Part shown: one piece after another, positions 1 through 64,000 of the stretch
Layout: every line of letters starts with the position of its first letter
Numbering within the stretch: the first letter of the stretch is position 1
Assembly: GCA_903813345.2 (NCBI GenBank)
Contig: CAIIXF020000005.1
Span: forward strand, 30,693,375 to 30,757,374
DNA: 64,000 nucleotides
Direction of reading: 5' to 3'
Source: Owenia fusiformis
Taxonomy: Eukaryota > Annelida > Polychaeta > Sabellida > Oweniidae
Notes under the pieces: generated by a model
What the model was told of the DNA's origin: nothing
Databases searched by the model: none
What the model saw: only the letters and a program-made list of their open reading frames with translations
Translations under genes and position numbers: made by a program

Positions 1-2214
1 TAACAATATGTCACCACTTTTAGGTGGCGACATAAAAACATGAGCAATGGAGGATTGAAGAAATATGAGTTTAATTTTGGTATATTTCATATATTTTGTA
101 GCATAGTCTTAGTCTCTGCACAGCCTTACAATAAATACATTCAAATATTTTTCCACAATTGCTTACAATGCACTTGTGGTGATTCACACTTGAAGATCCC
201 ATTTGGACAACAGGAACATTGAAATAAGTGATTGTACACCTATCATTATGAATACATGTAAGTAAAAAATTCTATTTACATTTTTCAGGAAAACATCATA
301 CATGCTAACTCTAATTGGCTATTCTTGAAGCATTTGAAAATGTTCAATTAAATTGCTGCGAAACCTGTGTACTTTGAACGCCTATAGAGCCACAAAAATG
401 TGTTCACTGTTGGTAGGTGTTCATTAGAGACAGGTGTTCACTAGAGAAAGGTGTACACTGAGACAGGTTTTACCGTACAAGTGGAACCCTTTGTTACCTT
501 TACGTAGTGTTCCACTTGGGAGGTGTTCTACCTACAGAAGTTAATTTTACATTCATTAGTTGATTGGTAACTTTTAAGTTAAAACTTTCCAATTACGAAG
601 GTGTTCTACCAAGAGAGGTATTTCACTTCACAGGTTATCTGACTCATATACTTTACTTCTACTAATTTGTGGCCATTTTAATTTGGTGGATCTGTCAAAT
701 TGTTAAAGTCTGCCAAGTTAAGTCGCCTCCAAATTCCCCAGTAATTCTAGTGCCATGTAAATTGGTACCATTAGTACATTATAACATTGCAAGTTGGCAA
801 AATTAAGTAGCCACAAAATATAGAAAAATAGCAAATCCACCAAAATAAGTTGTGCAAAGTAAGTAAAAGTACAGTATATGTAACAATTGTAAACAACTAC
901 ATTGTAATGTTCAAACATCTCAAAAATCAGAAAATCCAAAAAACAGCCTCTATTAGGGTAATGTTTACTCTGAATATTTCAATGTGGTTGTTTATAATTG
1001 TGGGTACAGATTTTGTTTGACAATTCTGGGTATAGATTTTGTTTAACAATTCTGGGTATTGATTTTGTTTGACAGAGTATTTAGTATTGAGATTCAATGT
1101 AGTCTAACTATAATCAAATGTTTTCCAATATAAAATAGACTTTGCCAAATTATGATACTAACACCGATCCAGCTGTGGAACTTTCTGAATGTCTGAATGT
1201 TTATGCATGAAAAATGGAATCAAAGACGTTATCACAGTCAGTGCTAAATACAAATGTGTACAATACTATGTACAATTTATGTAATAACGTACAATTATTT
1301 AATGCTACATATAAATGTATATGGATCATTTAGAAGAAAGTAATTTTCTTTCTACACTTTCTATAAATAAACAATAAATGATCATGACTATAATCTTGTG
1401 AGTATTTTATTTCAATGACAGTCTGTCAAAAATCAGCTTTACATTACAATGACTGTATTGTTTGGGCTTTAGTAATAGATATACTATGAATAAAATATAG
1501 AATAAATATTGAAGTATTTCTTAGAGTGCTTTGTAAACATCTTGGTGAATTCAACTTTAAGGCTGATACATTTTCTTGAATTTTACTTGTTGAACGTCAA
1601 TGTAGAATAAAGTGTATTCAAATATTGGAATACTCCAAGATGTCTATTTGCTAACATGTTTGTTACTACGTAATCTTCCGCTCCACCCAATAGTGATGAT
1701 AATTGCTTAATAACCAATGTCCATGGAGGTACAGTAGATAAATATAATCTAGTCCTATTTTGAAAACCTTTAGTTTACATCAACTTATAACAAGGCATTA
1801 ACATGCAAAAGGTCACAACCTGCCATTTGTTACAGATGCCAAACACCGACCACTGCCCACCAAAAGCCGAACAACATCCACAAAAATGTTGGAGACCAAC
1901 AATATGTGGTGACATAATAATCATTGAACATCACATTTGGAGGCACTGATTCTCAACTACCTCACCACTATCCATCTCTTCCTGGATACCATATTTTGGC
2001 ACAACACTGTTTGCATAGTCCATTTTTATGTTAAAATTTTAAAAGCTCCATGAATTGAATATTTTTTCTACGACAATTACAATTGAAATATACCTGTACA
2101 TATAAATAAATATATCCTCTATAGCATGTGATATAGTTTCAAATTTGTTCAGCTTCCAGGGGTTTTACTGTAAAGTGTACCTGTAATGTTATCATTAACA
2201 CCATAGGATTAGCA
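1..2214. other. Downstream flank of NCKIPSD; no gene recognised
   Basis: AT-rich sequence. It holds the end of an ATGTCACC-family element (1-35), a decayed mariner-like MITE (about 367-476, ending ACAGGTTTTACCGTA), a tandem TTCTGGGTATAGATTTTGTTT motif (about 1000-1075), and a full-length ATGTCACC element (1791-1915, minus orientation). TTTATT at 1407-1412 is the nearest minus-strand AATAAA that could end NCKIPSD. No reading frame here has family resemblance. Confidence 0.5.
1791..1915 (-). mobile_element. ATGTCACC-family short element
   Basis: CAAGGCATTAACATGCAAAA to ACCAACAATATGTGGTGACAT, minus orientation; same layout as the copy at 16211-16342. Confidence 0.6.
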
Positions 2215-5200
2215 TCAGCTCGAATTGAAGTAACTTGGGAAATCTGTCCATATTTGTTTGATAATGTATCTATCCATTTGTAATTGTTCATTTGACCCTT
2301 CTTCATTATATATCCTTATGAAGCAACTTTGTAGTTCTAGGCGCCTATGTACGTGTTCCTCATAGTCAGACTTCTGTATGATCAGATGCATCAAGGAAAG
2401 ATACTCCGTCCTCAACTGAAAATTATAGTAATCAAGCGTACCTAAGCTTCATGAATCTGAGATTAAATTGAAAGATTAAAAGTTCAAAACAATGGGCTTT
2501 TAACAAATCTGTTGAATTTCTACATTATCATTTCAAATGCAAGTTTCAGTATCTGTTTACATGTGTACTTCAGTTGACATAAAGAATAACAATTCAAAAA
2601 ATCAAAAAAATTCTAATTGCTGGATAAAGTTGAGTGATAAGGTGTAATACTTGATCATGTAGTTACGTTTCAACTCTCTTTTTCAAATATCCAAAAATGT
2701 TGTGCTTTTGTTTTTCCTTATAACATGTAGTGTTCCCATATGTTTCTTTTCTCGCTCTTTGGTATTTTTCCCTTTGGCAACTGTGTTTCTATATTTATTG
2801 TGACCATCAAATGACACTTACCTTATCTCCGGATGACAAATCAGTTATTTGTCTTAAAATTATGTCTATAAGCACCATAGCGTCATTTGTGTAGATAATG
2901 TTGGCTGTTTTCTTGCTACTGAATATATCTGTCAACAATTTCATTAATGAATCTGGTGGTTTTGGCTCGTAGTCAAACATCCTGACTGGATCATCTAAAA
3001 TACATAAGACACATTTAAGTTTGGCTTATTTATTTCAATAATTCATCAGAACATAATATATAACAGAATATAGTTGCAATTTTAATTATTACATGCAATT
3101 CAATACAAGGACGATTTTATTTTCTCCATTTCTATGTTTAACCTCACTTTCGTACAGCTCAAAATTTTTTAATTAAGTGTTATATTTTTCCTAGTGTTAC
3201 CAATTATTATTTCTGATTTCAAAAACATTTTGTATTACATTTCATTGGCATTCCAATACCACTTTATAACATTTATAATGTATAGGTCAAATGCGATATG
3301 ATAATACATGATCCGTACCTCCTCTATTGAAGAGCAGCAATACTTTTTCGGTAAATACTTTAGCAGTTCCGTGATTGGCAAGAGCTTTCATGACTATGTT
3401 CTTCTCAAGCTCTTTAAAGTGTAAATTGTAGGATAAAAGAAACTGGGTTAAAATGTCTGATACACCTTCATCCATTTCAGGAGGATTGTCTATGGTGTCT
3501 AGGAAATATTGCACATATTCCACATCGATGTGATCTGAAAAAAACAAACATACAGGGGTTTCATTAGCAGCAGGCAACAGGCAATTTTCACCGGTTGTTT
3601 TCACAAATTAGCCTGTTGTTTTTAGGGACTATTCCATGTTAAATTTTTGATTTCCATTAATTTTGGCTGTTGTTTTCATTTATTTAGCCTGTTGTGAGAA
3701 ATTCTAGTGAAACCCCTGACATTATGTAATCAGGGGTAATATTAATAAGATCTTTAAGTTGTACTCAAGTACCATCCTACTCAGACCAACAAATGATAGA
3801 GGTTTTAGTCCATAGGTTCAAAATCTCGAGCCTTGTTTCATATTATCCTACATTACTTTGAACAGAATTTCACCTGTTGATTTGCTACTAAGTTTGATGA
3901 TTAATTCCTTATTTAATAATACTTGGATGGTCAGAGAATCCATTTTTAAAATTTATAACATCCTCAAAATTGCACTATTACAGTACAACATGAGCTATGA
4001 GACACACATTTATATGCTTACCATAGAAATGCAGAGGCGGCTGCTGGCCCTGACAAAACAGCATTGTCAGCACAAGACCAGTGTATTTCACTTTTTCCAC
4101 AGCTAACATGAAAGAAAAAATGTAAATGTGTTTACGGATGGGGAATGGGAACAGGAGAAATCTATATGAACAAGTGGGCGATTGCAAAAGCTCAGTTTTT
4201 GAGCTAAAAACTACATTTTTCATCCGGAGATTAATATATGGTGTGTACATGAACCTATAGTTACATAAATGATTTAAATGGACAAAGTGTACTCACAGGA
4301 AAGGTCTGTCCTTATGTCCCTCGTAAGCTCTAAAGGAAGAACTGTGTTGAGTATTGTAAAGAGAACCTCATATGATAGTCCGCATAGGGCTCCAAAACTC
4401 TTCAGTAGTAACAATCGTATACTCACACGGGTCTCCTGTAGATAGATCAATCGCACTTAAGTTATCAAAAATCAGATACTAGAGGTTGCCTCTTATCAGA
4501 CCATGTTATCAAAGTGGCAAAATGTTCACATGTGGAAAAATTAAGTAAGATCTCTTTGTACAGAACAACTGAATTTCTGCAGTTGTGGTTGTTAATTACA
4601 CTGTAGTAAAGGTAATATCATAACCTATTTTTTCTGTCCATTGGTCATTATTTTGGCAATTGATAACTATATACAATAATAATAAAGTTAATGACTACCA
4701 TCTGATAGAAGACAACTAGTGTTTCTAGAGCTTCAAAGTCATCAGCAAGTAGCACTTGACGTATAATGTCAGGATCTGCATTATCCTGGAAGAAGACATA
4801 AACAATATTATTGACCAATCATTGGCCAAGATGGCGCTGATTCACCATAAAACCTAAACTTTGTGTTCTATTTAAGTGACAGTAGGTTATTTTGATCTAG
4901 TTTACTCCACTTTTTTCTGAGTCTGACTGCTTCAAATATGAAATGGTTTTGATGACTGAAAGGTTACAGGCTTAATGTGTACAGTCAAAGTAGATAGATA
5001 TAGGGGACATTTATAGAGTTAATATATTGTGATAACTCACTAATATTGTGACACACTCTTGAAAGCTCTGTGATGATTATCGTATATTGTGTTAACTCAC
5101 TAATATTGTGATAAGCTCCTGTAGGTACTCTGTTATGACGCTCTCATCCTCATGGAGGGACCAACTTCTTTGTTGAGAATCATCCTTACAATACGCCATC

Positions 5201-8200
5201 TCAGAGAATATAACATTCAACCTCTCTGCATCATGACTACTTTCTAGCTTACTGTTGCGATTCTGAAAAACATAAAAACATGAATGTTAAAATAGCTTTT
5301 CTTCTTCCTATATCTGGTGATAGAAGGGAAAGGGCCTAGTATATCTGAATAAGACAAGGATCCATCATTATTTTGTTTACAGCATGGCAATACATGTTAA
5401 ACATATATAATTGTCACATATATCACTTTAATTCTTAGTAGAATTAGTAGATCAATCCATTATCACATTATAGCTCTAGACTTACCCCAACATCTGCAAG
5501 TTGAACTATGATATCATCCATTACATTTCCAATTGAGGGCACTGCTGTTCGTATATGACTTAATACACTGGCTATTGTTGATTTTGAAGCATCGTGACTT
5601 AGATTTGACTTTCTCCTGACTAGTTCAATTAATTCTTGGCCAAGTGCTTCAGGTACTTCTACCTTTGAGGGAACATTAGTGGTAGCTGTTGCTGACTTAG
5701 GAGCATCCATTGCACTGTTGTATGTAAAGTCCGGAGTAAACTCAGATGGAGTAGGGGGTTGAGGCGCTGGTGCTTTAGGCCGAGTAACATTGTTTTCTGG
5801 TACATTTACTGTCCTAGGGGGTGGTGGGGGACCTTTGGTACCTGGGGGTGGTGGAGGTGCCACTTTCATACTTTTCTGCTTTCCTTGACCTATTATGAAA
5901 ATTATTATCTTAAATAAGTGATCGGACCTCCGACACTGTTCAATACTTTGACACAGCTCCCAGAACATAACTGATCAGACAGACCACCTACCAAAATGAA
6001 TATGCACTTCAACATCTATTATTTTCGAAATGGTAACAAAACTCAGTGACCTTTATAACTAGAGTTTAAAGATTGCAGGCAATCTTATGGAGGCCCCCAT
6101 AGGCTTTTTTTTACCTTTTGGAGGTCAGCCTGCAGGGGTCTCCTAATAATTCCTGCATATTGATATCATCATATTTCCTTTCAGATGTAAATTACCTGAC
6201 TTGAAGTTGTTGAATGGTCCATTAACAGAGTCAGCAGATGTCGTGGGTGTTGGCGGAGTTGTAGGAGCGTGACGTTTAGGTTGTGCTGCTATCTTTTGTG
6301 ATTGCTGCATTCTCTTCTCAACTTGACTCACAACTGCTTTCCTGTGTTCAATCAGCTTCCTATAGAGAAGAATGTTCAGTAAAAACGATTGGAAGTACAG
6401 TATTAATTATCAAATATTATGCAAATGTGTCAGATGCACAATATGATACTTTTGAACAAACATTGACAAATCAAGCGTAAAAGCACAAAAAGTTTAGTAC
6501 ACATTGGTATAAATCAAATTTTACACCATTTTTTCAATAAAATTGGCTGCACCAAAATTAGGAAAATTCATTTGAGCTAAAAAGAATTTAAAAAACAAAT
6601 GTGAGTATGACGCATTCTGAGATACTAGAGGTTGTGGAACCCAAATTGCTATGAAGTAATATAATAGTAATGTTATATAATTACTCACTGTAATGTTTCT
6701 CTTTGACTATGAGTGTAGCTTCCCGAGTTTCCAGTTGCAGCATAGTGTATTGCTTCTACCCCTTGATCAATAAACTTCAACACCTCAGCATTGCTCCCCT
6801 TGAAAACACAGAAAAACATGTGTACAGGTAAGAGGAAAAATTCGGTCTATCTTATAGGAGTGTTCTACTTGCAGCAAGGGAAAGATCAATACCCGGTGTT
6901 TTCAGCGGGAAGTGGCGTTTCGTTCAGTGGATGAGCTGCGCGCGCACGCATAAATGTGATTATCCAATATATTTAGGGGAGGGCTATTTGAAATAGTTTT
7001 TGGTCTCAGGCGCGACCCAGGGCTGTTGTCTTAAGGACATTTCGTTGAAAATGAGCCATTCGGCTGATAATTGGTAAGAGTTTGCGATCTTATATTGTAT
7101 AATTGTTACTCAGACACATATTTTGACACGATTCTGTTGGAAATAGGCTTTGATTGTGCCATTGCTTTTCCATTGCACAATCCATCTATTGATAGAAGTA
7201 ACATTAACCAGAACAACGGCAACGCCAAAGCGTAGCGAATCCCATCGAACAGAAATGGCTGGCATTTTAACAAACGAAATATATAGCAAACTTTAAAATG
7301 GTGGCCAATTTTCATAATGGCCGCCTCCTACCAAAAATGTCATTAGACAGTGTGCCATGCTTATAGTATTCACATACCAAATATGAACAAAATCGCTCCA
7401 CTACTTTTCAAGTTACAGCAAAAATCGTAAAATAACGAGTAAAGGCCGAGTAAAATACGTTTAAATGGCGGCCATTTTTCAAAATGGCCACCTTCTACCA
7501 AAAGTGTCATTAGACAGTGTACCATGCTTATAGTATTCACATATCAAATATGAACAAAATCGCTCCACCACTTTTCGAGTTATAGTAAAATACGTTTAAA
7601 TGGCGGCCATTTTTCAAAATGGCCACCTTCTACCAAAAGTGTCATTAGACAGTGTACCATTTCAATTTTTCAATTTATTAAATATATATGCATACAACAA
7701 TACAAAATTGATGAAGGGAGCGAGACACCACTGAAAGGTGTATGGTGCCCCCTGTAACAATAAAAAATTCATATGAATTAGCAATTGAAGATGACAAATA
7801 GGTATATAAATGTAAAAAATCCTTGAACAATTATATTAAGTAAAAAAGGTTTTGTTCCTGCGATTTCAGCTATGATACAAAGCTGTTTTGGCCTCCTCCC
7901 AATGTTCCCGTTTCCTGATATAGTTGGTGTTCATGCTAAAGATAAAAAACAAAGATAAGAATTCTTGAGATCAAAAGTGCCAGAAAATGCCCAAATGGAA
8001 TGGTGAGTTGGGAATTTTATTGTAATCAAACAACATGTGAGCACCTCAAAGTCTTGGTTGTGGCTGAGTTAATAGATGATGCTTATAGTATTCACATATC
8101 AAATATGAATAAAATCGATCCACTACTTTTTGAGTTATAGTAAAATATGTTAAAATGGCGGCCATTTTGAAAAATGGCCGCCTTCTACCAAAAGTGTCAT

Positions 8201-10767
8201 TAGACAGTGTGCCATGCTTATAGTATTCACAAACCAAATATGAACAAAATCGCTCCACTACTTTTTGAGTTATAGTAAAATATGTTAAAATGGTGGCCAT
8301 TTTTCAAAATGGCCGCCTCCTACCAAAAATGTCATTAGACAGTGAGCCATGCTTATAGTATTCACATACCAAATATGAACAAAATCGCTCCACTACTTCT
8401 TGAGTTACAGCAAAAATTGTAAAATAACGAGTAAAAGCCGCCATTTTTCAAGATGGCTGCCATGTGCTTTTTTAATATCTACATTTCTAGCTTTATCAAT
8501 GTCCTATATAATTTTTTTACATTTAAAACATATTGCTATTACAGTTTTACATATTGCACCTAAATTACTGTAAAATCGGCACTAAAATGGCCGCCATTTT
8601 TAAATGAGCGGCCATTTTGAAAATCGGCTTTCGAGCAGAACTTCTACCCCCATAGGGTATATGTGTACAAAATATGAACAAAATCGGGCCAACGGTATTT
8701 GAGTTATTGCCCGGACGGACGGACGGAGGCGTTCCCTATATCCCTCCGAACTTCGTTCGATGGGATAATAATGCAGATTGGTTTACCTTCAATACATGGC
8801 AGACACTACATATCGGTCTATTAAATACCAATTTTTGCCTTAAATAGTTTTATATTTCCATCCACGGCCTGGAGCCTGGGTGTGTTTGTCTCTTATGTGT
8901 ATGCTTGTGCATGGACTTCTAATCACTAGCAGAATTTAACATGATGCAAACTCGACATTATAACTCATGCTGTAACATTTTGACTTCACTGGAAAACAAT
9001 AGGAATTATTTTTCTTGCCAATCAATCATGAATCACAATCAAAATTTCAGAATGATCAATCAGGCAATGGTCCAAATCAAGTTATAACATTATATGATAT
9101 TCAGCAAGAAGTCCGGTAGAAATACAGAATATTTAAACATCAAAGCTGAAAGTTAAAAGCTAATCTGTCAATTTTCTGTCTGCAAAAGAGCGTTTGCATT
9201 TGACACAATAACAGACTGAGGCTTTGAAATCTAGGATTCCCCAGGAAAATATGACGTCATACTAATTAGCATAAGGATTTCCCTATTGGTCTGGGTCGAG
9301 CCTTATTCGAAAACACAATCCATAAATACATGCTAATTTCTAAGGAGATAGGAAGTGTATAACGTGTTTATCGATTTCGTTTAAAGATTTAATCAATTAT
9401 CAAATTGTTTAAGTGGATAAAGTGGTCACACTTGCTTCAATTCATAGCGTAATCGACGGATGGAAACTGACCGAATTCCCTATATCCTACCCCGTATTAC
9501 TGTAGGCTATTAAGCACAGTGACCTACAGAGGGCGCTATCACAAACAAGTACTGCACGAACCGATAAATTCCCGGGTATTGTAACGCCCTTGCTTGCAGT
9601 GGTGAACAGGTAGCCCAGCCCCCCCCCAAATGGTTCCCAAAAAACGTTTGTGCCTAAAATTCTCCCCTTCCCCTATAAAAACTGGGCAACAGGAGAAATA
9701 TATAAAATAGAACTGGTATAGCATCAAGTTTTAATTTTTTCTGCCCCCTCTGAATTTCTACTACCACTCCTGACATTGGATTTACAGTCTCATTTTTTAA
9801 GTCAAGTAAAGTTTTTTATGCGGCCATCCAACGGACATGACCAATAGATTCACATAACAATCTGACAGATTTTAGAAATTGGCGATCAATTTGAGTCTAA
9901 AGTGTTCCATATACAGAGGTGTTCCACTTGACAGTTTTAAAAATTGTTAGTCTCTGGTAGATGACATAGGTGGCTTAAATAATTTTTCCAATAACCACTG
10001 GTCCCACTATTTTATGATATTATTTTCTTTGAAAATATTAATTGTTAGACGGTTGTCACTCAATACTGTATATATCACCATATCAATCAAACGATGTGTC
10101 TAATTTGAAATTTCCCCCCTAGTTACGGCAGTGAATTACTAAAAATAGATAGATCTAATGAAACATTGATTATCCAGTGAATTTCACTAGAAAAATACTA
10201 AGGCCATATGCTAATAGAGAAACTGGTCCACTTCTTATGAAAAGATCACGGAGAACAGCAATGAACAAAGTAAATGCTTGTTTTGTTGTTGGTTAGGTAA
10301 CCTGGTAGTGACATCACATATAGAATCAACAGAGATGTGTGACGTTACAATTATTGGTTTGTTTATAGTTGCTTGATGGACTAAATATGTGACTGACGTC
10401 ATAGTTTATCTGATAAGTCATATCTCGAATCACAATCACATCATTTGGCAGTTGCCTTGATGATTTGCCGTGTAAGCTAATAAAGGCGGATCTTAGGTAA
10501 CATGAATCGTCCTAGACCGGTCCATAGAATGAAGCCCATGGTACCGCCCACTTCGTGGGGGGCCTTCGTAAAAAGAGTACATTACTAGTTTCACATGCTC
10601 ACCTTCTTTTTCGTCACATAATTTCCAGGTATGTATCCAACCTGGCCATAGGCATTCAAAGCTAAAATCCAATCTCCATCATTTTGAATCACTGTGAATA
10701 AATCACCTTCTTGGCAACTCAAATAGCCAGCTGAATCATTGACATAAGGGTATAAAGCTCTAAACAT
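2215..10767 (-). CDS. NCKIPSD: NCKIPSD/SPIN90 orthologue (SH3 protein, Arp2/3 and formin regulator), complete
   Basis: Eleven coding exons join in phase: 10767-10603, 6798-6689, 6359-6196, 5889-5486, 5262-5101, 4785-4699, 4435-4297, 4102-4022, 3534-3319, 2994-2822, 2415-2215, giving 633 codons and a stop (human protein about 722). Residues 1-55 are an SH3 domain opening MFRALYPYV and containing GDWILA and GYIPGNYV. Two polyproline runs ([14 protein letters not shown], near residues 157-170) follow. From about residue 225 comes the C-terminal helical domain, with family motifs [25 protein letters not shown]-like [12 protein letters not shown], and a last exon reading EYLSLMH and QMDR as in vertebrate NCKIPSD. 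In vertebrates the protein binds Nck and N-WASP through SH3/proline contacts and starts linear Arp2/3 filaments through the C-terminal domain at endocytic sites and cell edges. The start is chosen because the SH3 fold begins there, as in vertebrates. The gene diverges from TUBGCP6. Confidence 0.93.
5018..5150 (-). repeat. 60-bp tandem duplication covering the 5' splice site of NCKIPSD exon 5
   Basis: The exon end plus donor CACAATATTA|GTGAGTTA at 5101 is repeated exactly 60 bp into the intron (5041), with flanking similarity of about 45 bp. See the finding on competing donors. Confidence 0.75.
7199..8772 (-). mobile_element. GGCCATTTT-array element, copy 1 (in NCKIPSD intron 1)
   Basis: One edge is CCAGAACAACGGCAACGCC followed by GCGAATCCCATCGAAC; the other ends TTCGTTCGATGGGATAATAAT. 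Both ends carry ATCCCATCGAAC in inverted orientation. The body is a tandem array of roughly 100-170-bp units with the palindrome-like GGCCATTTTxAAAAATGGCC and a conserved TATGAACAAAATCGCTCCAC segment, plus a CGGACGGACGGA stretch near the far end. It encodes nothing and is interrupted by foreign sequence at about 7660-8080. Confidence 0.75.
7660..8080 (-). mobile_element. Insertion inside GGCCATTTT element copy 1, possibly a LINE 3' tail
   Basis: The array stops at GACAGTGTACCAT and resumes at ATGCTTATAGTATTC. The inserted 420 bp opens TTCAATTTATTAAATATATATGCATACAACAATAC, similar in layout to the 3' end of the LINE at 39530-41045. No coding is visible. Confidence 0.5.
9595..9680 (+). repeat. 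C-rich scar of the CAGGCCCGTAGCCAG MITE family
   Basis: GAACAGGTAGCCCAGCC followed by a run of C and decayed sequence resembles the edges of the MITE at 59281-59482. Boundaries are unclear. Confidence 0.3.
10168..10570 (-). mobile_element. About 400-bp interspersed element, copy A
   Basis: Reverse-complement relative of 44665-45064, sharing GATTATCCAGTGAATTTCACTAG at one end and ACTTCGTGGGGGGCC at the other, plus TGACGTCA and a TTAGGTAACCTGGTAGTGAC segment. No coding and no clear terminal inverted repeats. Confidence 0.7.
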
Positions 10768-11506
10768 TGCGGCAATCCAGTAATGTACATATAAATTGAT
10801 AAAATGAACACCGAATTTTTTTTTCGAATTTTCGAATTTTTTCTTATTTTGACACACGGACTGAATTTTATATACTGAGTAATTGGTCAGACTTTGAGTG
10901 AATTGATGACTCGCCACAAGTTATTTTGAAGTTGTATATTTGACTTTAATCGGTGTTTCTTCAGATGAAATTTTTCATATGAAATATTTATGATGAATTA
11001 TTACCCTTTGATTAAATACATCAATATATAATTTAAAACCATCAGAAATGTAGAAAATGTGACAACACTAATAACCTTAGAATTTACTTAGGGCGCGTCA
11101 AAAATTCAGAAAGCGGTAAAAAATTGGAAAACAAATTCATTCTGTTGTTATTAGATTATAAGATATGTAAACAATTGGACATGACACCATGAATTCATAA
11201 AACTCCATGCTTGTGCATTCGTTCTGATGTGAGTAAGTTTGATCACTTTTAATAACTCATTCTCATCAAATCCAGAAATGAGAACATGGGAAGTCACCCA
11301 TCCCTCTTATATTCTATAGAATATTAGAGAGAGAGGTGGTGACTCCTACAAGGCCTCCTACAAGGCGAGGACGAGTGAGATTCAGACGGTTGGGATCCAG
11401 ACCATTTGGATTCCGACCATTGGGATTCCGACCTACAGTGGGGATCATAAAGAATTGCAAAAGCTATGAAAATTACATGCTGTCGCACATGTAATAAATT
11501 CTTACC

Positions 11507-11862
11507 TCAGTGTATTCAGTGCTCTATTTTCTCCGTCTGAGTAAGTCCAAATATAGTGGAATTTGTGTCCCTAATGACAAATAAGAACTTTAAAAGTTGA
11601 AGTGGATATTCACATGTTATGCCGACTCTTCAAATGTTGAGGTGATTTTGTCGCCCGATTGCGCCGGAACGGAGGATTGGCTCCCAGAATGCAACATGAC
11701 ACGTGCCAGCTTTCAAAATGCTGTTCCGCCATTTTGAAACCTGTCATGAGTAAATACGGTAACTGATGTTGCATTCTGGGAGTCAACCGTCCTTGGATAA
11801 CAAACATGGCGATTCATGAAAACATTCATTCGATTTGGTAGGGATTTATCCATTATTTGCAG
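11507..11862. promoter_or_regulatory. Bidirectional promoter between NCKIPSD (-) and TUBGCP6 (+), with likely 5' untranslated exons at both edges
   Basis: On the minus strand a donor-like CTGAG|GTAAG ends a putative NCKIPSD leader exon at 11506. On the plus strand TTTGCAG|GTATGA ends a putative TUBGCP6 leader exon at 11862, which would splice to the acceptor TTAATTCCAG before 12590. Between them are two ZNF143/STAF-like sites in inverted orientation (11681-11697, 11766-11782), a YY1-like AAAATGGCGG (minus, 11727-11736) and a second YY1-like ACATGGCGAT (11803-11812). No TATA box is visible. Transcription start sites are inferred, not seen. Confidence 0.55.
11681..11782. promoter_or_regulatory. 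Perfect 17-bp inverted repeat of a ZNF143/STAF-like site
   Basis: CTCCCAGAATGCAACAT at 11681-11697 and its exact reverse complement at 11766-11782. CCCAGAATGC is the core of the vertebrate SBS/ZNF143 motif, common in promoters of widely expressed genes and in bidirectional promoters. The position midway between two divergent leader exons fits this. Confidence 0.55.
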
Positions 11863-12589
11863 GTATGAAGCTTTGGATTCATTTATTGTGCTACTTTAGT
11901 GAACGGGAATTATTTTTCTACCGCTTGGGAGAGTTTGAGACACGAAACTTGGAAATTAGCTCATTGTGACAACTTGTGAACGTTGAGTTTTATTTTTGTC
12001 CCCCACTGTATAAGGCGACCCTCCCCTACCCTAACCTTCGTCTAAGGCTTATACTGTATTACATTCCTGGGTCTCCACTGTATATAAACCTTGACAGGGA
12101 TCCTCGGCGCGCATGGGGTACAATTAGTTTTTTTCTACTTTGGACATTTTGTATGGCATTGGTCCTATATTTAGACATTTGGTATGGCATTTGACAGTTT
12201 GGTATGGGAACATATTGATATCTGAGGGTCCAGCCTAGGATCCCCACCAAAATTTATGTACAGTGAACCCCTGTGGTTTCATTTGGCTAGAGACTTGAGT
12301 AAGCCTAGGCTATCAAACTTAAAAGTAGAAAGTCTTACATATCTGTCGTCTTAATTGCAATTACACTTAGTGTCAACTGTGTCATCTCGGTTTTTTGTCA
12401 TACATCATTCTTCACTGTCTCTTGTACAAATTGATCTGTTCAGTAGGCTAATAAATAACATAAAGTTCATAACTATGCGCAGAGAACTTTTTTTTACATA
12501 TGGTTTACAAATCATGTAAATACATCTCTTGTGATGAGGTCACACAAAATACAACCTAACTTAATTCTACTTTCTTTAATTAATTCCAG

Positions 12590-12693
12590 GTTTTTGACAA
12601 ATAACATCAACCACCATGCTGATGTTACAAAAGAGAATAATAGATGGTACTCTTTAGACAAACCATATTACCAAACTGTAAAGTGCCTTGAAA
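12590..12693 (+). other. TUBGCP6: Putative TUBGCP6 5' leader in exon with start codon
   Basis: The acceptor TTAATTAATTCCAG precedes 12590. The leader has short upstream reading frames, one beginning in strong context (CCACCATGC, 12613-12621) and stopping after 13 codons. If the first leader exon includes 11805, another upstream frame of 11 codons starts in the YY1-like ATGGCG. These could damp translation of GCP6. Confidence 0.4.
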
Positions 12694-15600
12694 ATGGAAG
12701 TCGATGTAAAAGGCTTGATCAACAAATTGTGTCAGCATTTTGCCAGGAAAATTGATGTCACCCAACATATACTTGACAAACATGAATTCACAACTAAGCT
12801 TGAAGAAAGACTGAAGAAGAAAGCCTTCGATGCCTTATTCTCCCATCAGTTTGGTCTTCACAGGTAAGTATTGATCATATTTATGTTTCGTTTTGCTCAT
12901 TTTATCATGTATAGCTGCATTTTCTCATGGGAATAAGTGAGGCAATTTATGTAAATAGGTGAGGCAAATTTAGGCTAAAGATAATGTTACTACCCGTGAG
13001 GTTCATTTCCATAGCTTAAGTTGAAAAACTGTTCGTCAATGAGTAAAATATATTTCTGTAAAATTTTGCTGAGGCCACTATCTCGCCTGCCTATTTTAAA
13101 TTGGACATACCTTTAGTAAAAAGTCCCTTCAAGCCCCTAGTAATAACTTTCAGATCCTCGGAATTAGAGCATAAATCATAATACCGATGATATCACATTT
13201 AGCTTTTGAACATTTATGTAATTTACTAATTATTTTGCAGAGTTGCTGGAAGCGGAGACCACCATGTTACTAATGAGTTGAGTGAGAGAAATAGATTACT
13301 TGTGTATGCATATAACCTGAGATGCAACAACCGTGTCAAAGATGCTGAAATGATCGAAAAACTATTGCAAGATTTGGAAGAACATTTTGGTAAGTTATAC
13401 CTTGTAGTTACTCCAATCTAAAGAAAAGATCCCATATTTTATGTTATAATGACACATGTGAAGGCGATCTCTCCGATTTACTTTTTGTTGGATGATTTGG
13501 AAACAATTTCATAATTGTCATAACATACACTGTACTTATACTTGGAATTACTGAATTATAATTTTGCATTAAGTTTCAGAAAAACAATATGGAAGATTGA
13601 AGAACATTTGGTTTGTGTATAAACAAAGTAAAATGTTCCTTTGCATGTAATATTTACTTTTAAACATGTATATAGCGACATAAAGTGTATGTTAGTTGAT
13701 CCATTTATTCATGTATTGCAGGTGACAGAGACAGTCTAAAGCCATATCTAGGTTTCTTGCTACATCTAACAGACTCTGTGCCCCGTCCTTCTTCCCCTGG
13801 TTTAACACTAGGGGGCTCTGATGATCACTATTACTCAATACAGAAGGTACACATGCATATGTGACATTTCAATTTTTACATTTAGATTATGTCTTGTTTT
13901 AAAGTATGTATAAAGAAAAAAGCTTGTAACTGAAGTTTTTAAGTTGACAATTAACTACTGGTATGTCAGTTTACCTTTGAAATGATATTTATATTGTGTA
14001 ATTTACTAACATGGCAATTTAATATTTGAAAGTGCTTGAGCTTGCATATTAGTCAAACATGGTTTATTTCTAAAAAAGGATGCAATAAATGGATGAGGCT
14101 ATTTTCTTCTATTTTTAGGCCCTAGCAGCCAAACCTGGGACTGATATTTCAGGATTTGGATTTTTCAATAGAGAGGTAACGATGCAACATTATTTCAAAA
14201 TAGGAGAATACCCAGAATCCAACAATTTGCAAAACTAAACCAAAAGAGAATATTTTACTTCCAGGGGATTATCAGTTTCAGTCAAAGAATGCTTAAAACT
14301 ATTTTGTGTAAAATGTTGGAACTTATATTTGTCATTAATACTTTTTGGATTTCAAACTACTGTACCTATATAATAGGTCTACTTCTCATTGTCATTTTCA
14401 GCAGAAAGATATCCCCACACACAATAGTCTGTTTGGTGGTTTGGTTCAGTCTTGGAAGGCACTTAGACTGGGGGTAGAGGTTAAGCTTGACCTACCTGAC
14501 ATAGAAGATAGACTTCATTATGGCCTCACACCTGCAAAACCAGGAACTCACTATGGCATGGTAAGTGGGATTTTGGATGAAGGCAAAATTCTTTAAAAAT
14601 GGTCATTCAGTTCATTTGTAAAAATTAGATCTGAACCAAAACTTTTAATTTGCTTTACAAATCAAAATAAGCTTTGAGATATTTTTGCCTATTAGTTTTC
14701 AAAATACTTTTTTTTCCAAATGTAATTTTTTCCAAAATGATGAGGAGGCAACCCTCATTATTAGATAGGTTCTCTTTTATTAAAATATAATCCGAAACTC
14801 ATTTCAGCATAGTGATGATGAAGGATTTGGTGATGGAAGTACTCCGTCCAGTGGCGGCTATGACATCACAAAGGAATCTCAAAATGAGGTCAATATTTTT
14901 GACGAGGCATTAAAAGTTAAAAGACATGAGTATTACACCTGGGAAAATCTTGGAAAGTAAGTATTGAATTACAGTTTATTTAACCTTTTGTGTAAAATTG
15001 TATTTGAAGAATAGTTTACTTATAATTTTGTTTTGTAAAATTTTGACATGTTTTAGAGATGGGGGGGGAGTTAAAAACAAAAAACTATAGATGCATGTAT
15101 TTATAGCATCATCCATAAATGGCTTCAGTATATAAACTTTAAGTAACTAATATATAAGTTTTTGTGGATGGTGATCGGCAGTTGGTGTTTGGTTGTTGGT
15201 GTTCAGGAGTTGGTGTCTGTTACAAATGGCAACTTGTGACATTTTGCATGTTGATGCCTTGTTTTGTTTCACTTAGTACTTTTATTATTTTGCGTAGGAT
15301 TCAGATCCCAGAAAAGAAATACTATCTCACTGAAGCGGGACCAGATGCTGTGGATGAAATCTATGACATCATCAACAAGAATACATCTCTAGTCACAGGG
15401 TTGAATGGTCCTAGCAGGAGAACTATCTCTCCATTACAGTTGGTGGAAGATGTCAGGAATATCCTCCTTGGATTGCCATCCCATACATTCTTGTTTGATG
15501 AGGTACATTCATTGAACTGTTTCAGCTATCTATTTTTAAGTGTCTCCATATTGTTTATGTGGATTTCTGGAAATATATTTCAGTATTTATTTTAAACACA

Positions 15601-17372
15601 ATAGAGACACTTAAATATTCAGATATTATGATAGCCTACTGTAAATTGAAATTTCACTGTTAACACTATGAACCTCCCATTCATCAGTATGGAGTAAATG
15701 TATTTAAACTGATGCAGTAACAATATTACTCAATACTCTTTATTTCCAGGTCAGTGGAGAATTCCACATTGAACCAGGAAGTTGCATATCCGGTCTTACC
15801 CCTCAGGGAGTTGAACAACTCTGCAGCCAGGCTGTACAATGTGGTACAGACTATTGCCAACTTTGTACATTCTCCAAGCCAGTTGTAATGGATTCCCAGT
15901 ATGACAGAGGGTTGATTTCTCAAGCGTTCGCTGATGGTATTAGGAACTATCTGCAGTATTATAGGGCACAGGTGCTACTCATTCCTGCTGATTTGACTGT
16001 TCTGCAGCTTTTAACACATTCCAGTCCTCATATGACCCAGATTAGGTATAAGAATATGATTAAAGTATTCAATGTAATTCTATGTGATAAATCTGTAATG
16101 TAAAGGCTGAACCTCCTAACTTGAATGATCTCAGATTTAACCACATAGATATGTAAACTACAGTGTACATACTCGGGTCCTCAATTTTGACATTCATCAG
16201 ACTCTTGTTATATCACCACCCCAAATGGTGACGTGACATGTTGTTATACTGTATACTCCAAATTCTTTGTGGATGGTGTTCGGCAGTTGGTGTTCAGCTT
16301 TTAAATGGCAGGTGGTGACATTTTGCATGTTAATGCCTTGCTTTATGAGGATGTGAGGGACTTGTTAACAGATTTCCTGGTTATAAATTTAGATAAAATT
16401 CAGATAAAATTCTCTCATTTCGTGTATGCATTAAACATTAGTTTTTCCCTCTGGTGTTTTAAGGAATCAATTCTGTATTTTCTAGGTACCTTGCAAAGCT
16501 ATGCAAAGTTGACTGTAAAAAGAGCCCAGGAAATGAACCAGAAGGTTCAGTTGCAGGAGATGCATTGCCTACTGTAAGTACAAATACAGTTTACTGAATA
16601 AGTCTGAATTGTATCATGGTCATCCCGCCTATTCTCATATAGTCGCTCATATAGTCGCTCAAATTCATCTTCAAACTTTCTGTTGTGTTGATTAATGAAC
16701 TCAGAACATGTTGAGGTCGTATTTCGTTTGATTTGATTGAAAAACTATATTTATTCTGGGTAGCTCTATCAGTACAAAAAGGTCAACCGCCTGCTACTTT
16801 TACATGTATTTTCAGGGGATCCAGTTGTTGAGCTATCTATACAATGAAAGTGTCAACTCTGCCTGGTCTACTAAGAACTATACACTTCTCCTCTCACTGT
16901 TAACTGCTGCGTGTAGGCCATATATCATGTAAGAAACAAAATGTGTTGGGTGTTATGTTATATTTTATTATATAAGCTGCTGTTTTAAATTACACAAAGA
17001 AATGTTTATATATTGAATACATATGTTATACTTGGTAAACTGTCTATTTTTTTGTAATGTCATTGTAAGCGGTTGTACTATACTACACTACACTACATGA
17101 AAATTGTAATTACAGTGAAACATGTGAAGTGGAACATCTCAGAAACACACTTTAAAGGTTTTACTGTACTTTGCTTTTTGTACTCTGATGTGAATCAGTA
17201 ATTCAAAAGTGACAAAAGAAAGCACATCTAGTAAATAAAATAAACTGATAAATAAACAAATAACTGAACTGTATTTACAGGTTTCTACAAGACTGGGTGT
17301 TCCATGGTATATGCAGAGACTTATACTCAGAATTTATGATAACACTACAAGACCAGTATATTGGCTACAGAG
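12694..17372 (+). CDS. TUBGCP6: TUBGCP6 exons 1-11: N-terminal region and first half of GRIP1
   Basis: These exons encode residues 1 to about 534. The first starts MEVDVKGLINKLCQHF. Exons 7-8 give LTEAGPDAVDEIYDII and then an N-gamma-TuRC block with LVEDVRNILLGLPSHTFLFDE, GLTPQGVEQLCSQA and ISQAFADGIRNYLQYYRAQ, in the same order as human GCP6. Exons 10-11 read LLSYLYNE, LLLSLLTAACRPY and DWVFHGICRDLYSEFMI. Exon 5 has two AG acceptors three bases apart (NAGNAG), so one Gln may be optional. The GRIP1 half normally makes lateral contacts between GCP subunits; the following 4.7-kb intron holds the lectin gene. Confidence 0.92.
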
Positions 17373-20300
17373 GTAAGATCTATCATTGATCTTTACATTA
17401 TTTCTCAGAAACCATATAAGAATGCAATAGATGTAGATAATTTTGTGTGATATCAATTGTTTTTTAGTTAATCATGATTCCCCATTCCTATATGTCTTAA
17501 CCCTTAAATGGTTAAGGGGGTGGCATCTGCCCCCTAAAGATGACTTGATGACTTTTTTCATAGTTTGTGTTTCGATGTGCCACTTTCTGGCTTTTTTAAA
17601 ATTGAATTAGGCATTTTTTAGCGAAAAAATTGTGACTCTAACCCCCCTTGGAGGAAAGTTAGAGCATGTCAAACTTACTGAAATACCCAAATTGTCAGTA
17701 GTTTTGACTTGAAACGATGAACCTTTATGATCTGCCCTCCCCCTATCGCTGGTGTAATTCTGTAATGTAATTCTCTATAGCCAAACCATTTAAGGGTAAA
17801 TGATTTTGTACTTTGTCATGCGTTCACGCGATAAACTCTTATTGTTGTAGATTTACATCGCAAACTCCCCCAGAACATTTCCTCATTGGCTGTGTTAAAG
17901 TTAGCATTTGTACAGTTTTTGTACCACCAGCCACCTTGTCTTGCACATGCATTTTCTGTAACATTCTCACGTGTTAGAAATGGTGACCCATTTATGTTTT
18001 GTTCTTCATTAGCTGTTCCTGAAATGGCATCAGTCATGTTGTCTTCATCTTTTGTTACAATACCAACATTTAGTCGATAAAAGTTTTCTTTGCTAGCAAC
18101 GGAAAATCTGCTATATCTTATATGGCTCCAGTTACCGTGGTGACAGTGGAATCTAACAGAATAGTTGCGACTGTTTGTAAGAGTGTAGAGATTCTCATTT
18201 CCAATCCAGTAGTATGATTGGCCAGAAGACTTGCCTCTGAAACCATTCCGATATTGAGCCCATGTTAAATTTTGAAAGTTCAAACTGTTCCCTTTTTGAC
18301 GAATTTGAATATAAGTAGGACGTTTGTTCCCATTGCCACATCGCACTGTAAATGGTGGTTTATGTTGGTCTGGTTGAACATCAAAGGAGCGATAGAAGGG
18401 GTTTTTGAAGTCTATTGTGATGTCTTTACAGTCACGTGGGTACTTTAAAGCTTTTTCCATATATAGCATCCATTGTTTATCACGTATCACATTTTTGTCA
18501 TACCTATAGAGGGGCTGTTTGGAAAAAAGTTGACAAGTTCCATTTTTTGTGTTGAAATTTGCGGCAACGCATCTCGAATCATCCTTGGAACTAGCCTCTT
18601 TCTGGCAAGTAGAAAGACATTGCACGGCAGCTATTTCCATGTCGTATGCCGCCATTGGCAAAACAGATGTCTGAATTGGAGATTGTGTATAAATGTAACC
18701 AATTTCATGATAATATTTGGTGGAATATCCAATATTGTTAAATGAACCTTTCTTGTTTGTACTTGCTTTGGTGCAAGAAAGTGCAACGAACAAATATATG
18801 AACCTATTTATTACTTTTAGATCATTCATTTTTCATTTTCTGTTATTGATTCTCTGTTCCTTCCTGACTTTAAGACAAAAAAAATGTTGTTAGCAGTTAA
18901 ATTATTATCTATGTTCACGTTTTGTTACTAAATACTTTGTGCTTGTATTACTGTTCAATTTATACAAAAAATAACAAAACCTTAATCTCTTATGTGACTA
19001 CCATGCTCTCTATTTCCATTCATAATTTATTATATAAACAGTACACAGACAAAATAAAATATAAAGCCAGAGGTCCCAAGAGAAATGTGAAATATACATG
19101 CCAAATAAATGATTGTGTTCTCTCAATTGTTGGATTAATCAATATAGGAGCTGTTGATTAATATCTAGTATAACAAAGCTGTTATGTAAAAATTCCATCA
19201 AGTACTATGTAAGGTATTGATCGGTTGAAGAGATCAATTACATTCATTTCATAATTGTTATATATCATTTTAACATTACAAAGTTTAAAATGAAAATAAT
19301 AATTGAATGCTGAATTTACAGATATTATATCTATGTCATAATTGTGGTAAAATGTACTGTGGAGATACAGTTCGTCATACAGCCCCAAGCTTAGGATATA
19401 TGGCTTATTGTGTAATATACTGATTTAAGACATAAAATAAAGTCAATTGATATCATATTTGAAATCAACATATGAAATTACACATACACTTTGGTGTTGA
19501 GAAGTGTTTATCAGATATGAACTTTTAAAGGACGGGTGTCATTAAGAGCCCTTTTTAGCCCCCAAAGATATCTGATAATAATGCATATCATATTGAAGAA
19601 AAATCATTTGTGCTTTATAAAAATACAATTTCAGCGAATTTTGACCTTTGATGTTCACACAACAGTCATTTAAAGATCATATACCATTTTTGGTGTTTTT
19701 ACAAAAAATTCTTTATTTATTGTTGTTTAAGTCAATAGTATGTAAATATTAACCAATTTAAATATATTAAAATGTAATATATGAAATACTGAAGAAAAGA
19801 TACAATTAAAATTATTTTCATGGAAAGCACATGGGGCAATATTGACAAAATGCAAATGCTATTTTGGTAGGTTCTGGGCTAGCAATGGGTACATTTCAAC
19901 TGTGACTGTAATGGATTACTATTGACTTTTATCAACATCACAGGGCAATATTTAAGCAACTTAAATACAAGGAAAATCAAAGATTTCCTCTCATTTCTAA
20001 AACGAGGAACAAAAGCATGAATTCAAGGAAAATAAATGATGGCCTGTGTCAATTATATAACATATGAGAAAGTTGTGGCACAGTAAAGGATATGTATAGG
20101 ATATCATATGATTTTAAATGATTTTATCTTTATCTCCGAGTTGATATCAATATATTGCCAAGTTAGCATAGCGAATTAGCGCAGATATTGATATCAATGA
20201 GTTGGATTAACACAATATCACGAAAATGCATAGGATGTTCCATTTTCCCATAGTTCACCTCTAAAACTAAACAAAGCATATCAAAACAACATCCATTCAT

Positions 20301-23300
20301 TCATTCATCCCCGTGATGTCATGAAATCACTATGTAACAAAACACATCATATTGGTGGTAGTTTTCAAATCCCTGCCAAAAGGTGATATCTGTGAAATAT
20401 TTTCCGTATTCCACAGATATCACTTTTTCCACGCATTTGCAAAATATCATAAATATGTTTTTATGTTACCCAACAGAGCGGAACAGAGTTCAACTATGGG
20501 ATAAAGAATAAAAAATAGGTACATAATTGAATTACCACTCCAAAAATATTAAATATGAGGGTTTAAAGAAAGAATATTGAATATGAGATTCAAAAAGACA
20601 AGTGGCCTCATGTCTCACGTTACCCAAACCCCAGATCCTTGATGTCATATATACTTGTATACTGTATATCAATGTTATTTACTGGGAGGATTAAATATGG
20701 AGTGTATAGCAATGGTCAATACGATATTTCCAGATGGATATTTTTCCCTAGAAGCGGAACCCAAACTCAGTCATGACATAGAAGCTAACTTTTGCAATTA
20801 ATAGAAATTTGTTTTTTATTATATTTTTGTGTTCTATATTTGAGATGAAATAATATGAGATTCATTTCTACAAGAGGATGGAACGAATGTGAACTTGTAT
20901 ATTGACCTATACTCCTTTTCTGATTAAACAGAACAACATTTTATCCAAGCCAATTAAGAAAACCAAGGCCAATGAGTGTAATTTATGCCCAGTTAAACTA
21001 ACACAATAACAACTTTTTGTCTGGACTCACTTATTATGTAAGAATGAATTGTATTACTGTTTACTGCATTAAATGTCAAGTATACTATCTGTATTTAATT
21101 TCAAATGCCTATCTCACTTATCGAAGGTATACAAGAAATGTTATTTTGAAACAAATTCAGCACAACCAAAACCATGTCCACATAATATGACAAATCCAAG
21201 ATGGCTGCCACAATTTTAGATCTATGCACATGTGAAGAAGTTAGAAATACACATGGTCCACAAGTTCCATCCCCAATAAAATGGGAAGTTTAAGGTTTTC
21301 ACACGTATCAACTCTATTCCTATATACTTTATATTTGTGGTAAGGCTTGTGATCTAGGTAAACTTAGCATGTTCATGTACCTCCTATCTTCTGAAGCTAA
21401 AAACAGAAATAGTGACTTCAATTGAGAAAAATGAATCTTATGGGCTCCATATACATTTTGAGTGGCTGTCCGGCTTAAGTTAGATACTACTGATAATCTG
21501 AGATTGAAAATTATGTCAAGTTTAGTCCTCAGCCTCTCATAACGGATAACTTCGAGGTAATTGTGTTGTGCAAAAACCTCTATTTCTTCATCACAAATCT
21601 ACCATCTTTTGCATCTGTCAAAACCCCTCATTTCATTATAATTTTCAGACTTTTGCTTGTGCCATCATTAAATATATATATTCAACTTGTTATTCAGAAT
21701 ATTTTAAGAACTTTTCATGAATTTTTTTATTTTCACACTTTTGAAAAAATGACTAAGTCAGAGAATGGCCTCTTAATGGCATGTCCCCTTTCTTGGAGTG
21801 TGACTTCTATAATTCCCTATAGAGCCCATGTTATAAAATCATGAACAGTGAGATATTTTCTTGTTTTGGTTAGATAGTATATTCTTTTACTTTACATATT
21901 TTCAATTTTATAGTTGTCAATCTCAAAAATCTTATATAATATGAAAATTGATCCACTAAATCTTGAAATTTCAAGTTCAGTGCCTATCTGAACAAAAAAC
22001 AAGTACAGTAAATAAACCTGGGGACTACAGAGTGAGAAATTATACCTGACATATTATGACAGTCTATTTGCTATATTTCCAGACCGCCACTACTGGACAC
22101 ATGTATTTATCCAATCAAAACAGGAGTCTGGTGATGTGGTTCCTATATTCTTACAACAAATGTCAGATGACATCTTTGTCTGTGGCAAGTCAATCAACCT
22201 TCTCCAGCTATGCGCTCCAAAGGTATGATATGATTAATGTTTCATTTTATGTTGAGGAAATACATTTTCATCTTTCAGTGATTTAACAGGGTGTACTGTA
22301 TTGTTTACAGTCCCAAGAAAAAATACTTGAAAGTGAATTAAAGTGCAGCGGGGACTGGCCAAACATTGAAACATTTTAATATATCAATTGCCATTCCTTA
22401 TGATCTGAACTCACAAGTGTTGGCAATATGATGGACAATATATATTTTCACGAATAAAATTTGAGCAATGTGAATATGTTATGTCATTTTTGATCACATG
22501 GTTCTTCATTAACCAATCAAGTACTGGGATATACCAATGATGTAATAAGCAATGTGCTCCAAAACACAGGTGTACATATTCGATCAATGTTTCTAATTTC
22601 TAGACATTGCCTAAAAATTAGAAAAATGGATTGAAAATTTGAATTTTTCATCAATCAGTAGAAATGACAGGGTCATGTTATAATCTAGAAATAATTGATC
22701 TCATTATTTCTATATATTATGAAATATATATAAAGATATGTAAGGATAAAATTCATATGTTATTTTGTAGCATTTCCTGTTTGGTGTTGATGTACAGATT
22801 CCAAGAGTTGAGATCACCTTCTCTCAGGAGGAGCTTGTTGCCATGACGACTGATGTGGAGATGTATGTTAGTTACATGAACCAGGTTGCTAGACATAAAG
22901 CTTTGACACGGTAAGGTTCTACCTATCTATGTTTATAGAATATTTTATGTATGGATACTTAACTTCCAACTCGGTAGAATTAAATTTCATGTATCACTGG
23001 ATATAGTGGACATCCTACTTTATATTATACTGGATATTGAATGAGTCCTTCTTAATGCTATTGTCACCCACACATCTATATATTCTGTAGCATAAAAGTG
23101 TAACATGTATCAATTATCTACAATTGTCTAACTTTAACTGTAAGATTGCAGGTTCAAGATAGCTGAATTCTCATTTTAAGGTACTTGAATAAAATAGGTA
23201 CCTTCATTGCATTTTACAGTGAGCAGATGAAGGAGAGATTGGAGAGAACCAGACAGGAGTTAATAGACAGGGCTAGAGATGTGGCCTTGGAGCGCAATCA

Positions 23301-26300
23301 TAGGATAAACAGTAAGAACAAACTCTTTCTGCAAAATTAACAATACTTATTGAATGCCGTACATGTATATGGACATTAATAATGGGAAATTGACACCAGA
23401 GAATCATCAATGACACTTTGTTACGAAGTTAAAGCAATGCAATTAATAATGTTTTTTTTCATTTTTCAGTTATTTACTGTTTTGTAGTTTTGTAGCTACT
23501 GATACGCTGAACCATTATATTCAACCAATTACATACATACTGTACATACTATTAGGTAGAGGTGTCAAGTATTAACCGGTTAACTGGTTAACCGCCGATA
23601 ATGCATTGACCGGTCTGTGTTTTTATGGGCGGTTAGTTGACCGTGTATAATTCTGTGATTTCCCGCGCTTATTTTGCATGCTAATCCGTTTGGTTTTATG
23701 GTGTCAGTTTCACGTAAGCTACTCATACATGTCATAAGTCCCATTACTCCTTACAAACATCCAATCAGCAACTTTAATCCCTGCCACATTGCTTTCCCGC
23801 GTTTACTTTGCATTTTAATCTGTTTGTTTTTCAAGCGTCAGTTTCATGTGAGCTACTCATACATGTGACAGGTCCGATAATTCCTTACAAACATCCAATC
23901 AGCAACTTTAATCCCTGCCACATTGCTTTCCCGCGCTTACTTACAAAGAATAGAGTAAAGCTTGACGAACGTAAAAAATAAACGCCGATATATCATTTTT
24001 CCAACTTTTTCAACTTTCAAGATCGAAGATGAAGATTTCATTTCAAATTATCAGTTCAAATTTCCCGCTGGTTAACCGACTTTAACCGGTAAAAACCCCC
24101 GGTTAACCGGTTAATGCTCAAGCGGTTAATTGACACCACTACTATTAGGTGAATAACTCCTCACTAAGAGTATGGCCAAAATTACATCAAAAACAATTGA
24201 AATCCAGTGATCTTTATCTAAGATGTTTTTTGGTATTAATCAAACCCCTCCAAACAATATGCATGCTTGTTGTGATTATAGAACAGATTCTGGCAAGAAG
24301 GATGGTGGAAGATGCGAAAAAGAGAAGAAATTTGCAGGAACTCAAAGAGAATATGCAGAAAGACCTTAGGGTATAACTACATTATACATTGTTCATTTTA
24401 TTATCTTTCTTTAAGTTTAAACATCATTATGCCAGTATCCCTAGTTACCAGTTTTAGACTTGAAAGGGATGGGCTATGTTTGAGGACATTTAATTTAAAT
24501 GAATGACAAATGTTGAAAAATCTCAAATAAAAATCAGCAGTATGAATTGGTGAATTAAATGCATGCTAAATAGAAACTTGAATATATTGTTTCACAATTT
24601 TCTTCCATCTCACTTGGATTTGAACCCAAGTCCCTTCAATAACTGGTTATATATTCTAGCAACATTGCTCAAAATTATGAAGCTTTCTCTATTTTAGCGC
24701 CGGCTGGCAGAAAAAGAAGAGAAACAGGAGGAAGATGCAGCATACATGGAGTCAATTAATAAACAGGAATCTATACAAACAACCATTGATGCAAAGCTAG
24801 AAGAAGAAGCAAAGTAAGTAATGCCCATGTTTAAGATATAAAAATATTACAATAGGAGGATAAGCTAAAGGTTTTTAAGAGAATTTGGATGTGAATATGT
24901 AATATTAGGACCTCCAGGGAGTTCTATCCCCTTTTTCATTTGGTTCTTTGAGGTACATAATTTCAACTATTTTCCCGTTACTTTTAAATCAATTGGGGAT
25001 TGTGTATTCATTAAATGAAAAATCTGCACTATCCAAGACAGATGAATTAAATTGAAACAAGGTAGTTAGTGAAACAACACTGATATATTCAACATAGGCA
25101 AGAGTTAATCGCCTACTATGGCCAGCTGTCTGAGGAGGCCACATTTAGAGAGCTGAAGGCAACATGGAAAGTACGTAGAGCTCGTCTTGAGACTGCACGG
25201 ATGAACTTCATAGAGAAGGACAATTCGTTACTGAGAGAAGAGCTAGAGAAAAATCCATATATCCCAGGGATGGTAAGTCATGAGATTATGTATCTCATTT
25301 TCATTTGTCATTTTTGATAATACTTGAATAGATTGTTGAAACATTGTGCCAAGGTCAGTTTTTAATTTGAATGACCCACGGTCCACTTTGAATTAGAATT
25401 AGAATGTTGTTCTACACTATGTGCAAAAGGTCTGCAGAGACCCCTGATTAAATTGAAAGTCACTCAGAGGCTGGGTGAAGTTCATGATGGATTTGATTGG
25501 TCTAGATTGATTAAAATATGTCAATAATTGATCACTGTATTGTAGCCCATGGCAGGAAGTTCAGCAGTGGACAGCTCAATGGAATCTGTGTACAGGCTTC
25601 TAGACTCAACTGTATCATTAGACTCCACCATTCTTCAACCACAACAACTAGTCACCAATGCTGATACCAACAACATGAAAGATGATCCACAAAGTGATGA
25701 CCATCACATGTCTGGACTGCCTCAGTGGGCATCCCAGACATACACAGGAACAAAGATTGTTACTGATGAAGATAAGGTGGATGATGTTGAAGACAATATG
25801 CCTAAATGGGCTAAAAAGGCTGTTGAGTCAGATGATCATGATCCAGTTTTTGTGGAGGACTCTGAAGATTATTTAGATAAAGAAATGAGCCTTAGTAAGA
25901 GAGCACTTCCTAACTGGGCACATACAAACCTATTTGCATCAGAAACTGATGAAACTAAAGGGAAAGAGGACTCTATTCAAAAGGCCAGTGAATTTGGCCA
26001 CGCATCTGATGAAACTGAAGCAAAAGAAGATGCTATTAGAAAGGCCAGTGAATTTGGCCATTCATCCGATGAAACTAAAGCAAAAGAAGACACCATTAAA
26101 AAGGCAAGTGAATTTGGTCACGCATCGGATGAAACTAAAGCAAAAGAAGAGACCATTAAAAAGGCAAGTGAATTTGGTCACGCATCTGATGAAACTAAAG
26201 TAAAAGAAGACACTGTAAAAAAGGCCAGTGAATTTGGTCATGCATCTGACGAAACTAAAGTAAAAGAAGACACTATAAAAAAGGCAAGTGAATTTGGTCA

Positions 26301-29300
26301 CGCATCTGACGAAACTAAAGCAAAAGAAGACACTATTAAAAAGGCCAGTGAATTTGGGCACGCATCTGATGAAACTACAGCAAAAGAAGACACCATAAAA
26401 AAGGCCAGTGAATTTGGTCACGCATCTGACGAAACTAAGGCAAAAGAAGACACTATTAAAAAGGCCAGTGAATTTGGGCATGCATCTGACGAAACTAAAG
26501 CAAAAGAAGACACTATTAAAAAGGCCAGTGATTTCGGGCATGCATCTGACGAAACTAAAGCAAAAGAAGACACTATAAAAAAGGCCAGTGAATTTGGTCA
26601 CACATCTGACGAAACTAAAGCAAAAGTAGGCACTATTAGAAAGGCCAGTGAATTTGGTCACACATCTGACGAAACTAAAGCAAAAGAAGACACTATTAAA
26701 AAGGCCAGTGAATTTGGGCATGCATCTGACGAAACTAAAGCAAAAGAAGACACTATTAAAAAGGCCAGTGAATTTGGTCATTCATCAGACCAATCAACTC
26801 CTTTAAGTGACACAGAGAGACTAAAAAAATTCAAAGAATTGAACAAACATGGTCACCATGCTTCAGAAGAAACCACTCAAACTGATGAAAAACCTAAAGT
26901 AAAACCTAAAGTGGGTCACACTTCAGATCAATCTCAGCAGGTCGACACAGATGCAAATCGACTTCAAAAATTTAAAGAACTTAATAAATTGGGACATCCA
27001 TCCATGGAAAGTGCAGCATATGATATCCAAGAACATGGTTTGTTCTACAAGCCCTTAAGGCAGAAATATCAAGCATTCCCAAGTGCTCAACAAGCCAAAA
27101 GTGCGCAACCGCAGCAGAAGCCACATACGTCAGATGAATCTAAATATGAAGATCCAGATCGGGTCAAATTGAGGAAATTCAGAGAAAGAAACATAAAAGG
27201 TCACTCATCTGATTCCTCTGTGCAACGATTACTTTATGAACAAGAGCTGGCACCTGACTCACCACAGAAAATACACAAAATAACAGGTACTTCAACATGT
27301 CCATCAACATTACTGTGTATTTTGCAATTTGAATTAAATAAATTATTTTGTAATGGACTATAAAAGAAAAATAGCAATAATATCAGTGAAGGGGATGGAT
27401 ATTAACTACATTTAATAAAACATTAATAAAAAAATTAAAAAAATACACTTGTGACATGCAAAATATCTGTCGCTCGGAAGGTATCATATATCGCTCTGAA
27501 TAAACTCTGTATATAAACCTCAAAGTATGTAACCCGCTTAACATTTTTATATTCCAGAGGAAGAAGGGGAATCCGAGACTCCAGATGTTAATATGTTTGC
27601 CGATGGGTCACAACAGTTCAAATATACAACTGACTTTAAATTGTTAGGTGAGCATTACGTAAATATAAATTGAAACACAACATATTAGATTCACGTAAGA
27701 AGATTCCATATTTTATGATCATAAATCACCAACACATATTACTGGGTGTAAGATCCAGATACACATACTGTCGCTGTGTATACACAACTTTTGATCCAAA
27801 TATTTAGCACACATTAACCAATCTTGGCATGTCAAATGTTTGGATAAATCCAAAGTCATTTAGATATGCAGTTTATCAAAAAAGTAAAACTAAGGATGCA
27901 AGATCAGTTTTTACAAAAATGGAACAGTGATATGAAAGTCAGTACTAAAAGTTACAACTATAAAATATTTAAAACAGAATTTTCATTTGAACAGTATTTA
28001 GAAGTGTATGCCAGATAAATATAGAAAAGTTTTGATTATGTACCGAATGTGTAATTATAAACTTCCAGTTGAAAGAGGACGTTATAAAAATATTCCAAGG
28101 AAAAATAGGTTTTGTGATTTACGTGCTAAAGGGATAGGTGATGAATTTCATGTCATTTTAGAATGCAAAGCTTTAAGTTATATTAGAAAAAGGTACCTTC
28201 CTAAATGTTATTTGACAAATCCAAACACACAGAAGTTTGAGAAATTAATGAATTCAAACAAAAATATACTTATAAAACTTTGTAAATTTTTAATTGAGAC
28301 TGGGCAAAAAAATGTACGGTACATTTATAATGTAATGTTATTTTAATGTTTGTTACTGTATTAGTTAAGTTTATCTTTTGTACTCTTATACCCTATAAAG
28401 GGTGAATAGAGAAATCAATAAATAAAAAAATAAAAAATACAATGTGAATACCAGAAGAGAACCAGAAACTGTTGCATTGTTATCCATTAACTCTGGAAAT
28501 TCAAATTGTTATTTATTCATTCAAGATGATGCCCCGATGGTCGATCTGATGAAAAACACTGTAGAGGACCCCATAATGCGAGGTCTAAAAGCAGGTTCTA
28601 CTGATGTAAAGGCACATGAATACCTGACCCTACCTGTGTTACTGACACGTTCCATCACTATTCCTCTTCAAGCACAGTAAGTATGATCCTTCCATGAGTG
28701 TCATTTTATGTTTAATTTCATTACATCACAATCTAGAAGTTGAATACATTTGTACATGCCAGTACAATTTTTTAAATGTTAAAGGTGTTTTTATTTTAGA
28801 TTGTTATTAACTTCTTTTGGGACCAATTATTTTTATTTTACATTTAAAGCAGATCTTGTGTCTAAAATTCTTCAGGTCAGGTGTCCAAGAGCAAGAACTG
28901 TGACAGATATTCTGTCCCTTGCTGGCTCCCTTGGCACATATGTCTCCCTTGGCACATCTGTCCCTTGCTGACTCCCTTAACACATGTATTGCTTTTAACA
29001 ACTAGGACCTTTATTAAGATGTTAACATGTTTATTCTTATTAACTGCCTCTCCAGGATTGATTTGGTGAATAAATGTACAGTGGATTACTTCATAGCAGA
29101 GCTGAAGATTAATGACCACTTTACTGCATTAAGGCAGTACCTGCTGATGGAGGATGGCGAGTTCTGTGAGACACTCTCAAACCAGCTCTTTGAAAAGGTG
29201 AGTGATTAATATACTGTATAATCATATTCTTCAACCCACCTTTACCAATATAATTTGTCGTTGTTTTTCATTTTGACTCATTTCTGCTATATTTACATGT

Positions 29301-32300
29301 ATGCTTTTAATATTTTTACTTTAACATAGAGGGCATGGTTCATCTTTATTGTCATTATGTCACCACCAGAAGTGTTGACATATTGTTATAGTCTCCAAGT
29401 TTTTTGGATGGTATTTGCTGGTCAGAGTTCAGCGTCTGTAACAATTTGCATTCAGATCTGTAACAATTTGCAATTACATACAAGGTGTGACATTTTGTTA
29501 ATGCCTTGTTGAATTTTACTTTAAATTATAAACTAAAAACAAGGGGATGTTTGTGACTTGATTGAGTGTGCATTTTATTCTCAGTATACATTTTCTAGCT
29601 TGGTAGTTCCCCTGAACCCTCCCAGATTTTGAACCCTGTATTTCTGAACAATACACTGAAGAAAGCACTTGGTTCCTCCCTGAAAGGTGACAGAGGTCTT
29701 GGGAGTAACATCAGCTTCATCGTCAACTACATCCCAACTGCCTTCCAACAAAATGGTAACTACCATACCTTTGTATTATTATTCTATTGTTTAGAATATA
29801 CACATAATAAAATAGAGGATGACTTGGAGAAGAACCATTATGGTGATTTCCCCTTCGCCTGTTGCACTTTTTTCAACATTTTCTGTTGATCGAGCATTAT
29901 TCTATTTAATTCCAAAATAATCCTATATTTTTGTATTATTTAGAACCAAATGTGTTAGATTGTCTGGGACTGAAGTATCAAGCTGAATGGCCCCTAAATA
30001 TCATCATAACTGAGTCATGTATGACAAAATATACCAAGATCTTCACCTTTATGCTGTCATTGAAACGTATCGTTTGGGTACTGAAGGACATTTTCAGCAA
30101 ACTGAAGAGAGATGGTAAGTAAACTTTATTTAACTTTTGTAAAATATATCCTTTGTAGTTGTTCAGTGTTATAATGAATTACTGAGATATTCGCATTGTA
30201 AGGAGTTGGGTGTTAGTGGCTGGCACCTGTATCAATTATTTACACTTCTGTAACCATTTGCAGGTGATGGAAATTTGCCTTGTATATGCATGCTATAGTT
30301 TATTTATGCTTTTATTGGGATTGGTATCATTTTAAATCCCACGTTTCACAAATTCATATTGTTTATAGAATCAGAATTGTTTTGCATTTCTTAATGTTGT
30401 TACTTATGGCTCCTTTAATAAAATGAGCATTTTCCTGTAACTTAATACATGAACCAGGAAGTTTGTTTAAAATATTTTTTCAGACGACGAAAATCTCTCA
30501 TCTTATTGGATAACCAACTTATAATAGTTATTTACTCAAATTTCTTTACTCAGCTTGAAAATGTCACCAAAAGTATTAAGTTATCAGTTTTGTGTACACA
30601 CTGGATTATTATGTGCTTGTTCTGACAGTAAATATTTATTTTAATTTTTTACGAAACTACCCTGCTCCGAAAATAAAGCATTCATTTTTATAACCATGCA
30701 CAGAGACAGACAAGTTAATTTAAAATGGATAGTTTAACAGTTCTGTTTCTCCTCAGTCTAAATCTGCATTTCTGTGTTGCAGAATTGACATTTCAGATAT
30801 GTTATGGCAAAGACAATCCAGGAGCACTCTGGAATGTAACACATGAAAAGGAAATGTGGAAAAATGTAACATTGTATAAAAGTCTTAATGGCACAAATTG
30901 TGGAATCGTTGATTTACCGAGACTTTTTACCCGTGAAGATTTGTCTTGTATGAACCATAGTTTTGTAATTGAAAAAGTAGAACTCAGTTTTAATTTGATT
31001 TCATCGATTGAAAATCAAACCTTTAATTGTTTGAAGGAGCTCAAATATTTGGACCTTAGCCATAATATGATAAGTGAACTAAAAGGGGGAATCTTTGATG
31101 GTTTAGTGAACTTGGAGGTTGTGAAACTAAATGACAATAGGATCCATTCCATGGAGGATGGTGTATTGACTGATAAACACAAGCACATCTCATTCCTTGA
31201 TCTTAGCTGTAACATGCTGACTGTATTTGGGGGAAACATTGACTTTTTTAAAAGATATTCTGCTAACTCCTGTATAACAGTCAATGTTACTCACAATGCT
31301 GTATCAAAATTACAATTGGATTTAAACAGTTATCATAAAGTTCGTGACAGTGACTTCATCTGCTATTATGTGTTTCTTCAGTTCAACAACATAACTGATT
31401 TGAATCTTGGTTCATTTGGAATCTTTGTTGATGCTTTAAGTAAAAATGTAGCCAAATCATATGAACACGAGGAGATAGATCTCCGTGACAATCCTTTCAT
31501 CTGTGACTGCAACGTCCGTCTATTTCATAAATTAATGCAGTCGTTCAAAACAATCTTCAAGCAAAGGTTTGAGTGGCTAGAACTAGAAAAACTAAAATGC
31601 GCATCTCCGGAAAAGCTTGAAGGATCTTCCATAGCTGAGCTCCCATCTGAGGAATTATTTTGTCGAGTCTACAAACACTGCCCATTTTCATGCCAGTGTA
31701 TATTTAAGGAGGATTTTGACGAGCCGAGTATAAATTGTGAGTAAAGCATCAGTTCATCTAAGGAAGTAAAAAGTAGGTCATATGTATGATCAGATAATTT
31801 ATTTTTATCATATTTTGGAGATCATGTGTCATGTATATTTTTGATTTTATATAACAAGGCTCCTTTTGAACAGGATACAATTTGTTTATAATCCTTGTTT
31901 ATAGTTGTTTATAGTTCAGATAAATGCATTGCATTCATTGAAAACTCTTACTTGCATATTTTGCAGATCTTCTCCCTGAGAATACTGGGTACTTAAGAGT
32001 TCTATGCGCTGGCCAAAATCTGACAGCACTTCCCACTTTGATCCCATATAGATATAAAGATAAGCTACCAACACAATTACTTCTCAATTTATCACAGAAT
32101 AGCATTGAACATCTTGTGCCTTTAGATTACATTGAACTTGTTACACATTTGGATTTGAGCCACAATCGCATCAAGGATTTATCTTTATCGATGATGAAGA
32201 TTTTTTCTAACTTATCTGTGCTGTACCTTAATGGAAATCATCTTCAGTACATGCCAGAAGATATGAGGACTATTCAGTTTAGGAACATGAAAAAAATGCA

Positions 32301-35300
32301 CCTAAATGACAACAAATTCATATGTGACTGTAGTAGCATTTGGATGGAAAATTACTTTGCAGCCATCAGAAACAAATTGTCCGTCATGCCAAAATGTTAT
32401 AATAAAGATGCACTGATAAATGATATGAAAATCAATCAAACATTTTGTTGGCTGAACATGACTGCTCTTTTGTCATGTACCATTACACTAGGGATTGTTC
32501 TTTTAATTGGTGCACTGATTGCATACTACCTATACCCTTTGGTAAAGATATTATACTGCAATAGAATAAATGACACGGCTGCTGAAAATATGGATGATGT
32601 AAAATATGATGCTTATGTTATTTACCACCCAGATGATACAGAATGGGTGATTGAACACATCATCGGATTATTGGAACCTCAATACAAACTTTGTATTCCA
32701 CAACGGGATTTCAGACCTGAAAATGATGAACTTCTTGTAGACATTATCATGAGATCACTGGAAGAAAGTAGGCGAAGCATTGTTGTCTTAACACAAACTT
32801 TCATACGTGATAATGAATGCAAGGCAGTATTTGCACAAGCACATGGTTATTTTATGAGAAATCCATCTCAAAAAATGATGCTTGTTGTCCAGGATGAAGC
32901 TATTTTGAAAGACAATTGTTTGGATGATGGAATTAATCTGTATATTAAAACTTGTACATATCTAGCATTTAGAAAACGCTTTTTCAAGAAAAGAATTTTA
33001 AATGAGATGCCTATTAAAAGTATTCAAGATTTTAATCATGCGTAATCAATCAATATCTTACAAGCAGACGAATATCATTTGTCACACAGTTTGACATGTT
33101 CTAGAAGAGACATTGAAAATTGATGTTAGTATTGAGAAATTTTGAAGTAGAGTCAATAAAGTTTGATTCAATGTAAATAATAGATGGTGTTTGTTTTTTT
33201 AAACCCTTACAAAGAGCTGAAAGAGCTGAAAAGCTTTTAAATTGCTGTATCTCTTGCCTTGACTATATTGATAAAAAATCATTAAAGTAATGATACAATA
33301 ATGTCTCAATTGCTCATATGCAATTCTTAGACCAAAAGACAAGTCTCGTTTTGGAGAACAGTCTCCTGGGCTAATAATTCTTTTGATGAAAAATATAGAA
33401 ATTTCACCCCAATTAAAATATGATTATTCAAAATAGAACATTTAAATCTACAAGATGTAAAATATCACAATTGTCCGAAGCAGGGATAGTGGTGCAGTAG
33501 ACCAATTCAATAGTATACAAGCTTCGTTTTTGAGAAAAAAGTTCATCAGCGTACTGGGCTAATAATTTTTTTTTGAAAAATCTAGAAATATCACCATAAT
33601 TAAAATATAGCTATTCAAAAGAAGACATTCAAATATATTTTATGTAAAAAATCAAATTTGTGCGAAGCAGGGATAACACTCAATTAGAGTGATGAACTTC
33701 ATTCTCCAAACCAAGAATAGCCCTTTAGTGTATATTATTAGGCTGAATAGTGGAACAGTTTGACCGAGATGATATAGCTTTTGTAGTTCAAGTAATTTGA
33801 TTGGGCTGAAAATATAGAGACAGTGAGTTTCCAGTACTTCTCTTTAATATTACACTTAGCTATATATTTGATCAAGGGAATATTCTGAAATGACAGTGCT
33901 TGTGAAAGTTTAGATCAGATTATTATCCCATCGAACGAAGTTCGGAGGGATATAGGGAACGCCTCTGTCCATCCGTCCGTCCGGGCAATAACTCAAATAC
34001 CGTTGGCCCGATTTTGTTCATATTTTGTACACATATACCCAATGGGGGTAGAAGTTCTGCCTGAAACCGATTTTTAAAATGGCCACTCATTTAAAAATGG
34101 TGGCCATTTTAGTGCCGATTTTACAGTTATTTAGGTACTGCATATAAAACTGTAATAGCAATATGTTTTTAATGTAAAAAAGTTAGGTATGACATTGATT
34201 AAGCTAGAAATGTAAATACAGAAGAAATACATGTCAGCCATCTTGAAAAATGGCTGCCTTTGCACGCCATTTTACGATTTTTGCTGTAACTTGAAAAGTA
34301 GTTGAACGATTTTGTTCATATTTGGTATGTGAATACTTTAAGCATGGCACAATGTCTAATGACATTTTGGATAGTAGGCGAAAAATGGCCGCCATTTTTA
34401 TGTGTGTTATTTTACATTATTTACTGTAAGTCAAAAAGTAGTGGAGCGATTTTGTTCATATTTGGTATGTGAATACTTTAAGCATGGCCCAATGTCTAAT
34501 GACATTTTGGATAGTAGGCAGCCATTTTTCAAAATGGCCACCATTTTTATGTGTGTTATTTTACATTATTTACTGTAAGTCAAAAAGTAGTGGAGCGATT
34601 TTGTTCATATTTGGTATGTGAATACTTTAAGCATGGCCCAATGTCTAATGACATTTTGGATAGTATGCGGCCATTTTGAAAAATGGCCGCCATTTTTACG
34701 TGTGTTATTTTACATTTTTTACTATAACTCAAAAAATAGTAGAGCAATTTTGTTTATATTTTATATGTGAATAATATAAGCATGGCACACTGTCTAATGA
34801 CACTTTGGGTAGTAGGCGGCCATTTTGAAAAATGCAGCCATTTTTTACGTTTTTACTATTACTTGAAAAGTAATGTAGCAATTTTGTTCATATTTGATAT
34901 GTGAATACTTATGAGCCTTGCACACTGTCTCATGACACTTCGCGTAGTAGGTGGCCATTTTGATAAATGGCTGTAATTTTTACATTTTTTACTATAACTC
35001 GAAAAGTATTGGAGCGATTTTGTTCATATTTTATATGTGAATACTTTAAGCATGGCACATTTTCTAATAAAACTTTGGGGAGTAGTCGCCCATTTTGAAA
35101 AATGGCCACCATTTTTATGTGTGTTATTTTACATTTTTTATTATAATTCAAAAAGTAATAGAGCGATTTTGTACATATTTGATATGTGAATACTCGTAAG
35201 GATTGCATACTGTCTTATGACATTTTGGGTAGTAGGCGGCCATTTTAAAAAAGGCCAGCATTTACATGTATGTGTGTGCCATTTTTTAGAAATTTTATAT

Positions 35301-38300
35301 GTGGCCACTTAAAAGCATATTACCTCTTCTGATGACAACTTGGCTAGTGAGCAACCACTTTGAAAATGGTGGCCTTTCTTATGGGTGTTGTTTTATGATA
35401 TTTGCTATATATTTTGTTTGTAAAAATGCCAGCCATTTCTGTTCGATGGGATTCGCTACGCTTTGGCGTTGCCGTTGTTCTGGTTTTATTACCCCATCCT
35501 AATAATGAATCACGGGAGAAACAAGGAAGTTGTGAATATAAAATATAGTTTGCACAATCTTTAAGTGTGTTTTATAGACCAATCATGTAAACATTTCAGT
35601 TTCTTCAGGAACTAATACTAATAAAACATGACTCCATAGCAACAAGGTTGTGATCATAAAATTAGTTCGCACAATAATAGCTGCTTTTGTACATTTATAA
35701 CTGATATATATTATGATTATTATCTTATGCAACATACTAACATTCAGTTCATTATGAACACAATGGATACATTAGTTATGTTATTTGCAATACTCCTGAT
35801 TGAGAGAGTGTCACCATGGTGTCAACATTGCAACTGCACAAATTATATACCGACTGATATTCAAGTGAAATGTAGCATTGGAAAATTTGTGAATCTGACA
35901 CAATTAGAGGATCCTACCAAATATGAAAGAATTTTGTATTCCAGAGGCTATCTATCGAGCATACCCATAGATTTATGCAGGCTGAAGAACTTGAAATATA
36001 TAGATTTATCTTGGAATAACATTACAACACTCCGGTCTAATCAGTTCCAATGTTTCAGAGCCTTAGTGCACCTGAAAATGCAAAACAATGCTATAAGGTA
36101 CCTACCCATTGGAGTATTTGAAGGTTTAAACAATCTACAAACGTTAAACTTAAGCTCAAATGATATACACAAAATTGAAGAAGATGTCTTCAAAGAGAGT
36201 TTCGAAGAATCTATGACATCTTTGGATATTTCGCATAATAACTTAGAATATGTTCCTAGTGAAATCATGGATATAATATTCAATGCTACTCCTTTAAACA
36301 GGCATAGGTTTTTCAACCTCTCACACAATCATATAACATTTTTCGAAGAAGGAAGTCAAAGTATTAATAAATATTATGAGTATCTGAGCATAAATGAAGA
36401 ATTTATGAAGTTAGACTTAACATTTAATAAGGTAACACATATAGACATCAACTTTCTATCGCCTTTAGGAATTAAAAATGTTGATAGCTTTGAAACATTT
36501 TGGGGTTCTCGATATAGGATAGGTGTATTTTTTAGTATACTTCTTCATAACAATCCTCTCATTTGTGATTGTAACAACTTTTTGTTATATAAAATTGGAA
36601 CTGAAACTATGAACTTGTTGGCAGTTGGGCAGTTGAACTTACCTGAATCCGCAATGATTGATAGGACGGGAATGGTCTGCAGAGGTCCACAAGAATTTAA
36701 TGGGACATCTCTGTTCAATATGAAAAATGAACAATTTGTGTGTCCTGTTGACGGTTGTTTACCCAAATGTAGTTGCATTTATAGCGCGCATAATGAGACA
36801 TTAACAGTAGATTGTTCAAATATAGGACTTACTTCTTTTCCAAAAAAGATTCCTTCTTATCCCGGTTCACCTAATATTACTCTCAATATTTCTGGAAACA
36901 GAATAGCACATTTTGAAGAAAGGATATATTTAAGTAGTATCACTATATTAGATGTCCGTAACAATTATATAGAAACTATTGACATTGCAGCAATTATCAA
37001 ATTGATTAAGATCAGAAAGTTGTATCTTCAATCTAATCATATTAAGTATTTACCTAAGGAGATTACTGCATTACAGTTTAATGGCTCAATTGGTCTGTAT
37101 AACAATTCATTTGTATGTGACTGTTATTCTATATGGATGACAGACTGGATCAAAACACTGAAAAATCTCTTACAAGAACCTGTTTGTATCAATGGAGGAG
37201 CTAAAGTAAGAGATTATATAGAGGATGAGTTAACATGTTACATTAACCTCAAATTAGCTGTTGCCTTGCCCCTTACATTTGCTGCTGCTATCATGTTGTT
37301 TGTGGGATTGTTATATCATTATAGACCACTCATTGTGCTGTGGTGGAGGCATAAGGTTTATCGAAGAGCTGTACATCCTCAGCACAATATTGATGAAAAG
37401 ATATTTGATGCTTTTGTTGGATATGAGAAGAGTGATGTCAACTGGATCAAACATGAGTTGATACCTTTACTGGAGCCCAAGTACAAGCTTTGTATTCATC
37501 AGAGAGACTTCCCAGTTGGAGACTATATCATCGAAACAATTACAGAGTCAATATCAAAAAGCCAGTGTAACATTATGGTGGTATCAGCAAAGTTCATTGA
37601 AAGCCAGTGGTGTCTTGAAGAATTTGCAATTGCCCACAAATACTACATGGCATTCCCTGCTGAGAAATTGATCATGATTATACTTGATGACCATATTAAA
37701 CAAAGACCTATTACAAACAAGCTTGTTAAGTATTACATCTGTTGTGGAGTCTTTATTGAGGCAAATGCTGCTGATTTTCATGCAAAACTGTTGGCTGAGA
37801 TGCCATGTAGATCAGTAAGGGACAGAAATGATGAAATAGGAGAATTGGATGACTATGTCTAGATTTGTAATTGACAATGTCAAGACATCATTATTTGAAA
37901 ATGCAAAAGGCATGATATTCTGATAAATCATGTGTACAAGGTGGGCCTGAAAATAACATACATACAGTAAAACCTAATCCAAACCCTATTGGGACCAGCC
38001 AAAACTGTTCCGATCAGCAGGTGTTCACATTTTAGATATTTTTAAATATGTGAGAGTAGGGGATAACAACTTTGGGACTAAAGAAAGGCATTCACATTGA
38101 GGAGTGTTCGGTTTAGAGAGGTGTTTGGATGTACAGGTTTCACTGTATTGTAAATAAAATAAAATGTATTTGTTTCACATTAGATACTATATGATACATT
38201 AATGTGATTATAATTTGATGTATAGGGTGGCGCTAAATGTTGGATCCCTTCCATTTTGGAATAACTTTGTTATGAATAATGATAGAATCCTCTTGGTTTT

Positions 38301-41300
38301 GTGTAGAAAGAGTCCAAATGGAGAAAACCATACTAATTTAGCCTTAAATCAGTTTTAGTTTTAAAGAATATGGTATTATGGGTCTTAGCATGATCTTTCT
38401 AATTTATCTTACTCTAGTACTACAACAAAAGCATTGCAGATTCAGTGCACAGTATAAGTGATAAAAATAATGCTGTCCATCAACTGCTACTACATATATC
38501 ATTCTAATTTAAGCACATTTTGTGGGCCACCCTTTATAAAATCATTGTTTAACATAAGTAGGAATATACATGTATACAGACATTCATGTGTGTAAAGATG
38601 TATTTGTTATATACATACTATACTATATTTAACCAATTATGGAATTACATGTAATTTCAACATTCTGAACCATGTAAAATAAATATATATGTAAATAAAT
38701 TCCTAAAAATGTACATTGAATTATTTTGTATTCACTTCAGGGGAATGTTTCATGGTCAATTAAATGGAGGATATCATGAATTACACAGTTACAATGTTAC
38801 ATGCGATGTATTTGTTTTTTGTAATGTGTTCATTAGCAAGAACAACTGCCAAAAATCAGAACAACATTTATAGTTGTACTTGGGCAGTGGGACACTCTAT
38901 TGCCACTCTATTGAATATCAAAATTTTGCCATTCTTATATTCCCATGGAGTACTTGACACCATGCCCCCAACATTAAAGGTGTAAAATTATGGTCCATGG
39001 GTATTTATTAAAATAACTTTCTTAAGAATGCACATGAGGTTTGTTGTGAGGCAAGAGTGACATTATTATAACCAAAGGAAGAAGTTTAGTTGGGATATAG
39101 TGCTGCCCTCCATCATTCAGACTGTCCATACGTCAGTCAATCCATTTGCACAGACAATTATTAAACTTCCAGTGAATCTGTTTCCTTTATAGTTTAAAAC
39201 TGATGGCTGGAGTAGCCATTTCCAATGACTTACCCCTTTTGTAATTACTTGTTGTTCGAGTCATTGTAATCAGATGATCTGATCTTGGGACATCTTGATT
39301 AATCTAATGAATATTAGAAAACACAAGGACATTGAAAAAATGCCTCATTCTGAAACCAGTTTTGTTCTTGTTACCAAATGCTGGATTTTCATTGGTCTGT
39401 TCTAGTATAGTGACATCTATAAATACATATTTTTCTGTTCATTTTACGAGTGTTGGTCAACTCAGTGAGGGAAAAGATTTCCAGAACAGGCTGTAAAATG
39501 TACTCTGAACACGCCAGAGTATTTTGAATACAGATTCAGATTCAGATATTTATTACTATTTTGAAAATTATATATGACATTCAATACAACATGACGCTCT
39601 CAAGAGCATATATGTTGGTTTTAACTGGACAGAAATGGGTCAGTGACACCAACAGGTAAGACAAATAAAAATGGAGTGGAGAAATACACTGGCCCAATGA
39701 CACTGGCCCAAGTCTGTTGGAAATAATTTCAAAAATGTAAAAAATATTAACACTCGGGGACAGAGACACAGGACACGAGAACGGGTAATTGCTGCTAAGT
39801 TTATAATATGTATATATATAAGTTGATAAGACAAAATGTGGCAGAGTACAGATTTTCAATAGTAAAGACATTTTCAAATCTTTAAAACTATAAAGGTATG
39901 TCATTTATTTTATTTTGTTTGAACAAAGACTTAAAAATTGAGAGTGAGGCTGCTTGTCGAATATGATGAGATATAGAATTCCAGATTTGCTGACCTTGCA
40001 CTTTCAGTGAATAAAGGCCAATATTTGTTTTGAACTTGGATGCATGGATATAATGTGAATGTCTAGTTTGATACCGATGAATGTCAACATTTAACGTAAA
40101 ATAGTTTTCAAAAATCTTGCGGTGGACTAATATATTGTTATACCAGCAATAAACAAAAATTCCAACATTTAATTGATAGATATCATGCACTGGAAGTATT
40201 CTAAATTGTTTGAAAAGTGGAGCCGAGTGCTCAAACCTGTCTTTTCCTGCCATGAGACGAAGGTATGATTTTTGTAATTTGAGTAGTTTATCCGAAGCTG
40301 AATATGCTCCGGCCCAAATGATTGTGCAATAATTCAAGTAGGAATATATTAAAGAATTATAAATTGCTAACATACTTTTTATGTTTAGCAAGTATCTGCA
40401 TTTGAATGAGATTCCAATGGTTCTAGATATTTTTCTTTCTACATTTTTTATGTGACTTTTCCAGTCAAGGAATTCATCAATTGTTACTCCCAAAAAATTT
40501 ATTTCATGAACCCTATCAATTTGTTTTCCATTTATAAATATTTCAATTTGTTGACAAATCTTTTTTCGTTTTTTGGAGAAGACGATGAATTTTGTTTTTG
40601 AATAGTTTAAAGAAAGGAGGTTTGCTTTAAACCAGTCATCAAGAGTAATGAGTTCCTGATTAACAGTATTTACAAGTCAAGTCAAATTATGGTCAGAAGC
40701 TAGAAGATTAGTGTCATCTGCAAATAAAACAGATTTAAGACTTTGTGACGCCGTGAACAGGTCATTAACATAAATGATAAATAAAAGTGGTCCCAAAACA
40801 GATCCCTGAGGGACTCCCTGGGAAACAGTTAGGGTGTCAGACAGGGCACCATCATAAGAAACAATTTGTTTACGATTTTGAAGATAGCTTTTAAAAAAGT
40901 TTTGTTCAACTTGTCCGACACCATAGAAGTCAAGTTTTTTTATGAGAATATCGTGGTTGATAGTGTCGAACGCTTTTGACAGGTCAAGGAAGATTCCAAT
41001 GGAGTATTTATCATTTTCAAGAGCCAATACAGGCTCTTTGCATGAAATAATTGTTTACTTACATGTACATCTATTTCCAGGGTCTGTTTACAATGCCCAG
41101 AATGCAGCAGAGCTACGTCAGCTACAGCTTTACAGGTACATTTGACAGAAACATAATGCTTAAGATATGTTTAAATTATTTGCATCAAAAAGGTCTAAAA
41201 TTTTGTAAATATATCAGAGAAAAGACAGTGAATTTTTCAATGCGATCAAAGATTTGTACAAAAGCTCAACTTAAAAAGAATCCATAAATAGTAATTGCAT

Positions 41301-43328
41301 CAACTAGGCGGTCAGTATGAGCCTTGAATGAAACATGAAGGGACTTGAAGCAATAATCTGCTTTTACCAAAAGATCAAGATTTTATACAGTGGTTAAATT
41401 TTCTTTTTCAGACATGAAATGCAACATTTTGTGAAAGTGATGCAAGGTTACATTGCCAACCAAATCATCCATGTGACTTGGCAGGAGTTCCAAACAGAAC
41501 TTGCAGATAATATGCATAATGTAGATGATCTTCACCATAAACATGCAGACTACCTCAACAAAGCTGTATTCAGGTATGGGAGTTTTTAAGTCATCACCAA
41601 GAAGTTTTGACATATAATTACAAGGCATTAACATGCAAAATGTTCGGCAGTCAACTTTTGGTGTCTGTCGCAAATGGAAGGTGGTGACATTTGCATGTTA
41701 ATGCCTTGTTGATTTATGCAATTAAGCAAATCTATTTCACCAGGAAATATATTAACATTTCAATTTCAACAATTTGGAATTATGGATTTTGACCAGATTT
41801 ATATCTATTTCATAATGACCCTTAAATCTTCATGCTAATGAATTGGTGTAACAGTGCTGATAAAAAAAAAAGTCAGACACACAGGGTGAGTAAAAAGAAT
41901 GTACTCTGTTATATTAATGAGTGGAAGTTTGATGGGACAGAGAAGTAATCTATGGCCAAATAACATGTTAACGATTTCAATCTGTGTTCATGGTGAACAT
42001 AAAATAACTTTTTTCTGCCGCAGGTGTTTAATCAATAAAAGAGCTAGACCTGTGATGAAAATTATTGAAGATATTTTCACTCTCATCCTGAAATTCCGCA
42101 CTCAGTTGCTCTCCGCAAGCTGGGAGCGTCACCCAGTGGATGGACAGCCACACCATCAACACTTTGAGCAGATGACAGCCACCTACAAGACTTTCAAAGA
42201 ATATTCTCTATTTTTATTTAAAGGTACAGTAAAACCTGTCCGATGGAATACCTCTCTGTAGGGAAAACCTATGAACAAGGAATTCTTTTCAAAAGAACCA
42301 AATGTTTCTCCATTGACTTACATGTTAACGGACCCTCTCTGTAGGGAAAACCTGTGAACAGGGAACAAGGAACACTATTTTGGGGCAAATTATGAAAATT
42401 CACCTGTGAACAAGGAATATGGAATATTGGTGACACTGTATATTCCATTATTTTTCAGAGGTGTGAAAGTCTTAAGCCAACATCTGATTCTAAAAAGCTT
42501 GGATTAATATGATTGATATTAAGATAAGCCAATTGTTTACACGATGAAGCATCCCACCCACTGTTAATTACCCTGATATATTTTAAAACTAATACTAATC
42601 TGATTGTTACTAATTATCATGACACTAATTCTTCCCTTCGACAAACCTAATTACATCAGTTGTGATAATCTAGGGATTGACACAATTGTTTTATGGAGAT
42701 CAGTACATGTGTCATGTTGAGCCAAATGTATCAATAATTTCTACAACTAGACATCATCATACGTCAGCAGCAGGGGCTAAAATCAACATCGGGAGAATGC
42801 TCCTTACCCTCAGCTAAAGGAGGGAGGTGGGAGACCTTCATACATCTTCCAAGATGTCACAACAAGGTCTAGCAACCAAGTATGGAGTTGGCATTGATAA
42901 AATCAATTAATGCCCAAATATATACAAAATATGCTTATTCGGCAATTCTGAGTTTGCTGAAAGTGCGGCCCCTCTCTATAGGGAAAACCTCTGAACAAGG
43001 AAACTTTCCTCCAGTCCGAAGAGCATTCCCTGTTCGCAGGTTTTACTGTATTTTTTAAAATTGAAGTATTTCTTTTTTTAATTATTTCTACATGTATTGT
43101 ATGTCATGTATGCCGGATAATTAAGTTTTTTAAACAAATTAACTTCATCATATCTTATATATGAACTGATCAAAAAGCACAAAATCAGATTTTGAAATTC
43201 CATGTAAAAGTCTTATCAGTGACATGATTGTCTTTTCAGTTGTTAACAAGCTGGCTTCAAGAGGCTACCAAACCCATCTCCAGGAACTGCTGTTATCTCT
43301 TAACTTCAATGGACACTATAAGGCATAA
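12694..43328 (+). CDS. TUBGCP6: TUBGCP6: gamma-tubulin complex component 6, complete, with three nested genes in its introns
   Basis: Twenty-seven exons join in phase: 12694-12863, 13241-13389, 13722-13846, 14119-14175, 14402-14560, 14808-14956, 15298-15502, 15750-16045, 16486-16573, 16816-16928, 17281-17372, 22083-22222, 22771-22910, 23220-23311, 24282-24370, 24698-24813, 25098-25272, 25546-27286, 27558-27647, 28526-28676, 29056-29197, 29599-29755, 29944-30114, 41081-41135, 41412-41573, 42024-42223, 43240-43328. The product is 1770 aa (human 1819). GCP6 is a subunit of the gamma-tubulin ring complex, which nucleates microtubules and is needed for centriole duplication. Distinctive matches are the GRIP1 part (LRNYLQYYRAQVL-like, DIFVCGKSINLLQLCAPK), the SD-rich tandem repeats shared in style with human GCP6, and the GRIP2 part (YLLMEDGEF, LNIIITESCMTKY, HFVKVMQGYIANQI). 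An in-frame TAA lies just upstream of the chosen ATG, whose context (A at -3, G at +4) is good. Confidence 0.95.
15162..15273 (+). mobile_element. ATGTCACC-family short element
   Basis: TTTTTGTGGATGGTGATCGGCAG to GTGACATTTTGCATGTTGATGCCTTG. Members share GGATGGTGTTCGGCAGTTGGTGTTCAG in the body and a TGTTAATGCCTTG end. Lies just upstream of TUBGCP6 exon 7. Confidence 0.6.
16211..16342 (+). mobile_element. ATGTCACC-family short element
   Basis: From TATCACCACCCCAAATGGTGACGTGACATG to GGTGGTGACATTTTGCATGTTAATGCCTTG; the most complete copy in the window, with GGTGACAT present near both ends. Confidence 0.65.
17501..17796. mobile_element. piggyBac-like MITE next to the lectin gene
   Basis: Inverted termini CCCTTAAATGGTT (17501-17513) and AACCATTTAAGGG (17784-17796). 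The left flank is TTAA (17497-17500), the right flank TAAA, one base from the TTAA expected for piggyBac transposons, whose ends typically read TTAACCCTT. 296 bp, non-coding. Confidence 0.6.
17816..18829 (-). CDS. Secreted PAN/apple + fibrinogen-related lectin-like protein, nested in TUBGCP6 intron, intronless
   Basis: A 337-codon reading frame on the strand opposite TUBGCP6. Residues 1-22 form a signal peptide (FIYLFVALSCTKAS). Residues 45-135 resemble a PAN/apple domain (AVQCLSTCQKEA, CVAANFN, CQLFSK). From about residue 135 it is a fibrinogen-related domain (FReD): DCKDI, TYIQIRQKGN, NLTWAQYRNGFRG, YWIGNENLYTLT, FYRLNVG, and the signature GGWWYKNCTNANFN. The usual DxDND calcium site is replaced by DEDNMTDAISG, so calcium binding is uncertain. 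FReD proteins in invertebrates often bind microbial sugars (established for the family; function here inferred). About eight N-glycosylation sequons are visible. No intron is needed. The stop is 20 bp from a piggyBac-like MITE, so the 3' end of the transcript probably lies in it. Confidence 0.85.
   Translation of the reverse strand: MNDLKVINRFIYLFVALSCTKASTNKKGSFNNIGYSTKYYHEIGYIYTQSPIQTSVLPMAAYDMEIAAVQCLSTCQKEASSKDDSRCVAANFNTKNGTCQLFSKQPLYRYDKNVIRDKQWMLYMEKALKYPRDCKDITIDFKNPFYRSFDVQPDQHKPPFTVRCGNGNKRPTYIQIRQKGNSLNFQNLTWAQYRNGFRGKSSGQSYYWIGNENLYTLTNSRNYSVRFHCHHGNWSHIRYSRFSVASKENFYRLNVGIVTKDEDNMTDAISGTANEEQNINGSPFLTRENVTENACARQGGWWYKNCTNANFNTANEEMFWGSLRCKSTTIRVYRVNA
20105..20490 (+). mobile_element. 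GATATC-rich interspersed element, copy 1
   Basis: Shares with 58170-58540 a GAGTTGATATCAATAT start, an ATTGGTGGKAGTTT segment and a strong hairpin GTGATATCTGTGAAATA...TACACAGATATCAC (around 20382-20427), then a TTGTTACCMAACAGA-like end. No coding. Confidence 0.6.
22083..25272 (+). CDS. TUBGCP6: TUBGCP6 exons 12-17: end of GRIP1 and charged coiled-coil region
   Basis: Exon 12 (22083-22222) encodes DRHYWTHVFIQ and the near-invariant DDIFVCGKSINLLQLC, ending the GRIP1 block. Exon 13 gives a VDVQIPRVEITFS strand followed by MYVSYMNQVARHKAL. Exons 14-17 encode long charged helices (MKERLERTRQELIDRARD, MVEDAKKRRNLQELKENMQ, RRLAEKEEKQEED, LIAYYGQLSEEATFRELK), matching the coiled coil in human GCP6. 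Spans about residues 535-785. It links the GRIP1 half to the repeat exon. Confidence 0.92.
23557..24141. mobile_element. Non-autonomous hAT element, 585 bp, perfect 8-bp target duplication
   Basis: Termini TAGAGGTGTCAAGTATTAACCGG and (reverse complement of right end) TAGTGGTGTCAATTAACCG. CTATTAGG flanks both sides (23549-23556 and 24142-24149). TAGxG termini with an 8-bp duplication are typical of hAT. Inside is a direct duplication of about 135 bp (CCCGCGCTTATTTTGCATGC to the shared CCTTACAAACATCCAATCAG and CTGCCACATTGCTTTCCCGC). In the intron before TUBGCP6 exon 15. Confidence 0.88.
25546..27286 (+). CDS. TUBGCP6: TUBGCP6 exon 18: 1.74-kb exon with 20-residue tandem repeats
   Basis: A single large exon codes for about 580 residues, almost all predicted disordered and acidic or lysine-rich. 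It starts PMAGSSAVDSS, carries two GLPQWASQTY / MPKWAKKAV / ALPNWAHTN segments (a repeated PxWA motif), then a regular array of 20-residue units with core FGHASDETKAKEDTIKKASE, then three looser GHxSxxS motifs spaced by LKKFKELNKHG-type helices. The exon ends at donor GTACTT. Human GCP6 also has tandem repeats here, with a GHVSDAS core; PLK4 is reported to phosphorylate human GCP6 in this region. The SDET units look like good acidic-directed kinase sites (inference). Confidence 0.93.
25981..26795 (+). repeat. In-frame 60-bp tandem array inside TUBGCP6 (13 full units plus a partial 14th)
   Basis: Thirteen consecutive 60-bp units, each 20 codons and with no length change, run from 25981 to 26760; a truncated unit follows to about 26795, and a degenerate half unit (25940-25980) precedes. 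Most differences between units are single bases. The units read KASEFGHASDETKAKEDTIK with small changes: SSDET in unit 2, TSDET in two late units, DETTAKED in one, KAKVGTIR in one. Because 60 is divisible by three, copy-number changes would keep the frame. Near-identity between units suggests recent unequal exchange or slippage. Confidence 0.97.
27558..30114 (+). CDS. TUBGCP6: TUBGCP6 exons 19-23: linker and start of GRIP2
   Basis: Exon 19 (27558-27647) is a short acidic linker. Exon 20 (28526-28676) gives LTLPVLLTRSITIPLQAQ, the start of the GRIP2 block (human LLTLPVLMKRSITAPLAAH). Exon 21 reads VDYFIAELKINDHFTALRQYLLMEDGEFCETLSNQLF in order, the gamma-tubulin-binding side of GCPs. Exon 22 encodes LNNTLKKALGSSLKG and exon 23 DCLGLKYQAEWPLNIIITES and FMLSLKRIVWVLKDIF. 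The splice after exon 23 spans 11 kb and encloses two Toll-like receptor genes. Confidence 0.93.
27880..28440 (+). mobile_element. LINE (CR1/jockey-like) 3' fragment with the C-terminal part of the reverse transcriptase protein
   Basis: A reading frame at 28008-28346 encodes MYRMCNYKLPVERGRYKNIP, a CDLRAKGIGDEFHVILEC zinc-knuckle-like block and LTNPNTQKFEKLM, the usual end of CR1/L2-type ORF2. Upstream codons (KWNSDMKVSTKSYNYKIFK) continue it in another frame, so at least one frameshift. The element ends in AATAAATAAAAAAATAAAAAA, about 85 bp before TUBGCP6 exon 20. Confidence 0.75.
28907..28985 (+). repeat. Short tandem repeat before TUBGCP6 exon 21
   Basis: TGTCCCTTGCTGGCTCCCTTGGCACATATG is repeated with changes; nothing else is recognised in this intron. 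Confidence 0.6.
29357..29510 (+). mobile_element. ATGTCACC-family short element
   Basis: From ATGTCACCACCAGAAGTGTTGACATATTG to GTGTGACATTTTGTTAATGCCTTG, with an internal duplication of CAGATCTGTAACAATTTGCA. In the intron before TUBGCP6 exon 22. Confidence 0.6.
30725..33045 (+). CDS. Toll-like receptor 1 (two-cysteine-cluster type), one intron, nested in TUBGCP6 intron
   Basis: Exons 30725-31736 and 31967-33045 (intron GT-AG, 230 bp) give 696 residues. Order: signal peptide (MDSLTVLFLLSLNLHFCVA); leucine-rich repeats (LKYLDLSHNMISELKGG, FLDLSCNMLTVF); first C-terminal cap (NPFICDCNVRLF); a second N-terminal cap (HCPFSCQCIF, split by the intron); more repeats (THLDLSHNRIKDLS, LSVLYLNGNHL); second cap (NKFICDCSSIWM); transmembrane helix (ITLGIVLLIGALIAYYLY); TIR domain from YDAYVIY. 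The layout is that of Drosophila Toll and other multi-cysteine-cluster TLRs, which sense ligands and signal through TIR adaptors. BB loop reads QRDFRPEN instead of RDxxPG. AATAAA lies at 33155-33160, about 110 bp after the stop. Confidence 0.9.
31737..31966 (+). other. Phase-1 intron of TLR 1 inside its second cysteine cluster
   Basis: The donor is AATT|GTGAGT and the acceptor TTTTGCAG|AT. Splicing joins T to AT (Tyr) and continues into the second leucine-rich block in frame. If the intron is kept, translation stops two codons after the junction (TGT GAG TAA), leaving a signal-peptide-bearing, membrane-free protein of 339 residues. The neighbouring receptor at 35754-37862 has no intron at this point. 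Confidence 0.85.
33342..33672 (+). repeat. Two-copy direct repeat downstream of TLR 1
   Basis: Units 33342-33489 and 33520-33672 both run from a CTCGTTTTGGAGAA-like start through GGGCTAATAATT, AAATATAGAAATxTCACC and end CGAAGCAGGGATA. No coding. Confidence 0.65.
33919..35483 (+). mobile_element. GGCCATTTT-array element, copy 2 (opposite orientation, between the two TLR genes)
   Basis: Begins TTATTATCCCATCGAACGAAGTTCGG and ends GGGATTCGCTACGCTTTGGCGTTGCCGTTGTTCTGG, the reverse of copy 1. The TTTGTTCATA landmark recurs at 34311, 34451, 34600, 34749, 34883, 35019 and 35168, giving a 134-149-bp period over seven units. Each unit has GGCCATTTTGAAAAATGGCC-type arms that could fold. It separates TLR 1 from TLR 2. 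Confidence 0.8.
35754..37862 (+). CDS. Toll-like receptor 2 (two-cysteine-cluster type), single exon, nested in TUBGCP6 intron
   Basis: One uninterrupted reading frame; an upstream in-frame ATG at 35727 would give 711 residues, but the hydrophobic signal (MDTLVMLFAILLIERVSP) starts at 35763, so 35754 or 35763 is likelier. Cys-rich N-cap (WCQHCNCT), leucine-rich repeats (LKYIDLSWNNITTL, LQTLNLSSNDIHKI, MTSLDISHNNLEYV), first C-cap (NPLICDCNNFLL), second N-cap (DGCLPKCSCIY), repeats (ITILDVRNNYIETI), second C-cap (NSFVCDCYSIWM), transmembrane helix (ALPLTFAAAIMLFVGLLY), and TIR with box 1 FDAFVGY and box 2 CIHQRDFPVGD, which keeps the canonical RDxxPG form. Box 3 FW is absent. AATAAA is at 38153-38158. 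Same architecture as TLR 1, suggesting tandem duplication. Confidence 0.92.
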   Translation: MNTMDTLVMLFAILLIERVSPWCQHCNCTNYIPTDIQVKCSIGKFVNLTQLEDPTKYERILYSRGYLSSIPIDLCRLKNLKYIDLSWNNITTLRSNQFQCFRALVHLKMQNNAIRYLPIGVFEGLNNLQTLNLSSNDIHKIEEDVFKESFEESMTSLDISHNNLEYVPSEIMDIIFNATPLNRHRFFNLSHNHITFFEEGSQSINKYYEYLSINEEFMKLDLTFNKVTHIDINFLSPLGIKNVDSFETFWGSRYRIGVFFSILLHNNPLICDCNNFLLYKIGTETMNLLAVGQLNLPESAMIDRTGMVCRGPQEFNGTSLFNMKNEQFVCPVDGCLPKCSCIYSAHNETLTVDCSNIGLTSFPKKIPSYPGSPNITLNISGNRIAHFEERIYLSSITILDVRNNYIETIDIAAIIKLIKIRKLYLQSNHIKYLPKEITALQFNGSIGLYNNSFVCDCYSIWMTDWIKTLKNLLQEPVCINGGAKVRDYIEDELTCYINLKLAVALPLTFAAAIMLFVGLLYHYRPLIVLWWRHKVYRRAVHPQHNIDEKIFDAFVGYEKSDVNWIKHELIPLLEPKYKLCIHQRDFPVGDYIIETITESISKSQCNIMVVSAKFIESQWCLEEFAIAHKYYMAFPAEKLIMIILDDHIKQRPITNKLVKYYICCGVFIEANAADFHAKLLAEMPCRSVRDRNDEIGELDDYV
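37965..38145. mobile_element. Mariner-like MITE, 181 bp
   Basis: CAGTAAAACCTAATCC start and ACAGGTTTCACTG end, flanked by TA on both sides (37963-37964, 38146-38147). Internal GTGTTCACATT and GAGTGTTCGGTTTAG motifs as in the other copies. It sits about 100 bp after the TLR 2 stop, just before its AATAAA. Confidence 0.75.
38224..38537. mobile_element. GGGTGGC-terminated MITE
   Basis: Left end AGGGTGGCGCTAAATG, right end (reverse complement) AAGGGTGGCCCACAAAATG. About 310 bp, non-coding, downstream of TLR 2. CAGGGTG starts at 41883 and 46698 may be relatives. Confidence 0.55.
39525..41045 (-). mobile_element. 5'-truncated LINE with reverse transcriptase palm, inactivated
   Basis: Minus-strand coding of IGIFLDLSKAFDTINHDIL, VPQGSVLGPLLFIIYVNDL and the catalytic LFADDTNLL, then the thumb (INFLGVTIDEFLDWKSHI, SYLNYCTIIWAGAY). 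It is broken by one TGA at about 40672-40674; the frame on both sides is otherwise open from 41027 to 39888. The 3' end carries CTGAATCTGAAT repeats (about 39527-39545), as in CR1/L2-type elements. The truncated 5' end lies only some 30-50 bp upstream of TUBGCP6 exon 24. Confidence 0.85.
41081..43328 (+). CDS. TUBGCP6: TUBGCP6 exons 24-27: end of GRIP2 and C-terminus
   Basis: Exon 24 is only 55 bp (GSVYNAQNAAELRQLQLYR). Exon 25 encodes HEMQHFVKVMQGYIANQII and DDLHHKHADYLNKAVFR; exon 26 KIIEDIFTLILKFRTQL; exon 27 VVNKLASRGYQTHLQELL and the end SLNFNGHYKA. The order matches human GCP6, which ends LRINFNNYYQDA. The donor of exon 26 is partly built from a mariner-like element, and the last codons seed a downstream tandem repeat (see separate entries). 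The nearest AATAAA after the stop is at 43848-43853. Confidence 0.93.
41621..41708. mobile_element. ATGTCACC-family half element, two inverted ends
   Basis: CAAGGCATTAACATGCAAAATG on the left and GTGGTGACATTTGCATGTTAATGCCTTG on the right form an 88-bp hairpin. This is an inverted dimer of one end of the family. Confidence 0.6.
42227..43048. mobile_element. Mariner-like element at the exon 26 splice donor of TUBGCP6
   Basis: CAGTAAAACCTGTCCG on the left and GCAGGTTTTACTG on the right, TA at 42225-42226 and 43049-43050. The left half holds imperfect tandem copies of CCTCTCTGTAGGGAAAACCTxTGAACAAGGAA. It begins three bases after the exon 26 boundary (42223). Confidence 0.8.
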
Positions 43329-43670
43329 CCTGCTGTTGTGTTAATTGACACTATAAGGCATAACCTGCTGAACATGTGTTAAGGCATAACCTGATGTGTT
43401 AAGTGGACACTATAAGGCATAACCTGCTGTTGTATTAAGGCATAACCTGCTGTTGTGTTAAGTGGACACTATAAGGCATAACCTGCTGAACATAATTTGC
43501 TCTTCTGTTAAATGGACACTATAAGGCATAACCTGGACACTCGAAGGCATGGCTTACTGTTGTGTAAAATGGACACTCTAAGCATGACCTGGACACTATA
43601 AGTCATATCCTGTTGAATTTGTGTTAAATGGACACTTTAACGCACTACCTGCTATTAAATGGACAATATA
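43305..43670 (+). repeat. Minisatellite seeded by the last codons of TUBGCP6
   Basis: Irregular units built from GGACACTATAAGGCATAACCTGCTGTTGTGTTAA; the core GACACTATAAGGCATAACCTG recurs about eight times, later units decaying. The first copy is the coding end GGACACTATAAGGCATAA (43311-43328) that contains the stop codon. Confidence 0.9.
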
Positions 43671-44664
43671 AGGCTGGAACTGCTGTTTACTATATTTCTC
43701 AATTCACAACAAGACACGTTCTGCAGGACATTCTATTATCAAAAGAAGACAGGAAGACAGTGTTATATAAAATATGTTTTTTATTATTTTATTGTGAGCA
43801 AAATAATATACGATAGATAAATATACAAAGATCTATTATTAGTAATTAATAAAACACAATATATGTGATTAATTATAGGACACGCTTTAAGCTTTTAATA
43901 AAATAATTCAATGGCAATTTACACAGCTGGAAATACCTACACAAAGCCCTAATTCATATCTAAATATCACTTTAAGAAAAATGATAGGATTTAATATATA
44001 ATGAATTTAATCATCCCTGATTAGTCATCACAGATTTGGATTCAGACATACACATGTATTACAAGAAGGTACTGCACAATGTATACATATAGTAAATATT
44101 GATTGTCTTCTTACAGAGGGTCTCTGGGTCTTAGCCCTCATAATTGTCTTAAGCCATTTTTGAAAGTATTCAGAGATCATGAGATAACAAGTTTAGGTTG
44201 ATTAAATGAAATGTTTAGTGACTCTTCAAGCATCAATTTTAAGCTACATTTAGATAATAAATTCCATGCAGCTTCAAGGTAAAACAAACCTTGATTCTAA
44301 CATACTTCATTTATTTTGACAGGTATATATATATATTAGTGCATCATTATCATAATAATCATAAATCATCAAGGATATAATATCATATAATTAATACATA
44401 TGATTATACAATATACATGCATTTTGTATGAATTGACCTGAAATAAGTATATTGCATGGAATTTGATTTGAAAACCGATTGGAATTTAATCAGATCATGT
44501 CGAAGTGGAATGAAACCATACTTATATTTGACAAATAATCATACATGAGTTTTGACAGATAAACGCCTAACAGGGCAATCATTCCTGAATCACATTCTTC
44601 AAACTCAGACAGGCCAGCATTAAATCACTGCATCATGTGTCATTTACCGATAATTTGATTTTTA

Positions 44665-45064
44665 CAAAGGCCCCCCACGAAGTGGACGGTACCCTTCGTT
44701 CTATGGACCGGGTTGGGATCATTCATGCCTTTATTAGCTTATATGGCAAATCATTAAGGCAACTGCCAAGTCGTCAAATGATGTGATTGTGATTCGAGAT
44801 ATGACGTATCACATATATGACGTCAGTCACATATTTACTCCATCGATGGAGCAACTATAATTGATCGTAACGTCACACATCTCTGTTGATTCTATATTAA
44901 CATGTTACGTCATTAACATGTTACCTAACCAACAACAAAACAAGCATTTACTTTGTTCATTGCTGTTCTCCGTGATCTTTTCATAAGAAGTGGATCAGTT
45001 CTCTCCATTAGCATATGGCCCAGCATATGGCCTTCGTATTCTAGTGAAATTCACTGGATAATCT
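44665..45064 (+). mobile_element. About 400-bp interspersed element, copy B
   Basis: Starts GGCCCCCCACGAAGTGGACGG and ends GTGAAATTCACTGGATAAT; the other copy is at 10168-10570 in reverse. Lies between the convergent ends of TUBGCP6 and the TTLL gene. Confidence 0.7.
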
Positions 45065-45146
45065 TGTTGGAAACTACCCTTCTAATGCAATTTCAATTTG
45101 ACAGTACACTGAATAGATTTACAATACAAGTGACAACATAGGATAG

Positions 45147-45270
45147 GCATAATACAACGAGCGACACTTATGTTTTGTGAAAACATAGTACAGCGCCATC
45201 TAATGGATAGCATAATACAGCGAGCAACACTTATGTTTTTTGAAAACATAGTACAGTGCATATGGAAATA
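45147..45270 (+). repeat. Two-copy 66-bp tandem repeat with internal hairpin
   Basis: Copies start GATAGGCATAATACAACGAGC and GATAGCATAATACAGCGAGC; each has CTTATGTTTTxTGAAAACATAG, which can fold. The first copy ends CAGCGCCATCTAATGG. Confidence 0.7.
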
Positions 45271-45505
45271 CATAAATAAAAAGGCTGTTTCTTTGAATCT
45301 TAATCACAAAAAGGCTGATTTCAAATCCATCTCAAAGAATTTACAAATAATTTTTTCTCTATATTAACCATTGTTTCATATCAAAATGCATCTCTGGTTG
45401 AAAATAGATAATACAATTCAGTTAGGTCTACACATTTTATGTTAAACAACGATTTCATTTAAAAAAGCTATAAAATAAAGATCTTTTGTTCGAATAACCG
45501 ACATA

Positions 45506-48500
45506 TCATGACTTCCATTCGGGTTTTTCCACTGGTTTCTCATTCTTTCCTTTCTTTAGGTTTTCTTTACAGGCAGCCAGTTCTTCATTGTTCAACCAGT
45601 CAGTTGGGACACAACTTTTATTTTTCTTTATTCTCTTGCCCTCCACTGAGAGTGTTACATCTGTACAGCGGGGATTGGGCACAAACTGGTTGCGATATAT
45701 TAGCTCAAATCCACCAGTATCATCTGTGTCATCATCTGTTTGATCAAGCACCACTGGAACATAGAAAAAAAATACAATGTATTTTTTTAATGTATTTTTT
45801 AAGGTTAAGTTTTATTTCTTTGCATAATTTTATATAACAATGTATGTATTTCTGAACATGCATATCAATTCCCTATTTCATTTTATATAATATATCTTAA
45901 GGTAAACAAATTGTTTTTTTCACCACCACCACAAATGGTGACATATTGTTAGTCTCCAACTTTTTCCTGGACAGTGTTTGGCAGAATAAAATGTCAGAAA
46001 AGATTTCCCTCATCTCAGGGTCTGTTTCTATAGATTATATTCTATTGAAAGATTTCTCTACGTACCTTTAATGGCATCTTCAATAACTTGAGCACATAGT
46101 TTGTTCTTGTTCATTGAGCCTGCTGACATGCCTGGGCTTGCATTGATCTCTATCAGCCAAGGAGAACAGTCCTCTGATAGCATAAAGTCTGCACCATACA
46201 ACTCAAAAGCATTCTGAAATCAATAGCAGTTAGAATTAGAGGTATGAAACATGTTCTTCAGTTTCTTGTGTCACGACCACAGCAACAAGTGGCGACATGT
46301 TATACAGTACTATACTATATTGTTAAAGGCATCATTTTTGACTGGTATTCATTGGTCAGAAATGGCATGACTTATTGCTCATTTTAGAAACGTCTTACAA
46401 ATTCCTTTACAAGTATGACATCATACCAGTATTACATCATAAATCTAGCCCAAATACCCGAGTTTCATAGAGACGACAAGATTTATTGCAAAGCTCTATT
46501 TAAAAACATACAAGATGATGGCTTAGACTCCATTGTCTTTGATATCAGAGCTAGACTTTCTCACTCACCTTCCTGTGTTCAGGTATGTCCTGTGTGGAGA
46601 GGAGGCAGCATAATATTGCATTCTTCATGCCAGGGTACACAGTCTTCTCCCATTTACCTTCATGACCTGTAGCCCTACAAAAGAACAGAGAAATATACAG
46701 GGTGTCCATAAAATCCCTACTCTTTAACACATACTTTGTATTGTTATTGTGAAGAGATTTTATGGACATGTAAATTGTACCCAGTACATGTAAATTGTAC
46801 CAAGTACATGTAAAGTTTACCCGGTACATGTAAATTGTACCCAGTACATGTAAATTGTACCCACTACATGTAAATTGTACCCACTACAAGTAAATTGTAC
46901 CCAGTAATAACCCTGAATGTAACATCTCAATTGGTACTGTTTATAGGGATTTAGCATGAGTTGTTCTTCATAGTAAGTGCTCATGGAGTGACAAATCCCA
47001 GTAAAAGATGAATGTCAATTCCAGCTTTTGATATTGCTTACAATTTGCTTCATCATTATGAATGGAGGACATAAATGCGCATGTATTTTTTGACCAGTTA
47101 TTTTACTTTGATTTTATACACTTATTGTATGTTAAACTTACTTGAGATATGTTGAGAAGTCTTTGTGGGACCAGAAGTTGTCCTCTGGCAAGTCAGCATG
47201 GCGAGGACCATTCTCATAAAACTGCTGGATAGCAACATTCGATAGATGGATTGCCCTGGAGAGAAGAAAACAACATGTTATATAATAGAACAGGCCCGTA
47301 GCCAGCTTTTGCCTTGGAATGTTTATTTTTTGAAAAGTCTAATGTTAAGAGTGAGGACAAAGCTGAGCTCTTGAGAAGGGTAACTATATTGAGAACTACA
47401 TTTAAACATGTCTTAGTAAACACCTCACTCTCTAGTGACCACCTGTGTCTAGTGAACAACCCTTATCAGCACATACTCCATTGACTTCTGTATAAAATCG
47501 CCTCTCTCCAGTGAACACTTATGTCTAGTTAACACCCTTTCTCACCTATCGTGAACACATTTAGTGGCACCATAGGTGTTCACTGAACACAGGTTTTACT
47601 GTACATGTTACTCACTCATGCATGTTCTCTAAGCTGAATTCCTGTGAACAGATCCTCAAGTAGCTGTCCCTATAAAACCAGACAGTCAGGGGATTCCAGT
47701 CAGTCACCAAGAACCACTGGCGGATATCAAACTTTGTGTTATACACCAAGAATGGACGTTCTGAAAACAAAATAGTCATGGTTACTTGTTTTGAAATCTG
47801 ACAAAAAGTTGTGTTTCGGAGAAATTTTGCTTTTTATAAAACAAATGTAAAACGAGAATTTTTATCAAAATGATCATGATATTGAAAGAGAAACTTCATA
47901 CAAACTATGTCTTAACCCATAGTTACTAGACTAATAAATAGATGGCAACGTGGTTCAACTGATCAAACTGACAATTTTTTATCAGTCCAGTACCTACATT
48001 TTAATTGCAGTTTATAATGTATCATTTTGTCAAAATGGTAAAGGTATTTGTGCAATGACAATCATGTATCTCATCTAGCCTATATATTTTACTCAGACAA
48101 GTCCGACTTACAGAAATGTGATATGAATCAAATGTATGCAACAGCAACAGTCTGAAAGGAACTTTAGTACAACTGAGAGTACAATACATACCTATATATT
48201 TTTGAGCAACATAGTTCCCTTGCAATGTGGAGTTGGAGATGAACTTTGTGATATCATCCAGTTTATCATGCACCTCAATACCTAGAAATAAATAAACAAA
48301 TATTTGGATAGTGGATATTTTTTCTTGAATTAAAGACACAATTTCATAATTGCTTTCACCTGAAAGTGGATGGATGGTGGCAAAAATACCTTAAAGCCCA
48401 AAAATGTTTATGGCATTTTTGACCCAGTTTTTGAAATTCTTGATCTGGTGAAAATATCAAGGATACCCATCAGGCTTTCTATACAGTAATCCCCAGGCTT

Positions 48501-51363
48501 GACAGCCTCATTTAAGAAAAAGTACATGGGTTATATTTACTAGAGAAGGGTCGGTCACGGTTCGGTTCGGTTCGGTACGATTCTCGGTTCTTGTCTCTCG
48601 GTTCGGTCGGTTCTTCAATCATATACTTAATAAGGTGGGCCTCATAAATTGCAATTGGTGCCACAAATATGGCAACATAAAAAGGTGTTTCACTTTTATT
48701 TTGTATTATTAGGGGATATAATTTTATTTTCAATCTTATAAATGATCAATATGGAATGATGATAGCTGATAATCATTGAATATTTATGGAATTAAATAAC
48801 TAGAATTGAACTACAGTATTTGTATGTGGTTATCAACAAGTTGCTTGCCCCGTGTTAGATGGGAGGGATTCCTTTTTAAACTGGGTCTGGTTGGGTAAGA
48901 CCTTTCAATATGTTTCCTCATGGCAGACAGTGTGTTTCCTGAAAACTAAAATTATATGGATAGCACAGATGTCCTTCAGTTGGGAATAACAGTGCAGTGG
49001 GCTGGGGGGTGTTTACCCAAATTCTCAACCTGACTTGGGACCTGAGGTAGGACACATGAAAAAGTGTATATATCAGTCATAAAAAATGTTACTATGAGTG
49101 GGTAATAGGAGGCAGTTACAAGATAGGGAATGAATTGAAGTCTAATAAAGATCGCGGTCTTAAGGTCAGGGTGCATGATGGGAAATTTTCTGTATTCCCC
49201 AATTGAGTCACATGTTATTTTTCAAACAAGAATCACTCCTTCCCTTCATTGTCTATATCTTCAAGTTTTGCACAAAGAGTGCACTTATGTGCCTAGAAAA
49301 GACTTGTGAGAAGAATGTTTTGATAAAGTGTATAAAAAACAAGAAAATTCAGTGAAAAAAATCAGAAAATTTTCAGAAATTTTTTTCACTGAAATTTCTC
49401 ATTTTTTATACATTTTACAAAACAAACCTTCTCACAAGGCTTTTCTAGGCACAGAAGTGCACTCTTTGTGCAAACTTGGAAGATGTAGACAATGTGGGGA
49501 AGGAGTTATTCGTGTTTGAAAAATAACATGTGACTCAATTGAGGAATGCAGAAAATTTCCCAACATGCACCCTGTCCTTAATTTTTAAAATTAAAAAAAA
49601 TTACAAAAAGTTTCCATCACAAAAATTGGAAACCTGCAGCATATTTCAATGTCGTGTTGCACAACCGACATAGGGTAGACGTATTCTCATCGTAGAAACC
49701 GAATACTTCCAAGCATCCAACTTAGACATCGCGGGAAAAGGCTCTATTATGGTTTTACTAGCTCTTTGCCGAAAAATAAAACTGTCCGCCATTTTTAAAA
49801 CACAAGTGTTTCCGCGCGAAATAAATTCACGCTGGCAAGTAGAATTATGTTCCCTCGAGACGTGGAAGAACAATGAAATATTCAAGGAAACTATTTTATT
49901 ACCGTATGGATCGTTTAAAGTTGTTCAATTGTCGTTTAAATGGTTCTTTCATTCGCTATTTAGATGAAATAGAGCTGTAATTATTTGCGCAAAAATTTCG
50001 TATTCATGTTACACTGCACGAAAATAAAGTATTTCCCCGGGAATGATGGAACCGTTTTGGACTCGGTTCTTGGTGATCAGACGGTCCCAGTAGAACCGTG
50101 AGGCCAAAAAACGTGGTTAATCGAACAGAACCGTAACCGACCCTTCTCTAATATTTACCTATTCCCTTAGATTTATCAGCTGGTTTGACGATCCAGAGAT
50201 TCTTACAACCATCTATGGCATATTGAGGAGACTTCTTCTGTAATTGTTTCAAAGCCTTCTCGCTGTCTTCCAGTAAAGATTCTGTGATGGCAACCTTCCC
50301 ATTTTCACTGAAAATGATCGGTTATTCAGTTCTGTTATGAACACACGTGTACTGAGGGCTATTACAGTAAAACCTGTCTAAGTGGAACACTTTTGGTACC
50401 TCTAAAAGGTATTCCACTCACGAGGTGTTTCTCTTGTTGAGGTTCATTTAACATTATGTCAGTTGGTCTTGGGACTCTGAAAAGTGTTCCACTAACTTAG
50501 GGTTTCAATTTATAGAGGTGTTCCACTTTACAGGTTTCACTGTACATTGAAATCTAACTAGCAAAACAACACTATCATACGAGTACCTTAAATAATTTCA
50601 GTTTTATGGCAAATTAAGTAATTGAGCCACAACTTATGCAAAAGAGGCTTCCTGTATCTTATTCTACGAGTTCAACTACAAGTAATAGCTTTTGTCTAAT
50701 ATTTAATTTAGTTTTTCTTTCTCTACTTACTGGTTCAGATTCTGGTGCCATTTGAGCAAGGACTCCCACTCTTTGTCAGTGAAGGATTTCTACAAATAAA
50801 AATTTTGACAATTAAGGCATTTTCACACAGATTTAGATTAAAATGCTTACATAAGCACTTTGAAATATACAGTAAAACCTGTCTGAGTCAAACACCACTT
50901 GAACTGGTTCAAAGTTTTCAGAATAGCAGGTCTTAAGGTTTCAAGTTCTTTTTATTAATGTGAATGGGAGAAAACAGAATATGGTTGTTATGGACCTTTG
51001 TGTCCACAATTCCAAAGGCCTATAAAAGTACCTGTGTTCAATTAACTAAAAGTAAAATTTTTCTCAAACCATCTTTTCAAACAGAGCCTCCTTGACCAAG
51101 AGGACACATGGAACTAATTAAAAGGAAAGGTTGAACAGTTGAAGTCAGATTATTCTCATATCATAACACAGAGCCCAATGTCTCTGTTTCTCATGGTTCG
51201 TCTTGATCAATTGAAAATTCTTTACTTAATAAATTAAAAATGTAACCTACTGTTTGATCATCTATATCTTCATGTTGTAAAGATTGGAGGAACTGTTGTA
51301 CATACTGCAAGGCTAACTCAACAGCTTTCACCGGAACCTCTGGAGATTTCTTCTTACTGTCAT
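45506..51363 (-). CDS. TTLL3: TTLL exons 9-17: ATP-grasp catalytic core and C-terminus
   Basis: Exons 9-10 give [18 protein letters not shown] and [15 protein letters not shown]. Exon 11 encodes the ATP-binding strand [13 protein letters not shown], where the usual SRGRGI is KGIGI. Exon 12 YVAQKYIE, exon 13 [20 protein letters not shown], exon 14 [12 protein letters not shown], exon 15 [16 protein letters not shown], exon 16 [24 protein letters not shown] with the metal-binding E and N, and exon 17 the tail [13 protein letters not shown] plus a Lys/Glu-rich end with stop at 45508-45506. Confidence 0.92.
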
Positions 51364-54300
51364 CTGTAACATTATGTATATCACATTAAGTCAAGTGAGT
51401 CATAGCTAAGATGGGTCACATATTTTGTAAAAGTATTTAAGATTATCACTGTGGTGATGATGTGTGAAACCAAACAAATTGATAAAAAGTGTAAAATATT
51501 GACATTTTTCAATGTTCAGAAATTAATACTATTTAATCTGTGATGCATGCAAATTGTGAACATCAAAACTTAATTTCCCTTTCATAGTCTACTGTGATGT
51601 TCGTTTTACAATTAAATAGACAGACTATGATTTCAATTTCAACAAACCGTACTTTCGTGTTCGTTTGTTTGCAATTCAACATTCATAAACATGTAAACAG
51701 GCACATAAGTTACACCACAAAATATAAAATAAAAATAATTTCAGGCCACAACAAATAAACAGCAGGCTTTCTCAGGCGTGTAATGCAAGTAAGACTATAT
51801 ATTCTTGTGGCCTTAAATGACAACTTTGTGCAGAAGATTATGAAATTCAAACTGTCTACAAAAAGAAACAAAGATCATAGTATCAACCTCCATGCAAAAT
51901 ATCTAAAATAGAAGTAACATGCAATATTTGCTTCCTGGTCAACTCAACCCCAAGTCAACTCAACCCAAGTCAACTCAACCCTTAGTCAAGTCGACCCCAA
52001 GTCAAGTCGACCCTTAGTCAAGTCGACCCCAAGTCATCTCGACCCTTAGTCAACTCGACCCCAAGTCATCTCAACCCTTGGTCAACTCAACCCTTAGTCA
52101 AGTCGACCCAAATGATTTTACTTGTTTTAAGTAGATTAAAATACAATATAATCCCATTGTTTGTGCAGTTTGATTTGAAATCAAACTTCAAAGAAAAAAA
52201 CATTTCTGTCACCTATAGATCAAAACAAAGATTTGAACTGGATCATAAAATCCCAATCTGATTGTTTATGACACCTGACATATGAGTAAGATAATGGAAA
52301 ATAGAAAAACATAAATCCCATTGTTTGTTCAGTCTTGTTTTAAAATCTAGCTTCAAAAAAATAAACATTTCTATCGCCTATAGATCAGAAGGAAGATTTG
52401 AACTTATCATATTGTTTATTGTTTATTATTATCAAAATATAAAATCATTCAATACAAAGTAATGGATGGATGTTGGCACAATGCACATGTTGCATAAGTT
52501 ACCTGTTGTCAAAAATACTGTTGCAACAATTTCGGTATAACAGAAAAGTGTATAGATAATTTTTTTTATTTTAGAGAGATAAAACAAGCTCAAATATGAA
52601 GGGGTGAAATATATATATAACATCGTGAATAGCCCTATTAAGATTAATCAAATATTATTTTGGTAAATAAATGTCATATTTATAAAAATTATAAATGCGT
52701 TAAGCACAAACTTCAATAGTTGATAATTTTATTTTGGAAAATTAGCATTTTAGTCCCTCATTCTTTCAAAATTCATCAATATCATACCATGAAAATAGTA
52801 TATCTATTTGTTTTTTTATGGTGGGGTCGAGTTGACTAAGGGTTGAGATGACCAAGGGTTGAGATGACTTGGGGTCGAGTTGACTAAGGGTTGAGATGAC
52901 TTGGGGTCGACTTGACTAAGGGTCGACTTGACTTGGGGTCGACTTGACTAAGGGTTGAGTTGACTTGGGTTGAGTTGACTTGGGGTTGAGTTGACCAGTT
53001 ACCCAATATTTAATACTGGAACTGAAAGGAACGAGAGGATAAAATGATTGTTCATGTTTTTACTGCAATCAAAAATAACCTCGATTTTTAGAGCATTAAA
53101 TGATATACCTCTGTATCCAGTAAGAGTCATTTCAGCTTTACACCAGAACACAGCATTTGAAAATAATTTAAGTAAGGGCACTCAACACTCAAAGAACTTA
53201 AAATATTTCAAAAAATAAAAATCTACTTTGTAGTCAAGAATCGAGATCATTCAAAATGGAGCATGCATGAAAGTCACACGGAACAAGTTTTTAACCTTCT
53301 TCCAAATCATAAATCATATGCTGTTTCATTGGTGGTTTTTTGATCTTTGGTCGATAATAGGATCTGGGTTCTGAAATAGGGATTGGGTCTGATCTGCTAT
53401 CTAGAGGTGCCGATCGGGAACTATGAGATGGATCAATGTTAGTACTCATGGTAGTGTCATTGCTACTTGTAGTACTGGTGTTTCTTTTCAATTTGCTACT
53501 TTTAGTGACAGCGTTACAACAACATGCATCTTGATCAGATCTTGTTGAATCACCTTTCGAGTACTCAAGGGCTCGTTTTTCATGTGCTGTTTCTACTCTA
53601 CGGTAATAGATATGCATCATATTAGGAGTTTCCTTCTGCACAGGGCGTGCAAAAGCCCAGGATGTAAGATTCTGACCTGTGCCCTTGAATGGCGGCAGTG
53701 CACTCACTATAAACACAACATCAATGTGTGTCGTAAATAGATGATACATACAGGTTTGCCATTTTATAAGTGCATGATAAAAAGGAAATAGTATCATGTT
53801 TAAAATTTAATTCTAAAATTCAAATCCAGACTGGCACAAATAAATTACTAATTGATTATAGATTATACAATACATGTACATACAAGTAATTCAAAAGAAA
53901 GACAGTGTCCATCTACATTTTAACAATATTCTAAATCACATTGTTTCATATCTATATTAACTGGCACAAACAACATGAACTCCTAAATCTGTCCAAGCCA
54001 CATGGATAGATGGGTTTTAAATATGGCGCATATACAGGTTTTGAATATGGAGCCTATACACAGGTTCTGAAATATGGAGCACATACAGGTTTTAAATATG
54101 GCGCATATACAGGTTTTGAAGAAGCAATGTAAATTAGATACCAGAGATACGAGTATAACGTACCTTTCACTTTCCCATAAGGCGTCATTAGTGTCACACT
54201 GTTCTCTCTCCTCCTCTCTCCCACAGGGGTCTTTGGGGGATGGGGTTGTTTGGAATTGGATTTTGGAGATTTCCCATTCTTAGAGTTTTGTAGGTAGACA

Positions 54301-57300
54301 TTTAACTTGGGATTGCTTGGTTTGTTTCCCTTGCTTGGGCTGTTGTTTGTTTTGTCAATATCTTCTGGAAGAAAAGAGTATAAATATAATCATATATTTA
54401 TTCAATGTAAATGAAGGCGTCATTGTGAATGATAAACAAAAGGAACAGAATACACGTCTCCAACTCATGACCTCATGGTTACGGCACAGCGCCTACCTTG
54501 ATCTTCTGTGACATGGGATTAGAAAACTCCGAGAGGATATAACAAATTACAATTTCAATTTCCCTGTAAGAAAACCCTAAAAAACCTATAAAGAAACTCT
54601 TGGGGTTTTGGTAAGCCATTTGACAGAATCTGTCCTGTTTTTTGAAATAATTAATCAAGAACTTATGATTCTTATCCAATAATTTGATTTAATTCCAAAT
54701 AAGAGATCTGGAACTTGATAGTCCCTGTGGGATATTAAATAACAATCATTCATTTCCCCTCAATTATATGTATTCATTAGTACGATCAATATACTATTGA
54801 AATCTGGAAGTTTCAATAACTCTATCAAAATGCATTAACACTTAGATTAGTATATTTGTTCCGATTATTTCTATGTGTAAACTAAGTCATATAATCCTTG
54901 TCATGGCATCAAAATACATACTTGTGATACTGCTCTTCAATACAATAGCCTATTCAATATAAAATATAAAGTATGTGAATGACAAATCAATTCACCTGCT
55001 GAATTATTGAATGATGCACATACCAATATATTCATAAATCATTGGAAGCTGTAATCTGTTGCTAAGAGCATGGTGTGTATACATAGACATTTGACACATC
55101 ATTTCTTATTCATTAGTTGGATCTTAGTTGATAAGTAATATCTTTAATAGCATTTTATTGTTCCTCTTACTCTCCTAGACTTAAAGGTTGTATATGACAT
55201 TGTGAGTTTAAATAGCAACCAGCGATTGTTTTCTATCAGTAATCACAAGCCTCGGAATACTATTATCAATGGACATTAATAAGAAACACATTCCACCCCA
55301 TTGTTCTTTACCAGTATTAGATAAACACCGTTAATTGGTATTGATAAATTCAATGTAAATGGCGCCCTTTTTGTTTTCTGGTCTGAAACGACCGTAGAGG
55401 TTTTTCATATTTTGTATCAGGGAGAATGTATATATCTATACAAGATATTGGTAAAACTGGAAAGTATTCCATTCGTATTGTCACGTAGCAGCTCCAATAA
55501 GTAAATGATGAATTCTGTTATGGGAAACAGTGATCCAGGAATCTGACAGGATACTATTGATTATGGGTAAAAATATCTTAGATTGTGCTATCAAGAAGGA
55601 GTCTGATTAACATGAATAATCAATCTTCATTACATGGTGGCAGCCTTTACTTATCCCAAGATATAAGAATAATAAATCTAGCTCCTGGTCAAATACCTTT
55701 ATCTCAAATGCAATGTATTTTAAAGCTGAATCATTAATTTTGGATTAAGCGATAATTCTCTCCAATTAATATGATTAATTAATACCCCATGATGAGAATA
55801 CAATCTATATTACATAACATTGAATCTAAATTTACAAGTTTCACCTTGTTTGCAAAACTATTATGTTCAAAATCAATCATTCGAAAATCTAGCTTCTGGT
55901 CAAATACCTTTATCTCAAATGTAATGTATTTTAAAGCTGAATCATTAATTCTCAATTAAGCGATAATTCTCTCCAATAAATATGATTAATTAATACCCCA
56001 TGATGAATATACAATCTATATTACATAACATTGAATCTTTTACAAGTTTCACCTTGTTTGCAAAACTTTGTTCAAAATCAATCATTCGAAATAATCATAC
56101 ACAGAACTTGATTCTTATACAGGTGACAAATACGATAAGGAAAATGCTACTGTTAATGTCTCAATTGATTGCAAAAAAAGGCTAAACATTAAAAATGTTG
56201 TACCTTTCACTGGCTTCTTCCGAATAATGTAATTTTCTTTGGCATTAACATCTGCATCCCCACCTCCATTTTCAGTCCTCTCTGACTTTTTGCTTTCAGC
56301 ATTGATAGCATTTTTCTCATTGATTTTCTCATCATTATTATTGTCTTTGTTTTCTTTGTTCTCATCACTTTCATTTTGAGCGGGTTTTGAATCATTATTT
56401 TTGGTATCACTGGAATCATTTTGTTTATCATTTGTTGTCCCTGTATCTGCATTTATCACAACTGGTTCAGTATCACAGTCTTCAGTAGTATCACCTTTGT
56501 TCTTATCACCATCTGTATCAGGCTTCTCATTACAATTATCGGAGTCATTGGCCTTGTTCTCCTTTGATTCAGATTGTTCTGTAGTATGAGATTCTTTTTT
56601 TGAATGTTCTGATTCATCAGTGTCATTGTCTGATTGCTTTAAATTTTGAGCATCTTTGTTATTGTTGTCTTTACCCACATCTTTCAACTCATCTTTATCT
56701 TCCTTTTGAGATTCAATGTTTTCATTTGGCTCATCATTATCACTCTGTTCTGTATGATTAATGATATTAACAGAACTATTTTGGCTCTGAACTCTTGGTG
56801 TTGCATCAAAGCAGCTTGTGATTGGTTCATTTGAATCATCCTTTTCCTCTCTGCATACTATTTCTGTTCGTTCACGTTTCAATGAGGGCTGTGAACCTGT
56901 GGAGTCCCCCTTCTTGTTATAATACTTCTCTACTATGTGTCTAAGTATTGCACTACAGGTGGTTAGGCGAAAGTTATCTGAAGAAAAAATCAAAATGTTT
57001 TAAACAAGAATCGAACGCAAGATGTTTTGATTCACTGTTGTTTCACACTACTCTGGACACACCAAATGCTGCAAATTTATCAGCAGTGGAAGTACTTTTT
57101 GAAAGACATCTAACAATTTATTTACTGTCTTTAATGCAAATATTACCAAGGAAGTGTGATAAGCTATCATTTAGCCATCTAGCCTGAACTACAAATAATT
57201 TGTATTGCACATATGAATCCAGATAGGCAAACTACAAAAATAACTTTTTGAACATTCATTCAGACACCCTACCTATAAATGCATCTTTTCCTTCATCATT

Positions 57301-60300
57301 TAGGAGGAAACAACGAGGGAAGAATGTGTCCGCATTAGTGGGAGCATACCATATCAGATCATCTAGTACCGAAACAAGGCTTGACTATAATAAATATAAA
57401 AAATAAATATAAAAATCCACTTACATGTATTGAATTACCTCTTTGAGTTTTTACACCAGTTGTATACATAAAAATATGTGGCAACTTCAGAATTATGCTA
57501 ATTTCACTGTAAATTGAGGCTTCTGATTGGCCAATGGAGGTGAAATCTGGCGAATTGCCTAGATGAGACCTATCAACGGTATAGCGCTGAATGCCCTATA
57601 TAAATAAACAAATTTAATATGGTCTCTAATTGATATCATAATTGTAAGATAAAAGAATAATGTAAGGTTCAGGTGTATTGAAGCAGCCGTAAATAAAAAG
57701 ACTAATTTGACTCACCTTTGTTGAAAATGAACGCCCTTTGACAAAATGGTTGACAATCTGGTCCTCACTGAATGTGTTATAATGATTGTTGATGTAGGCT
57801 GCACCCGACCAGATGAAGTCAGAAATCTTGTGTCGAACCAACCTCGACTGAAATATAAAAGGTAACAAGTGATAATCAACTTTGTCTCTAAAAACGTATG
57901 TGGGGATAATATGATTATGTGGAGCAGCCATTTCTTTGTTATTTGAGATTTCTGCTCTTAAAATAGCAGAATTTTCTCGATTATAAGCCCTGGCAAGAAG
58001 GGGTAATTTCGTCTGTTATTTTACCTCTTAAATTTAGGGGGCGTATATGCGAGAAAATCCGGTAGCAGGATTTATTAGAAAAATTGAACATGATGCTTAC
58101 AACACTATGTAGTGGAAAATATGATTTTTACAAGATACATGTACAGGATACACTGCATATGCAGTACTATGACTTTGAGAGATATCATTTTTATCTACTA
58201 GTTGATATCAATATCTAGATGACTAAGCGGAGTTAATTTGTGCAAATATTAGGATAGGATCACTGAGTGAATAAAATGTTAAAAGAAAAAATGATATCAT
58301 CAAAATAAAACAAAATAAAAAACAAAGGGTGTTCTATTTATCCCATAGTTCATCAATTTCAAAATAAGCATTCAATTTTTTTTTATTTTTTCCCTCTTGT
58401 ACATCACATTGGTGGGAGTTTCCGAATCTGTGGAAAATGTGACATCTGTGAAATAATTTCTGTATTACACAGATATCCTTTTTTCCATGTACATTTAAAA
58501 AATATTTTCAATATAATTGTGTGTTACCAAACAGATTTGACCTTAACTAATGAATATTTACACATGTACTACAAACCCATAAACGGTATATATTACCAAT
58601 ATATTACCATCATCACTTGCTACATATAAAGGCTAATACACTCCATCTTAAAAATTAATTAATCATACTCAAAAACTCTAAGTTGTCTCGAAGAGCATGT
58701 TAAGCCTGGAGGTCAGTTTGTATGACAGTTCAACAATTGCACTTCAACAGTTCTTGAAGTTGTCCTACAACGCTCTTGACGACTAATTGATTTTGGGGTC
58801 TGTTGAAACATTAACCTCGGCTGCATGTTAACATACCATACATGAATAATTAAATTGATTATTGTTATACTTCTGAGAGTATAAATTAGTGAGAAAGGAT
58901 TTCTATTGTTAAGGCTGATAGGTGCTCGTAGATCTATATTGTAGTTATGAATGATAAAAGCTCCATGTTTTCCTTCCATATATAGCCATTTTAACATCTA
59001 TGCGATATTGATTTCATTTGTTGTATTTTGGAATTAAAGTAAAGAAACCTATTTTACGACGGCACCCGGAATGTCATTGCCCTACAAAGGGGAGGGACTA
59101 AAAACGGAGTACTCAACCCATTGTTATTAGAGGTCTTTTACCCTGGAGATGTGATTAGACATTGTGCACTTAGCCTGCCACACTCTTCAAAGGGAGTAGA
59201 GTGGTGCCCTGAGAGCAACCTATACTATCAATAAAATACTACACATGAACATACATACTTAAAATAAATACTTCAATGTGCAGGCCCGTAGCCAGGGGGG
59301 GGGGTTCGATGGGTTCGAGCGACCCCCCCTCCCGTCATAAAATTCTTTCAAAATCATGCAGTTTTTTATCATATCATTCTGAGCACTTTTTGGCCATTTT
59401 TGGACCAAAATTGTCAAAAGTGAACCCCCCCTGAAATTTTTCAAAAAGTGAACCCCCTTGGCAAATTCTGGCTATGGGCCTGATGTGGGTGATTCTTTGC
59501 TTACCGTTATTGCATATAAACCATTCTCTTCTTCCCATGGCATGATCCCATTTTGGTCTATAGATACCTCTGAAAAAGATTAATGAAAATCATCATGGCT
59601 TCAAACTAGACATTACACAAAATGGACATGCAGGTCTAACATTGAGGATAAAAATTGATAGTTTTGCTTAATTACATGAATCTAGGTCTAAAATAAATAA
59701 AAAGAGCACAACCACAATAATGACAATAATTCTTTCGAGTCTTAAGGGAATACTACAAACACCTGATTAATTGTCAGTGTAAAATATCTCTATGACTATT
59801 GATTTGATATCTAGCAAATTTTGCTTGGAGGCAGGATACTGTGAGACTAAAATCAAGGTTTGATATTTTAAGGTGTAAAATATACCCGTGAGATTTGATT
59901 TGTTATTCTTAAACAAAAGTAATTTTGCTTAGAGGCATAAAAACTTTCATCTAAGTAAAAAAAATTTAATGGACGATACTATTAATCATATGTTATTTCA
60001 ACCTTTCAATAGCCAAAGTAACTGATTGAATAAGTATCAATGGACTGATAAAGGGGAGAGAGTAAAACCATGTATTCTTTTCTCAATTGAATTCATCACT
60101 CACCGTATTCTTCAGCACCATACACAACTTTTTGTTCATCATCCGAATCATATCCTGAGATAAACTTGAAGCCCCCCACCTCTGCCTTGTGAAACTTCTC
60201 TACCCATCCACGCCGTCTCAGACTGGCCCTCACATAACGGTCAACTGGGTAAGGGGCATCTATTTGAAAGATTTTATGGTTCTGAAAAAAAAATCATAAA

Positions 60301-61294
60301 TAGTATGTTGATTAGAGGAATAAACAAACCATTTGGTCGGTTAGTAATTTATATAATGAACATTTTTCATATTTAACAAGACAATTTTGTAGCTGTAGAG
60401 TTAATTGATTCCATTAATCATTCTGATATTGAATTATGTATTGCATTGAAGTGTACAAGAACTCTATAGATTAAAGGCTTTAATTTAAACAGATTAACAA
60501 AGCACGAACATGACAAAATATAACCACAAGCAAGTGGTTACAAAAGTGTAACAATAGATACAGATGCTAACTGGAAGTTATAATAAAAATGGAAGCAATA
60601 TGTTACCACTTGATTCTATGATCAACAGCATTTTTGTCACAGTCTATTTCTTTCTATTGAATTCCACTCTTTGTCATTTAGTTTTCTGGTTTTAAAACAT
60701 CGTGTTAGCTCCCTGAGACTATTATTCATATCTTACCTTGATTGCACGTTCAGCTGTAATGTGTGCTTTCTTCTCGACCTGAACAACCAGCAGACGTGGC
60801 ACAATTCCCGATGAAGGATCCTTCCTATGATATTTTGAAGATTTTGCCTTCATACTTCTCCCCCTTGCATACTTTGGTGTTGAATGACTTGTGTGACTTT
60901 TGGGTTTTGGTTTTAACCTTGGAAAATGCACAGCTGATTTTACCCTCTCTGGCTTTTGATTGGGATCATTAGGGTCTTTGGGTTTTTTAGGAGGGATAGG
61001 TCTCTCATAGTTCATGTTATAATTAGCTAATCTAGCATATGCCTCATTTCGTTTTTCTATATGGGGTAACGTTACACTGTTTGCATATGGGCTGTTTTTT
61101 AAACGATCTAATTGTGTAGGGTCCTTCATAAACGATTCTTCCCGTGATTTTTTGGATGATTTCGCCCGCTCTTCTTTCTCAACCAATAGCGTTCTTATCC
61201 ATGTATCCCTGCTAGTATTCCCTAGATCCTTGAATTTTTTATAGCCAATTTTTGTAGTTTGCTCCCGCCTTTCAACATCAACGTCAGCAGCCAT
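45506..61294 (-). CDS. TTLL3: TTLL3/TTLL8-type tubulin (mono)glycylase, complete
   Basis: Seventeen exons join in phase: 61294-60737, 60281-60104, 59569-59505, 57847-57716, 57384-57273, 56977-56204, 54364-54164, 53706-53296, 51363-51251, 50789-50731, 50307-50159, 48281-48192, 47760-47616, 47255-47142, 46674-46569, 46213-46066, 45753-45506; 1200 codons. The family ligates glycine to glutamates of tubulin tails in cilia and flagella. Diagnostic segments are [85 protein letters not shown] and [12 protein letters not shown] (ATP/Mg site), ending [15 protein letters not shown], all in TTLL3/8 order. TTLL3 and TTLL8 cannot be told apart here. A long low-complexity insert (exons 6-8) makes it larger than vertebrate TTLL3. 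Confidence 0.93.
46768..46917 (+). repeat. 20-bp minisatellite in TTLL intron
   Basis: About seven units of GTACATGTAAATTGTACCCA with small changes. The unit itself is nearly palindromic (GTACATG...GTAC). Adjacent on the left is an ACAGGGTGTCCATAAAATCCC element end (46697-46763) whose inverted partner ATTTTATGGACAT lies at 46751-46765. Confidence 0.85.
47405..47600. mobile_element. Mariner-like MITE 13 bases inside the intron after TTLL exon 13
   Basis: Ends CACAGGTTTTACTG followed by TA (47601-47602); the other end is decayed. Body has repeated TCTAGTGAACACC-type segments as in its relatives. The exon 13 donor GT is 47615-47614. Confidence 0.65.
48541..50150. mobile_element. Non-autonomous hAT element, 1610 bp, inserted at the TTLL exon 11 splice donor
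   Basis: Inverted termini TAGAGAAGGGTCGGTCACGG and (reverse) TAGAGAAGGGTCGGTTACGG, perfect 8-bp target duplication ATATTTAC at 48533-48540 and 50151-50158. The left edge continues as a GGTTC repeat. No transposase. A 414-bp hairpin element is nested inside (49164-49577). On the minus strand the right-hand duplication is GTAAATAT, the first eight bases of the intron. Confidence 0.92.
49164..49577. mobile_element. Full-length hairpin element at TTAA, nested in the hAT element
   Basis: Two arms of about 200 bp (49164-49360 and 49380-49577) are near-perfect reverse complements, e.g. CACAAAGAGTGCACTT and TCTAGGCACAGAAGTGCACT. TTAA flanks both ends (49160-49163, 49578-49581). Termini read GGTCAGGGTGCATG and GGACAGGGTGCATG. 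TTAA targeting points to a piggyBac-type transposase; the GG start is unusual. Confidence 0.8.
50365..50542. mobile_element. Mariner-like MITE, 178 bp, reference copy
   Basis: Inverted termini CAGTAAAACCTGTCTAAGTGG and (reverse) CAGTGAAACCTGTAAAGTGG, with TA duplications at 50363-50364 and 50543-50544. CAGT termini and TA duplications are typical of Tc1/mariner. Lies in the intron between TTLL exons 10 and 11, about 55 bp upstream of exon 11. Confidence 0.85.
51930..53003. mobile_element. Foldback-type transposon whose arms are short tandem repeats
   Basis: Left arm 51935-52112 and right arm 52822-52998 are tandem arrays of 15-17-bp units (GTCAACTCAACCCTTA, GTCAAGTCGACCCCAA) in opposite orientation; the outermost 46 bases match exactly. 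Flanking CAATATTT occurs at 51922-51929 and 53004-53011, a candidate 8-bp target duplication. The 709-bp middle has a direct duplication (52151-52250 and 52316-52412) and no coding. In the TTLL intron between exons 8 and 9. Confidence 0.85.
53296..56977 (-). CDS. TTLL3: TTLL exons 6-8: long Asp/Asn/Glu/Lys-rich insert within the ligase
   Basis: Exon 6 (56977-56204) begins with conserved [20 protein letters not shown] and then runs into about 230 residues of D, N, E, K, S and T with no globular look ([30 protein letters not shown]). Exons 7 (54364-54164) and 8 (53706-53296) continue it with Ser/Pro/Lys-rich and Ser/Thr-rich sequence ([15 protein letters not shown]). Together the insert is about 440 residues, placed between the N-terminal block and the ATP-grasp core that resumes at exon 9. 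Exon 8 uses a weak donor (GTTAAA). Confidence 0.85.
54015..54120 (+). repeat. 27-bp tandem repeat in TTLL intron 7
   Basis: About four units of AAATATGGCGCATATACAGGTTTTG with single-base changes, ending 44 bases before the exon 7 donor (on the minus strand). Confidence 0.8.
55677..56092 (+). repeat. Two-copy 210-bp direct repeat in TTLL intron 6
   Basis: Units 55677-55887 and 55888-56092 both read TCTAGCTYCTGGTCAAATACC through TACCCCATGATGA to CAAAATCAATCATTCGAAA, with few differences. Recent segmental duplication; nothing coding. Confidence 0.85.
58170..58540 (+). mobile_element. GATATC-rich interspersed element, copy 2
   Basis: Same orientation and order of motifs as 20105-20490: TAGTTGATATCAATAT, CATTGGTGGGAGTTT, the hairpin TGACATCTGTGAAATAATTT...ACACAGATATC, then TGTGTTACCAAACAGA. 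In a TTLL intron. Confidence 0.6.
59281..59482. mobile_element. CAGGCCCGTAGCCAG MITE, 202 bp, 5-bp target duplication
   Basis: Termini CAGGCCCGTAGCCAG and CTGGCTATGGGCCTG, ATGTG on both sides (59276-59280, 59483-59487). A G run and a C run lie inside the left end. It lies 22 bases into the intron after TTLL exon 3. A decayed relative is at 63006-63236, a fragment at 47290-47310. Confidence 0.82.
60104..61294 (-). CDS. TTLL3: TTLL exons 1-2: basic N-terminal tail and first TTLL3/8 signature
   Basis: Exon 1 (61294-60737) encodes 186 residues starting [15 protein letters not shown], rich in Lys, Arg, Ser and Pro ([19 protein letters not shown]), a plausible microtubule-binding tail. Exon 2 gives [19 protein letters not shown] and RRRGWVEKF, the conserved N-terminal block of TTLL3/8. 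On the minus strand an acceptor-like TTTATTTCAG ends near 61376, so a 5' untranslated exon probably lies upstream, at higher coordinates. Confidence 0.9.
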
Positions 61295-64000
61295 ATTTGG
61301 AGAGTTGGTCGGTGAATGCAGTTTGCGTCAGGGTTTTCAAAGTTGCAACATGGATCTACACGTTGACATATGAACTGAAATAAATACAAAATAATTGTTA
61401 TGATGATGAAGATGAATAAAATTTGAACAATATACTTTATATTATATCTAAACAGACACTACATAAGATATTCGTTTCTTACCCATTAGCTCAACATTTA
61501 CCATACATTTTATTTCCAGTTCAATTCAATTCCACAGTATGTCCTTAGATCAAAATAGTTATCAGATTAAAACTAGTATTCTTGTGACAGTTTCCGTCCG
61601 TTGCCCTCAAAACAAACAAATCGTCACTATGAACAGCTTTTTATACCATAATAGATCGATACACTGCTATAGCCAATAGAATGTATAGCATACTGCTAAG
61701 ATCAATTCTAATGACAGGCTGGCGAAGGATAAAAATTAATAAATGATTATTGTCTTTCATAGTTTAGTTTGAAAACAAGAGCAAGAATCACCTGCCTGAA
61801 ATGTGCTACATATTGTAAATTAATATACAGCTGAGTATGGTTGTTTATTCCAAAATAACATGTTTTCCCTAGAAATAAATAGGGAATAATATTGATATTC
61901 AATGGTCATGATGGGATATGAATATTTTTTCCCGAGAAAACAAGATATCGATATTGTATTTTACCTTAGAATAAAATTCATATTCCATCCACCAATTAAA
62001 TAATATTACCCATGTGAACCTCAATTTTATTTTCCTGGCCTAAGTGCTATAAATTATTAGTTACCTTGAAGAGAATGTATTGATTAATAACAGTAGACAG
62101 GTAACAAGCCGGGTAAGTAAATATGATATTGTAAACGAGGACTTTACACCATTCAGCCTCAGCAGAACAAGAATCAATTATGTTTCTATTTGGATGAATG
62201 GTATACAAGTTATTATAGTCTCCCAATCTACTTCTGTAACTGTTAATATTAGGTAATTTAATTAATGGAGTGTAAGGGGTGCTTGATAAAATTGCAACTC
62301 CTGATTGAAAATAATTATTAGTTTGCGTATGTGTTTATAAAGTATTCTTAGGCATTCTTTAATTAAAAATGTGCAGGTTGGTTTTGGAAGATTGATTACA
62401 TGTATTTTGCGAATATATACAGTATTGAAAAATCAATTGTAAATCCTTCACTTATTCTAAACATATAATCTAAAATTTATTTTAAAATTGGTCCTTTTAA
62501 AAATATTCATCCTTCATCTTTTATAATAGAAATATCTGAAATTTTTAAATATATGCCTAATATATATTTTAAAAAGGATGCTTCAATTGAAAAACATTTG
62601 TCCAAACTTCCAAATTCACTTTACTAAATAGAGATGACATTTTTGTTTCCATGTTGCAGCTCTATTTCCAGATATTCAGCTGCTCAATATATTTAAATTC
62701 AATAGAAAATTTAAATAATAAATGAGAAAATATGCCATATGCAAAAAAAAAATATCACTTTCCTTTTCTGTAATGTAAGTTAATTATATCACACTACTAT
62801 ACCTTGCATTTGGTGTTCATGAGCAACCCATTTGGCTTATTAGTAATGATTATGTATTTGTTTCTATTTGTCTGTTCCTTATGAATGGTTTATCGGTTGA
62901 AAATTAGATGCTAGTAAGGCACTTTCAAAAATATATTAAACAATTCAATTAGACAAACAAAGTATCTTATGCATTTCTAGGTGTTAGGTATAGTAGTGTG
63001 ATATGCATAAGCATAGCCAGACAGGGTGTGATGGGTGCACCTCCCCAATAACCAATGAAAATACAACCATGGGACAGTAGAAAAGAGCTTTAAAATGCTT
63101 TTGAGGCATCAATTTTGTAAAATTCAAAACAAATCTCTTGTTTATGCCAAAATTGCACCCCCCCGACTGAAAACCAAAATATTTTTTGGCGATCACACCC
63201 CCCCCCCCCGCTGACCGAAAGCTGGTTACGCCCTTGATATTATTGCAACTATAAAAAATCTGAGTGGGTGTCTAAATTGTAAATACAGAATTTTGCATAG
63301 ATGATCTTGATAGCTAATTTGACATTAGTTTCTCAATATTAGGTAGATGTGTTATATTTACCATAAGATGATCCTGTATGTAAATACATATAATATTATG
63401 TTCATATTTATCTTAAATCTTTCTGTCTGTCTGTAGGTCATTAATACATAGAATGACCCTCAATAGTCCTATTCAACTTTAAAAAAGATCTGTTATGTAC
63501 TTAATCCTAAATTTTTCCCTTTTGAGTTTGAGAGTAAGTACATTCTCAAATATTGTCATATTGCTTTTAAAATTGCTGAATATATATGTATAAATTCATT
63601 AGATCGTGAAATCCTGATCTACAGAGAAAACATAATCTCTGATCTTGAAGTTCTGAAATAAAGATTAATCGGGATATGAGACATAAGTAGCATTAAGTCG
63701 TAAAAATGTAACCTATAATATTAATTCTATAAACTTACACTCTGTGAAAATTCTTCATTATTTTTACTTTTACATCCAAAAGTAATAGAAAACAAGAAAA
63801 TTGCGTCGAGCAAAATATAATTCTACCTCATATCACTGACCTTATGTTATATTGTATCAATTCTAGTAAGCTGACTCTAGCTCCCTTTATTCTGTAAGCA
63901 ATTGCTCGATCGGTGCAGGCAACATATACACAACTAAAACTGACTTCTATCAAATTATATAACATTACCAAAGTAATCTACTAATCTCATAAATTGGCCT
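61295..64000. other. Upstream flank of the TTLL gene; no gene recognised
   Basis: AT-rich, with a likely leader-exon acceptor near 61376 (minus), the decayed MITE at 63006-63236 and simple AT tracts. No frame with family resemblance. Confidence 0.5.
63006..63236. mobile_element. Decayed CAGGCCCGTAGCCAG-family MITE
   Basis: Left CATAAGCATAGCCAGACAGGG, right GAAAGCTGGTTACGCCCTTG, with a long C run inside the right end, as in the copy at 59281-59482 but more diverged. Confidence 0.55.

What the first reader, a model, noticed from the sequence alone, without database searches (positions are those of the whole stretch)
17816..37862. Three putative immune-receptor genes nested in introns of one gamma-tubulin complex gene
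A PAN+FReD lectin-like gene (antisense, intronless) and two Toll-like receptors (sense, one intron and none) are fully contained in TUBGCP6 introns 11 and 23. Nesting of same-strand genes is unusual because host transcription runs through them. The shared location of pattern-recognition candidates in a housekeeping gene's introns suggests either a permissive open-chromatin niche for retained gene copies or co-regulation. Seen: positions, strands and intact frames. Inferred: immune role and any coupling.
Basis: partly seen in the sequence, partly recalled or inferred. Interest (0 to 1): 0.75.

Follow-up and report, generated by a model that had tools for sequence, protein, structure and literature searches.

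The report
Immune-type genes nested in GCP6 introns
In a marine worm, three intact immune-receptor-like genes really do sit inside two introns of one cell-division gene, but such nesting is a known kind of gene arrangement, seen at least twice more in this worm's large receptor family, and nothing found here shows that host and guests work together.

Summary
The window is Owenia fusiformis chromosome sequence. A 27-exon, 1770-aa TUBGCP6 (GCP6) gene runs 12694-43328 (+). Intron 11 (4710 bp) holds an antisense PAN+fibrinogen-C gene. Intron 23 (10966 bp) holds two same-strand Toll-like receptors, TLR-A (one 230-bp intron) and TLR-B (none). The other 24 introns are 188-1016 bp. All three frames are intact; TLR-A's spliced product equals a deposited Owenia protein letter for letter.

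The niche or co-regulation idea is not supported. The genome has at least 123 TIR matches, 76 with an open frame of 600 aa or more, scattered over the chromosomes. Two of 20 TLR neighbourhoods fetched are also shown to be nested, antisense, in a carnitine/choline-acyltransferase gene and a FEZ gene. Nesting thus looks like a recurrent by-product of a dispersed, mostly single-exon family. 'Permissive open chromatin' is disfavoured: host exons are CpG-depleted (0.29), the sign of germline gene-body methylation, and both TLRs share that footprint at codon-boundary CpGs (0.27-0.28; host 0.32).

Testable: same-strand TLR transcription may clash with GCP6 transcription, and nested receptors may be held silent by host methylation. 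No RNA data were available here.

The parts
12694..43328 (+). Host gene TUBGCP6 (GCP6), 27 coding exons, 1770 aa
   Evidence: Splice model; PDB GCP6 E 1.8e-244; exon 8 single match
17373..22082 (+). Host intron 11, 4710 bp
17816..18829 (-). Nested intronless PAN + fibrinogen-C (FReD) gene, 337 aa, signal-peptide-like start (by eye)
   Evidence: Pfam; 337-aa entry P0121; three 58-62% relatives
30115..41080 (+). Host intron 23, 10966 bp
30725..31736 (+). TLR-A exon 1 (ectodomain up to second LRRNT)
31737..31966 (+). TLR-A intron, GTGAGT...TTTGCAG, 230 bp
   Evidence: Sequence; spliced product equals NCBI protein P0126
31967..33045 (+). TLR-A exon 2 (LRR, transmembrane stretch by eye, TIR, stop); 696 aa in all
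33155..33160 (+). AATAAA 110 nt past TLR-A stop
33919..35488 (+). Dispersed repeat with subterminal inverted repeats and central tandem repeats (helentron/HINE-like by eye and recall), between the two TLRs
35727..37862 (+). TLR-B, intronless, 711 aa, two LRRCT-type blocks and TM stretch (by eye), TIR
38153..38158 (+). AATAAA 291 nt past TLR-B stop
39888..41039 (-). LINE reverse-transcriptase remnant next to host exon 24
   Evidence: RVT_1 E 9e-20 for 40692-41039; ORF 39888-40676 joined to it by eye, no Pfam hit of its own
41081..43328 (+). Host exons 24-27, completing the C-terminal GCP domain downstream of the TLRs

Best explanation
These are nested genes of the ordinary kind with an unusual content. 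Compact, intronless members of two large dispersed families (P-type TLRs and PAN-FReD proteins) landed in two introns of a housekeeping gene, and each kept its own start, stop and (inferred) promoter and poly(A) site. The two TLRs most likely arose from one insertion and an old duplication in place. Purifying selection keeps the frames open (shown by frame integrity, and by dN/dS for the FReD family; the selective role is inferred). The host is transcribed through them and splices them out (inferred). In the germline they lie in a methylated gene body (inferred from CpG loss), so they are probably silent there and switched on, if at all, from their own promoters in some adult cells. No functional tie between host and guests is needed.
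For: Host and guests verified. The two guest-bearing introns are the only ones over 1016 bp; guests and mobile elements fill 7179 of 10966 bp of intron 23. At least 123 TIR matches genome-wide, 76 with a frame of 600 aa or more. Two further TLRs lie inside an acyltransferase intron and a FEZ intron, antisense (with 45, 67, 83). The FReD gene's three closest relatives are intronless, on three other chromosomes, with DNA similarity confined to the coding region. dN/dS 0.35-0.43 against these three. Neutral drift would have put stops in all three frames. TLR-A and TLR-B fall in one subfamily of 11 (100/100) and are sisters in the best tree (66/40, weak). Codon-boundary CpG ratio host 0.32, TLR-A 0.28, TLR-B 0.27.
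Against: No RNA evidence was reachable. The sisterhood of A and B is weakly supported and both sit on long branches. The FReD gene is only 1014 of 4710 bp of intron 11, so it does not by itself explain that intron's length. The codon-position count of changes unique to the nested FReD copy (18/16/27) shows only a slight third-position excess, though the test is biased against third positions. Which way intron loss or gain went in the FReD family is unresolved (2-exon relative L044, intronless more distant L043). FReD is less CpG-depleted than its intron (0.64 against 0.31), and single 1-kb windows in the host body reach 0.75 (23-24 kb). No AATAAA or ATTAAA was found behind FReD; of its three near relatives only L040 has one within 600 nt.
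Confidence: 0.85

Rival explanations
1. The host gene's introns are a permissive, co-regulated niche in which immune genes are kept for function.
For: Three pattern-recognition-type genes in one host; coexpression of opposite-strand nested genes and their hosts is described as relatively common in C. elegans (PMC12274878, abstract).
Against: Other TLRs are nested in unrelated hosts; at least 123 TIR matches are spread over the chromosomes; the host body is CpG-depleted, i.e. inferred methylated, and in Nematostella loss of gene-body methylation opens chromatin and causes spurious intragenic initiation (PMC13345969, abstract).
Confidence: 0.07
2. Interference switch: when TLR-A or TLR-B fires in the sense direction, GCP6 transcription ends early in intron 23, giving a GCP6 without about its last 168 residues, or less GCP6. 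It could act on top of the best explanation.
For: Sense orientation with AATAAA 110 and 291 nt after the two TLR stops; the sense-nested Mcts2 gene drives intronic polyadenylation of its host H13 in mouse (PMC13309782, passages).
Against: No RNA data; in mammals expression divergence of nested pairs is not different from that of unnested genes (PMC8467205, abstract).
Confidence: 0.12
3. The nested frames are relics or pseudogenes without transcripts.
For: No expression evidence in hand; TIR box 3 F-W is not apparent in either TLR (by eye, recalled motif).
Against: Open frames after large divergence; a deposited gene model joins TLR-A exactly at the predicted splice.
Confidence: 0.06
4. The nested arrangement is an assembly artefact.
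For: None found; raw reads could not be looked at.
Against: Host exons are collinear on one 42-Mb contig around the guests; host exon 8 has one match in the genome.
Confidence: 0.02

Closest known systems
Intronic nested protein-coding genes of animals (nested pairs 4.3% in mouse to 8.7% in opossum among seven vertebrates; PMC8467205, first part of the text and passages)
   Same: Short, mostly intronless guest wholly inside one intron of a many-exon host; such nests are said to form by insertion of duplicates
   Different: Here three guests of two immune-type families in one host; two are on the host's strand (a minority orientation)
tim2 / 2mit of Drosophila (PMC3786989, passages)
   Same: A protein-coding gene of two exons inside host intron 11
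   Different: 2mit is antisense and its nesting is conserved across Drosophila; age of the Owenia nest is unknown
H13 / Mcts2 of mouse (PMC13309782, passages)
   Same: Guest on the same strand as the host
   Different: There intronic polyadenylation of the host has been shown; here it is only predicted
NF1 with EVI2A, EVI2B, OMG; CHAT with VAChT (recalled, no call)
   Same: Several guests in one host; guest on host strand in the cholinergic locus
   Different: No functional link shown here, unlike CHAT/VAChT
Radiated TLR families of spiralians, e.g. 39 in the transcriptome of the oweniid Galathowenia oculata (PMC8609888, passages)
   Same: Large TLR set; P-type/mcc layout
   Different: No word beginning with 'intron' was found in that paper's main text, so gene structure is apparently not treated there

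Membership tests
Nested (intronic) gene | Whole coding sequence inside one intron of a verified host gene | tested here: met
   guests at 17816-18829, 30725-33045, 35727-37862
Nested (intronic) gene | Independent transcript | not testable with these tools
   No RNA data; deposited separate protein for TLR-A is indirect
P-type/mcc Toll-like receptor (TLR-A, TLR-B) | TIR domain | tested here: met
   PF01582 32.6 and 50.1 bits, cut-off 21.3
P-type/mcc Toll-like receptor (TLR-A, TLR-B) | LRR ectodomain | tested here: met
   LRR_8 over cut-off in TLR-B and in TLR-A exon 1; TLR-A exon 2 below cut-off (22.4, cut-off 27)
P-type/mcc Toll-like receptor (TLR-A, TLR-B) | Two LRRCT blocks with an LRRNT between | tested here: inconclusive
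   Read by eye in both; Pfam LRRNT in TLR-B 22.2 bits, below cut-off 25.8
P-type/mcc Toll-like receptor (TLR-A, TLR-B) | Signal peptide and one transmembrane helix | not tested
   Hydrophobic stretches seen by eye only
PAN-FReD lectin-like protein | Fibrinogen_C and PAN domains | tested here: met
   74 bits against cut-off 22; 24.6 against 21.4
PAN-FReD lectin-like protein | Ligand binding / immune function | not testable with these tools
   None
Retrogene (FReD gene) | Intronless copy of an intron-bearing parent | tested here: inconclusive
   2-exon relative on C11 (L044) but an intronless, more distant relative on C12 (L043)
Retrogene (FReD gene) | Poly(A) tract and target-site duplication | not tested
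   Flanks were printed but not searched for these; flanks of the four intronless copies share no similarity at E 1e-3

The most novel reading that the evidence does not exclude
In a mosaically methylated animal, dispersed immune-receptor genes survive inside methylated housekeeping gene bodies. Host gene-body methylation keeps them silent in germline and embryo, the global adult loss of methylation reported for this worm releases them, and sense-oriented ones then trim their host's transcript. The TLR family would thus be split by neighbourhood into methylation-gated and free members, as its two-humped CpG distribution suggests.
Probability: 0.12. Interest if true: 0.75.

Novelty: new member of a known kind. 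Interest (0 to 1): 0.4.

Why it matters
It turns a curiosity into a testable system. Owenia has a published genome, developmental RNA-seq, ATAC-seq and base-resolution methylomes. TLRs that are nested and CpG-poor, nested and CpG-normal, or in CpG-normal surroundings allow a direct test of whether host gene-body methylation governs intronic guest genes, and of how an animal tolerates genes on the sense strand inside a microtubule-nucleation gene.

Tried and rejected
Rejected: a frame-breaking insertion in TLR-A (canonical splice sites restore the frame and a deposited protein agrees; another acceptor slightly downstream would also keep the frame, by eye); chance open frames; a recent tandem pair (A and B are 27.7% identical); mobilisation of the TLR by the helentron-like repeat (the two other copies seen share its ends and have no TLR between them); alternative exons of GCP6 (each guest has its own start and a signal-peptide-like N-terminus; by eye).

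Led nowhere or weak: the codon-position test on the FReD copies; Rfam scan of the window, 0 matches at gathering cut-offs; nesting status of most other TLRs. The 20 fetched neighbourhoods (L009-L028) cover 18 of the 20 top-ranked TIR places, ranks 23 and 25, and one lower-ranked place next door. From the flanks of these and a few other loci I scanned 20 different exon-like stretches with Pfam, 25 scans with re-cuts (chosen by coding score and by eye). Over cut-off: acyltransferase (2 stretches of L016), FEZ, DUF3419, OTU. Below cut-off: MT-A70, and weak coiled-coil-type matches in L022. Only the acyltransferase and FEZ cases were followed to both flanking exons, and both proved nested; the other neighbourhoods are undetermined, not shown to be un-nested. 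The MT-A70 (METTL14-like) exon beside the C9 FReD paralog could not be followed because the genome search stayed busy. The FEZ N-terminal exon was first sought by motif inside L017 and not found there; it lies outside that stretch. A home-made exon finder recovered 15 of 26 host exons among 19 predictions, so absence of exons in a flank means little.

Literature: one search for TLRs nested in introns listed 3 papers, none on this by title and start of abstract; a search for intronless TLRs in annelids gave 0; none of the 10 listed (of 31) held 'toll-like receptor genes'; none of the 10 listed (of 123) held 'nested gene'. The library holds open-licence PMC papers only, so this is no proof of absence from print.
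Full report
Where it is. The window is contig C5:30693375-30757374 of a 498-Mb genome. The published assembly has 505.8 Mb and 12 chromosome-scale scaffolds (PMC9977687, passages), so this may be another version of it.

The host. Splice-site chaining gives 27 coding exons from 12694 to 43328 (+), 1770 aa. A 1218-aa version, most of the repeat exon left out, matches GCP6 chains in the PDB (E 1.8e-244), GCP5 and the others far behind (E 6e-24 or weaker). Exon 8 has one genomic match. Introns 11 and 23 are 4710 and 10966 bp; the other 24 are 188 to 1016 bp. In intron 23 the two TLRs, a dispersed repeat and a LINE remnant fill 7179 bp; in intron 11 the FReD gene fills only 1014 bp.

The guests. 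The antisense gene in intron 11 (17816-18829, 337 aa) has Fibrinogen_C and PAN domains. TLR-A (696 aa) and TLR-B (711 aa) in intron 23 have LRR and TIR domains over Pfam cut-offs. TLR-A's intron (31737-31966) was predicted from the sequence; the product equals an NCBI Owenia protein over all 696 residues. In the published annotation 31,678 of 31,903 transcripts had RNA-seq support, but I could not link this entry to that set. Frames this long do not arise by chance in such introns (338 and 740 aa against simulated maxima of 180 and 195, 200 runs each), and neutral change at 5% of sites would have put at least one stop into each frame in 95% or more of 500 runs.

Origins. The genome holds at least 123 TIR matches, 76 of them with an open frame of 600 aa or more. 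TLR-B's nearest full-length relatives are only 30-34% identical and lie on C11, C9 and C2; a partial TIR match on C4 reaches 49%. In a tree of 23 TLRs, A and B belong to one subfamily of 11 (support 100/100) and are sisters in the best tree with weak support (66/40), which fits an old duplication in place; both have long branches. TLR-A's intron lies at the second LRRNT, while the split relatives on C9 and C4 break near the TIR, so it was probably gained separately. The FReD gene has three intronless full-length relatives on C6, C1 and C9 (58-62% identity), one at 46% on C12, and a two-exon relative on C11. DNA similarity stops near the ends of the coding region. dN/dS against the three is 0.35-0.43 with dS 0.71-0.85; a cruder codon-position count gave only a slight sign of constraint.

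Not the only nest. Flanking exons show two more TLRs nested, both antisense. One, at C9:27590294-27593179, lies between acyltransferase exons covering profile 61-95 (C9:27589600-27589746) and 126-175 (C9:27600450-27600599); the piece for profile 96-125 was not located. The other, at C8:6200949-6203288, lies between FEZ exons covering profile 1-43 (C8:6194323-6194451) and 44-85 (C8:6205510-6205635). I could test these two of 20 fetched neighbourhoods because a known domain happened to be near; the rest are undetermined. So at least 2 of 20, besides the window's own pair. In seven vertebrates nested pairs amount to 4.3-8.7% (PMC8467205). An excess in Owenia is therefore neither shown nor excluded.

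Chromatin footprint. In Owenia adults 20.92% of CpGs are methylated; gene-body methylation goes with high and stable expression, and methylation falls over the life cycle (PMC11292947, abstract, section 6 and passages). Observed/expected CpG is 0.29 in host exons and 0.39 in small introns, against 0.64-0.80 per kb in the 7-12 kb gap before the gene, part of which is a copy of the dispersed repeat. TLR-B has 0.29, TLR-A 0.42, FReD 0.64. The host body is not uniform: 1-kb windows run from 0.06 to 0.75. GpC controls are 0.91-1.06 for these classes and 0.81-1.37 in the gap windows. At codon-boundary sites the ratios are host 0.32, TLR-A 0.28, TLR-B 0.27, FReD 0.54. Among 22 single-frame TLR paralogs the same ratio is two-humped: 14 at 0.50 or below, 8 at 0.76 or above. 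Coding CpG follows flank CpG (20 of these 22, the C1 pair left out: Pearson 0.59, p 0.006; Spearman 0.50, p 0.026). These paralogs are top TIR hits plus near relatives, not a random draw; split or partial copies were left out. The acyltransferase-nested TLR is CpG-normal in CpG-normal surroundings (0.76; flanks 0.79 and 0.98), the FEZ-nested one CpG-poor in CpG-poor surroundings (0.33; 0.27 and 0.22). There are exceptions, e.g. CpG-poor TLRs with flanks of 0.5-0.6 (L018, L022) or one flank of 1.0 (L028). So nesting itself does not bring the loss; the neighbourhood goes some way to predict it. Methylation is inferred from this, not measured.

How it works, most likely. Shown: nesting, intact frames, constraint on the FReD family, recurrence of nesting, CpG footprint. 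Inferred: insertion of intronless copies, own promoters, silence in germline, splicing-out with the host. The sense TLRs carry AATAAA 110 and 291 nt after their stops. If used by the host's polymerase they would remove exons 24-27, about 168 residues of the C-terminal GCP domain. H13/Mcts2 shows this can happen with a sense-nested gene (PMC13309782, passages). FReD has 443 bp between its stop and host exon 11 and no AATAAA or ATTAAA there (variants such as CATAAA occur), so it may use a variant signal or overlap exon 11 in antisense.

Verdict. A true and tidy case of nested genes, ordinary in kind. The guest content, the two sense guests and the CpG contrast make it a useful test case, not evidence of an immune niche.

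Noticed in passing
window 25946-26780 (host exon 18): GCP6 carries about 14 near-identical 20-aa repeats (...KKASEFGHASDETKAKEDTI...); vertebrate GCP6 also has repeats with a GHVSD-type core (recalled), so the repeat idea may be old though unit length differs.
   Followed up: partly
window 33919-35488, 7206-8772 (-); L024 8146-9300: Dispersed ~1.5-kb repeat: 5' end TTATCCCATCGAACG, 3' end ...CTGGTT, subterminal inverted repeats and central tandem units; looks like a non-autonomous helentron (by eye, recalled). One copy ends about 240 bp before TLR-B's start, another lies near a close TLR-B relative on C9.
   Followed up: partly
window 36001-38000: The 1-kb window over the end of TLR-B has 2 CpGs (o/e 0.06) while the one before has 14 (0.54): a sharp CpG boundary inside one exon.
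   Followed up: no
L042 317-409 (C9:23357746-23357838): A METTL14-like MT-A70 exon (E 1.4e-4, just below cut-off) with a good donor lies beside the C9 FReD paralog on the other strand; motif search found no next exon in the 3.9-kb locus, so this paralog may be nested too.
   Followed up: partly
window 51938-52109 and 52824-52995: Two 172-bp arrays of a 16-bp unit that are reverse complements of each other, about 700 bp apart, inside the TTL-family gene region.
   Followed up: no
L022 11-286 and 9326-9553: Exon-like + strand segments on both sides of an antisense TLR (C1:20283); possible further nest, no Pfam hit over cut-off.
   Followed up: partly
window 3311-6801 and 45512-61306, minus strand: Neighbours: a SPIN90-domain gene upstream and a tubulin-tyrosine-ligase-family gene downstream (one Pfam-tested exon each; extents by coding score).
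   Followed up: partly
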